Part shown: positions 1-40,690 of the stretch, piece after piece | Layout of the letters: every line of letters begins with the position of its first letter | How positions within the stretch are numbered: the first letter of the stretch is position 1 | Source of the DNA: Verrucomicrobiales bacterium | GTDB lineage: Bacteria; Verrucomicrobiota; Verrucomicrobiia; Limisphaerales; UBA9464 | Reading direction: 5' to 3' | Assembly: GCA_016793645.1 (NCBI GenBank) | Contig: JAEUHD010000244.1 | Coordinates: forward strand, 1-40,690 | DNA: 40,690 nucleotides | Notes under the pieces: model-generated | The model's input: the letters and a program-made list of their open reading frames with translations, nothing else | Told to the model about the DNA's origin: nothing | Database searches by the model: none | Position numbers and translations under genes: made by a program

Positions 1-1122
1 CCGTTCACGTGGACGGCAACTGCGCGGACGGCGACGGGGGCCTCGGACGATCTTTTCGACGGATTTGAAGGCCGGCTTCTCGGGGCTGACACGGCACAAC
101 CCCCGGGGTCGGCGTCGCTGCTGGCCCCGTGGACGAGCTACAACTATGCGCAGAACGGCGGGGTGGGCAGCCTCTACTTCGACACCGGTATCCAGTTGGT
201 CGGAACCGAAGGCAGCGAGTCGGCCTTTCTCATCTACACCAATCCGCCGGCGGTTGGGTCCTTCTCCGGATTTGGAATCGAACGCGGGTTTCCCGTGGAA
301 TTCTCACTGCCGACGTCGGCCGCCACCTGGAGGCAGTATTCCTTTTCGTGCGATGTTCGCGAGGCGCACGGTCATCCGATGCGCGTGGGCCTTCAATTGA
401 AGAGCCCGAACGAACCCGGGGAGCCGGTGGACCGGGTGCATGCCATTCAGTATGTCCAGGCGTACGACGCCCCCGACGGTTCGTGGCGGCGCATTGAGGG
501 GACCCTCGACCGGTTTGAGCAGCCGGATTTTCTCGGTCGCTTTGACTTCGGGCATGTGGTCCGTTTGGTGATCAACTTCGAGATGCTGGAGACCTCGGCG
601 GTCTATCAGGTGTCGCTGGACAACATCCGATGGAACGGACCGGAACGCACCGGGATCGCCGGGGAGGTTCGGGCCGTGTACCGCAGTGACAATGATTCAC
701 CGGCGCCGCTTCTGGACACCGATGGGGATGGAATTCCCGATGTCCACGAAACCGGGACCGGCCGTTACGTCAGTGACTCCAATACCGGGACGAAGCCGGG
801 GGTGGCGGACTCGGACGGGGACGGGCAGACCGATGGCGAGGAACTGTTGACGGGAACGGATCCCAACCGGTCGGAGGACTTCTTCCGGATCTCGTCGTCG
901 CGGGATTCCACCGGAAATCCCGTGTTGTCCTGGTTTGGGAAGGCTGGACGTCACTATGACGTGTCCCATGTCGGGAATCTCGAGGACCCGTCCGCGGAAT
1001 TCTTTCCGGTGCCGGGACTGCTGGATCTGGTCGCGGGCGCAGACGGGGTGATGGAGGTCCGCGATGCCTCGGCGGACGAGGGGCGGACCCGGTATTATCG
1101 CGTCAGCGTCCGGGCCCGGTAG
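1..1122 (+). CDS. Secreted carbohydrate-binding-like protein with TSP3-type calcium repeats (5' end outside window)
   Basis: Frame 1 is open from the first base of the window to a TAG at 1120-1122, so this is the last 373 codons of a longer gene; the GTG at 163 is only an internal codon. The N-terminal visible part (to about base 650) is rich in aromatic beta-strand patterns and ends in YQVSLDNIRWNG, the kind of strand that closes CBM4/11/CIA30-like beta-sandwiches. Bases 715-870 encode two acidic loops, DTDGDGIPD and DSDGDGQTDGEE, followed by TGTDPN; these match thrombospondin type 3/dockerin-like calcium sites. The final 80 residues (VLSWFGKAGRHYDV to RYYRVSV) look like the beta-rich C-terminal domain common on verrucomicrobial exported proteins. 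No C-terminal sorting signal is seen. It is convergent with the giant gene, with only 21 bp between. Being extracellular and binding a glycan is inference; a catalytic domain may lie upstream. Confidence 0.75.
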   Translation, partial: PFTWTATARTATGASDDLFDGFEGRLLGADTAQPPGSASLLAPWTSYNYAQNGGVGSLYFDTGIQLVGTEGSESAFLIYTNPPAVGSFSGFGIERGFPVEFSLPTSAATWRQYSFSCDVREAHGHPMRVGLQLKSPNEPGEPVDRVHAIQYVQAYDAPDGSWRRIEGTLDRFEQPDFLGRFDFGHVVRLVINFEMLETSAVYQVSLDNIRWNGPERTGIAGEVRAVYRSDNDSPAPLLDTDGDGIPDVHETGTGRYVSDSNTGTKPGVADSDGDGQTDGEELLTGTDPNRSEDFFRISSSRDSTGNPVLSWFGKAGRHYDVSHVGNLEDPSAEFFPVPGLLDLVAGADGVMEVRDASADEGRTRYYRVSVRAR

Positions 1123-1143
1123 GCCGGTGCCCCGGGTTCCCCC

Positions 1144-4100
1144 TCAGGGGGCCGGATTCCGGGGGGGCGGGTTGGAGACCGGACGAAGCTCCTCCTCAAG
1201 TTGGTGCAGGATCCGCCAGGCGTAGGCGTCGCTGCGCTGGTCCACGTACGTCTTGAGGTCGGTGAAGAGGGCGAGGTAGCGCGAGGATTGCTCGTCGGCG
1301 AGTCCGCCGGACTGGTCCATGCGACGTCGGAGTTCGGCGTAGGCGGCCTGGGCCCTCGGTAGGAGTCCGGTGCGTCCGCGTCCGATGCGGTCAAACCATT
1401 GCACCCAGCGACCCGCGGCAAACCCGGCCAGGACCAGGGCGGTTGCGGCGCCGACGATGGTCAGGATGGTTTGCAGGGACATGGAGGTCTTGTAGGCGCC
1501 TGCGCTGAAGACGAAGAGTCCGGGCACGGGGACCACGAAGAACCAGAGAAACACCAGCAGGGCGAGGGCGAAGGTGCGTTGGAAGACGGCCACGCCGCGG
1601 TGGGAGGTTTCCCGGGGTTGCATGGGTTCCTTCAGGAAGGGGACGATCCGAGAATCGAGGAACGAGGCCACCGCCTTGCGTGGCTCCGGCGGGAGACCGG
1701 CCTTGTCGAGTGCGGCCGAGGTCCGGGCGGGGTCGCCCGCCGCGGCGAGCAACTGGGCGTGGAGCGGGGTCGTGAGTTCCCCGGGGACGCCTGCGCGGGA
1801 GAGCAGGCGACGCAGCGCCCGTCCGGCCCGCGCCCACCGCCAGTGGAATCCGAGATAACGTCCTCCGCGCCAGGCAATCCATCCGAACAGGCCCAACAGC
1901 AGCGCCACACCGAGGAGTCCCCCGGTGCCTCCCTGGGCGATGAGCAGCGAGACGGCGGTGTAAAACACCACCGCCCCGGTCCAGCCCAGGAACTTCGGCA
2001 ACAGCACGCGGATCCCCGGATGACGCCCTGGATTGGGGCGCATCAGGTAGGGGCCGAGCACCAGGCTGACGGAAAACAGGAGCGACGGGAGGAGCAGCAG
2101 GACGTTGAACATGTCCAGGCTGTACAGGGCCACCAGGTTCAGGATCAGGGCGGGGATGCCAATGCCCCAAACGATGGTGCGGAGGTTGATGAAGTGGGGA
2201 TAGGTGTCGAGGGGACGGTCCTCGCGCGGTCCGGCGGCGGTGCGGAACGCCATGTTGACGGCGGAGGCATCGGTGGCGGCGGCGCCCGAGGCCACGAACT
2301 CGATGCTTTGCCGCATCACCTGCCCGAGCGCGTGAAGGACCAGTTGGGGGCCGAACAGGATGATGTCCCGGAGCCGGGTCACCAGCCAGCGGTTGAGGCC
2401 GACCAGGAATCCGCCGTAGAGGGCACCCAACACCGCCCCCGCAGGCGCGACCGCCTGCAGTTCGGGAATCATGGCGGCTCCGGCACCGCCGAGAAGGGCT
2501 CCCAGCAGCGCGCCGATCCGGTGGAATCCCGTGGCCTCCAGGTAGGTGTTGAGTCCGTGCAGTGTCAGCACCTGGTTCATCACAAACCCAAAATTCCAAA
2601 GCAGCATCAGGATCTGGATGAAGGGGGTGACGTCGAGGATGATGGCGAGTGGCAGGAGGAGCGCGTTGAGGAGGGCAAAGGGGGCCGAGAGGAAATTGCG
2701 TCCGCTGTTGCTGCGGATTTCGCGCGCGAAGATCGAGGCGGGACCGAAATCGTTGATCCGCTGCATCAGCGGATCGTGCTGCATTTGGAGATACCCGCCC
2801 GACCAGCGCGGAAATGCCGCCATCCATTCCGCGTGGCTCCAGGTTTCCCGGATCTTGTGCCACAGGGCGGAGGAGAGCGCGTATTTCACCCGTCCCCCGA
2901 GCGCGATGACATTGTGGGACGCCTGGGAGACCGCCCAGGTGTCCTCGGATATCCCCACCGCGTGCGGGGTGAATCCGATCAGCCCCTCGGTCCGGACGGC
3001 AAAGGACGATCCACGGATCATCCGCGAGGTCAGCGGCATCTTGGGTGTCAAGGGGTGCATCATGGCCCGTTGGACCCGTCCGTAGGTCACGGTGAGGATG
3101 TTGCCCCAGCCGGTGCCGACGCCTTCGCTGGCGCGTCCGCCAAGGCAGGACATGAGTCCCTTGAGGAAGGACCGATGCCCCTCCTCAATCAGCTGCGAAC
3201 CCTGTCCGAGATCCGTGAGGGTGTTGGTGGTGCCTCTGCCGGGGATCACAATGATGAGATCCGGATCCGCCATCGCGGTCCGGAGGTCGCGGGTGAAGGC
3301 GTCGAGGTCGTTGACGGTGGCATTGCGGTCGAGGACCACCATCGTCCCGAGGCGCATGGTTTCCTCGGGCACGAGATCCATTCCGGTCATGCCGGCGGAC
3401 TTGAAGCCGAAGGGGGTCCAGTTCTGCACGCTCCACGCCCGGGCTCCCGGGGCGAGCGCCCGGATCAGCCGGCACAATTTGTCCCGATGGCCCAACTCGC
3501 CGTCGGAGTACTTCAGCTGCGAGGGCCGGTTGTCGTCGCGGTTGTCGTATTTGTTCTGGATGAAGTAGAAGACCGTCCGCGGCGCCAGTCCCTCGCGTTC
3601 GAGCCGCAGGGCGACGTCCACCAGATTGATCGCCGTATCCTGCGAGTGGCCGGCCGTGGACATCATGGTGACGAGCCATCGGCGCGCATCCCAGGCGGTG
3701 AGAATCCCGCGGCGCTGCGACTCATCCGGGACGGTGAGGTTGAGTCCGAGGGACGGATCCAGGGAGGGCGCCTCGCCGTCGACCACCAACTGGCGCGGGT
3801 TCCACAGGGTCACGGCGTGGCGGGATTCCAGATCGAAAAGCCCCTGGAACAGGCGTTCCAGCGCCGCGTCGTCCAACTCGCCGGTGATCCGGTGCAGCAG
3901 CGAGATGCCCGTGGATCCGAGGCGGTCCCGGAGCAGGCGCCAGCGGGACATCAGCAGCGCCGGGGTCAGTTTGAGTGAGGAGAGGTCGTCGCCGCTCATG
4001 TACACAATGCCCAGTCCCTGGGAGGACGTTGTGGTGGTCTCCGGATCCCGCGGTGGGGCCGCGGGTCGCGTGCGCCACCGGCGGATCGCGGCGAGCAGGG

Positions 4101-7100
4101 GTTCCTCGAAGATTGCCAGGAGCACCAGGCCCAGCGCCACCGTCCAGGCCGGACCCTCGTGGCGAACGGGGTTCCAGGAGGCGTCGGGTCCGAAGGCCGC
4201 GAGTCCGAGTTCCGCCAATCCGAGGGCTGCGGCCACGGAACAGATGGGGAAGGTGGAGAACACGGCGGCCACGGCGGTGGCCAGCAGGAAGATCCCGTAG
4301 CGGAGCAGGTAGAGCGTATTCCAGAAGACCAGGCCGCCGAGGAGCAGCTTGAACGGGGAGCCCGAGAGATACACCTCGGTAAACCATAGGGGCAGGATCT
4401 GCTGGCAGAGATAGGCTCCGATGAGGAAGAAGGAGAAGTTCAGCAGCAGAAACACCGCGATGGCCTGACCCTGGCTGGCACCGTCGCCGGAGGGCACCGA
4501 GGGGCGGAGATGATAGCGAACCGAAAGCCAGATCGGTGAGGCGGGGCGCGTCGCGGTCAGGTTGAGTCGGTTCAGGAATTGGAGGAGCCGGCCGGAGGGA
4601 TTGAGTTTGGCGCGATCCTGAATCCGCAGGCTGAACAGGGATACGAGCAGGGGAACCACCGTGCCCAGGATCTCGGTGATCACCAGCATCGCCAGGATGC
4701 CCTTCACGATCAGATAGGTGACGAAACTGGGGGTGGTCAGCCGGAAGAGGGTGACGGCGAGGGCGGACCAGCCCAGGACTCGGAGGATCCATCCCAGGTG
4801 TTCGTAGAGGGACGGATTCCAAAGCCGGCCTTCGTGGACACCTCCCGTCGCCGGCTTCGTGCGCACGAAGATCGAGGTCACCGTCGAGTCCGCGAGCATG
4901 CCGGCCTTGGTGCGCGGGAGGAGCGTGTCCTCAAACCGGTAGGTCCGCACGTACCGCGCCGCGAGGCCGAGAGCGACGCTGCAGGCGAGGGGGACTGCCC
5001 AGATCAGGGATGCGGGATCCAGTGCCGCCGTGGTCAGAAGGGATCCCAGGTAGGGAATCACCGGGCTGTCGCCGACCGACTGGTTGTACCAGATCAACGC
5101 CCCGAGGCCGGTGAGCACGAAGCTGGGGAATATCTTGGCGAACTCAATCAGGTACGGGTGGAGCGGGAACGGCTGCTCCCGGCGCTTCCAGACCTTGTAG
5201 TTCTCGACGATCCTCATCAGGTGCGGCATCGGCACGTTCAACCGCGCAGCCACCTCCTTCATGACATCCGTCAGCGTGGCACCGGGACGCTGGATCACGA
5301 GCAGGTCCATGGCATCCGGATTCTCGGGGAACTGGAACAATGACCGGGCATCGAAGGCCTCCTTCCGGCTCCGGACTCCGAGCGCCTCCAGGGCCTTGGA
5401 GAACTCCCATTCAAACAGCATGCGATCCTGGTCCGTGGGAAGGGACTCGTACCGGTGCAGCAGGTTCAGCAGTGTGCAGTAGTGCTCCGACAGGTACATC
5501 ACCAGGCGTGACCACAGGTGGTTGCTGTCCTCATTTCCCTCGAACGCTTCCGGATGATCGAAGCCATCCTTGGCACCCGCCTTGATGACGTAGCGCAGGT
5601 AGATTCCGACGACGCTGGCGAATTCATCCAGTCCATTGAGCCAGGGATCCGTCCCGTCCTCCACGAGGCGCGGGTCGTCCTCCGCCCATCGGCGCTCGCG
5701 CCGGCGCCATTCCAGGACGAGCTTGTAGACGGCCCGGAGCTGCATCAGGAAGTTCTGTTCAACCGTGGCGTTGGAGTAGCGCGTGCAGGTGGTCCCCGCC
5801 GGACTGCGCACCCCGAGGACACGGGCGGACCAGCGTTCCTCCGCACGGCGCATGACCGGTTCGGGAACGAGGGTGGGGTCGGCTTCGCTGGAACGGTGGC
5901 GGAAGCGCCGGAGCCGCCACCACGCGAGCGTCACCATCATCACGCCGACGTAGTACAACGCGGCGAGGCCGACGAACGCGGCGAGGTCCGTACGGGCCTG
6001 TCGGACCGGATTGCCGAGAATCCGGCGCGCCCTCGGAACGACCTGGGGTGGTGTGGACGGTGCGGCATTGGTTCCGGCGAGTTCTCCGGCGACGGCGAAC
6101 GTCGGGGGCCAGCCGCCGCCCCGTTGCGGACTCCGCGGATAGATCACGGTGCCCTGTTCCGTCTTGAGCGGCCGCGCGGTGGCGGTCGTGACGACGGCGG
6201 GGAAGCTCCCATTGTCGGCAATCCGGCTGAGGCTGGTCCGGGCAAGGTTCGCCGCCGGGACGTGTCCGAGTTGGGTGGCAACCCGGAGAAACCGGGCGGT
6301 GTTTACGGTCGAGATCGCCTCGGAGCGGAGGAGCGGAAGGCTCCAGTCGAGTCCCCAGGTTCCCTCGACGCGGGCGCCATGGGCGCGGGCGAGATTGTCG
6401 AGCCAGCCCCGGGCGGTTTCCGGGGTCACCCCGCCGGAACGACCGGCGACGTCGAGCCACGCAAGCCAGGCTTCGGGCGAGGTCCAGCGCTCGGGCGCAA
6501 GCGCGGTCGTCTCCCCGTAGATGTCCTGGACCTCAAACCAGGCGGTCGGGACGACCCCGGTTCGCTGGACCTCGGGAAGCACGTGCGTGTTGAGCCAGGC
6601 GCGCTGCTCGGCCAGGCCCGCCTGGAGCCGGGACAACAGCTCGGGTGTGGACGGAGACAGTCGGCGGCGGGTCGTGATCCGTTCCAGCAGGGCGAAGGCA
6701 TCCGCATTGGACTCCACCGGGAACCGTGCAGCCTCGGGCCAGAAGACGAGCCCGAGCGCCCTTTGGACGGGCAGGTATTCGGTGGCGCTGATTCCCCGGG
6801 GGCCGCTGGCGGATTCCTCGGGACGAAACTCCCGCAGCAGCGTGTCGGCAAGTTCGTCGGCAAACGATTCCCATCCGGCGTCCCCGGAGGCGTCCGCAAG
6901 ATCCAGGGCCGCCGAAGCCACCGCAATCTGTGCCGCCGCCGTTGGGCGCGACTGCACGGGCAGACTGAAGGCGAGTTCCCGAGCCAGGGCCGTGCCGGAG
7001 ATCGCGTCGTAGCTCGCCTGGATGGGCTCGAGACCTTCGCGGGAGGGATCCCAGAAGGATTTGTTCCGGTAGAACTCCAGCAGGTCGCGCGCGATGCCCG

Positions 7101-10100
7101 GCTCTCCGGCGCGGATGGCCAGGGAGGCGATCCGGGCCTCCTCCACCGTGTCCACAAACCGTTCCACCTCGGTTTCCAGCATCGTGGGAATCAGATAGGT
7201 GGGGGCGTCGGCCCGGTTGAGGTTGGTGGCGAATCTGCGGACGTGGAGTTCGTTGAGGGTGGCGGCGACGCGAACCAGGTTCAGATCCAATGCCGCGGCC
7301 GAGGGGTTGTTGGTGACTTCCAGCCAGGGAAGGGAGCGGGTCGGCAGGATCGCCTCGGACAGGGTGGGAAGTCGCCGCAGTGCGGCGGCCTGCAATCGGG
7401 CATGATGCAGCATGCCATAATGGAATCGACTCGTGGTGGGACGGTTTGGATTTGGGCCCGCAAACCAGTCCAGGATCCTGTCCCCGGCGTAGTGGAATGA
7501 ATTGGCGGCCACCCGGTTTCGCAGGACCGCCACGGGGTGTCCGAGGATGCTGCCGCTCTTCGTCACCCGGACCCGGGCGTGGTAGTCGTAGCCGTAGGCG
7601 ATGTACCCCGGGGAAATCTCCTCGCCGAGAATGCGGGGATTGAAGATTTCCATTCTCGGCAGCTCGAAGCCCTGCACCACCGAATACACCTGCACCATTT
7701 CCCCCTGCGAAATGGTTTCAAACCGCTGTTCAAAATGTCCGTCCAGCGAGGAGAGCCGGTAGAGGGGACGCGGCGTTCCCGTGTCGCCCGTGGCGACGAC
7801 GACCACGTCGGGGTAGGGGGATCGCTTGGGAGCGGGCTGCGTCACGGCGATGGGCCGCCCGTTTCGCTCGAGGAAGGTGCGGACATCCTCGTCGGCGAAG
7901 ATCGCCGCCGGAGACCGGTGGACCGGAGTCTCGGTGACCCGGACGAAATCGTGGGGGGACTGCCGGGATTCCCGCACAACCTTGGGCGCGTGCCGCAGCG
8001 GATCCACGCGGGTGCCGCGGCGCATCCGTCGCAGCGGGGTCGCCTCAATGGGATGGCGGGATTCGAGAATGGCCGTGTCCAGTTGGGCCGGATCGATGCC
8101 GGCATGCACGAGTTCCGGGACGCTGACCGCATAGGCCCTCTCCCCGGGCCCCAGCCACAACGGACCCGCCACCGTCGCGGCCTGGTCCGGAGCGGATTCG
8201 TCGGGAAGCCACTGGGACAATGCCGGGCTCAACGGCCAGTATCGGACGGGACGAAGACCACGCCGCGTCGAGTCGGAGCCCACCCGCACCTCGTGTCCTG
8301 CCTTGTCCCTGAAATACAGGATGGGGTCCACCCCGTTGGTGGACCGGGTGTAGAAGTAATAGAAGTCGTCGTCCGTTCCCCCGAGGACACCCGTGCCGGC
8401 GATGGACAGGGAATGCGATTCTCCGGCGCGGGGGGGCGGGGAGGTGGCAAGCCAGTGGGTCGTGTTGGGTTGTGGCAGTTGATAGGAGAACTTGATGGCG
8501 GGAGCCCCGCCTTCGGTCTGTTTGAGGATTCTCCGGACGCTGAGCTGTCCCTGCGCATCGTAAATGTCCTCGGCGCTGAGGACCTGGGCCCCCGTCGGAT
8601 CCAATCCCTGCGTGGTCCAGGCCGTCCAGAGGCCCGATTCGTCCGGAAGGTGGGGGTTGGAGGCCCATTCCCTCGGATCCGTGGTGAGCGATGCGGCGAT
8701 GCCTCCATTGCCCAGGGAGCTGGTCCGCACGGTGGCGGCGCTGGTCCCGGCGGTGCCTTGGACGGAGGTGACCTGGTCCCGCCACGGGACGGCATTCACG
8801 GCAAGGCCGGATGCCGCGGCGTCGGGTGCCCGATTGGTCAGGACCCGTTCGCGGCCGAGGCCGGCGGATGCGGGGACTTCGACCCACGAGCCGGGAGCAT
8901 ATCGGTAGCGATAGGTGAAGCGGTCCGCGGTTGTCGGGGGCGCCTCGAAGAGATTGGTGGCATTGAATCCGGCACCGCCCGGATTCGGAATCCGGCTGAT
9001 CTGGGACTCCAGCAGGTTGCCGGACCGGTCCATGAGCATCCGGGTGCGGACCGGATTGAAGAGCGGGAGAAGGCTCACGGATTCCACCCGCATGAGGGGT
9101 TCGCCGGGGAACTCCGGGCTGACGGCGGGCGAGGTTCTCGAAATCGACCAAACGTGCCCGAGGGTGGTGTCATCCAGTCGAACGGGAACGCCGGACGCCG
9201 CGGAGGGATCCGTGACATACCGGGGGGCGGGGAACGGTTGCGTGAGGTCAAAGTGGCTGCGGCCCTCGGCGGAGAGGCTCGACACGGCGACCCCGGTGCC
9301 CCGGGCGATGGAGATCACCTCCATGAGGGGTGCCTGCGAAGGGGGGGCGGACCACGGGGCAAGGCGGCTTCGCAGGGCGCGATCCGTGGGGATTCCGCGT
9401 TCCAGGCTGCCGGACAGTTCGAGCGACACGGATTCCCGAACCGCGCCGTCGCGCCCCAGGACCTCCGCCTTCTGGATCAGGGCCGAACCGGGAAACCAGG
9501 AAGCGGTGCGGGTGATCCGTCCGTCTTCACTGCGCGATTCCCGCACGCGGCCGAACGGGTCGCCGAGGGCCAGGATCTCCGTGGAATTCAGGCCCCAGAA
9601 AGGGGTGACGCGCACGGGCAGCAGCACGGTGCCGTCCGGTTGCGGTTGCGGCGCGTCCGGAATCCGGACTTCCCGTCGTTGGTCGTTCTGGTAGAGCTCC
9701 GATTGGCGCACCCGCTCGGTGCCACCGTCGTAGGCGATCCGGGTGGCCAGTCGCAGGTCCGGATAGTTCCGCTGGCCGTCGACGATGACCCGGCCCTCGG
9801 CGTCCATCGTGGATCGGTATTCATCATGGGGACTTCCTGAAATCCACGTTTGGACCCGGGCGTCTCGCGTGCCCTCCGTCCACCGGAAGTCACTGTCCAC
9901 CCGGACCAGGCTGTCGAAGACACCCGGGGTTCCCGAGGCGAACCACACCAGGTTGCTCCGCGTGATCCCGTCGGCGTCGTAGGCCGGGCGGGCTTCGAGG
10001 GCGGATCCCGTGCGGCTGCGGAGAAGGCGCCCCCCGGGACTGTACGTCGCCGTCTCCGTGCGGTTCGTCCAGCCGAGACGGTACCACCCGTCGCGGCGGA

Positions 10101-13100
10101 TGACCCAGGTGCGGGCTCCTTCATCAAAGCCTCCTTCAAACCGGGCGACCTCCTCCCCGGAGTCGCGATCCTGCGTGCTGCCGGAAAGTTTCAGGCCGCC
10201 GTTTTCGAACCGCCGGAGGGTGCTGCGCAACGCGGTGTCCACCCGGATGGGCGCCTCCCACCTTGGGGACCAGACGTTCGTGCGAACGGCTCCGGTGAAT
10301 TCGACTTCGACGCCGGTCATGCGGCGGGCCGTCGGATCCACCGTCAAGGTGCGGCGCTCCACGAGGGGCGCCCCGGAGGCGGCGGTGGTCACCACCCGCC
10401 TGGGGACGAGTCCAAACAGGAATCCGTCGTCGTACTCCCGGACACTGCGCTCCAGGAACGTCCGCGAGCCGTCAAAAGGATCAAACGACTCCCCGGATTC
10501 CACGCGTCCGGACCGGGCGAGGTTTCGTCGTTGGATCTCGCGCCCGCCGGTGATGAGATCCCGTCGTTCGAGGACCATCACCGGTTCGGCTCCCGGGAGG
10601 ATCTCCCGGACCGTCGATTCAAACCGCGGCGGTCCGGGGTTGGGATGCAGAATCGCGGGCGGTGGGATTGCGGCGGGATCGTCGTCTCCAGCGAGATTCG
10701 GGGAGGATATCGAACGCTGGAGGCGGCCCATCGGATCGTAGGTATTGGTGGTGATGAATCCCTCACCCACCACCTCCACCGGGAGCGGAAACAGTCCGAA
10801 GGTCTCTCGCGTCCAGTCCCCGGTGACGCGGACCAGTCGCAACCGGCGCAGCCGCGGCGCCGCGGCGTCCAGCGGGTCGGTGTTCCCACCGGGAAACCAG
10901 GCGTCCTGAGTCCGGGTCTGCTCAATGAGATCCCCCTCCTGCGGTGCCGCGAGGGTTCCGCGATTCACCCGGGTCTCGGAGGACAGTTCGAGCCCCAGGG
11001 GATCCCGTTGAACCCGGGTGATGCGGTCCGCGGTGATCCGGTCCCGGAGGTGTCCCCGCTCATAGACATCGATCTCCTCCACCCCGGTCAGCGGATCGAT
11101 CCGATGACGACGGATTTCGCCAAGGGGAAACTCCAGACTCACCGCCACCCGTTCACGTCGTCCGTCGCCATCGGCATCCAGATCCAGGATGGCCCCGGCA
11201 TAATGTTCCCGGTCGAGTCGGGCACGGTCCGCGACCGGCATCCGATCCAGCGCCGTGAACACCGGTTCGAGTCCGGACTCCGTCGTTCGCAGCCCGGTTC
11301 CAACCACCGGCCCCGTGCCGGAGCGGATCAGGGGACCCAGTTCGAGGCGGCCGTTTCGTTCCTGGATGGAGTTGAGGAACGCGACTCCGGCGCCACCCGG
11401 GGACACCCCGGCCTTCCGGGCCTTCTCTATTTCGGAACCTTCACGGAGCCGGTCCGAATCCCGGGCGAGCTTTTCGAGACTGGCCAGGGCCGTGACCTGG
11501 ACCACGCGGCGGTGTCCGTTGATGACCGCCACATAGCGGAAGCTGCTTCCCTCGGACTGCACTCCCAGCAGGGGATCGGGCGCGGAGGGATCCGTGCCAA
11601 TGCCATGGGCCTTCAATGCCGCACGCACCGGTTCGAGGAGGGCATCCTCCCCCGGCACCGGTGGGAGACCGAGGCTCCTGCGACGCAGGTGATGGCGCCA
11701 CTCAACGAGGGGCGCCAGCAGGTCCACGAAGCGTTCCCGCACCGCGGTTTCCCCGAGGTAAATCCTGGGCTCAAGGTCCGGAACGGGCAGTGATGGGGCG
11801 TCTTCCGCCTCCACGATCTGCTCCATGACCATGCCGCGCTCCAGACCCCGCTCGTACTCGCGGAACCGTACGACCTCGCGTTCGATCGTGGCGGAATAGT
11901 CACCGTAGGCCTTCAGTCCGTAGAGGATCATCGCGGTCTGACCGCGGTGTTTTCCGTCCGGGATGGTGTAGGCGAACACCGCGAGGTTCGAATCCCTCAA
12001 CCCGCCCTTGCCATCGGAGACCTTCACGTACCCCAGGGGAACCATCCGACCGTTCCGGATCTCGGATTCCATCGATTCGCGGGTGGGGAAGTGGACGACA
12101 ATGGTTCGTCCGAGGAGTCCGTAAGCGTAGTCGTTGTCGAACGCCTTGAGGTCGTCCTTCATCAGGCCGCGCTTGTAGAAGAGAAGGACGGGATAGCCGA
12201 AGATGCGGATCTCGTAGGCGGCGAGATCGGTCATCCGCGCGGCATAGGGGAACGGCATGCGGAGCTCCTTGTCCGCCAGCGACCGGAACCGCATCCGCTG
12301 GACGCTGTTCATGAGGGCGCGGATGTCGAAGGAGATGCCCAGGTATTGCGCCCACGCGCGGTAGGGGGCGTCCCCGCGGACGAGGCTGTAGAGACTGACT
12401 CCACTCAGGGGGGTGACTCCCTTGGCGCCCACCGCGGCGGCGATGATGTAGTTGATGTACACGTCACCGTTGAGGGAGAAGTACGGGTTGTTGAACAAAT
12501 CCCGCATGACCCCGGAATACGCCTTGCCGCTGACGACGGCGGCACCGCTGAGGATGTTGACCAGCAGGGTGTATTTCGCATCCATGTTCGCCTGCTTCGC
12601 CAGGGCGAGCATCGCCTTGAGGTCGCCGTCGTTGAGTCCCTCCAGGGTTTCCCGGATCTGTTCCTCGGTCAGTTTCGAGAAGTCGGCCCGGAGGATCTCG
12701 ATGTCCGAGCGCGTCAGGTACTCATCAGGCTTGAGCTTGAGTGTCGGGTGGCGCTGGCGCGCAGCCAGCAGGAGAAACAACTCCCGCATTTCCTCCGCGG
12801 TCGGGACCTTGGGGATATACCGGGGTCCCACGATCATGTTGTAGCCCAGTTGCGCACCGGCCCCGAGCGGGAATCCCACTCCCGATACCCCGCCCCCGAT
12901 GTTCAGACCCGCGAAGAGCGGGGAGAAAATCATGTCCAGGTTGGCCCGCTTCAGGTCGAGTACCTTGCGGCGGTGCTCCAGATGCGCGTTGATCAGGCCG
13001 AATCGGGCAAGGGAGAGTTGCTGGAGCACCTCCGGTTCCCCGAACTCAAGAACGTTCCAGCGCCGGGGATCGGGTTCGGCAGGATTCTCGATGCGGAGTT

Positions 13101-14154
13101 CGACGAAGTCGCGTCCGGTGATCGGATGCGGATCCGCTTCGAGTCCGTCCCCCAGGGGCGTGCGCTTGAAGGCGAGGGCGTACTGCCGCGGCTGGCCCGG
13201 GCGTTTCAGCCAGAGGCGGGTCTGGCCCTCGAGGACCTCGCGCTCCACGTCATCCTCGCGGTAGGCCGCCACCACGCGCGAAAAGTTGCCGGCGTCGTCC
13301 ACGGCAAATTCGAAGGCCACGAACAGGTTCGTGCTTCCCGTCGGACGGGGCGGCAGCGGGTCCAGCGGGAAGGTGCCTTCATGGGTGGCCTCCGAGAGCG
13401 CGTCCCACTGGACTTCCGGATTCAGCCGCTGATGGCCGTCGCGCGCGGAGAGGATTTGCTGGGCGGTTTGCTGCAGGTTGCGCGAGCGCTGATAGGCGAT
13501 GCTTCGCAGCAGCGCTTCGTCCGCGGCCTGAAACCCGAACTCCACGCGGCATCGATGCGGCGTTCCCCCCGCGGCATCCGGAAACGTGAGCGTCAGGAAG
13601 GTGGGCGAATCCGGGGAGTTCTCCGTGCGCTCCGCCACCTCGAGCGCGGAAAGCCGGCGGCCGGCGACTCCCTCCTCGGTGCGACCGTCCGCGGTGTAGG
13701 CCCACACGTCCACGATCGCCCCCTGGCTCTCGACGAACTCGAAGAATCCCCGGCGCGTTTCGAAGCGCCCCTCCACCGCGTTCAGGGTCGCCGGTTGCAG
13801 GGAAACGAGGGCGGCGAACCAGGTTCCCGCGAGCTTCTCCTGCACCAGCGACGCATAGCGCGCGTCCGCAGCCGCGCGGGCCGACTCCGCGGCAAGGTCG
13901 CCATGGCGCTCCACGACGGGGAGGGCCTCCGGAAGCCGGGGCCAGGCGGACGACGGATCCGAGGCTTCCGAAGCCCGTGTTCGACCGAGGGCGCACCCGA
14001 TCAACAGGATCACCCACAGGGGGAACAGGACCGCCTTGAAACGTCGAACATCGTGAATTCCGGGAGGACGGGTCCCCGAATTCAGGGGCCGGCTTCCTGG
14101 ATGGGAAGTTTCGGCTCTGGGGATTGGAAATCCATCGTCGGTCAACGGGTTCAA
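1144..14154 (-). CDS. Giant membrane-anchored protein: YD/Rhs-like exterior plus polytopic domain with glucan-synthase-like core
   Basis: Uninterrupted 4,336-codon ORF from TTG at 14154 (AAGGG lies 5 nt upstream on the minus strand) to TGA. Residues 39-58 form a hydrophobic segment ending in LLIGC, which fits a lipobox, after an unusually long 38-residue leader. Residues about 60-980 are soluble and unrecognised. About 980-1900 contain degenerate YD/Rhs-like units (TYDPMGRLQ near 1135, DPFGRVRE near 1530, MDRSGNLLE near 1707, IYDAQGQL near 1865). About 2280-2690 are helical and could be an alpha/alpha toroid. A membrane helix follows at about 2722-2745, then a soluble stretch, several helices between about 3000 and 3355, a soluble domain at about 3380-3820, and about ten further helices to a short soluble C-terminus. 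The 3380-3820 domain contains LDRNATVNDLDAF (near 3605) and GISEDTWA followed by GGRVKY (near 3733-3755). These resemble, by eye only, motifs of GT48 beta-1,3-glucan synthases. Function unproven; an exopolysaccharide synthase/exporter is a hypothesis. The gene stands alone in its orientation. Confidence 0.9.
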   Translation of the reverse strand: MNPLTDDGFPIPRAETSHPGSRPLNSGTRPPGIHDVRRFKAVLFPLWVILLIGCALGRTRASEASDPSSAWPRLPEALPVVERHGDLAAESARAAADARYASLVQEKLAGTWFAALVSLQPATLNAVEGRFETRRGFFEFVESQGAIVDVWAYTADGRTEEGVAGRRLSALEVAERTENSPDSPTFLTLTFPDAAGGTPHRCRVEFGFQAADEALLRSIAYQRSRNLQQTAQQILSARDGHQRLNPEVQWDALSEATHEGTFPLDPLPPRPTGSTNLFVAFEFAVDDAGNFSRVVAAYREDDVEREVLEGQTRLWLKRPGQPRQYALAFKRTPLGDGLEADPHPITGRDFVELRIENPAEPDPRRWNVLEFGEPEVLQQLSLARFGLINAHLEHRRKVLDLKRANLDMIFSPLFAGLNIGGGVSGVGFPLGAGAQLGYNMIVGPRYIPKVPTAEEMRELFLLLAARQRHPTLKLKPDEYLTRSDIEILRADFSKLTEEQIRETLEGLNDGDLKAMLALAKQANMDAKYTLLVNILSGAAVVSGKAYSGVMRDLFNNPYFSLNGDVYINYIIAAAVGAKGVTPLSGVSLYSLVRGDAPYRAWAQYLGISFDIRALMNSVQRMRFRSLADKELRMPFPYAARMTDLAAYEIRIFGYPVLLFYKRGLMKDDLKAFDNDYAYGLLGRTIVVHFPTRESMESEIRNGRMVPLGYVKVSDGKGGLRDSNLAVFAYTIPDGKHRGQTAMILYGLKAYGDYSATIEREVVRFREYERGLERGMVMEQIVEAEDAPSLPVPDLEPRIYLGETAVRERFVDLLAPLVEWRHHLRRRSLGLPPVPGEDALLEPVRAALKAHGIGTDPSAPDPLLGVQSEGSSFRYVAVINGHRRVVQVTALASLEKLARDSDRLREGSEIEKARKAGVSPGGAGVAFLNSIQERNGRLELGPLIRSGTGPVVGTGLRTTESGLEPVFTALDRMPVADRARLDREHYAGAILDLDADGDGRRERVAVSLEFPLGEIRRHRIDPLTGVEEIDVYERGHLRDRITADRITRVQRDPLGLELSSETRVNRGTLAAPQEGDLIEQTRTQDAWFPGGNTDPLDAAAPRLRRLRLVRVTGDWTRETFGLFPLPVEVVGEGFITTNTYDPMGRLQRSISSPNLAGDDDPAAIPPPAILHPNPGPPRFESTVREILPGAEPVMVLERRDLITGGREIQRRNLARSGRVESGESFDPFDGSRTFLERSVREYDDGFLFGLVPRRVVTTAASGAPLVERRTLTVDPTARRMTGVEVEFTGAVRTNVWSPRWEAPIRVDTALRSTLRRFENGGLKLSGSTQDRDSGEEVARFEGGFDEGARTWVIRRDGWYRLGWTNRTETATYSPGGRLLRSRTGSALEARPAYDADGITRSNLVWFASGTPGVFDSLVRVDSDFRWTEGTRDARVQTWISGSPHDEYRSTMDAEGRVIVDGQRNYPDLRLATRIAYDGGTERVRQSELYQNDQRREVRIPDAPQPQPDGTVLLPVRVTPFWGLNSTEILALGDPFGRVRESRSEDGRITRTASWFPGSALIQKAEVLGRDGAVRESVSLELSGSLERGIPTDRALRSRLAPWSAPPSQAPLMEVISIARGTGVAVSSLSAEGRSHFDLTQPFPAPRYVTDPSAASGVPVRLDDTTLGHVWSISRTSPAVSPEFPGEPLMRVESVSLLPLFNPVRTRMLMDRSGNLLESQISRIPNPGGAGFNATNLFEAPPTTADRFTYRYRYAPGSWVEVPASAGLGRERVLTNRAPDAAASGLAVNAVPWRDQVTSVQGTAGTSAATVRTSSLGNGGIAASLTTDPREWASNPHLPDESGLWTAWTTQGLDPTGAQVLSAEDIYDAQGQLSVRRILKQTEGGAPAIKFSYQLPQPNTTHWLATSPPPRAGESHSLSIAGTGVLGGTDDDFYYFYTRSTNGVDPILYFRDKAGHEVRVGSDSTRRGLRPVRYWPLSPALSQWLPDESAPDQAATVAGPLWLGPGERAYAVSVPELVHAGIDPAQLDTAILESRHPIEATPLRRMRRGTRVDPLRHAPKVVRESRQSPHDFVRVTETPVHRSPAAIFADEDVRTFLERNGRPIAVTQPAPKRSPYPDVVVVATGDTGTPRPLYRLSSLDGHFEQRFETISQGEMVQVYSVVQGFELPRMEIFNPRILGEEISPGYIAYGYDYHARVRVTKSGSILGHPVAVLRNRVAANSFHYAGDRILDWFAGPNPNRPTTSRFHYGMLHHARLQAAALRRLPTLSEAILPTRSLPWLEVTNNPSAAALDLNLVRVAATLNELHVRRFATNLNRADAPTYLIPTMLETEVERFVDTVEEARIASLAIRAGEPGIARDLLEFYRNKSFWDPSREGLEPIQASYDAISGTALARELAFSLPVQSRPTAAAQIAVASAALDLADASGDAGWESFADELADTLLREFRPEESASGPRGISATEYLPVQRALGLVFWPEAARFPVESNADAFALLERITTRRRLSPSTPELLSRLQAGLAEQRAWLNTHVLPEVQRTGVVPTAWFEVQDIYGETTALAPERWTSPEAWLAWLDVAGRSGGVTPETARGWLDNLARAHGARVEGTWGLDWSLPLLRSEAISTVNTARFLRVATQLGHVPAANLARTSLSRIADNGSFPAVVTTATARPLKTEQGTVIYPRSPQRGGGWPPTFAVAGELAGTNAAPSTPPQVVPRARRILGNPVRQARTDLAAFVGLAALYYVGVMMVTLAWWRLRRFRHRSSEADPTLVPEPVMRRAEERWSARVLGVRSPAGTTCTRYSNATVEQNFLMQLRAVYKLVLEWRRRERRWAEDDPRLVEDGTDPWLNGLDEFASVVGIYLRYVIKAGAKDGFDHPEAFEGNEDSNHLWSRLVMYLSEHYCTLLNLLHRYESLPTDQDRMLFEWEFSKALEALGVRSRKEAFDARSLFQFPENPDAMDLLVIQRPGATLTDVMKEVAARLNVPMPHLMRIVENYKVWKRREQPFPLHPYLIEFAKIFPSFVLTGLGALIWYNQSVGDSPVIPYLGSLLTTAALDPASLIWAVPLACSVALGLAARYVRTYRFEDTLLPRTKAGMLADSTVTSIFVRTKPATGGVHEGRLWNPSLYEHLGWILRVLGWSALAVTLFRLTTPSFVTYLIVKGILAMLVITEILGTVVPLLVSLFSLRIQDRAKLNPSGRLLQFLNRLNLTATRPASPIWLSVRYHLRPSVPSGDGASQGQAIAVFLLLNFSFFLIGAYLCQQILPLWFTEVYLSGSPFKLLLGGLVFWNTLYLLRYGIFLLATAVAAVFSTFPICSVAAALGLAELGLAAFGPDASWNPVRHEGPAWTVALGLVLLAIFEEPLLAAIRRWRTRPAAPPRDPETTTTSSQGLGIVYMSGDDLSSLKLTPALLMSRWRLLRDRLGSTGISLLHRITGELDDAALERLFQGLFDLESRHAVTLWNPRQLVVDGEAPSLDPSLGLNLTVPDESQRRGILTAWDARRWLVTMMSTAGHSQDTAINLVDVALRLEREGLAPRTVFYFIQNKYDNRDDNRPSQLKYSDGELGHRDKLCRLIRALAPGARAWSVQNWTPFGFKSAGMTGMDLVPEETMRLGTMVVLDRNATVNDLDAFTRDLRTAMADPDLIIVIPGRGTTNTLTDLGQGSQLIEEGHRSFLKGLMSCLGGRASEGVGTGWGNILTVTYGRVQRAMMHPLTPKMPLTSRMIRGSSFAVRTEGLIGFTPHAVGISEDTWAVSQASHNVIALGGRVKYALSSALWHKIRETWSHAEWMAAFPRWSGGYLQMQHDPLMQRINDFGPASIFAREIRSNSGRNFLSAPFALLNALLLPLAIILDVTPFIQILMLLWNFGFVMNQVLTLHGLNTYLEATGFHRIGALLGALLGGAGAAMIPELQAVAPAGAVLGALYGGFLVGLNRWLVTRLRDIILFGPQLVLHALGQVMRQSIEFVASGAAATDASAVNMAFRTAAGPREDRPLDTYPHFINLRTIVWGIGIPALILNLVALYSLDMFNVLLLLPSLLFSVSLVLGPYLMRPNPGRHPGIRVLLPKFLGWTGAVVFYTAVSLLIAQGGTGGLLGVALLLGLFGWIAWRGGRYLGFHWRWARAGRALRRLLSRAGVPGELTTPLHAQLLAAAGDPARTSAALDKAGLPPEPRKAVASFLDSRIVPFLKEPMQPRETSHRGVAVFQRTFALALLVFLWFFVVPVPGLFVFSAGAYKTSMSLQTILTIVGAATALVLAGFAAGRWVQWFDRIGRGRTGLLPRAQAAYAELRRRMDQSGGLADEQSSRYLALFTDLKTYVDQRSDAYAWRILHQLEEELRPVSNPPPRNPAP

Positions 14155-14355
14155 CGCGCCCTTAATGCCCGATTCCCCGAGGTTCCGTCGAATAGAAAGC
14201 GTGTCCGGCGCGGTCCCCGGGGAGCATCCCGAGGGGAGGCCCCGGGATGGGGGTGGAGGGCGGGGGCGGGTGGGAACCCGGGGAGATCCGCCGGAGCGGG
14301 AGCGCGCCGGGGCCCGGACTGGACTTGATCCGGCATCGGACGCAGCGTTGGCCCC
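14155..14355. other. Divergent intergenic region between the giant gene and the beta-helix gene
   Basis: This 201-bp GC-rich spacer must hold the promoters of both divergently transcribed neighbours. I see AAGGG just upstream of the TTG start of the giant gene and no convincing -35/-10 pair in either direction. No ORF here has a composition better than that of shadow frames. Confidence 0.5.
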
Positions 14356-16461
14356 GTGATTGGATTCGTCCTGCGGGTTTCGTGGCTGATCACCGCCGTC
14401 CTCCTCGTGGCGACGGAATGCTGTGGCGCGGAGAACGCCGGAACCGATGCCGCGGGTCCCCGTGCCACGACGACGCGTTCATCCTTCGGGGTCACCCTGG
14501 GAACCACCGTCCTGGTTCCCTCGGCGGTCACGGCGGCACAGCTCTCCGCCGTATCCAATCGGATCGCTTCCGCCGGTGGCGTGGGCTCGCGGGTGATCGA
14601 GATACCCGCGTTGTACGGGGATGCCCCGGATGGCACGCCCAATTCCCAGGATCCCACCGAGTTCATCCAGGGCTACATCGACAAGGCCAGTGCCCAATAC
14701 TCCGAGTCCGAAGGACGCGTTCGCCTGGTGTTTCCCCCCGTCACGTGGAGTCATCGGGAACTCATCCTGAAGCCGAATGTCATCTACCAGGCGGTGGGGG
14801 AGACCGTCTTTACGCCACGCTATGACTCCCCGCCGGGAATGGCGGATCGGTCCCTGTGGAGGACCCGCCGGGTCGACGGAATCCGGGTGGATCCAGTCAC
14901 CGGGGGATTCGACGGCTGGCGGTTGCCGAATCCGGACGACTGGTATGGGTTGAGCCGCAACATGGCGTTCGTCGGTCCCGGGCGGTTCATCCTGGATGTC
15001 CGGCAAAAGCGGCGCACGCAATCGGCGCTTCAATGGAATGAGGTGGAGAATCTTTACGTGGAACACGGGGTCATCGAAGTCCGACATGGGCCCAATGCGG
15101 TCCACTGGGCGGTGCGGATGGGAGGCCGGGATGTGTACTGGGAGCATCCGATCATTCGCAATGGATTGTTGACCGGGCAGGACGGCGTCCACGTCACCCA
15201 TGGACATGGAATACTGATCCGGGGTGGGGACATTCAATCCGGGGACGACTGTTTTGCGTTCGGACAGGAATACGCCGGAGGATCGAATGTGGGTCCTGAC
15301 GAACCCCTGTCCGATGTTTACGTCACCGGGGCGGCCTGCGACAGCCGGCGCGCCCGGGCGATCATCTGCTACTCCGGCCTGAACTACATCGGGGTGACCC
15401 ATCGCCATGCGCAACGGGTCCGGAGGGTCCTCGCGGAGGGGCTCACCGGCCACGTGGCGAAGGACCGGCAGTGTGCCGTTTGGATGGGGTACTATCCTGC
15501 GCGGGATGCGATCTGGCGCTACGAGATCACCCGTCCCGGCCGGGGATATCGGGATGGCTACTACACCAACCTTCCGGTGACGGGCGGGGGAGGGTCGGGC
15601 GCCCGATGTGCGGTCCGGGTGGTGGATTCGCAGGTGGACCGCGCCTGGATCTACCAGGACCGGACGGCGAATCCTCCCACGTTTCGTGTGGGCAGCCGTT
15701 ATGTGGCGGATGGGCTCGTGGATTTGTCGTCCCTTCCCGATGGTTCCGGAGCGGTGGTGGTGGCGAAGTACACGCCCGTGCCCAATGACCGGGTGGAGGA
15801 TGTCGATGTCACCTTCCAGGGGCAGATGGGTGGGGTGTCCCACGACGGTGAATCCGCCTACGGCCTCGCCCTCGAGGGGTGCCGGCGCGTGGGCCTCCAT
15901 CTGGAACTTTCCGTCGTCGAGAACGAAACCAAGCCGGAGCACCATCCGTTTTTGATCACGGCTGCGGAGGACAGCCGGATTCAATTGATTCTAAAAACGC
16001 CCGTCGCCCGAAGCGGGATCATCAACTCCGGCGTCTTTCCCGGACAGGTGGTGGACGGGGTCACCTTCGATGGGTGTTCCTTCACCGGGACCCCCCGATT
16101 GGAGGGGGGCGTGATCAAGTTTCTGGGGTCCAATGGGACCGTGCGGGTGGTCGGAAGCCGATTTGAGCGGATCCCCCCGGACCGCGCCGCGTTCTATGCG
16201 CCCGAGGTGGAATCGCGGCGAACGAACCGCCTTGAGTTGCTTGAGGTGGTGGGAAGCACCTTCTCCAGTCTGGCGCCCCCGCCCAGGAATTCCTTCGTCC
16301 TCGACCTGGTGAATTCGGCGCTGGGCGGGCAGATTGAACGCCTCGAGATGTCCTCCAATCGGTTTGAGAACATGCGCTGGGATTCCCAGGAGCAGTGGAG
16401 CCGCGGAATTGCCCGATGGCGTCTTCGAGACAATGCCGGCCATCCGGACCAGTCGAGGTGA
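14356..16461 (+). CDS. Secreted right-handed beta-helix protein, GH28 (polygalacturonase)-like
   Basis: 701 codons from GTG. The N-terminus (VIGFVLRVSWLITAVLLVAT) is a signal peptide. Residues about 60-110 resemble the opening of pectin-lyase-fold enzymes, with the first turns naming a replaced or expanded set of strands. The core has GQDGVHV (Asp276) and QSGDDCFAFG (Asp297, Asp298). The 21-residue spacing between the first Asp and the Asp pair is the same as in GH28 polygalacturonases (Asp180 to Asp201/202 in the Aspergillus niger enzyme). The GHG histidine motif and the RxK substrate motif that follow in true GH28 enzymes are not found. Later turns (VDGVTFDGCSFTGTPRLEGG, LEMSSNRFENM) continue the beta-helix to the C-terminus. 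The protein is probably periplasmic or secreted and acts on an acidic or plant/algal polysaccharide. Whether it is catalytic is uncertain; a lyase, epimerase or transferase of the same fold is possible. It is convergent with the dehydrogenase gene, 35 bp away. Confidence 0.8.
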   Translation: MIGFVLRVSWLITAVLLVATECCGAENAGTDAAGPRATTTRSSFGVTLGTTVLVPSAVTAAQLSAVSNRIASAGGVGSRVIEIPALYGDAPDGTPNSQDPTEFIQGYIDKASAQYSESEGRVRLVFPPVTWSHRELILKPNVIYQAVGETVFTPRYDSPPGMADRSLWRTRRVDGIRVDPVTGGFDGWRLPNPDDWYGLSRNMAFVGPGRFILDVRQKRRTQSALQWNEVENLYVEHGVIEVRHGPNAVHWAVRMGGRDVYWEHPIIRNGLLTGQDGVHVTHGHGILIRGGDIQSGDDCFAFGQEYAGGSNVGPDEPLSDVYVTGAACDSRRARAIICYSGLNYIGVTHRHAQRVRRVLAEGLTGHVAKDRQCAVWMGYYPARDAIWRYEITRPGRGYRDGYYTNLPVTGGGGSGARCAVRVVDSQVDRAWIYQDRTANPPTFRVGSRYVADGLVDLSSLPDGSGAVVVAKYTPVPNDRVEDVDVTFQGQMGGVSHDGESAYGLALEGCRRVGLHLELSVVENETKPEHHPFLITAAEDSRIQLILKTPVARSGIINSGVFPGQVVDGVTFDGCSFTGTPRLEGGVIKFLGSNGTVRVVGSRFERIPPDRAAFYAPEVESRRTNRLELLEVVGSTFSSLAPPPRNSFVLDLVNSALGGQIERLEMSSNRFENMRWDSQEQWSRGIARWRLRDNAGHPDQSR

Positions 16462-16496
16462 GGCCCTCCGCGGCGGAAGCGGGTGAATGATCGGGG

Positions 16497-19091
16497 CTAC
16501 GGAAGCTTGAGCAGTTCCGGTTCCGTCCAGGAATCCTCACGCTGGGCGGTCTCCGTCCGGACTTTACCCACGGTTTCGGGACGCACGGGCTTTGCCGAGT
16601 GTCCCCATTCGTTGCGAATGTAGGTGAGCAGGTCGGCGATCTGCCCATCATTGAGCGCCTCGGCGAAGGCGGGCATGGCCAGGTTCCAGGTGGTTCCGTT
16701 GACGGTGACCGGATCCCTCAGTCCGTGGAGTGCGATGCGGATCAGGCGCTGCTCGCTGCCGGTGGCCCACTCGGACTCGACCAAGGGCGGAGCGAGACCC
16801 TCCTGGCCGCGCCCGTGCGGTTGGTGGCACGCGCCGCAGACCACGGCGTAGAGTTCCCGGCCACGCAAATAGCTCTCCTGGTCGGCTCCCTGGAGCGGGG
16901 CGGCAACCGCCGGCGCCTGGAAGCCCGCCTTGCCCGGCCAGGTGAACAGCGGGTCCAGCCGGGCCATGCGGTTGGGGACATCGGGCGACGAACTGCCGCG
17001 CAGGCTCTTCAGCCCCGCCGGTTCCGTTTCGAACGGAATCGGTTTCACGGCCGGTGGCGGCTGTCCCGGACGGGGCGGGGCGGGAAGGGTGGACACCATG
17101 CCGTCCAACAGGGCGAGTTGCTGCCATTCGCCGGAACGGCTGTCGGCGATCAACTGCAGGAGTTTTGCCACGCGCGGCGGCTTGGCCTCGACGGTGATGC
17201 AGCGCGCCAGACCGGACAACAGGGCGACATGCCCCTCCTTGACCGCACTGCAATTGGGGTCGGCGACGAGGGCCTCGAGGAATTCCAGTTCACGTCCTCC
17301 GAGCCCGCTGAGCGTCGCATGGATCCGGAGTAGGTCCGGGGAGGTGTTCATCAACAATGCCCGCAGGATGGCATCCGCAGTCGGGGTCTTCACCTCGCCC
17401 AGGGTGAGCATGAGTTGCAGTTGTTCCTCCGGGGGAATGAAGCCGGCCCGGCGATAGATCAGGTTGAGGGCGGCCTCCCGGTCCGGACCGTCGAGGAATC
17501 CCTCCGTCAGACGGAGGGCCGCGGAGCGGACGGCGCCATCGGAATCCGCCATGGCCGCCTCCACGGTCGAGAGATCGAGGGTCCCCAGTCCCTCAAGGGT
17601 CCATAGCGCGGCCAGCCTTCCGTCCGCGGAGGTCGTGTTCGTCCGGACCATCAACTGGAGCATGCGGGTCGACGCCGGATCCGCCCGCTCCACCAGCAAT
17701 CGCTGGGCGGTGTCGCGCCAAAATCCGCTGGGGTCCGTCAGTCGCGCCACGAGATCTCCGGTCGTGGGCTTCGGACCGAGGGGGCGTGCCGTTCCGGCGG
17801 GACGGTTCGTTTGGACGATCCGCCAAATGCGGCCGTGGTCCACGGGTGTCATCAGGCCCCGCGATTCGATCTGCTTCCGGAGATAGCTGGTGAGGTAGAT
17901 GCGGTGCTGAATCAGTCCCCGGTACAGATCCACCACGTACAGGGCGCCGTCGGGTCCGTTGTAGAGGTTGACCGGACGGAACCGCTCGTCGGTGGACGCG
18001 AGGAATTCGGCGTGGTCGTAGGCGTTGGTTGCGGTCAACAGGCCGTTCTGATTCAGGAGCCGGTTGCGGCGGATGATGTTTCCGGTCGGTTCGCAAAGGA
18101 AGACGTCCCCCCGCAGGTCGGGACCCAGTTGTTCGCCCCGATAGACGACCGGGCCGCAGGCGCCGGTGAAAGTCGCCAGGTGGCCGTCGGGTGTGAGTTG
18201 GCCGGGCTGATAGCCGCGGTTGACGCCCGGATTGACCCGGGCGGTCCAGAGCCGCTGGTCGGGGGAGAGTTGGACATTGGCTCCAAATGGGGCGCGAAGA
18301 TGCGGGTTCCGGGAAAGGTAGCGGTCCGGGATCAGGTCCGCCCGGATCTGGTCGGAGTTGGAATTGTAGAACAGGCGTCCCCGGTCGTCCTGGGAGAGGC
18401 CCCATTGACCCCGGAAAATGGTGGGACTCCGGAGCCAGTTGGTGGGCGACCCGTTCCAGCGCATGCGTTGCGTGTGGTTTGCGGAGTACACCCAGTTGTC
18501 CCGGGCCCACAACAGTCCGTTGCTGGCGTGTTCCGGATTCGACTTGTCGCCGAGTTGGGGATCGTTCTGTGTTGCGTAGTCGCTGGCGATCCGGATTTTT
18601 TCATCCGCGCGACCGTCCCCGTTGGCGTCCCGCGCAAACCAGAGGTTCGGGGGTTCGGCCACCACGACGCCATCCCCCGCCAACATCAGGGCGCGCGGCA
18701 TGACCAGGCCATCGAGGAATACCGTCCTCCGATCCATGCGGCCATCGGCGTCCGTGTCCTCGAGCACGACGATTTTTCCGGTGGGCTCCGTTTCCCCGGA
18801 CCCCGACGGATTCTGCATGTAGCCCGTCATCTCCACCACCCAGAGGCGGCCGAGGGGATCGAACTGCATGGCGACCGGGGAGTGGACGAGCGGTTCGGCC
18901 GCGACCAGGTCGGCGCGAAACCCCGGAGGAAGCCGGAACGTGGCGGCCTCCTGGGCGGGATCCAGGACCGGGGACGGCGGGATCCTGTCCGCCGGGACAC
19001 GCTCCAACTGGGCCTCACCCGAGTGATCCCCGTTCTGGGCCATGAGGGGCAGGGCTGCCGCGAAGAGGACCGACCCGAGGCGCAGGTTCAT
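16497..19091 (-). CDS. PVC-type membrane-bound dehydrogenase with HEAT-like region and C-terminal cytochrome c
   Basis: 864 aa with a signal peptide (MNLRLGSVLFAAALPLMA). Residues about 45-420 form a beta-propeller typical of the 'putative membrane-bound dehydrogenase' family of Planctomycetes and Verrucomicrobia: FRLPPGFRADLVAAEPLVHSP, QFDPLGRLWVVEMTGY, DTDADGRMD, and NGPDGALYVVDLYRGLIQHR. Residues about 430-640 are helical and repetitive (HEAT-like: AVRSAALRLTEGFLDG). The last 120 residues are a class I cytochrome c: CGACH places haem-binding Cys752, Cys755 and His756, and MPAF gives the likely axial Met806. The family is thought to oxidise sugars or polyols in the periplasm and pass electrons through the haem; the substrate here is unknown. 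The start codon lies 1 nt after the stop of the SDR gene, so the two are one transcript and are probably coupled in translation. Confidence 0.9.
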   Translation of the reverse strand: MNLRLGSVLFAAALPLMAQNGDHSGEAQLERVPADRIPPSPVLDPAQEAATFRLPPGFRADLVAAEPLVHSPVAMQFDPLGRLWVVEMTGYMQNPSGSGETEPTGKIVVLEDTDADGRMDRRTVFLDGLVMPRALMLAGDGVVVAEPPNLWFARDANGDGRADEKIRIASDYATQNDPQLGDKSNPEHASNGLLWARDNWVYSANHTQRMRWNGSPTNWLRSPTIFRGQWGLSQDDRGRLFYNSNSDQIRADLIPDRYLSRNPHLRAPFGANVQLSPDQRLWTARVNPGVNRGYQPGQLTPDGHLATFTGACGPVVYRGEQLGPDLRGDVFLCEPTGNIIRRNRLLNQNGLLTATNAYDHAEFLASTDERFRPVNLYNGPDGALYVVDLYRGLIQHRIYLTSYLRKQIESRGLMTPVDHGRIWRIVQTNRPAGTARPLGPKPTTGDLVARLTDPSGFWRDTAQRLLVERADPASTRMLQLMVRTNTTSADGRLAALWTLEGLGTLDLSTVEAAMADSDGAVRSAALRLTEGFLDGPDREAALNLIYRRAGFIPPEEQLQLMLTLGEVKTPTADAILRALLMNTSPDLLRIHATLSGLGGRELEFLEALVADPNCSAVKEGHVALLSGLARCITVEAKPPRVAKLLQLIADSRSGEWQQLALLDGMVSTLPAPPRPGQPPPAVKPIPFETEPAGLKSLRGSSSPDVPNRMARLDPLFTWPGKAGFQAPAVAAPLQGADQESYLRGRELYAVVCGACHQPHGRGQEGLAPPLVESEWATGSEQRLIRIALHGLRDPVTVNGTTWNLAMPAFAEALNDGQIADLLTYIRNEWGHSAKPVRPETVGKVRTETAQREDSWTEPELLKLP

Positions 19092-19092
19092 T

Positions 19093-19899
19093 TCAGATGG
19101 TCTGGCTGAGGAATCCGCCGTCGACGCGAAGGTCGGTGCCCGTCACGAAGGAGCTGGCCCGCGGACTGGCCAGGAAGACGGCGGCGCCGATGAGTTCCGA
19201 CGCCTCGCCAAAGCGGCCCATGGGCGTGTGTCCCCAGATGGCGCGGGTGCGGTCGGTGGGGGTGCCGTCGTCCCGGTAGAGCAGTTTTCGGTTCTGCTCC
19301 GCGGGAAAAAATCCGGGCGTCAGCGAGTTGACGCGCACTCCGCGGGGCGCCCACTCGCGGGCCAGGAACTGGGTCAGGTTGAGCACGGCGGCCTTGGCTG
19401 CGGAATAGGTGACCACCCGGGACAGCGGGAGGTGTGCCGAGACGCTGGCGATGTTGATGATGCTGCCGCGGCCGGACGCACAAAACGCGGGCCCGAATTC
19501 CTGGCAGGGAAGCAGCACCCCGCCGGCGAGGTTCAGGTCGAAGTTGCCCCGCCAGGCGTCGAGCGAAATGTCCTCGAACCGCTGCGAATCCGTGACGGTC
19601 ACCCTCGGGTCGTTTCCGCCGGCGGCATTGACCAGGATCGAGGGGGCGCCCAGCGACTGTCGGATTTCGTGATGGGCCCGGCGGAGGTCCTCCCGGTTGA
19701 GGGCGTCCGCAGCGGCGAAGTAGGCCCGGGCTCCGGCATCGCGGATGGCGGCGGCCCGGGCCTCCCCGCGCTCGATGCTCCGCCCCACCACCGCCACCGC
19801 GGCACCCGCCGCCGCCAATCCTTCGGCCAGGGTGCCACCCAGGACACCGGTGCCTCCGATCACGACGGCGACTTCGCCCGACAGGTCAAAAAGATTCAT
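19093..19899 (-). CDS. SDR family NAD(P)-dependent oxidoreductase (possible sugar-acid reductase)
   Basis: 268 aa, ATG start, full length for a classical short-chain dehydrogenase. The Rossmann glycine motif is GGTGVLGG (residues 15-22), the NAAG strand-4 motif reads LVNAAGGN, and the catalytic set is Ser152 (NIASVSA), Tyr165 and Lys169 (YSAAK) with normal spacing. The C-terminus TGTDLRVDGGF is standard for the family. The sequence around residues 85-110 (GGNDPRVTV) and PGFFPAEQNRKLL resembles D-mannonate oxidoreductase/fructuronate reductase-type SDRs, which would fit uronate catabolism, but this subgroup call is from memory of the pattern and is not certain. First gene of a two-gene operon with the PVC dehydrogenase/cytochrome downstream; divergent from pabB. 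Confidence 0.9.
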   Translation of the reverse strand: MNLFDLSGEVAVVIGGTGVLGGTLAEGLAAAGAAVAVVGRSIERGEARAAAIRDAGARAYFAAADALNREDLRRAHHEIRQSLGAPSILVNAAGGNDPRVTVTDSQRFEDISLDAWRGNFDLNLAGGVLLPCQEFGPAFCASGRGSIINIASVSAHLPLSRVVTYSAAKAAVLNLTQFLAREWAPRGVRVNSLTPGFFPAEQNRKLLYRDDGTPTDRTRAIWGHTPMGRFGEASELIGAAVFLASPRASSFVTGTDLRVDGGFLSQTI

Positions 19900-20019
19900 G
19901 CGGATTTGAACGAGTCTACGGTTGGATGCCGGCTAGTGGCAATTCACATTGGATCCGCGGCGGGATGGAGGTGCTATTCAGTTGACGGTCCGGGGTGGGA
20001 CGCCAGCGTGGACGCGCCC
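19900..20019. other. Divergent intergenic region, SDR operon / pabB operon
   Basis: These 120 bp carry the regulatory DNA for both operons. I could not assign -35/-10 boxes with confidence. GGGTGGGA (19992-19999) is Shine-Dalgarno-like and sits about 8 nt before an in-frame GTG at 20008, which makes that GTG an alternative pabB start. Confidence 0.4.
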
Positions 20020-21501
20020 ATGCGCACATTGGTGGAAGAAGTCCGGACGGCCCATACGGCGGATTCGCTGGCCGCGAAATTCCGCGGGGATCCCGGGCTG
20101 GTGTTGCTCCGGACCGGGACGTTTGATGTGGCCAGTGCCCGCTACTCGTTTGTGGCGTCGCGTCCCATGCTGCGGTTTCGATCCTGGGGAACCCTGTGCG
20201 AGACACAGTCCGACGAGGGAAGGACTGAATCCCAGTTCGGAAATCCGTGGCAGCATCTCGCGCGACTTCTTGGTCGGTTTGAGCTGCCGGACGAGGTGGA
20301 CCTGCCGTTCCCACTGGGAGGATGTTTCGGGTACTGGGGCTATGACTTGAAGCAGTTCGTTGAGCCCCGGGTGACGCGGCGTGCGGTCAACGATCTCGAG
20401 CTTCCGGATTGTCACCTGGGCTTCCACGCCAGCCTGGTGGTCTTTGATCACCAGTTGAACCGAACGTGGGTTGTTGCGACAGGACTCGATGGCGAGGGCA
20501 ACCGTTCGGAGGTGCGGGCCCGGAAGCAGGCGGATGCCTGGCATCGGCGTCTGCAGGAGGGGTCCGAGGAGACTGCTCCCGAACCGCGGCCGGCTCCGGA
20601 GGGGGCGCCGTCCGTTCTTCGGAGTTCCCTGAGCCGCGAGTCGTTTGGCGCGGCCGTCCGGCGTGCCCTGCGATACATCCATTCGGGGGACATCTACCAG
20701 GTGAACCTGGCCCAGCGTCTGGGAATCCCGTGTTCACTGCCCGCCTGGGAATTCTTCCATCGGCTGACGTCGCGCTCCCCGGCACCGTTTTCCGCCTTCC
20801 TGAACTGTGGCGACGTCCAGGTTGCATCGTCCTCGCCCGAACTGTTTCTCCGCATCAGCGGCCGGCACGTGACAACCCGTCCCATCAAGGGAACCCGGCC
20901 GCGGGACGCCGATCCCGTCCGCGACGCACAACTGGCGTGGGAGCTGCAGCGGAGCGAGAAGGAGAATGCCGAACTGGTGATGATCACCGACCTGCTCCGC
21001 AACGACCTGGGTCGCGTCTGCGAGTATGGGAGCATCCGCGTTCCCGACCTGATGCGATTGGAGCGTTTTGCGCAGGTGCAGCACCTGGTATCCACGGTCG
21101 AGGGTTCCCTGGCCCCGGGCGTCACCCATCTCGACGCACTGGCGTCCTGCTTCCCGGGGGGGAGCATCACGGGGGCGCCCAAGATCCGGGCCATGGAAGT
21201 CATTGATGAACTGGAGCCGGTGGCCCGCGGACCCTATTGCGGGTGTCACGGCTATCTCGGATTCAACCACGAGAGCCAGTTGAGCATCACGATCCGGACC
21301 GCGTTGCTTCGGGACGGCATGGCCTGGTTCCATGTGGGGGCGGGCATTGTGGCGGATTCGGATCCTGCCGCGGAGTATGAGGAGACGCTGGCCAAGGCGG
21401 GCGGATTCCGGGCGGTGCTCTCGGGGGCTGCCGAATTCCCCGACAGGGGAGGGGAGGTCCACGCCGCTGGTCGGGGGTCTTGCGACGGGAGGGCCTCGTG
21501 A
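20020..21501 (+). CDS. pabB: Aminodeoxychorismate synthase component I
   Basis: 493 aa from ATG at 20020. GTG at 20008 is an alternative with a better-placed purine-rich site. The open frame continues further upstream only as a shadow of the SDR gene. The enzyme converts chorismate and ammonia/glutamine into 4-amino-4-deoxychorismate in p-aminobenzoate and folate synthesis. The N-terminal part (GLVLLRTGTFDVASARYSFV) fits the PabB/TrpE lobe. The C-terminal chorismate-binding domain has SSSPELFLRISG, TRPIKGTRPR with Lys290, GGSITGAPKIRAMEVIDELE and AGIVADSDPAAEYEETL. PIKGT rather than PIAGT separates PabB from anthranilate synthase TrpE, so the assignment is good. The stop overlaps the pabC start by one base. 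The glutamine amidotransferase partner PabA is not in the window. Confidence 0.9.
   Translation: MRTLVEEVRTAHTADSLAAKFRGDPGLVLLRTGTFDVASARYSFVASRPMLRFRSWGTLCETQSDEGRTESQFGNPWQHLARLLGRFELPDEVDLPFPLGGCFGYWGYDLKQFVEPRVTRRAVNDLELPDCHLGFHASLVVFDHQLNRTWVVATGLDGEGNRSEVRARKQADAWHRRLQEGSEETAPEPRPAPEGAPSVLRSSLSRESFGAAVRRALRYIHSGDIYQVNLAQRLGIPCSLPAWEFFHRLTSRSPAPFSAFLNCGDVQVASSSPELFLRISGRHVTTRPIKGTRPRDADPVRDAQLAWELQRSEKENAELVMITDLLRNDLGRVCEYGSIRVPDLMRLERFAQVQHLVSTVEGSLAPGVTHLDALASCFPGGSITGAPKIRAMEVIDELEPVARGPYCGCHGYLGFNHESQLSITIRTALLRDGMAWFHVGAGIVADSDPAAEYEETLAKAGGFRAVLSGAAEFPDRGGEVHAAGRGSCDGRAS
21487..21493 (+). promoter_or_regulatory. Ribosome binding site of pabC
   Basis: GGGAGGG lies 7 nt before the ATG at 21501, inside the end of pabB. 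It decides the start: the longer in-frame ORF from 21480 would begin before the site. It also supports translational coupling. Confidence 0.7.
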
Positions 21502-22361
21502 TGACCGAATCGGATTCCCGGGTCTGGTTTCAGGGACGGATGATTCCCCAGGAGGAGGCGGTTGTTCCCGTCTCGGATCGCTCGTTCCTGTATGGCGACG
21601 GCCTTTTTGAATCGGTGCGGATCCATGGAGGGGTTCCGTTCCTGTGGCCGCGACATCTGGAGCGCCTTCGGGCGGGAGCGGGCGTGCTCGGCATCCGGAT
21701 TCCCTTCTCGGATGAGGAACTCTCCCGGGGCGTTCACGACCTCATCCGGCATCATCACACCGGCGAGGCCATGCTTCGAGTGACGCTCTCCCGGGGTTCC
21801 GGACCCCGGGGCTACTCACCCCGGGGCGCGGACCAACCGCGGGTCGTCATGACCCTTCACGCCCTGGCGTCGGCGTTGACGGGGACTCGGACGTGGACGC
21901 TGGCCACGTCGTCGCTTCGCGTTGCGCCCGGGGATCCCCTGGCCCGGTTCAAGACCGCCAACAAGCTGGTGCAGGTGCTCTCGCGGAGGGAGGCCGAGGA
22001 GGCCGGTGCGGATGAGGCGCTGGTGCTGAACACCCAGGGACATGTCGTCGAAGCGGCCTCCGGGAGTTTGTTCTGGATTGAATCCGGTACCGTTTGCACG
22101 CCGCCGCTTGACGCGGGATGCCTTGCCGGGATCACCCGGGGTGTCGTGCTGGAACTCGCGGCCGGGTTGGGGGTGCCGAAGGCGGAGCCGCTGCGCACAG
22201 TGGCGGAACTGCGCATGGCGGACGGCGTGTTTCTGGCGATGAGTTCCCTGGGGATCGTCCCGGTATCCCATCTGGATGCGGTGCCCTTGTCCGCCTCCCC
22301 GCTCACGGACCGGCTCCGCCGGGCGTACGAGGACTTCATGAACGCCTCGCGGACACCTTGA
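21501..22361 (+). CDS. pabC: Aminodeoxychorismate lyase (class IV aminotransferase fold)
   Basis: 286 aa. A PLP enzyme that releases pyruvate from aminodeoxychorismate to give p-aminobenzoate. DRSFLYGDGLFESVRIHGG near residues 29-50 is the fold-type IV N-terminal signature. The PLP-binding lysine is Lys151 in RFKTANK, and Glu184 in VVEAASGSLFWI is the conserved acid near the cofactor. PPLDAGCLAGITRGVVLEL corresponds to the phosphate-binding turn. TANK instead of the LNRL of Escherichia coli PabC leaves a D-amino-acid or branched-chain aminotransferase as a formal alternative, but position directly after pabB (TGATG overlap) strongly favours PabC. Confidence 0.88.
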   Translation: MTESDSRVWFQGRMIPQEEAVVPVSDRSFLYGDGLFESVRIHGGVPFLWPRHLERLRAGAGVLGIRIPFSDEELSRGVHDLIRHHHTGEAMLRVTLSRGSGPRGYSPRGADQPRVVMTLHALASALTGTRTWTLATSSLRVAPGDPLARFKTANKLVQVLSRREAEEAGADEALVLNTQGHVVEAASGSLFWIESGTVCTPPLDAGCLAGITRGVVLELAAGLGVPKAEPLRTVAELRMADGVFLAMSSLGIVPVSHLDAVPLSASPLTDRLRRAYEDFMNASRTP

Positions 22362-22367
22362 CCCGGG

Positions 22368-23777
22368 GTGACGCGGTTCGCCACGCTGGTGCCGATGCCA
22401 TTGCCTGATTCCGCGCTTGATACCCTCCGGGAACGCCTCGGGGCGGACCAGGTCCTCACGCAACCTGAAGACCTGATCCCCTATTCCTTCGACGGCACCG
22501 CGGCTTTGCAACAACTCCCCCGGTGTGTGGTTTTTGTCCGGTCCGCGGCCGAGGTGGCCGCCGTGCTGGAACTCGCGCAGCGGACCCGGACGCCGGTGGT
22601 GACTCGGGGATCGGGCACGGGCCTGAGTGGCGGAAGCCTTCCGGTGAGGGATTGCATCGTTCTTTGCACGGTGCGCATGAACCGGATTCTCGAGGTGGAT
22701 CGCGCCAACCTGACCCTGTCGGTGGAACCCGGGGCGACGACCCTGCAGGTGGCGGACGCCGCGGCGGCGGTGGGACTGTTCTATCCGCCCGACCCCGGCT
22801 CCATGAAGATCTCCACCATCGGGGGCAATGTTTCGGAGAACTCCGGGGGGTTGCGCGGACTCAAGTACGGCATCACCCGCAATTACGTGATGGGTTTGGA
22901 GGTGGTCCTGCCGGACGGGGAGATCCTGACCACGGGCAACAAGTGCGTGAAGGACGTCGCGGGGTATTCGGTGAAGGATCTGTTCATCGGCAGCGAGGGT
23001 ACCCTGGGGGTCATCACCCGGGTCCTGCTCCGGTTGATCCCGAAGCCCGCGGCCAAGAAGACGATGGTCGCCACCTTCGGTGCCATGGATGCCGCCGCCC
23101 AGACCGTCAGCGACATCATCGCCGCCCGGATCATCCCGTGCACCCTGGAGTTTCTCGACCGGATGACGATCCGTTGCGTCGAGGACTATGCGCGCATCGG
23201 GCTGCCGCTGGATTGCGAGGCCCTTCTGCTCATGGAGACCGACGGGCATCCGGCGCAGGTGGAGGACGAGGCCCGGCAGATGGCGGAGATTGCCCGGAGG
23301 AACGGATCCAAGGAGGTACGCATTGCCAGGGACGAGGCGGAGGCGAACCAGTTGGCCAGCGCCCGGCGCAGCGCCTTCAGTGCGCTGGCCCGGGTTTCAC
23401 CGACGACCATCCTGGAGGATGCGACCGTGCCGCGCAGCGAACTCGCGCGAATGGTCCGGTTTGTGGAGCAGGTGGCGGCGAAGTACCGGCTGCGGGTCGG
23501 GACCTTTGGCCACATGGGGGACGGCAACCTCCACCCCACATTCCTTACCGATGAACGGAACCACGAGGAAATGGAACGCGTTCACGCGGCGTTCCGCGAG
23601 ATCTTCGAGGAAGCGGTTCGGCTCGGGGGAACCATCACCGGCGAGCACGGCATCGGGGTTGCCAAGAAGGAGTTCCTTCCTGGGTTTCTCGGGAAGGCGC
23701 AGATGCGGGTGACCCGGGAACTGAAGAGGGTTTTGGACCCGAATGGGATCCTCAATCCTGGCAAGATGTTTGACTGA
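22368..23777 (+). CDS. glcD: FAD-linked oxidase, glycolate oxidase subunit GlcD type
   Basis: 469 aa from GTG at 22368; ATG at 22395 is an alternative that removes nine residues. It oxidises a 2-hydroxy acid such as glycolate or D-lactate. An FAD-binding domain of the PCMH type covers residues about 40-215: RGSGTGLSGGSLPV, PPDPGSMKISTIGGNVSENS, KDVAGYSVKDLFIGSEGTLG. The C-terminal FAD-oxidase domain ends with HMGDGNLHP, TGEHGIGVAKKEFL and LDPNGILNPGKMF, all family hallmarks. It begins 6 nt after pabC, so it is probably on the same transcript although the pathways are unrelated. The GlcE and GlcF partners are not next to it; single-subunit D-lactate dehydrogenases of this family are therefore an alternative. 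A hairpin terminator follows. Confidence 0.88.
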   Translation: MTRFATLVPMPLPDSALDTLRERLGADQVLTQPEDLIPYSFDGTAALQQLPRCVVFVRSAAEVAAVLELAQRTRTPVVTRGSGTGLSGGSLPVRDCIVLCTVRMNRILEVDRANLTLSVEPGATTLQVADAAAAVGLFYPPDPGSMKISTIGGNVSENSGGLRGLKYGITRNYVMGLEVVLPDGEILTTGNKCVKDVAGYSVKDLFIGSEGTLGVITRVLLRLIPKPAAKKTMVATFGAMDAAAQTVSDIIAARIIPCTLEFLDRMTIRCVEDYARIGLPLDCEALLLMETDGHPAQVEDEARQMAEIARRNGSKEVRIARDEAEANQLASARRSAFSALARVSPTTILEDATVPRSELARMVRFVEQVAAKYRLRVGTFGHMGDGNLHPTFLTDERNHEEMERVHAAFREIFEEAVRLGGTITGEHGIGVAKKEFLPGFLGKAQMRVTRELKRVLDPNGILNPGKMFD

Positions 23778-23798
23778 GGATGGCCGGATCAAGAAGAG

Positions 23799-23845
23799 CG
23801 GGCGGCGCCCACCCCCGGCATTGCCGGCGTGGCGCCGCCCGTTTT
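23799..23845. terminator. Rho-independent terminator between glcD and a convergent lipoprotein gene
   Basis: An 11-bp perfect GC stem (23799-23809 with 23831-23841) encloses a second small hairpin (CCGGC-ATT-GCCGG, 23815-23827) and is followed by TTTT on the plus strand. On the minus strand the bases past the stem read TCTTCTTGAT, so it may act in both directions. It lies 21 nt after the glcD stop and 28 nt past the stop of the opposite gene. Confidence 0.8.
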
Positions 23846-23873
23846 GGGCGAAGGATCCCCCGGGGAATCCGCC

Positions 23874-24260
23874 CTACTTCGACTGGGCCAGCTTGATGGC
23901 GATCTGCTTGTCGATTTCGGAGGCGAGATCGATGTCGGGTCCGCCGGCGGATCCGCGGACCTGGGTGGCAATCTGGGCCACACCGGCCTCAACCTCGGTG
24001 ACTTTGACGTAAATCGTCTTGCTGTCCGCCTTGGCGGTCACGGTGTTGTCGATCAGATTCTCGCTGGTCAGGGTGCCATTGAAGGCCAGGACCTCCTTGG
24101 CGGCGGCAAACACCACGGAAACCGGACGATTGTACCGGCTGACAATGCTGTCCTTGGCGAACGGCATCCCGAACTTCGTGCGTCCGGTCTCGGTGGAATA
24201 GCAACCGCTGGAAAGGGCCGCCGTGAGGGCCATCAGGGAAACAACGAGCAATTTCTTCAT
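23874..24260 (-). CDS. Small exported lipoprotein-like protein (DUF3568-like)
   Basis: 128 aa. I chose ATG at 24260 because MKKLLVVSLMALTAALSSGC is a clean signal peptide ending at a cysteine; the open frame extends ten codons further upstream without one. The cysteine is preceded by SSG rather than the usual L-[AS]-[GA], so the lipobox is imperfect. The mature part (YNRPVSVVFAAAKEVLAFNG, then TVTAKADSKTIYVKVTEV and TQVRGSAGGPDIDLASEID) follows the pattern of small periplasmic lipoproteins of the DUF3568 type: an alpha/beta domain with a conserved YxxPxxxVFxAxxxxL helix. Function unknown. It is a single gene convergent with glcD. Confidence 0.85.
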   Translation of the reverse strand: MKKLLVVSLMALTAALSSGCYSTETGRTKFGMPFAKDSIVSRYNRPVSVVFAAAKEVLAFNGTLTSENLIDNTVTAKADSKTIYVKVTEVEAGVAQIATQVRGSAGGPDIDLASEIDKQIAIKLAQSK

Positions 24261-24551
24261 TACCCGGCCATGCAAACACAGCCGCCCCAAGCGTCAAGCC
24301 CCGGCTGAGGGCGCAGCAACTCCAGTCGGGGCGGGGGGATGCCGCCTCGTCGCCGTTCGCGGGATGGAATCGGATGCGATCCCTGGAAGTTCTTCGGGTG
24401 GGCGCATTGACAATGAAAAACCGGCTTCGTAGCGTTTCGAAGGTCCGGGCTGCGGTACGTTTCTTCCGCGGGGTCCCCCACCCCCACCTCCTTGGCGTGC
24501 TCAGCCCGGGCTCTCAAGTCTTGGTCGCGCGCGAATTTCAGGAGAAAGGGA
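24261..24551. other. Intergenic region upstream of tRNA-Asp
   Basis: About 290 bp with no supportable gene. The open frames crossing it have shadow-like arginine/proline-rich composition, and one of them runs through the tRNA. It should hold the promoter of the lipoprotein gene at its left end; I could not pick the boxes. The 11-mer TTCGTAGCGTT (24426-24436) recurs at 31445-31455, upstream of the GH97 gene. Confidence 0.5.
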
Positions 24552-24579
24552 TTGACCCTTCGCCTCTCTCGCGTACAAG
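24552..24579 (+). promoter_or_regulatory. Sigma-70-type promoter of tRNA-Asp
   Basis: TTGACC (24552-24557) and TACAAG (24574-24579) are separated by 16 nt, a good -35/-10 pair. Transcription would start near 24586, about ten bases before the mature tRNA 5' end. Confidence 0.6.
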
Positions 24580-24595
24580 ACCCGTCCCCTTTCGC

Positions 24596-24672
24596 GGGGG
24601 TGTAGCTCAATTGGTTAGAGCGCTGCCCTGTCACGGCAGAGGTTACGGGTTCGAGCCCCGCCACTCCCGCCA
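24596..24672 (+). tRNA. tRNA-Asp (anticodon GTC)
   Basis: A 77-nt cloverleaf with encoded CCA. The acceptor stem GGGGGTG pairs with CACTCCC (one G-U). The D stem is GCTC/GAGC, the anticodon stem CTGCC/GGCAG, and the loop CTGTCAC gives anticodon GTC. The T loop is TTCGAGC, and the discriminator base is G, as expected for aspartate. The T stem ACGGG/CCCGC has one A-C mismatch at its outer pair (49-65). Confidence 0.96.
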
Positions 24673-24691
24673 TTTCCCCGCAGGATTTTGA

Positions 24692-24717
24692 GGAGCCCCG
24701 GAGGCTCCCTTGTCTTT
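24692..24717 (+). terminator. Probable tRNA-Asp terminator hairpin
   Basis: GGAGCC (24692-24697) pairs with GGCTCC (24703-24708) around a 5-nt loop, followed by CTTGTCTTT. The stem is short but all but one pair is G-C. It lies 19 nt after the tRNA. Confidence 0.45.
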
Positions 24718-25098
24718 CCCGGACGTTTGGTGCGCAAACGGGTTTCTGGATCAATGCCGCGGAGTCCTTCCCCCCTTCGGTGGAACCCAGTGGGGAGTCG
24801 TCGTCGGGCAGTCTGGGTATCTCGTGGGTGGGGTGGCGCGGGTTTGGGCCCGGGTATGGCCTTCCCCGAATGAAATTACCGGCGGATGGGACCCTCTTCA
24901 TGGGCTTCCGGCATTGGGGGCGATCCGATGAATCCGCAATTCTTCCGTGTTCCGGCAGGTCCACCCGCAGGGAGGTGATTCGCAAACGCAAGGGAACCGT
25001 GCCAGGACGATCCCGAATTCTGGACTCGAAACAGTCACCCGATCCTGCAAGCTCCCCTCGTCCCCACCAAAGCCCCTGATCCAGCGTCCGATCTTCGA
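24718..25098. other. Intergenic region upstream of the unknown operon
   Basis: About 380 bp between the tRNA hairpin and the lipoprotein start. No ORF with coding-like composition is seen. The region presumably carries the promoter and any operator of the eight-ORF run that follows. I see no clear -35/-10 pair, no strong Shine-Dalgarno site before 25099 and no long inverted repeat. Confidence 0.5.
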
Positions 25099-26721
25099 AT
25101 GAATCCAGTGATCCTCCGCCTCGGTCGTTCGCCCACATCCTGGGTCTTTTTGGCGCTGCTGTGGGCGTTGGGCCTTTTGTCTGGTTGCGCCACGACCGAG
25201 AAGCAGGTTCAGCAAACCGCCAAGGACTGGTGCATGACCATCCGGGGCAGCCAGGTCATTCCCGTTTATCCCCTGACCGAGGACATCCAGGCCGGTGACG
25301 TGTTTCTGGTTCAGGTTCCGGTGGACCGGCAACAGGAAATCTACCGACGGCGCGGGTTTCTGCCCCTGGACAACCATATCGCCCGGTTGGACCCGGACGG
25401 CTACGCGGCCTTTTACGATCACTCGTTCCTGACTTCCAACACCACCAACCTCCTTCCGCGGGACTGGATTCGTCCCGATGGGATTGGCAGGTACCGGGGT
25501 ACCAACGGTGCCAACACCGCTTCGTGGCAGGCCGCTCCGCGGGCTGCGTTTCCCAGCTACAGTTTCTCCGTGCGCAATGGTGCGGGATTGAGCCTCGCCA
25601 TCCCGGTGCAGGGAGTCCCGGTCGGTCTGAGTTTGCTCAATAGCGACGCCGCCAGCGGGACCATCCAGATCGCCGACGCCCGGACGATGGGAGTCGATCT
25701 CTATTCCCTCTACCAGCAGTTGCGCCAGTGGTCGTCCACGAATGCCGAGTTCCTTCGATTCTTTGGCAAGGGTTATGATGATGCCCGGCCGAATTATCTC
25801 CGGGTGGTGACCCGGGTTTACGCGGCGGGACGCATGTCGGTGACCCTGAAGGATGCGACCAGCCGCAGTGGCGGCCTCGATGTGGGGGCTCCCAAACCGG
25901 TCAACCTCCTGCTCCCGGAGCTGCCGTCCGGAACCAACGCCCACCCCGAGACCACCCTTCGGAACTACACCAACGCGTGGTCTGTCATGAGCGAAATGGT
26001 GAGGGCCGCCGGTGCCGTCGGCAGCAATGCCAACCGGATGCTTCCCGGCGGCAGCCTGAAGCTGGCGGCCGCGAGCTCCCGGATGGTCGGCATTGACGAG
26101 ACGTTCGATCCCCCCGTCATTTTCGGGTATCTGGGATTTGATTGCGCCATTTATCGCGGTGGTGTGCTTGGACCTCCGATTCCCACGTTCGCCGTCCTCG
26201 ACCCGGACTACAATCTCGGTGGGATGCTCCGGAACAACCCGGTTTACGCGCAGACGATCGACAAGGCCGTGTATCAACTTCTGCTTTCTGATACCCGGAA
26301 TCCGCGCGCCCAGTCCGCGGTACGCCAGCTCGATTCCCTCGCCACCTATGTGCCCAATGAGTTTACCGCCTATTCAGGTCCGGGGTCCGACGGCGGCACG
26401 CCGGTCCTTTCCGCCATGGCGTTGACCAGCGCCGAGCTGCGTCCACCGGGGTTTGCCCGATACCTCTGGTTCCACGGCTTCCGTGCCCGATTGGATGCTT
26501 CCATCAGCGCCCTGGAACAGTCGCTGGCGCGGTCGTCCTTTCAGTTGAAGACCGCCGCCGGGGCCGTGGAGGCTGTGACGCCCGACAATGCCCTGCGCAG
26601 GAGCCTCGAGGATGCCCTCGCCTATGACCGAAGCCTGCGCCAGCGCATGACGGAGGATGCCGCAGTGCAGACCGCCTACGCCGACGCCTACGCCTACTAC
26701 GTTGAGCAATTGATCCACTAA
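25099..26721 (+). CDS. Large lipoprotein of unknown function, first gene of the uncharacterised operon
   Basis: 540 aa from ATG. The N-terminal signal (SWVFLALLWALGLLSGC) ends in LLSGC, a textbook lipobox, so the protein is predicted to be lipid-anchored, with Cys30 as the modified residue. I recognise no domain. Early residues (EDIQAGDVFLVQVPVD, then LPLDNHIARLDPDGYAAFYDHSF) suggest a folded periplasmic domain. Residues about 180-290 are beta-rich (YLRVVTRVYAAGRMSVTL), and the last 110 residues are helical with several charged heptad-like stretches (RASISALEQSL-type patterns, then RSLEDALAYDRSLRQRM). The next gene starts 11 nt downstream, which places this at the head of a co-directional gene run. 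Attaching the system to the envelope is a reasonable inference. Confidence 0.88.
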   Translation: MNPVILRLGRSPTSWVFLALLWALGLLSGCATTEKQVQQTAKDWCMTIRGSQVIPVYPLTEDIQAGDVFLVQVPVDRQQEIYRRRGFLPLDNHIARLDPDGYAAFYDHSFLTSNTTNLLPRDWIRPDGIGRYRGTNGANTASWQAAPRAAFPSYSFSVRNGAGLSLAIPVQGVPVGLSLLNSDAASGTIQIADARTMGVDLYSLYQQLRQWSSTNAEFLRFFGKGYDDARPNYLRVVTRVYAAGRMSVTLKDATSRSGGLDVGAPKPVNLLLPELPSGTNAHPETTLRNYTNAWSVMSEMVRAAGAVGSNANRMLPGGSLKLAAASSRMVGIDETFDPPVIFGYLGFDCAIYRGGVLGPPIPTFAVLDPDYNLGGMLRNNPVYAQTIDKAVYQLLLSDTRNPRAQSAVRQLDSLATYVPNEFTAYSGPGSDGGTPVLSAMALTSAELRPPGFARYLWFHGFRARLDASISALEQSLARSSFQLKTAAGAVEAVTPDNALRRSLEDALAYDRSLRQRMTEDAAVQTAYADAYAYYVEQLIH

Positions 26722-26732
26722 CCCACCCGACC

Positions 26733-27101
26733 ATGCCCAAGGCCCGCGCCCAGCGTCCCCTGAAGCCGAGAACCCGATCCCTCCGAAAGGCCGCTCAAAC
26801 GCCGGCGGCGACGGCATCCCCGGTGCGGAAACAGGGGCGCTCCGCTCCCCCCACGGCCCTGCAGGCATTGGACGCTGTGGGGCCGGCGGGTTCTGTCCGG
26901 GGCGGTTTTGGGGACGGCGCCCCGGATGACCAACTCCTGGATGTCAACGTGCCGGGCCTGGGGCACAATGCCGCCAACGCCATGGAACGGCACCTCGCCC
27001 TCGAGCATGCCGTCAGCAATGTCTGGGCAGTCGAGGACATTTCAGTCCTTCGCCGAATGGAGGACGCCGAATCCGGCAAGTGGGTGATGTGGCGCCGATG
27101 A
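26733..27101 (+). CDS. Small protein of unknown function with basic, low-complexity N-terminus
   Basis: 122 aa. Residues 1-45 are rich in Arg, Lys, Ala and Pro (MPKARAQRPLKPRTRSLRKA) and look disordered. The rest (LLDVNVPGLGHNAANAMERH, then AVSNVWAVEDISVLRRMEDA) is a compact alpha/beta-looking domain ending WVMWRR. No signal peptide and no family that I recognise. The 11-nt gap after the lipoprotein gene and the shared direction argue that it is a real operon member. The basic tail could bind nucleic acid or an acidic partner; this is speculation. Confidence 0.72.
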   Translation: MPKARAQRPLKPRTRSLRKAAQTPAATASPVRKQGRSAPPTALQALDAVGPAGSVRGGFGDGAPDDQLLDVNVPGLGHNAANAMERHLALEHAVSNVWAVEDISVLRRMEDAESGKWVMWRR

Positions 27102-27114
27102 GCCCCGGGTTGTC

Positions 27115-27288
27115 ATGCGTTCGGACCCTGGCGGATGGGAGACGCGTTTCATGGACGCCGTCGCTGGTCGGCCCGCCGAATTCAACCGGCAGGAAAAGGA
27201 GTGTCCTGCGCCGGGGATCCATTCATTTTCGATCCGTGGGGCCTTCCTTTCGGAGGCGGGATTGATGTTTGAACGGCTTCCGTGGTAG
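27115..27288 (+). CDS. Candidate small ORF (57 aa) filling the only long gap of the operon
   Basis: ATG at 27115 to TAG at 27286-27288. The product (MRSDPGGWETRFMDAVAGRP, continuing with RQEKECPAPGIHSFSIRG and ending GLMFERLPW) has a balanced composition with acidic, aromatic and hydrophobic residues, unlike the Arg/Ser/Pro-rich shadows of this genome, and most third codon positions are G or C. It starts 13 nt after one gene and stops 24 nt before the next. No clear Shine-Dalgarno site. A competing frame, 27098-27265, would start at an ATGA overlap but encodes an arginine/serine-rich peptide that looks like a shadow. Function unknown. Confidence 0.45.
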   Translation: MRSDPGGWETRFMDAVAGRPAEFNRQEKECPAPGIHSFSIRGAFLSEAGLMFERLPW

Positions 27289-27312
27289 GCGATCACTATC
27301 AGTCCGCGTCCA

Positions 27313-27762
27313 ATGCATTCGGAACCCGACAGTCTCCAATCGGTCCTGACCTCCCTGGCGGCGGACGCGGTGGGAACCCAGAGGCTTCTGGATGCGGGGC
27401 ACGCGGAGGATATGCGTCGGATGGCCCTGGAACTTCCCCGGCTTCTTGCCGCGGTCCCGCCCGTGTCCGTGCCGGACTGGATGGGGGCACTTTTGGGGAC
27501 GGCTCTTCCCGCCCGGTTGCAGGTGGTGTCGATGGCGATGAGTTTGCGATGTGAACTGCGCTCCGATCTTCAGGTGGGCGTCGGCGTGGCGGTCCGGCCC
27601 TTGAATCTGGGATATGAGGCACGCTTTGGATCCGCTGAGACGTGGGCCACCCAACTCCAATGGGAGGTGACTGCAACTCCGGCACCCCCGATCCAGACCC
27701 TTTCCAAGCTGAATCATCTCCAACAACCAAACCAAGAACGAGACCATGGCCAGACCCAGTAA
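27313..27762 (+). CDS. Unknown protein with helical N-terminus and beta-domain (paralogue of the next gene)
   Basis: 149 aa from ATG. Residues 1-65 are helical (SVLTSLAADAVGTQRLLDAG, MRRMALELPRLLAAVP). From about residue 72 a beta-type region begins, PARLQVVSMAMSLRCEL, then RSDLQVGVGVAVRPLNLGYE and TQLQWEVTATPAPP. PARLQV...LRCEL...DLQV lines up with PSRYQF...VRLDL...DLAL in the following gene, so the two are probably duplicated domains. No signal peptide or membrane segment, so it is predicted to be cytoplasmic unless exported by a dedicated machine. The last 17 nt overlap the start of the next gene. Function unknown. Confidence 0.78.
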   Translation: MHSEPDSLQSVLTSLAADAVGTQRLLDAGHAEDMRRMALELPRLLAAVPPVSVPDWMGALLGTALPARLQVVSMAMSLRCELRSDLQVGVGVAVRPLNLGYEARFGSAETWATQLQWEVTATPAPPIQTLSKLNHLQQPNQERDHGQTQ

Positions 27763-28393
27763 ACTCATCAACGACCTCAACTCGGTGCCGGCCATCGTCG
27801 GGAATCTGGGTTTGAGCATCTCCGAGGCCCAGAAGGCCTTCAACCTGGACTATCTTCAGGCCATTGAACGGCTGGTGGGTCTTGCAAAGTCGGTGGCCGA
27901 CGCAACACCTCCGGATACCAGCAAGGAGGCGGACCCGGAGAAGCGGAAGGCGCTGCTGGAGGCGTCGGCGGCGCAGTTTGAGGGCTTCAAGGGACTGCTG
28001 TTCGACCTGCTCAAGGCCACCGCGCCCTCCCGGTATCAGTTTTCGGAGACCACGCTTGCCGTGCGACTGGATCTCGCCCAGTCCGCCGACCTGGCCCTCA
28101 CGGCCGGTTTCGGGGCCGGCTTTGGTGCGGTCGCCATCAACGCCTCCGTAACTGTTGGATTCGGGTATGACTATCGGGCCGCTGCGGAGTGCCGCACCGT
28201 GATCCATGCCATTCCCGCCGACCCGGCTTCCCTGAACACCTTGCTCACCCAGGCGGACAAGGCAAACAGCAGGGCGCTGGAGTTGCCTCCACGGCACCCA
28301 ATGGACCAGCGCATCATCGATCAGATGCAAAAGACCCTGGAGAAACTGACCGGCCGCAAGGCGGCGGCCATCACGGAAGAGACGAAAGGCTGA
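27746..28393 (+). CDS. Unknown protein, helix-plus-beta domain, paralogue of the preceding gene
   Basis: 215 aa, ATG at 27746 inside the end of the previous gene. Residues 1-100 are helical (SEAQKAFNLDYLQAIERLVG; EASAAQFEGFKGLLFDLLKA). Residues about 105-165 hold the shared beta-domain: PSRYQFSETTLAVRLDL, LTAGFGAGFGAVAINASVTV and FGYDYRAAAECRTVIHAIPA. The glycine-alternating small/hydrophobic stretch could be amphipathic strands or a beta-hairpin that inserts in or packs on a surface. The C-terminal 50 residues are helical and charged (MDQRIIDQMQKTLEKLTG). No signal peptide. The general plan, an N-terminal helix with Gln followed by strands ending in a Pro-rich turn, recalls the DUF2589-type plan, but I cannot confirm it. 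Confidence 0.82.
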   Translation: MARPSKLINDLNSVPAIVGNLGLSISEAQKAFNLDYLQAIERLVGLAKSVADATPPDTSKEADPEKRKALLEASAAQFEGFKGLLFDLLKATAPSRYQFSETTLAVRLDLAQSADLALTAGFGAGFGAVAINASVTVGFGYDYRAAAECRTVIHAIPADPASLNTLLTQADKANSRALELPPRHPMDQRIIDQMQKTLEKLTGRKAAAITEETKG

Positions 28394-28425
28394 GCCTCCC
28401 CGGCGTCGTCGCATCCGACTGACCT

Positions 28426-29463
28426 ATGACGGAATGGAATACCATCAGCCGGTCCGCCAGTGAACTGGCGGCCGCCGCGGAGTCCGCACGCAGGGTCGCC
28501 CGGGAGCTGTCCGACCGGGCCAAGGAGGCGGCGGGAATGGACACCAAGGGCGGCAAGGTGCTGTTGACCGAGTCCGAGGGGCGCGAGCGGGTGGCGAAAA
28601 TCACGGCCGCGCTGGACACGGTGGGTGCGCGGATTGCCGAACTCTCCGCCAAACTCGGTCTGCCCGAAGCACCCGAGATGGCCGCCGCCGCCGCGGACGC
28701 GGCTCCCTCGCCCGCCAAGTCCAAGCCGTCGGAAATGGGGGGCAAGGAGTCCAGGCCGGATCCCGTCGACATCAATCGGGAGTTTGGTGAATTCCTGGGG
28801 ATGGTGGGCCGCTCCGTGGTGAACGCCCAGCGCGAGTTGGATGTTCTGAGCCAGGAGTACCTGCGTCAGCAGGGGCCGGGTGCTCCCGCCCTGCCAAGCC
28901 TATTCCGGATTCCGAAGCTCAGTGCGGACATCAAATTCGCCCTGGAAAAGGGCAATGGAAAAAAGCTGAATCTCGTCCTCTTTGGCACCCACGAAAACCG
29001 GTCCGAACAACATCAGCAGTCGATGTCCTTCGAGGTCGTCTCGGCGCCTCCTCCCCCGGAGTTGCTCAGGGACCTGGCGGTGGGCAGGCCCAAGGCCGGA
29101 TTGGTCCTGGACCCGCCCGCCCGGGATGCCCTGCTGGCGGAGTTGCGCGTCATCCAGGACCCCGCAAAGGAACTTGAATTGGAGGTCCTGAGCCGGGCGG
29201 AAACCTGGGACCGGGTCCTGGTCCTGTCCGTACCGGCGACGGACCCCCGGTTTGCCAGTCCGGATTGCTTCCTGCTGTTGGCGGACCCCGCGCAACAACA
29301 TCTTCTCGGGGTCTGGCATTGGAGGAGCCCGAGGCTTTCGGTGGTCTACCGTTTTTCGCTGCAACCGAAGAAGCTTGAGGAAATTGGGCCCGCGCACGCG
29401 TTTGTCGTTTCGTTTGGCGGTCAGCAGGCGGACTTCCTGCAACGACTGAGGGGAACGGAATAA
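28426..29463 (+). CDS. Unknown protein with coiled-coil N-terminus and beta-rich domains
   Basis: 345 aa from ATG, 32 nt after the previous gene. Residues 1-85 are a strongly predicted alpha-helical/coiled-coil region (SASELAAAAESARRVARELS; AKITAALDTVGARIAELSAK). An Ala/Pro linker follows, then a helix (GEFLGMVGRSVVNAQRELDV) leading into LPSLFRIPKLSADIKFAL, strands, and QQSMSFEVVSAPPPPELLRD. The order helix, strands, then a Pro-rich turn is the same as in the two genes upstream, so a related domain is likely though more diverged. The C-terminal half (LELEVLSRAETWDRVLVLSV; LGVWHWRSPRLSVVYRFSL) is a second beta-domain. Its stop TAATG overlaps the next start by one base. Function unknown. Confidence 0.83.
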   Translation: MTEWNTISRSASELAAAAESARRVARELSDRAKEAAGMDTKGGKVLLTESEGRERVAKITAALDTVGARIAELSAKLGLPEAPEMAAAAADAAPSPAKSKPSEMGGKESRPDPVDINREFGEFLGMVGRSVVNAQRELDVLSQEYLRQQGPGAPALPSLFRIPKLSADIKFALEKGNGKKLNLVLFGTHENRSEQHQQSMSFEVVSAPPPPELLRDLAVGRPKAGLVLDPPARDALLAELRVIQDPAKELELEVLSRAETWDRVLVLSVPATDPRFASPDCFLLLADPAQQHLLGVWHWRSPRLSVVYRFSLQPKKLEEIGPAHAFVVSFGGQQADFLQRLRGTE

Positions 29464-30809
29464 TGGCGGAGGCGGACGTCGAATTCGGTGTTTTCCTCGA
29501 TACCCTGGAATCGATTGCGTCGGAGGTTCCTGTGGCTGCGCGTCAATTGGGTGTCGATTCCGCGGGCGGGCTGCTTCCCGACCTTCAGACCGGAGAGCGG
29601 TATGTCCTCCTGCGGTCGGCCTCCTTCGATTGGCAGTTTCAGTTGGTACGACGGGAGGATCGTTACGTTCTGCTCTTCATCCGCCGGCCGGGAAGGAACG
29701 AGATTCTGCTGCGAGGCAGGGTTCAGTATCGAATCGAGCCCTCCCCGGACCCGCCGCGTACCGGCGACCTGCGCCCCGAGGATTTGGCCTTTCGCCTCAT
29801 TCGGCCGCCCTTCCTGATTCCGAGGCCCACGCCGGAGGAACTGTCGAAGTTCGCCGGTCCGGGGGCGACGCCGACAAACACTCTTCTCCTCCGGTTGCGC
29901 GGAACAGAAGTCCTGGCCATCACCCATCCCGGGGCCGGGCCGGACGGCGCGGACCTCCGGTATTCGGCCCTGGGTTCCGGCCGCATCCGGGGACCCCGAT
30001 GGCCACTGGCCCCGTTTTTGGACCTCCTCAACGAACTGGCGGCATGGGTGGGGCAGGATTTGATGTCCGGTGCCGAGGAGCCGATCCGGCCGCCCTTCGG
30101 GGAGTCCGACGAGCCGAATGAGGTCTGGCAGATGGTGCGCTGCCTTTCCGAGACCTATTGTTCGATCACAAACCGCACCCGGGGAACGCCGCCAAACGGG
30201 AAACGTCGGTTCCTGGATCCCTTGATGTCCGACTATGGTGTCACCGGGTGTGAGAGTGAAGTGGCCCTGTTGCTCAACACCCGTGGCGCCTTTGCGCAGT
30301 CCGATGATGACGAGACATTGCAGGTCCTCCTTCGATTGCGATTTCAGGGCGGCTCCCCGCCCCGTGCGCGGCTGGCATTTGGGCCTCCGGATTTTCTCGT
30401 CGGCGGGGAACTTCACGACGCTTTCGTCCCGGCCTTTCTCGAGGCCACACCGCTCGACGAACTTGCGGAGGCATTGGGGGTGACCGAGGGGCAGGCCGAG
30501 GAATTCATCAGCACGCATGCCCCCCGGGCGTTCATCTTTCGCGCTGCATCCCGTCGTTCCTCCGATACGGACACCGATCTGCTGGCCTGCTCAGGAACCC
30601 TGAATGGTCGTGACCTGGGCGTCCTGCTCCGGGGTGATTTCCATGTCCGACCTGGGGACCAGGGCCCTGTCGTGGAAGCGAGGGGATTGGTGCGAATCCA
30701 GTACGCCGGACCGTTGGATCGCAATGCGCTGGGGTTGGACTCTGAGGATGTGAACTATCTGCTTCGGTTGTTGGTCGCGATCCAGGGTTGGAACTATCTA
30801 CTCGCATGA
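29463..30809 (+). CDS. Unknown 448-aa beta-rich protein of the operon
   Basis: ATG at 29463 in a TAATG overlap with the preceding gene; TGA in an ATGA overlap with the next. The first 40 residues are helical (FLDTLESIASEVPVAARQLG). Strands follow (ERYVLLRSASFDWQFQLVRR, DRYVLLFIRRPGRNEILLRG, VQYRIEPSPD); the paired YVLL repeats suggest an internal beta-meander. A middle helical segment (LAPFLDLLNELAAWVGQDLM) is followed by another beta region with LLRLRFQGGSPP. Near residue 320, TPLDELAEALGVTEGQAEEF looks like a small helix-turn-helix-like insert. The last part (LNGRDLGVLLRGDFHV to LVRIQYAGPL) is beta again. No signal peptide or membrane helix. Unrecognised; a structural or binding role is only a guess. 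Confidence 0.83.
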   Translation: MAEADVEFGVFLDTLESIASEVPVAARQLGVDSAGGLLPDLQTGERYVLLRSASFDWQFQLVRREDRYVLLFIRRPGRNEILLRGRVQYRIEPSPDPPRTGDLRPEDLAFRLIRPPFLIPRPTPEELSKFAGPGATPTNTLLLRLRGTEVLAITHPGAGPDGADLRYSALGSGRIRGPRWPLAPFLDLLNELAAWVGQDLMSGAEEPIRPPFGESDEPNEVWQMVRCLSETYCSITNRTRGTPPNGKRRFLDPLMSDYGVTGCESEVALLLNTRGAFAQSDDDETLQVLLRLRFQGGSPPRARLAFGPPDFLVGGELHDAFVPAFLEATPLDELAEALGVTEGQAEEFISTHAPRAFIFRAASRRSSDTDTDLLACSGTLNGRDLGVLLRGDFHVRPGDQGPVVEARGLVRIQYAGPLDRNALGLDSEDVNYLLRLLVAIQGWNYLLA

Positions 30810-31213
30810 AACTCCTCGAATCCGCCGCCCAATGGGTGGCCTCCATGGTCCGGATCGGTTGGCGACGGGTTCGGGATTTCTCCGGGTGCGGAGCCTATTT
30901 GCCGCCTCCGGTGAGGATGGTCGAGAGTGGCCGCATGGATTTCGGCGCGAACTATGCCTGGGTGGTTTGGGGGTCGGACCGTCCCCCGTCCCAAGTGCGG
31001 CCTTCGTCCCCTGAAAGGCCCGGGGTCACGGAGCCTGGCTTGGACCGCCCCCTTCCTTCGGAGGTCCTGAACCAACTTCGGCTGGTGTCCGAATGTGGCG
31101 CCGTCTTGGTCGCAACTCTGCGCGACGCGGAGGGGGCCAGGGCCCCGGCCGGCCTGATGGTGACCCCGGCCTGCCTCCGGGTGTCCCTATTGGCCCCTCC
31201 GCGGCACCCCTGA
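30806..31213 (+). CDS. Small unknown protein, last gene of the operon (possibly frameshifted at its 3' end)
   Basis: 135 aa from ATG at 30806, which overlaps the previous stop by four bases (ATGA); a longer in-frame start at 30788 would lie inside the previous gene. The N-terminus (MKLLESAAQWVASMVRIGWR) is amphipathic rather than a signal peptide. The middle contains FGANYAWVVWGSDRPP and a Pro-rich linker, then LPSEVLNQLRLVSECGAVLV. The frame stops at 31211-31213 just after a CCCC run, while the -1 frame continues with coding-like residues for another 35 codons. The true product may be about 169 aa. Function unknown. Confidence 0.7.
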   Translation: MKLLESAAQWVASMVRIGWRRVRDFSGCGAYLPPPVRMVESGRMDFGANYAWVVWGSDRPPSQVRPSSPERPGVTEPGLDRPLPSEVLNQLRLVSECGAVLVATLRDAEGARAPAGLMVTPACLRVSLLAPPRHP

Positions 31214-31317
31214 CGGAGCCGGGTGAGACACTGGATCGCTGGAGCGCCCGTCGCGAAGTGGAGCGAAAACTGGATCGACAAGGCGGCAGATACGGGGCCG
31301 AACTGTGCCGGCAATAA
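31214..31317 (+). other. Coding-like -1 frame extension of the preceding gene
   Basis: From the CCCC run at 31207-31210 the -1 frame reads LTEPGETLDRWSARREVERK and on to a TAA at 31315-31317. The charged, helix-forming composition looks like a genuine C-terminal tail, not a shadow. Explanations are a frameshift mutation, a sequence error in the C run, programmed slippage, or chance. The rest of the gap to 31460 shows no gene. Confidence 0.4.
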
Positions 31318-31460
31318 GTCTACGGACCGTCGAGGACCTTGAGACCGACACTGCCGGTCGGGCTTGCATCGGGCCGCAGTGGGATTCGTGTCCAGGGCAC
31401 TTGGTTCGGGGTGTTTCGAAATCGTCTCGCGTGTGATCCGGGGTTTCGTAGCGTTCGCGT

Positions 31461-33545
31461 GTGTCCACGGTGTTTGAAGCGGCGTTGATTTCGTTGCGGC
31501 GATGGAAGTCCCCATCGGCTGCGCGCTGGCTGGGGATTCTCCTGGCGTTGGCCTGGGGAGCTGGTGTTCAGGCGCGCGAGGTGGAGATTGCTTCGCCGGA
31601 TGGACGGCTTGTGGTGCGGATCCAGGAGGCTGTGGGGCCTGGTGGCATGGGGCCGCGGTGGTCCGTGGAGTATCGGGGACGGCCGCTGTTGGAGGACTCC
31701 CGGTTGGGAATGGGAATCCTGGGGAAGGGGGAACTGATGGAAGGTGCCAAGATCACCGGGGTACAGGAACGTGTCGTCCGGGAGTCGATCCCGATGCCGC
31801 ACGGCAGGGCGAGGGTTGCCCGAAACCATTTCCGCGAAGGTGTCCTCCGGATGGAGACTCCGAAGGGTGGGTCGCTGCAGTTGACGTTCCGATGCTACGA
31901 CGATGCCGTGGCGTTCCGCTATTCCTGGTCGGGCGACTCCGCCGACTCCCTCGTGACGGTGACGAATGAGGACACCTCGTTCGAGCTCCTGGGGGAACCG
32001 ACGGCCTTTGCCCAATATCTGGAGCACGAGCGCACCTCGCACGAACACGAGGTGCGCGTGGTTCCGGTTCCGGCGCTGCCCCCCGGACAGTTGCTGGATC
32101 TGCCCCTGACCCTGCAGTGGACGAACGGGACGGTGATGGCGATCACGGAGGCCGCATTGCGGCGGTACGCCGGCATGGGGTTGGAACGTAGGGCGGGGGA
32201 CGGCACCGCGGTCGGGTTGGCGTGTCATCTCACGGCGCGGGCGGACGGCAGCCTGGTCGTTCGACGGGGCCGTGTGGAGACCCCGTGGCGGGTGGTGCTG
32301 ATCGGGGACCGTCCGGGAGCCCTCCTGGAGTCGACGACGCTATTCTGCCTGAATGAACCGAGTGTCCTGTCGGATACGGCGTGGATTCGTCCGGGCAAGA
32401 TCACCTTTCACTGGTGGAATGGGGACGTGTTCGACGGGAAGCCGGGTCCGCCCATGCTCTCGATGGCCATGAACCGGGCCTACATCGACTTCTGCGCCGC
32501 CGAGGGCATTCCCACCCATTCCATCACGTCCACCGAAGGCGTCACCTCGCCGTGGTATCATCAATCAATTCCGGGCGTCGCGCCGGGTCCGGACACCGAT
32601 GTCACCCGGCCGCGGGCCGACTTCGATCTGGAGGGCATCCGAAGCTATGCGGACCGGAAGGGGGTCCGGCTCTGGACCTGGGTTCACCAGGCGGCCCTTC
32701 GCGGCCGGGTGGAGGTGGCCTTTGCCGCCTTGGAGCGGATGGGCTGGACTGGGCTCATGGTGGACTTCTTCGATCACGACGACCAGGAGCACGTGGAGTT
32801 TGCCGAGGAGGTGCTTGAGGCGGCGGGCCGGCATCATCTGCTGGTGCAACTCCATGGAATCTGGAAGCCCACCGGACTCGAAAGAACCTTCCCGAACCTG
32901 GTGAACCATGAAGGGGCCCTGAATCTGGAGTACCTGAAGTGGAGTGATCGGTGCACGCCGGAGCATGACCTCCGGATGGCATTCACCCGGCTGGTGGCGG
33001 GTCCGATGGACTATCATCTGGGTGGATTCCGCGCCGTGCCGCGTTCGGACTTTGTTGCGCACGCGGTGGCTCCCACGGTCCTGGGCACCCGGGGGCATCA
33101 ACTCGCGATGTATGTGTGCTTCGACAATCCGAATCCGATGCTGGCGGACTATCCGACAGCGTATCGGGGGCAGCCTGGATTTGAGTTCCTGAAGGAGGTG
33201 CCGACCTGGTGGGATGAAACCCGGGTGGTGGTCGGCGAGATTGGGGAGTTGCTGGTTTCGGCGCGCCGTCGGGGACGCCACTGGTATCTCGGAGGTTTGG
33301 CCGCGCACGGCCCGCGTTCCCTGGAACTGCCGCTGGCGTTCCTGGGAGCCGGAAGCCATCGCATGCGACTGTGGAGGGATGGTCCGGGCACCGAGACGGA
33401 CCCGAATTCATTGGTGGTGGAGACGCGCGGGGTGACCGCACGTGATTCACTGAAGTTGGGGGTCGCCCGGGATGGAGGATTTGTCGCGCGATTCACTCCC
33501 GAGGTTCGATCCGTACGGGGAGCCGAATGGCTGGCACCCCGATAG
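31461..33545 (+). CDS. Secreted GH97 glycoside hydrolase (retaining type, alpha-galactosidase-like)
   Basis: 694 aa from GTG at 31461, with another GTG at 31470. The signal peptide is WLGILLALAWGAGVQA, after a rather long N-region. Family plan: N-terminal beta-supersandwich (residues about 40-290; REVEIASPDGRLVVRIQEAV, then FRCYDDAVAFRYSW), a TIM barrel (about 295-580) and a C-terminal beta-domain. GLMVDFFDHDDQ places Asp435 where retaining GH97 enzymes have their nucleophile, and LHGIWKPTGLERTFPNLVNH leads to Glu484, the likely acid/base. Inverting GH97 alpha-glucosidases lack that Asp, so alpha-galactosidase-like activity is favoured, by analogy with the Bacteroides retaining enzyme. A calcium ion usually helps catalysis. 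No transporter or SusCD pair is adjacent. It is convergent with gnd. Confidence 0.92.
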   Translation: MSTVFEAALISLRRWKSPSAARWLGILLALAWGAGVQAREVEIASPDGRLVVRIQEAVGPGGMGPRWSVEYRGRPLLEDSRLGMGILGKGELMEGAKITGVQERVVRESIPMPHGRARVARNHFREGVLRMETPKGGSLQLTFRCYDDAVAFRYSWSGDSADSLVTVTNEDTSFELLGEPTAFAQYLEHERTSHEHEVRVVPVPALPPGQLLDLPLTLQWTNGTVMAITEAALRRYAGMGLERRAGDGTAVGLACHLTARADGSLVVRRGRVETPWRVVLIGDRPGALLESTTLFCLNEPSVLSDTAWIRPGKITFHWWNGDVFDGKPGPPMLSMAMNRAYIDFCAAEGIPTHSITSTEGVTSPWYHQSIPGVAPGPDTDVTRPRADFDLEGIRSYADRKGVRLWTWVHQAALRGRVEVAFAALERMGWTGLMVDFFDHDDQEHVEFAEEVLEAAGRHHLLVQLHGIWKPTGLERTFPNLVNHEGALNLEYLKWSDRCTPEHDLRMAFTRLVAGPMDYHLGGFRAVPRSDFVAHAVAPTVLGTRGHQLAMYVCFDNPNPMLADYPTAYRGQPGFEFLKEVPTWWDETRVVVGEIGELLVSARRRGRHWYLGGLAAHGPRSLELPLAFLGAGSHRMRLWRDGPGTETDPNSLVVETRGVTARDSLKLGVARDGGFVARFTPEVRSVRGAEWLAPR

Positions 33546-33668
33546 GGTTTGGACAACGGGTTCCCACCCCTGCCGCAACCCGGTCCGAGAAACATCCGGT
33601 GGATCCGGAGGAACCCCTGGCTTGAACGGGAGGTGGCTTCCGAACCGCGTCGGTGGGGCCGGCAGTGA

Positions 33669-34700
33669 CTACGCCTTCTTCTCCAGGTGGCCTCCGAAGC
33701 CAAAGCGCATCGCGGAAAGCAGTTTGTCCTGGTAGTCCGCATCACCCCGGGACGCGAAGCGTTCGTAGAGGGCGGTGGTCAGCACGGGGACGGGAACGCC
33801 TTCGTCGATGGCGGCCTTGATGGTCCAGCGTCCTTCACCGGAATCCGAAACGCGGCCGGCAAATTGGGAGAGTTGTGGATCCTGGGCGAGTGCGCTGGCG
33901 GTGAGATCCAGGAGCCAGGACGAAATCACGCTGCCCCGCCGCCATACTTCCGCCACGTCGGCGAGATTGAGTTCGTACTGGTAGTGCTGCGGGTCGCGGA
34001 GCGGTGTCGTCTCGGCGTCGACGGCCCCCTGGCGGCGTCCGGCATTGGCGGCCTTCAGCACACCGAGGCCCTCGGCGTAGGCGGCCATGATCCCGTACTC
34101 GATGCCATTGTGTACCATCTTCACGAAGTGGCCGGCGCCATTCGCGCCGCAATGAAGGTATCCGTCCTCGGAGGTGCCGCCGAGTTTCTCCCGACCCGGA
34201 GTCCTCGGAACGTCCCCCTTGCCCGGGGCGAGGGTGGCGAAGATCGGGTCCAGATGCTTCACCACATCCGGTTCACCGCCGATCATCATGCAGTAGCCGC
34301 GTTCGAGTCCCCAGACGCCGCCACTGGTCCCGACATCCACGTAATGGATGCCCTTTTTGGCGAGTTCGGCGGCGCGTCGGATGTCGTCCACGTAGTAGGA
34401 ATTTCCACCATCAATGAGAATGTCCCCGGGGGAGAGCACGGGCAGGATCTGGGCGATGGAGGCGTCCACGACGCCGGCAGGGACCATCAGCCATACGGCA
34501 CGGGGGGCTTCGAGGCGCTGGATGAACTCGGCGAGTGAACCGCTCCCGGTCGCCCCCTCCGCGGCGAGGTCGGCCACCGCCTTGGGCGACATGTCGAACA
34601 CGGTGCAGCGATGTCCGGCCCGAAGGAGGCGGCGGACCATGTTGGAGCCCATCCGGCCGAGGCCGACCATTCCGAGCTGCATGGGAGTTTTGGTTTTCAT
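33669..34700 (-). CDS. gnd: 6-phosphogluconate dehydrogenase, decarboxylating (short form)
   Basis: 343 aa. It oxidatively decarboxylates 6-phosphogluconate to ribulose-5-phosphate. GMVGLGRMGSNMVRRLLRAG (from residue 10) is the Rossmann motif; IDGGNSYYVDD and GTSGGVWGLERGYCMMIGG line the substrate site; GHFVKMVHNGIEYG carries the catalytic lysine and asparagine. The length is well below the 470 residues of the E. coli enzyme and matches the short YqeC/Gnd group, which often uses NAD; the cofactor is not settled here. ATG at 34700 is followed by an in-frame ATG at 34682 that would start exactly at the Rossmann strand. Third gene of the glucokinase-pgi-gnd run, 88 nt after pgi. No zwf or pgl in the window. 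Confidence 0.93.
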   Translation of the reverse strand: MKTKTPMQLGMVGLGRMGSNMVRRLLRAGHRCTVFDMSPKAVADLAAEGATGSGSLAEFIQRLEAPRAVWLMVPAGVVDASIAQILPVLSPGDILIDGGNSYYVDDIRRAAELAKKGIHYVDVGTSGGVWGLERGYCMMIGGEPDVVKHLDPIFATLAPGKGDVPRTPGREKLGGTSEDGYLHCGANGAGHFVKMVHNGIEYGIMAAYAEGLGVLKAANAGRRQGAVDAETTPLRDPQHYQYELNLADVAEVWRRGSVISSWLLDLTASALAQDPQLSQFAGRVSDSGEGRWTIKAAIDEGVPVPVLTTALYERFASRGDADYQDKLLSAMRFGFGGHLEKKA

Positions 34701-34788
34701 AGAGGGAGAGGAGGGGTGATCGAACTGGCGGGAAGAAAAAATGGCTTCGGAATGGGGTAGGCCGTGGGCGCTGGCCTCGGTCCGTGGG

Positions 34789-36438
34789 TCAGGCGGATCC
34801 CTTCATCTTCCGGTATTTCCGGATCAGATGGTTCGTGGAGCTGTCGTGTTGCAGGCGCGGAAGCCTGGGATTCTCCAATTCCGGGACAATGCGCTGGGCG
34901 AGGGCCTTGCCCAGCTCAACGCCCCACTGGTCGAAGGAGTTGATGTCCCAAATGGCTCCCTGCGTGAACACCGAGTGTTCGTAGAGGGCGACGAGGCGTC
35001 CCAGGGTCGCGGGCGTCAGGCGGTCGGCGAGCAGGACGTTTGAGGGGCGGTTTCCTTCAAACACCCGGTGCGGGACCAGCCAGGCCGGGGTGCCTTCGGC
35101 GCGGACATCGTCCGCGGTCTTACCAAAGGCGAGAGCCTCCGCCTGGGCGAAGACATTGGCCATGAGAAGATCGTGGTGGCGTCCCAGGTCGGTCAGCGGG
35201 TGGGCGAAGGCGATGAAGTCGCAGGGAATGAGGCGGGTTCCCTGGTGGATGAGTTGGTAGAACGAGTGCTGACCATTGGTTCCCGGCTCGCCCCAGTACA
35301 CGGCACCGGTGTCGTAGGTTACCCGATGCCCGTCGAGGGTCACGGACTTGCCGTTGCTCTCCATGGTGAGCTGCTGGAGATAGGCGGGAAAGCGCTTCAG
35401 ATACTGCTCGTAGGGCAGCACCGCGAGGGTTTGCGCCCCGAAAAAGTCGTTGTACCAGAGCGCGAGCAGGCCGAGGAGCACCGGCAGGTTCCTCCCGAGG
35501 GGGGCGGTTTGGAAATGCCGGTCCATTTCATGGAACCCGGACAACAGTTCCCGGAAGGCGTCCGGACCGACCGCGATCATCGTTGAGAGTCCGATGGCGG
35601 AATCCATGGAGTAACGGCCTCCGACCCAGTCCCAGAACCCGAACATGTTGGCCGTGTCGATCCCGAAGGCGGACACCTTCTCCGCATTGGTGGACACTGC
35701 GACGAAATGGCGGGCCACGGCCTTGGGGTCGCCGCCGAGACCCTGCAGGAGCCAGTCGCGGGCGCTGCCCGCATTGGTCATCGTCTCCAGCGTGGTGAAG
35801 GTCTTGGAGGAAACGATGAACAGGGTTTCCGCCGGATCGAGATCGCGGGTGGCCTCGATGAAATCAATGCCGTCCACATTGGAGACAAACCGGAATGTCC
35901 GGGTGCGGTCGCTGTAATGACGGAGCGCCTCGAAAGCCATGACCGGACCGAGGTCCGAACCGCCGATGCCGATGTTGATGACGTTGCGGATCGGACGTCC
36001 GGTGTGGCCCTTCCATTTCCCGCTCCGGATCCGGTCAGCGAAGGCGGACATCCGGTCGAGGACTTCATGGACTTCGGGGACCACGTTCCTGCCGTCCACC
36101 AGAATGGAGGCGTTGCGCGGAGCCCGCAGGGCGACGTGAAGGACCGAACGGCCCTCGGTGCGGTTGATGCGCTCCCCCCGGAACATGGCTTCGATGCGGG
36201 CCTCCAGGCCGGATTGCTCGGCGAGTGCGGTGAGCAGACGAAGCGTTTCGTCATCGATCCGGTTCTTGGAGTAGTCGAGGAAGAGACCGGCGCCGGAGGC
36301 GGTGAGGCGCTGACCGCGCTTGGGGTCCCCGGCGAAGAGGTCGCGCAAATGGACCCGGGCGATCTTCTTGAAATGGGTGGAAAGCGACTTCCAGGCGGGG
36401 CGCTGGGCAAGGAGTCGGGTGCGGGAGGCGGTGCTCAT
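34789..36438 (-). CDS. pgi: Glucose-6-phosphate isomerase
   Basis: 549 aa, the usual length of the bacterial enzyme, which interconverts glucose-6-phosphate and fructose-6-phosphate in the cytoplasm. [20 protein letters not shown] binds phosphate, [17 protein letters not shown] is the conserved SKTFTT(Q/L)ET region, and [16 protein letters not shown] matches PROSITE-type signature 1. [20 protein letters not shown] carries the catalytic Glu and His, and [10 protein letters not shown] carries the catalytic Lys. No motif is missing. It starts 33 nt after the ROK kinase gene and is the second gene of the cluster. Confidence 0.97.
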
Positions 36439-36471
36439 GGAAAATGAAGGAGGATCCGGTGGGTCCTGGGA

Positions 36472-37161
36472 TCAGCGGCCCTTGGGACGACGCGGGGAGG
36501 GAGTGGAACCTGCGGTCGCATTCCAGAGGCGGAATCCTCCGAGAAAGGCGTTGTCGTTGTCGCCGGCGCGACATCCCTCGGGGATCTCGTGAAGTTTCTT
36601 CACATTGCCGCCCCCGAGCACGACATCGGTGGGTTCGAGCGCTGCGATGAGGGTTTCGACCACCCGGCGTACCTCCTTCCGCCATCGCTTCTTTCCCCGC
36701 TGTTCCATGCCGCGGAGCCCGACGTAGTCCTCAAAGGTGCCCTTCTTGTAGGGCAGGTGGGCGAGTTCCATCGGTTCGATGATGCCATCAATCACCATGC
36801 AGGAGCCCAGTCCGGTGCCCAGTCCGAGGAAGAGCATCTTGCCATCCCGGTAGCTGCCGTAGGCCTGCATGGCCGCATCGTTGATCATCTTGACGGGCTT
36901 TCCGAAGGCCTTCCGGAAATCGAAGCCCACCCAGCCCCGTCCGAGATTGTGTGGCTCGGCGACCGGACGTCCCCTGAGGACGAAACCGGGGTAGCCGATG
37001 GACACGGCGTCGAAGGACCAGTCCTTGGTGAGCTTCCGAACCTCGGACACCATCCGCCGCGGGGTCATCCGCGCACCCGAGGGGATTTCGCGGCGTTCCT
37101 TTTGTCCGGTGGCCAGGACCTTGACGTGGGTTCCACCGATGTCGATCACGAGCACCTTCAT
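36472..37161 (-). CDS. ppgK: ROK-family glucokinase, polyphosphate-glucokinase-like
   Basis: 229 aa from ATG at 37161; a TTG three codons upstream is less likely. It phosphorylates glucose to glucose-6-phosphate, feeding pgi directly. VIDIGGTHVKVLATG is the phosphate-1 loop, IGYPGFVLRGRP and NLGRGWVGFDFRKAFG follow the PpgK pattern, MINDAAMQAYG gives the catalytic Asp95, and FLGLGTGLGSCMVIDG is the second phosphate loop. ELAHLPYKKGTFEDYVG replaces the zinc-binding cysteine motif of larger ROK proteins, as in polyphosphate glucokinases. Whether polyphosphate, ATP or both is the donor cannot be read from the sequence, so the symbol is tentative. First gene of the glucokinase-pgi-gnd cluster. 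Confidence 0.82.
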   Translation of the reverse strand: MKVLVIDIGGTHVKVLATGQKERREIPSGARMTPRRMVSEVRKLTKDWSFDAVSIGYPGFVLRGRPVAEPHNLGRGWVGFDFRKAFGKPVKMINDAAMQAYGSYRDGKMLFLGLGTGLGSCMVIDGIIEPMELAHLPYKKGTFEDYVGLRGMEQRGKKRWRKEVRRVVETLIAALEPTDVVLGGGNVKKLHEIPEGCRAGDNDNAFLGGFRLWNATAGSTPSPRRPKGR

Positions 37162-37330
37162 GCGTTTCAACCGGGAGAAGTCCGGACCGCTAGGAAACGA
37201 CGGCGGACCCGGGTTGGCAAGAATTGCAGTGGTCGTCGGGCGTTAAATCGGTGGGTTGGGCGCCGGGTTGGCGCGGGTTCCCCCGACGGTCATCGACCGG
37301 GGCCCTCCTTTTGCGGGCGGCCCGACGTTT

Positions 37331-37792
37331 CTACCAGAGGAACGACTTTTGTTCCGCCAGCTCGCGATCCCCGTCCAGAAGCACCGCCCGCCAGGCCAGC
37401 ACCTCCCCGGACCGCGTGTAGTCCTCCGACTTCAGGATCACCGTGGACCAACCGCCGAACTTGCGGTTGTCCCGGGTGGGGGCCTGGACCACGGTGATGG
37501 CACCCGGTTCCCCCTTGGCGGTGCGCAATTCGATGCGGATGACCAAATCGTCCCGCTTTTCCCGGGGAGCCTTCCACTGGACATCGAATCGGATCCCGCT
37601 GACGCGCTGGGGGGATTGGCGGAGCGACTGCTGATAGCCGTCGCGATCAAACAGTCCAGGCTTCGTCGAGATCCGGCCTTTTTCGTCCATGAGGTGGGGA
37701 AGCACCTTGCGGATCCTGGCCTCCGCCGCATTTCCCCGGGGGGCGGCAACGAGAAGGATGGCGAAGAGGGTGGCGGACAGCAGGCGGATCAC
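37331..37792 (-). CDS. Small exported protein of unknown function
   Basis: 153 aa from GTG at 37792, in a GTGA overlap with the stop of the gene upstream, so translation is probably coupled. The signal peptide is IRLLSATLFAILLVAAPRGNAA with likely cleavage after NAA. The mature part is a single beta-rich domain: KVLPHLMDEKGRISTKPGLF, then GIRFDVQWKAPR, DDLVIRIELRTAKGEPGAIT and VLAWRAVLLDGDRELAEQKS. I do not recognise the family; it looks like a small periplasmic immunoglobulin-like or transthyretin-like fold. It lies 169 bp upstream of the ROK kinase gene. Confidence 0.82.
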   Translation of the reverse strand: MIRLLSATLFAILLVAAPRGNAAEARIRKVLPHLMDEKGRISTKPGLFDRDGYQQSLRQSPQRVSGIRFDVQWKAPREKRDDLVIRIELRTAKGEPGAITVVQAPTRDNRKFGGWSTVILKSEDYTRSGEVLAWRAVLLDGDRELAEQKSFLW

Positions 37793-38850
37793 GGACGGAA
37801 GCGGGGAGGTTCCACGGGCGGGGCTCGAAGGAGTTTCGCCGCCGGAGTCACATAGGGCTCGGGGGGCGCGGGCGGACCGGCGTACGGATTGGCCACGATT
37901 CCCTGGGGATTCGGGGACGCCAGCGAGGAACGTACGGGGTTTTGGGCTGTGAGCGGATTCTCCTTGGGAAGCAGGCTGCCGGGTCCGCCGGCGGCGTCGG
38001 CGGAAGATTTCATGGAATGGCCCAGAAACTCGGAACGGGACTCGCGGGACCGGGATTGATCCACCGAGGCGGCCAGCGAGGTCGTGCGCTCCCCGAGGAC
38101 GTCTGTGCCCGAGAGGCGCTGGTACCGATCCAGCCGTTCCTGGGACAGCGAGTCGAGGCCGGCGTTGCGGCCGAGCGTCGCCGACGCCGTCGGTCGCGCG
38201 ATGTCGATACCCGGAGCCTGCGGGGATGCGGACTGGTACGACGGGAGAAGAGGGGTGGCGGTTCCTGCTGAGAGCGGGTTGAGCCCGGTGGAGTTCCTCC
38301 GGAGGCTCCAGGGATCGCCGGGCTTCTCACCCAGGAAATGGTCGTCGGATTCGGAATAGGCCTCCCGTTCGGATGGTTCGCGGGCCGCCGACTCGCCCGC
38401 ATTGGAAGCGCGGCTGCCGGACTTCAGTCTCCGTTCGAGGGAGGTGGTGGGGCGCCGGGGATTCGAGGTGTAATCGGGATTGTCGAGGGATTCGAGCAGG
38501 AGGCTTGCTCCCGGGGATTTTCCCGACTTGGGGGAGTCATCCAGAAGCCAATTCCGCTTCCGGTCGATGCGCTCAATGATTTCCTTCTGGGTCCGCGCGT
38601 CCGGGACGCTCGGCGAAATCTGGGGAGGCGCGGCCGACGGATCCACCACGCCTCCGACGGAATTGCCCGGGTTGATCGACTCGACTCCCGGCTGCGGGCG
38701 CGTCAGGGCGGGACTTCCCGAGGAGGGCGGCTTGATCGGGACCGAAATCGCCGCCTTTTCGCCGGCGCTGGCCGTGGAGAACGCCCAGCCCAGGGCCAGC
38801 AGGGGGATCACCGTGGGGGCGACCCGGAAACGCTGCAGGACGGTGTGCAC
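37789..38850 (-). CDS. Exported, mostly disordered Ser/Pro/Arg-rich protein
   Basis: 353 aa from GTG at 38850. I chose this start because AGAGG lies 3-7 nt upstream and it gives the signal-like VLQRFRVAPTVIPLLALGWA ending in STASA; the open frame itself runs 20 codons further. The mature protein is low in hydrophobics and rich in Ser, Pro, Gly and Arg. It has a short basic helical segment (TQKEIIERIDRKRNWLLDDS) and proline-rich ends (NPYAGPPAPPEPYVTPAAKL; PPVEPPRFRP). It is likely periplasmic and largely unfolded; a role as envelope spacer or scaffold for the coupled downstream protein is a guess. The overlap with that gene suggests the two work together. Confidence 0.75.
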   Translation of the reverse strand: MHTVLQRFRVAPTVIPLLALGWAFSTASAGEKAAISVPIKPPSSGSPALTRPQPGVESINPGNSVGGVVDPSAAPPQISPSVPDARTQKEIIERIDRKRNWLLDDSPKSGKSPGASLLLESLDNPDYTSNPRRPTTSLERRLKSGSRASNAGESAAREPSEREAYSESDDHFLGEKPGDPWSLRRNSTGLNPLSAGTATPLLPSYQSASPQAPGIDIARPTASATLGRNAGLDSLSQERLDRYQRLSGTDVLGERTTSLAASVDQSRSRESRSEFLGHSMKSSADAAGGPGSLLPKENPLTAQNPVRSSLASPNPQGIVANPYAGPPAPPEPYVTPAAKLLRAPPVEPPRFRP

Positions 38851-38921
38851 GGCCTCTACCCTATGGGATCCTGCGTCCGGGTCAAAACCTCGTTTGAGGG
38901 GGCATGGCACCGCGGTGCCCT

Positions 38922-39971
38922 TCAGCCCAGCCGCTGCTGGAGTTTCCGCGCGACGTCGAGGAACGCGGCTCCGGCGGGACCGGTCGGATCACCCACCACG
39001 GCTGGAATGCCGCGATCTCCGCCTTCGCGAATCCCTGGAATCAGGGGGATTTCCCCCAGAAACGGAATGCCCCTGCGGGAGGCCTCGTCGCTGCCACCCC
39101 CGTGTCCGAAGATCTCGATGCGCGAACCGTCGGGTGCGGTGAAGTAGCTCATGTTTTCGATGATGCCGAGGATGGGGACCTGGACCTTCTCAAACATTGC
39201 GATGCCCTTTCGGACGACCCCGATCGAAGCCGCCTGGGGCGTCGTAACGATTACCCCGCCATCGAGGGGGACGGTTTGGCAAAGGGACAATTGGGCATCC
39301 CCGGTGCCCGGCGGCAGATCGACGAGGAGGAAGTCGAGCCCGCCCCAGTCCACCTGATGCACAAACTGCTGGATGGTCTTCTGAATCATCGGCCCGCGCC
39401 AGATCACCGGCTGATCGTCGGGGATGAGGAAGCCCATGCTCATCAACTTTACGCCGTGCGCGAACGGCGGGATCAGTTGTTCCGCATCGTTCACCGTGGG
39501 GCGATCCTGGATTCCCATCATGAGTGGGATGCTGGGGCCGTAGATGTCGCCGTCCATCAACCCAACGCGGGCCCCGAGATGGCGGAGGGCGCAGGCGAGG
39601 TTGACGGCGCAGGTGGATTTGCCCACGCCGCCTTTTCCCGAGGCGACGGCGATGATTCGCCCGATCCCGGGGATTTTCGATCGGGACACGGCGGCTCCGG
39701 GCTGGGGTGCGCCCGCCGGCGGGGCGGCCGGGACCCGGACCTGGACGTGGGCATCCTTGAGCCCGGGAATCCGGTCGCGAAGGGCGAGTCGGGCGGCGTC
39801 GGCGATTTGCTCGCCCAGGGCTGGGTTGGGCGTCGTGAGTTCGATGAGCACTCCGACGGCGTCCCCTTCCACCTGGACCTCCTTGACGAGTCCAAACGAT
39901 ACGATGTCGCGGCTGTATCCGGGGTACCGGACGGTCTTGAGGACGGCGAGGATATCGGATTGATCGGGCAT
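38922..39971 (-). CDS. apbC: Mrp/ApbC-type iron-sulfur cluster carrier ATPase
   Basis: 349 aa. The N-terminal MIP18/DUF59 domain (residues 1-80; ILAVLKTVRYPGYSRDIVSF) is joined by an Ala/Pro linker to a ParA/MinD-type NTPase. ASGKGGVGKST (Ser111-Lys118) is the deviant Walker A loop, GLMDGDIYGPSIPLMMG and LLVDLPPGTGDAQLSL are the switch and Walker B regions, and VTTPQAASIGVVRKGIAMFE is family-specific. It loads or transfers Fe-S clusters in the cytoplasm. The CxxC that binds the cluster in E. coli Mrp is absent: after ENMSYF the sequence is TAPDGSRIEIFG. That variant also occurs in other bacteria. It starts 22 nt after the helicase gene stop and is probably cotranscribed with it. Confidence 0.93.
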   Translation of the reverse strand: MPDQSDILAVLKTVRYPGYSRDIVSFGLVKEVQVEGDAVGVLIELTTPNPALGEQIADAARLALRDRIPGLKDAHVQVRVPAAPPAGAPQPGAAVSRSKIPGIGRIIAVASGKGGVGKSTCAVNLACALRHLGARVGLMDGDIYGPSIPLMMGIQDRPTVNDAEQLIPPFAHGVKLMSMGFLIPDDQPVIWRGPMIQKTIQQFVHQVDWGGLDFLLVDLPPGTGDAQLSLCQTVPLDGGVIVTTPQAASIGVVRKGIAMFEKVQVPILGIIENMSYFTAPDGSRIEIFGHGGGSDEASRRGIPFLGEIPLIPGIREGGDRGIPAVVGDPTGPAGAAFLDVARKLQQRLG

Positions 39972-39993
39972 GGAATGGAAACGGGGCTGGGGA

Positions 39994-40690
39994 TCAGGCG
40001 ATCTTTGCCTTCAGGCGGCGACCGCCGAGCTGGGTTCGATTCAGGCGGGACAGGATGGCCGGCACATGGGCTTCCGCGACCTGGACGAACGCATGTCGTT
40101 CCCGGAGGTCCACGGCACCCACCACCTGGGCGGGCAGTCCAGTTTCGCCAAGAATACAGTTGGAGACATCCGTGGCGGTGAGGCCGTGCTCCATGCCGGC
40201 TCCCAGCCACAGGCGGGTGAATCCGGACGCCCGGGCCTCCCGTCGCTCGCGGGTTTTTGGGACGCGTGGGGTTGGCGCTGCCGGAGACGGGGTGGCGGGA
40301 ATGGAGGGGGAGGCAGACGGCGCCTCGATGTTCACCGAGGGTGTCGGCTCCGGCTTCGGTGCCGGGCGTGGCGGGCGCGGCGGGGGAGGGGTTGTTGGGC
40401 CACGGCCCGCGTCCTTAGGGTTGCGGGGTGAGGGGGAGCGTTCCGGGCGGTCCGGGTGGCCAGCATGGGGCGCCTTGCGCGACGGGGGCGGGGCGGCGTC
40501 CGGTGCGGGGCGCGGTTCCGGGGCAGGGGCGGGCCTGCGGGGGGGGGACGCCGGGGCGGTTTCCTCGGCACCACGGGCCAGTTGGTGGAGGAGCGCATTC
40601 GCAAGATCGAGGGAGTCGATGCCCTCCTCGAGCAGGGTTTCGATCACATGGTCATAGTGACGATAGTCCCCCGCCTCGAGCGTGGCGCGC
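39994..40690 (-). CDS. DEAD-box RNA helicase, C-terminal part with DbpA-type RNA-binding domain (5' end outside window)
   Basis: The frame is open to the window edge (ATLEAGDYRHYDHVIETLLE precedes the first possible internal GTG at 40647), so only about 232 C-terminal residues are visible. The segment YDHVIETLLEEGIDSLDLAN is the helical extension that follows the helicase core in CsdA/DbpA-like proteins. A low-complexity Pro/Ala/Arg linker of about 110 residues comes next. The last 75 residues (FTRLWLGAGMEHGLTATDVS; VVGAVDLRERHAFVQVAE; NRTQLGGRRLKAKIA) match the DbpA RNA-binding domain (an RRM fold). It probably acts in ribosome assembly or cold-shock RNA remodelling. The helicase motifs themselves are not in the window, so the enzyme call rests on the C-terminal domains. 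Confidence 0.8.
   Translation of the reverse strand, partial: RATLEAGDYRHYDHVIETLLEEGIDSLDLANALLHQLARGAEETAPASPPRRPAPAPEPRPAPDAAPPPSRKAPHAGHPDRPERSPSPRNPKDAGRGPTTPPPPRPPRPAPKPEPTPSVNIEAPSASPSIPATPSPAAPTPRVPKTRERREARASGFTRLWLGAGMEHGLTATDVSNCILGETGLPAQVVGAVDLRERHAFVQVAEAHVPAILSRLNRTQLGGRRLKAKIA

Follow-up and report, generated by a model that had tools for sequence, protein, structure and literature searches.

In the BcsA-BcsB(-BcsZ) cellulose systems, a cytoplasmic glycosyltransferase is combined with a periplasmic glycan-handling part and a dedicated secreted hydrolase. The cyclic beta-1,2-glucan synthases Cgs/ChvB/NdvB unite GT84 and GH94; in Cgs, six helices span the membrane and the soluble domains all lie in the cytoplasm (PMC10901819). 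We analysed a 40,690-nucleotide stretch of DNA (the window) from a genome of the order Limisphaerales, as judged by named relatives, and found that it encodes a giant protein next to a secreted GH42-like enzyme; together, the two probably make and trim a cell-surface sugar polymer. Like the cellulose systems, this pair would bring together a cytoplasmic glycosyltransferase-like domain, a glycan-handling part outside the membrane and a secreted hydrolase, but the exterior of the giant protein lies in the same chain, ahead of the glycosyltransferase-like domain, and is unrelated in every search made. With the processive family 2 (GT2) synthases (BcsA, hyaluronan and chitin synthases) it shares a GT2-like motif order and a cytoplasmic domain set between membrane helices, whereas it differs from them in about 19 helices and an exported N-terminal part of 2,650 residues in the same chain, in the absence of a Pfam GT2 match and in two of the motifs themselves. 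Cgs and its relatives are also giant single chains with a GT2-like membrane domain and a large soluble part. The layout of the giant protein nevertheless differs from that of Cgs, since its own soluble part is N-terminal and exported, and its glycoside hydrolase is a separate, GH42-like protein. Membership of GT84 was rejected, as profile-profile alignment to two Verrucomicrobiota GT84-type sequences by hhalign gave a P of 0.44, and no Pfam match to a GH94 phosphorylase domain was found anywhere in the chain. The likeness to Rhs/YD proteins, Tc toxins and teneurins lies in an all-beta stretch with degenerate YD motifs and in a weak Foldseek ranking; unlike them, the giant protein is devoid of an Rhs core and of a variable toxin tail, its YD-like zone makes up about one fifth of the protein and its C-terminus is polytopic.

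The original prediction, which gave no strand, had described a single uninterrupted frame of 4,336 codons. This frame was borne out on the minus strand, where it contains no internal stop; the plus-strand translation of the same interval is interrupted by stops. Its first start candidate is a TTG at position 14154, with no in-frame ATG nearby, and codon-position GC is coding-like and even over all 13 kb. A single-frame relative of 4,407 amino acids (G178, L015) aligns at 44% identity across residues 53-4331, and single-frame partial copies of 3,731, 3,440, 3,323 and 2,935 amino acids, each ended by a contig end, keep the parts in the same order. The giant gene is therefore real, and is due neither to chance nor to misassembly.

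The anchor signal, soluble exterior, helical domain and polytopic half that had been announced are all present (Table 1). The protein starts with a Sec-type signal, followed by about 2,650 exported residues and then by about 1,600 residues in which some 19 membrane helices surround a cytoplasmic domain. Topology was read from hydropathy and flanking charge averaged over relatives, in place of a dedicated predictor; the membrane segments are kept in the averaged alignment, and positive charge flanks the domain at residues 3385-3820 on both sides. On the strength of this flanking charge, the first 2,650 residues are predicted to lie outside and the 3385-3820 domain inside, on opposite sides of the membrane. 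Anchoring as a lipoprotein through the lipobox-like LIGC at residues 51-54 was considered and rejected, since LIGC is not kept in relatives.

Table 1. Features of the giant gene and of its partner in the window
Feature	Position	Strand	Basis or remark
Partner, C-terminal part: beta-sandwich-type domain, TSP3, C-terminal tail	1..1122	+	rest apparently on contig C124 (L149)
Giant protein gene, 4,336 codons, putative start codon	1144..14154	-	kept in other families; purifying selection
N-terminal signal/anchor, residues ~36-60	13975..14049	-	Sec-type signals in relatives too
N-terminal exterior domain, residues 60-1000	11155..13977	-	43-45% identity among relatives; no known family
Beta-rich zone, possibly degenerate YD-like, residues ~1000-1900	8455..11157	-	motif enrichment, profiles, poor model
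Second beta-rich exterior stretch, residues ~1901-2290	7285..8454	-	modelled secondary structure up to residue 2100; sequence inspection
Helical domain beside the membrane, residues ~2290-2690; invariant YD and WGxD acids	6085..7287	-	alignment
First helix of the membrane half, then positive cluster (predicted outside to inside)	5929..5985	-	hydropathy and charge
Conserved helical stretch, predicted cytoplasmic, residues 2743-3002	5149..5928	-	63-74% identity at residues 2801-2900
About 8 predicted membrane helices ahead of the catalytic-like domain, residues 3003-3357	4084..5148	-	hydropathy and charge
Putative GT2-like cytoplasmic domain, residues 3385-3820	2695..4002	-	motifs, profile comparison, dN/dS
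LDRNA motif (DxD position, here D-x-N); D, R, N and A invariant	3319..3333	-	alignment
S-E-D motif (TED position), invariant	2941..2949	-	alignment
RWSGGxLQ motif (QxxRW position, without leading Q); R-W-S-G-G and Q invariant	2785..2808	-	alignment
About 10 predicted membrane helices past the catalytic-like domain	1411..2691	-	hydropathy and charge

In the alignment of the membrane half, a KAGG-type motif in the 3385-3820 domain is followed by LD-x-N, then by S-E-D about 128 residues on and by R-W-x-x-G-x-x-Q about 46 residues further; in Verrucomicrobia GT2s used for comparison, DxD is followed by TED 90-94 residues on and by RW 41 residues further. The canonical DxD is thus replaced by an invariant D-R-N, the TED-type motif is present as an invariant S-E-D, and the canonical QxxRW is absent, RWxxGxxQ being invariant and the leading Q missing. 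This motif set occurs in order in 9/9 relatives and in 0/300,000 shuffles, with patterns that were partly picked after seeing the sequence and loosened post hoc (D-x-N, no leading Q). Aligned by hhalign with the Verrucomicrobia GT2s, the domain places KAGG, LD-x-N, SED and RW..G..Q in register with the GT2 motifs, at P 0.017 (5 of 300 column shuffles score as well), and the tiles that score best and give long alignments are those containing this domain. The hmmsearch score of the domain against a GT2 HMM does not exceed that of shuffles, and Pfam gives no significant GT2 match. Searches of the membrane half against Pfam, NCBIfam and PDB returned no convincing family or structure, PDB profile searches with alignments of the giant protein gave chance-level matches only, and the AlphaFold model of the domain (pLDDT 42, unusable) led to no usable match in a fold search. 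Because family profiles, the GT2 HMM and the AlphaFold model fail to support membership, we call the domain GT2-like rather than a member of GT2, a designation that motif order and register suggest, and which suits a domain predicted to be cytoplasmic with membrane helices on either side.

The partner is a secreted GH42-like enzyme, co-inherited with and adjacent to the giant protein. In the window, its open reading frame ends 21 bp from the stop of the giant gene and covers the C-terminal part only of what is, in complete copies, a secreted protein of 1,300-1,630 residues. The gene appears to continue onto contig C124, whose end holds the remainder and overlaps the first 125 bases of the window at 96%. 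The N-terminal part of the complete partner matches GH42 (PF02449, up to 6.3e-22 and 78.9 bits for a cut-off of 21), above cut-off in four relatives as well as in the window genome's own copy. Concerning the catalytic residues expected of the GH-A clan, GNE[YF], with the acid/base, is kept in the four sequences covering it, and SETG, with the nucleophile E, is invariant in five. The C-terminal beta-sandwich-type domains often come as two in tandem. In G171 (L092/L019), which belongs to another family, the giant gene is directly preceded, on the same strand, by that of the partner. Using the domain formed by the first 218 residues of the window frame, which occurs in 10 of the 320 genomes of the order, we found the partner in 8/10 giant-bearing genomes (G000, the window genome, and G003, G226, G171, G045, G019, G178 and G052) and in 2/310 others, several of the genomes counted being incomplete. 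The hypergeometric P is about 8e-13 when shared ancestry is ignored, 5e-9 at genus level and 7e-7 for well-completed genomes, deeper phylogeny being ignored in these last two. The catalytic domain, for its part, was found in 8/11 carriers versus 0/12 controls, and additionally in G191 and G083. The two giant-bearing genomes from which the partner is absent are 86% and 66% complete, and two genomes have a partner with no giant gene. One such giant-less partner gene (L150, G191:C45) looks as though it were decaying, being interrupted by a stop and a change of frame. Besides the GH42-like partner, no neighbour of the giant gene is widely shared across families. Elsewhere, the window encodes a DUF7133 and cytochrome c protein (16497-19091, minus strand) adjoined by a short-chain dehydrogenase gene, and GH97, 6PGD-like, phosphoglucose isomerase and ROK genes (31461-37170).

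We then assessed the exterior, for which YD-like units and a YD/Rhs character had been proposed. The motif Y[DNS]xxG is enriched in the window protein (4 seen, 0.43 expected) and in six relatives taken together (19 against 2.9), one of the six also matching the YD_repeat model TIGR01643 at 3.7e-4. No YD/RHS model of Pfam or NCBIfam matches the window protein itself, and a local YD-unit profile finds one weak unit in it. The AlphaFold model of the beta zone (pLDDT 35, unusable as proof) is nearly all-beta, and its top Foldseek matches are RhsA, Tse5 and TcdB2-TccC3 with negligible TM-scores. These observations suggest that about 900 residues form a degenerate YD-like zone; the Rhs side of the proposal fell, as Pfam and NCBIfam detect neither an Rhs core nor a toxin domain in the giant protein. 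The exterior of 2,650 residues also contains an unrelated N-terminal domain, for which no known family was found, and the helical domain. The second beta-rich stretch is possibly, by eye, a carbohydrate-binding beta-sandwich. The helical domain may be an alpha/alpha toroid. Elsewhere in the order, true RHS/YD repeats are found in very long frames of 7,554 and 10,043 amino acids (for example on G015:C93 and G011:C44); the window's own genome has no very long RHS/YD frame by PF05593.

The original prediction had also called for a search for the same architecture in other Verrucomicrobiota, and this search was fruitful within the order: the glycosyltransferase-like core is present in 10/320 Limisphaerales genomes, several of them incomplete, and the architecture is common to several families. 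Elsewhere in the phylum, a profile of the C-terminal half detected no relative among 387 genomes, and none was found among the plasmids, phages and viral contigs searched. The exterior occurs in the same 10 genomes and in G036, which has a truncated, diverged copy only. This version of 1,062 amino acids (L023, G036:C266, 2771-5956, minus strand) has the signal and helical domain at its start, omits the beta exterior and stops short of the glycosyltransferase-like domain. The distribution is patchy, since no other listed genome of the window genome's own family carries the giant gene. Frame breaks affect the copies of G171 (L019) and G052 (L020), which are split into several frames and for which decay and assembly error are both possible; the G062 copy has one in-frame TAA. 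Comparing two congeneric copies, we obtained a dN/dS of 0.028 in the glycosyltransferase-like domain and, for the rest of the C-terminal half as far as tested, of 0.11-0.16. The giant protein is thus under purifying selection, and this domain is the most conserved and most constrained of the tested parts.

Given GT2-like signatures and co-inheritance with a secreted glycoside hydrolase, the simplest reading is that of a glycan synthase with a processing enzyme: the giant protein would be a membrane synthase of glycans, GT2-like but divergent, whose exterior serves export or processing and which is paired with a glycoside hydrolase (probability roughly 0.55). The claim of a synthase-like membrane half thus gains from the ordered motifs, the flanking charge, the strongest purifying selection among the tested parts and, above all, the co-inheritance and adjacency with the GH42-like gene, and loses from the missing GT2 family match. 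The same signatures also suit non-processive membrane glycosyltransferases, the Q that leads the processive QxxRW motif is missing, and a huge exterior with weak YD character could serve as an adhesin or receptor scaffold; the giant protein would then glycosylate a lipid carrier, its own exterior or another surface protein. We hold this to be unlikely, as R-W-x-x-G-x-x-Q, the many surrounding helices and the linkage to a secreted glycoside hydrolase suit a polymer better. We give no more credit to a membrane half that is a novel transporter, channel or secretion component exporting or importing a glycan on which the GH42-like partner acts. Such a component would agree with the lack of any significant family match along the giant protein and with the shuffle-level HMM score, a profile P near 0.02 and the missing fold, but it leaves aside that four invariant motifs stand in GT2 order in the most constrained tested part and that the best-scoring tiles fall on this very domain.

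Two further explanations have far less in their favour. Degenerate YD motifs and the weak Foldseek matches of a poor model could point to a membrane-anchored YD/Rhs-type polymorphic toxin or contact protein, which we rejected as very improbable: neither Rhs core nor toxin is present, in place of a variable tail, the C-terminus consists of a conserved membrane protein stretch of 1,600 residues, and no small conserved immunity gene lies downstream. That two unrelated genes were joined by an assembly error, or that the gene has decayed, might be read from the broken G052, G171 and G062 copies; it is hardly conceivable given that another family has the identical fusion intact and that it is always co-inherited, with dN/dS far under 1.

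If the giant protein is a glycan synthase, its working can be outlined. The Sec pathway would export the N-terminus, and about 2,650 residues would fold on the outer side of the cytoplasmic membrane. The protein would next cross the membrane and place the GT2-like domain on the cytoplasmic face, where it may lengthen a sugar chain, perhaps processively. The product would leave by way of the helices around the domain, as happens in BcsA-type synthases. For the fused exterior, the simplest role would be to receive or shape the chain as it emerges, its helical and beta-rich portions binding, guiding or processing it; the original prediction had suggested that the exterior could shell, guide or modify a polymer. 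The separately secreted GH42-like enzyme, with its C-terminal beta-sandwich-type domains, would trim or transglycosylate the product.

We found no open-access paper describing this combination of features, and these proteins of more than 4,000 amino acids, carried by a few uncultured Verrucomicrobiota, constitute an undescribed family. Tentatively, and at somewhat less than even odds, they may represent a new class of glycan-assembly machine, in which one chain of more than 4,000 residues joins a new, diverged GT-A synthase family to an exported beta/alpha exterior that houses and processes the nascent chain and, with the co-inherited GH42-like enzyme, replaces the usual multi-gene polysaccharide cluster. 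If so, one chain would unite synthesis, membrane passage and processing on the exterior within a two-gene polysaccharide system, and current profile libraries would have missed a glycosyltransferase family. Such a compact system would lend itself to studying how processing domains take over a nascent glycan from a membrane synthase, and some of the giant proteins in Verrucomicrobiota would have a concrete explanation.

What the first reader, a model, noticed from the sequence alone, without database searches (positions are those of the whole stretch)
25099..31213. Eight-ORF uncharacterised operon headed by a lipoprotein
All genes run the same way with short gaps or overlaps (11, 13, 24, -17, 32, -1, -4 nt) and none belongs to a family I can name. 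Coupled start/stop overlaps imply fixed stoichiometry, so the products probably form one complex. An envelope lipoprotein plus several signal-less beta-rich proteins with helical N-termini is the kind of set expected of a surface or secretion-related apparatus. This is the best candidate in the window for an undescribed system.
Basis: partly seen in the sequence, partly recalled or inferred. Interest (0 to 1): 0.82.

Follow-up and report, generated by a model that had tools for sequence, protein, structure and literature searches.

The report
Mobile four-gene cassette of related proteins
Inside the reported eight-gene run is a rare four-gene cassette that also occurs, in the same gene order, in bacteria of three other phyla; at least three of its proteins look like diverged copies of one building block of unknown function, and in some relatives the cassette sits beside cell-wall-directed enzymes, so it may be an undescribed lysis or defence-like system.

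Summary
The eight same-strand ORFs and all seven stated gaps are real; none of the proteins matches Pfam at E≤1. Comparison with other genomes splits the set. Only g4-g7 (27313-30809) form a conserved cassette: it recurs in the same order in Desulfobacteraceae, alphaproteobacterial and Saprospiraceae MAGs (g5 about 50% identical) but in none of 144 other near relatives searched, which points to horizontal transfer. The lipoprotein (g1) has relatives without the cassette; g2, g3 and g8 have none in the related loci, and g3 has poor coding statistics.

Profile-profile comparison links g4, g5 and g6 to one superfamily that also joins DUF2589 (PF11655) through bridging families; g7 is unplaced. 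Members carry an 'AQxxLD' helix and a β-rich module and occur as tandem paralogues. Signal-less cell-wall-directed proteins lie beside 8 of 24 such clusters (2 of 4 window-type genomes, not the window). The alphaproteobacterial copy adjoins a complete type 2 BREX set.

Best reading: a cytosolic complex of paralogous, adaptor-like subunits controlling a lytic effector. This is inferred; both structure predictions failed. A surface or secretion apparatus with the lipoprotein is not supported.

The parts
27313..27762 (+). g4, 149 aa: N-terminal 'AQ/TQxxLD' helix plus beta-rich module; cassette core
   Evidence: Relatives in L004 (E 8e-11) and L003 (E 1e-7); L005 by position and alignment; profile g4 ~ B5 family 87.6%; the L004 relative matches Trypco2 at E 0.0012, below its cut-off
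27746..28393 (+). g5, 215 aa: best conserved subunit, 46-50% identical across four phyla
   Evidence: same family as the Chlorobium-type 173-aa proteins (97.7% when g5 is left out of the other profile)
28426..29463 (+). g6, 345 aa: variable N-terminal part, then 'AQxxLDxxS' helix at about residue 134, then beta-rich module; cassette core
   Evidence: Relatives in L019 (E 1e-37), L004 (2e-17), L005 (3e-16); profile g6 ~ B215 family 91.1%
29463..30809 (+). g7, 448 aa: largest cassette protein, conserved PPDFLVxG motif; relation to the superfamily not shown
   Evidence: Relatives in L004 (E 1e-28), L019 (3e-22), L005 (8e-9); g6 ~ g7 12.9% only, N-terminal part 25.4%
30806..31213 (+). g8, 135 aa ORF after g7; a 136-aa ORF holds the same place in L005 but no sequence relation was shown
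   Evidence: weak coding statistics
25099..26721 (+). g1, 540 aa lipoprotein; member of a wider lipoprotein family, probably not part of the core
   Evidence: Relatives L027 8678-10030 (E 2e-63) and L075 8145-9611 (hhalign 82%), neither beside a cassette
26733..27101 (+). g2, 122 aa, basic and low-complexity N-terminal half; no relatives found
27115..27288 (+). g3, 57 aa; doubtful gene
   Evidence: Negative codon log-odds, no relatives
24596..24672 (+). tRNA-Asp upstream; no copy of its 3' end (10-20 nt) elsewhere in the window, so no sign of tRNA-site integration

Best explanation
The real unit is the g4-g7 cassette, a horizontally transferred accessory module. Shown by sequence: g4, g5 and g6 belong to one superfamily (N-terminal AQxxLD helix plus beta-rich module) that also takes in DUF2589 through bridging families, and such proteins typically come as several different paralogues in one operon. 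Inferred: the paralogues co-assemble in the cytoplasm through the shared module into a hetero-oligomeric scaffold, with g7 as an extra specialised subunit, and this scaffold holds, targets or switches on a polymer-cutting enzyme. In relatives that enzyme would often be a signal-less, endolysin-like peptidoglycan hydrolase, acting on the cell's own wall (lysis, as in abortive defence) or on that of a neighbour after release. In the window no such enzyme is near the cassette, so it would have to act in trans or g7 would have to replace it.
For: Order g4-g5 in 4 of 4 loci that could show it (window, L003, L004, L005), g5-g6-g7 in 3 of 3, g6-g7 in 4 of 4 with L019. Patchy spread: 1 of 145 near relatives (the window genome itself), none of 3 same-genus genomes; 1 of 288 in the phylum with g7; yet 46-50% g5 identity to other phyla. 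Profile links: g5~B5noG5 97.7%, g6~B215 91.1%, g4~B5 87.6%, B5~DUF2589 94.5%, B5noG5~DUF2589 87.7%. Null: of 196 forward-versus-reversed comparisons the best is 20.8% (a self pair), 3.8% between different profiles. Signal-less cell-wall-directed proteins beside 8 of 24 clusters: PG_binding_1 plus M15 (L019, below both cut-offs; L065), Extensin-like_C (L004/L020), N-acetylmuramidase (L069, L032), and three PG_binding_1 proteins whose other part has no Pfam name (L030, L067, L068). Complete type 2 BREX next to the alphaproteobacterial copy. Trypco2, an adaptor domain of conflict systems, is the best Pfam hit of the L004 g4 (passages of PMC7159879 and PMC10907252).
Against: No hydrolase near the window cassette or in L005 (short contig). 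16 of 24 clusters lack one. g5core alone against DUF2589 gives 1.0%; the link is transitive. g7 is not shown to belong. PADLOC finds nothing above chance for the 7 of 8 window proteins tested. Both AlphaFold jobs failed (pLDDT 40.5 and 37.4), so module, scaffold and fold are unverified. The near-versus-far count (7 hydrolase-HMM hits, all in or near clusters, 0 among 184 far genes) uses HMMs made from those very hits, so only the zero is informative.
Confidence: 0.36

Rival explanations
1. Envelope or secretion apparatus anchored by the lipoprotein: g1 sits in the outer membrane and g4-g8 form the remaining parts.
For: g1 is directly upstream on the same strand with short gaps; a g1 relative exists in one other cassette genome, G289; cell-wall-directed proteins beside relatives would suit wall passage.
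Against: g1 relatives are unlinked to the cassette in G289 and occur without one in view in G1142; none in G288, G290 or the three Chlorobium-like genomes. No signal peptides or membrane segments in g2-g8. No secretion or injection families.
Confidence: 0.12
2. Tail-like or particle-like device: the paralogues build a released particle that carries a lysin as cargo, like a phage tail or contractile particle in working but not in descent.
For: Signal-less lysins with phage-endolysin-like domain make-up beside clusters (the likeness to endolysins is recalled); variable 'cargo' (M15, muramidase, GH5 cellulase in L061); several paralogous subunits per operon.
Against: No sheath, tube, baseplate or other PHROG match above chance in g1-g8; no relative in viral contigs with five queries or in phage records with two; in plasmids none for g5 and one record each for two other family members.
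Confidence: 0.15
3. Metabolic or structural intracellular assembly with no role in conflict; neighbouring enzymes are incidental or serve growth-dependent remodelling.
For: A tandem set of 'DUF2589 related genes' (AF0414-AF0417) in Archaeoglobus fulgidus is reported as up-regulated on lactate (passage of PMC3949148); the L003 copy lies beside glycyl-radical-enzyme-like genes (by eye); 16 of 24 clusters lack a cell-wall-directed neighbour (and text).
Against: Extreme patchiness with cross-phylum identity and the BREX neighbour look more like accessory conflict genes.
Confidence: 0.22
4. Chance run of unrelated hypothetical genes that happen to be co-directional.
For: True in part: g1, g2, g3 and g8 are not kept with the cassette.
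Against: g4-g7 order is kept in four phyla.
Confidence: 0.03

Closest known systems
DUF2589 (Pfam PF11655)
   Same: N-terminal AQ-helix then beta-rich module; tandem paralogues in one operon; cell-wall-directed proteins beside several clusters
   Different: Window proteins do not match the Pfam model; different set of paralogues; DUF2589 and the g5-type family were found in different genomes (8 and 8 of 336, no overlap as listed)
Chlorobium/Sphaerotilus-type cluster (99-173-171-170 aa plus coiled coil), itself unnamed
   Same: 173-aa and 171-aa proteins are relatives of g5 and g6
   Different: Has a coiled-coil protein and a 99-aa protein and no g4 or g7 seen; no cell-wall enzyme in view
Trypco2 (PF19631), adaptor of VMAP ternary conflict systems (PMC7159879, passages read)
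   Same: Weak Pfam match for the L004 g4 over a short beta-rich stretch
   Different: Below the curated cut-off; no trypsin, MoxR or vWA gene among the window proteins scanned; hhalign of g4 with the single Trypco2 protein at hand gives 1.1%
EAD1-type conflict systems with lysozyme-like effectors (PMC7159879, passage)
   Same: Conceptual: adaptor module plus a peptidoglycan-attacking enzyme
   Different: No EAD domain shown; here the adaptor-like proteins are separate subunits and several per operon

Membership tests
DUF2589 (PF11655) | Match to the Pfam model above its cut-off | tested here: not met
   0 families for g1-g8 at E<=1; PF11655 not found in the window genome
DUF2589 superfamily (wider sense) | Profile-profile similarity over helix and beta module (g4, g5, g6) | tested here: met
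   Transitive: g5~B5noG5 97.7, g4~B5 87.6, g6~B215 91.1, B215~B5 99.2, B5noG5~DUF2589 87.7; null maximum 20.8. g5core against DUF2589 directly: 1.0
DUF2589 superfamily (wider sense) | g7 shows the same module | tested here: inconclusive
   g6~g7 12.9%; g7 N-terminal part ~ g6 25.4%
DUF2589 superfamily (wider sense) | Same three-dimensional fold | tested here: inconclusive
   AlphaFold2 of g5 and g7 failed: pLDDT 40.5 and 37.4; no fold search was run on them
Trypco2 / VMAP ternary conflict system | Trypco2 domain match | tested here: inconclusive
   L004 g4 relative E 0.0012, 19.5 bits against a cut-off of 24.2; window g4 no match; Trypco2 not found in the window genome
Trypco2 / VMAP ternary conflict system | Neighbouring MoxR, vWA or trypsin genes | tested here: not met
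   None among g1-g8 or the ten other window proteins scanned
Contractile or phage-tail-derived apparatus | Tail, sheath or baseplate family matches; relatives in phages | tested here: not met
   PHROGs nothing above chance; none in viral contigs or phage records
Known anti-phage defence systems (PADLOC) | Match to a defence model | tested here: not met
   for g1, g2, g4-g8 (g3 not tested): only a chance-level gasdermin hit to g1 (E 0.027)
Known anti-phage defence systems (PADLOC) | Protection against phage | not testable with these tools
   Needs an experiment

The most novel reading that the evidence does not exclude
A mobile conflict or lysis machine of a kind not yet described: a hetero-oligomer built from several different paralogues of one beta-rich module (uniting DUF2589 with several other unnamed families found here), into which lineages plug different signal-less, endolysin-like or other polymer-cutting enzymes.
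Probability: 0.22. Interest if true: 0.85.

Novelty: new variant of a known kind. Interest (0 to 1): 0.6.

Why it matters
DUF2589 has no known function that these searches could find: the library holds one paper naming it, in passing, and none naming PF11655. Joining it with several other uncharacterised families, showing that they come as multi-paralogue operons, and finding cell-wall-directed proteins beside a third of the clusters gives a concrete, testable role for a large unassigned group. If the conflict reading is right it would add a lysis-based class to bacterial immunity; if not, it still defines a scattered, horizontally moving intracellular assembly.

Tried and rejected
Direct family searches (Pfam, PHROGs, NCBIfam, PADLOC) and solved-structure searches gave only chance-level hits. 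The gasdermin hits to g1 (E 0.039 and 0.027; two versions of one family, so not independent) and the Clostridium_P47 hit to the L005 g7 (E 0.13) were judged chance. A prophage or plasmid origin found no support. tRNA-site integration: no repeat of the tRNA-Asp 3' end and no convincing flanking repeat. Promoter scan: none found; terminators not clearly above the shuffles (10 against 6.7, sd 2.6). AlphaFold2 of g5 and g7 failed, so no fold search was run. MltA next to the L066 cluster was not counted, since it has its own lipoprotein-like signal and may be housekeeping. Rows dropped before the 24-locus count: L017 as a near-duplicate of L016, and L003 because it is the same genome as L019. L061-L063 are close to one another but were kept as three, so the 24 are not all independent. 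Three of the 8 counted neighbours (L030, L067, L068) have only PG_binding_1 recognised by Pfam; their enzyme activity is presumed from the rest of the sequence by eye. In one search two rows (g7N against g7M and against g7C) repeat the previous result because those files did not exist yet; they are ignored. labels two of the hydrolases 'cluster' because they overlap the last cluster gene by four bases.
Full report
Observation. The eight + strand ORFs are present with the exact gaps stated. Codon statistics support g1, g5 and g6, and more weakly g2, g4 and g7; g8 is slightly negative and g3 is doubtful. No Pfam family matches any of the eight at E≤1, and NCBIfam, PADLOC and PHROGs give only chance-level hits (g3 was not in the NCBIfam and PADLOC calls). 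g1 is a lipoprotein by its N-terminus; the rest show no export signal in a crude scan.

What is conserved. One scan of the GTDB-based contig collection with g5 returned 3 loci, in a Desulfobacteraceae, an alphaproteobacterial and a Saprospiraceae MAG. All carry g4 before g5; L004 and L005 continue with g6 and g7. The Desulfobacteraceae contig ends after g5, but another contig of the same genome starts inside g6 and continues with g7. BLAST of the window proteins against 1923 ORFs of 21 loci gives g5 46-50% identity (E 4e-62 to 2e-51) to these three, g6 E 1e-37 to 3e-16, g7 E 1e-28 to 8e-9, and g4 E 8e-11 and 1e-7 with no BLAST hit in L005. Small gaps or overlaps are kept (window -17, 32, -1; L004 -11, 48, -8; L005 17, 35, 76). 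g1-g3 and g8 have no counterpart at these loci. g1 relatives are elsewhere: G1142, between ordinary genes and without a cassette in view, and the alphaproteobacterium on another contig.

Distribution. g7 was found in 1 of 288 genomes of the phylum (the window genome), g5-type proteins in 1 of 145 near relatives (again the window genome; three same-genus genomes negative), 1 of 398 and 4 of 395 in the phyla of G289 and G290 (each count includes the centre genome), and 8 of 336 in that of G288 with a broader profile. Sporadic presence with about 50% identity across phyla points to horizontal transfer.

Superfamily. Three Chlorobium-like genomes and a Sphaerotilus plasmid carry a variant cluster of 173-, 171- and 170-aa proteins and a coiled-coil protein. 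Seven Desulfobacterota genomes carry further variants, and DUF2589 proteins come in similar runs in most of 8 other genomes and on a Smac51 plasmid. Profile-profile comparison joins g5 to this family at 97.7% with g5 left out of the other profile, g6 to the B215 family at 91.1% (92.8% in the other direction), g4 to B5 at 87.6% (89.4%), B215 to B5 at 99.2%, and B5 to DUF2589 at 94.5% (87.7% without g5). The controls (lipoprotein, M15 enzyme) stay below 3%, and 196 comparisons with reversed profiles reach 20.8% at most. g5core against DUF2589 directly gives 1.0% and g7 remains unplaced, so the claim is transitive and covers g4, g5 and g6. The shared sign is an N-terminal helix with AQxxLD, seen by eye in g5, g6, the 173-, 171- and 215-aa proteins and, looser, in g4 and DUF2589; the pattern did not hit it in the 170-aa, 209-aa and 225-aa members or in g7. 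Both AlphaFold2 models were too poor to use.

Neighbours. Cell-wall-directed proteins lie beside 8 of 24 clusters on the same strand: PG_binding_1 plus Peptidase_M15_4 in L019 (81 nt after g7; both matches below cut-off) and L065, Extensin-like_C in L004/L020 (about 630 nt before g4), N-acetylmuramidase in L069 and L032 (a few same-strand ORFs away), and PG_binding_1 proteins in L030, L067 and L068 whose remaining part has no Pfam name. None of these shows a signal peptide in the crude scan. L065 and L066 have coiled-coil proteins with PASTA domains, and L061 ends in a GH5 cellulase. Among window-type genomes the count is 2 of 4; the window itself has none nearby, and its downstream gene is a GH97 enzyme with a hydrophobic, signal-like N-terminus. 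Beyond the alphaproteobacterial cassette lies a complete type 2 BREX set: BrxHI, BrxD, PglZ, BrxC/PglY, PglX, PglW (that this set makes type 2 is recalled).

Mechanism. The best-supported reading is a cytosolic hetero-oligomer of paralogous subunits that controls or carries a lytic enzyme, possibly in defence. Shown: relatedness of g4-g6, operon structure, patchy spread, the neighbours listed. Inferred: assembly, control of the enzyme, the defence role. The Trypco2-like hit of the L004 g4 (E 0.0012, below cut-off), the description of Trypco1/2 as domains co-occurring with trypsin-like peptidases in conflict systems, and the report of adaptor-linked lysozyme-like effectors there (passages of PMC7159879; PMC10907252, passages) make the analogy reasonable but are no proof of membership. 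Against it stand the 16 clusters without such a neighbour and the report that tandem DUF2589-related genes in Archaeoglobus respond to lactate growth (passage of PMC3949148).

Literature. DUF2589 appears in one paper of the library, PF11655 in none, and Trypco terms in two relevant papers. No description of this cassette was found by these searches; most subscription papers and all preprints were outside the library.

Noticed in passing
L020 14501-20000 and L021 1-12114: Complete type 2 BREX set directly beyond the alphaproteobacterial cassette, with terminase-like and serine-recombinase-like ORFs further on (the latter by eye).
   Followed up: partly
L061 4089-6854 (also L062, L063): A GH5 cellulase-domain protein without a clear signal peptide ends a superfamily cluster in three related Desulfobacterota genomes (Pfam run on L061 only).
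   Followed up: partly
L004 1-7115: Two very large proteins (at least 659 aa and 1712 aa) without a Pfam match above chance lie just upstream of the Extensin-like_C protein and the cassette; they may belong to it.
   Followed up: partly
L028 618-8041: A Chlorobium-like genome has a Trypco2 protein near a NACHT-like NTPase and a formylglycine-enzyme-like protein (the latter two by eye), fitting the published conflict systems.
   Followed up: partly
window 25099-26721; L027 8678-10030; L075 8145-9611: An unnamed lipoprotein family spanning at least Verrucomicrobiota-like and alphaproteobacterial genomes, sharing an 'IPVYPLTEDIQAGDVFL'-like N-terminal region.
   Followed up: partly
window 1144-14154 (-): A 4336-aa ORF, by far the largest in the window; not examined.
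   Followed up: no
window 14356-16461 (+): A 701-aa protein with no Pfam match at E<=0.001.
   Followed up: no
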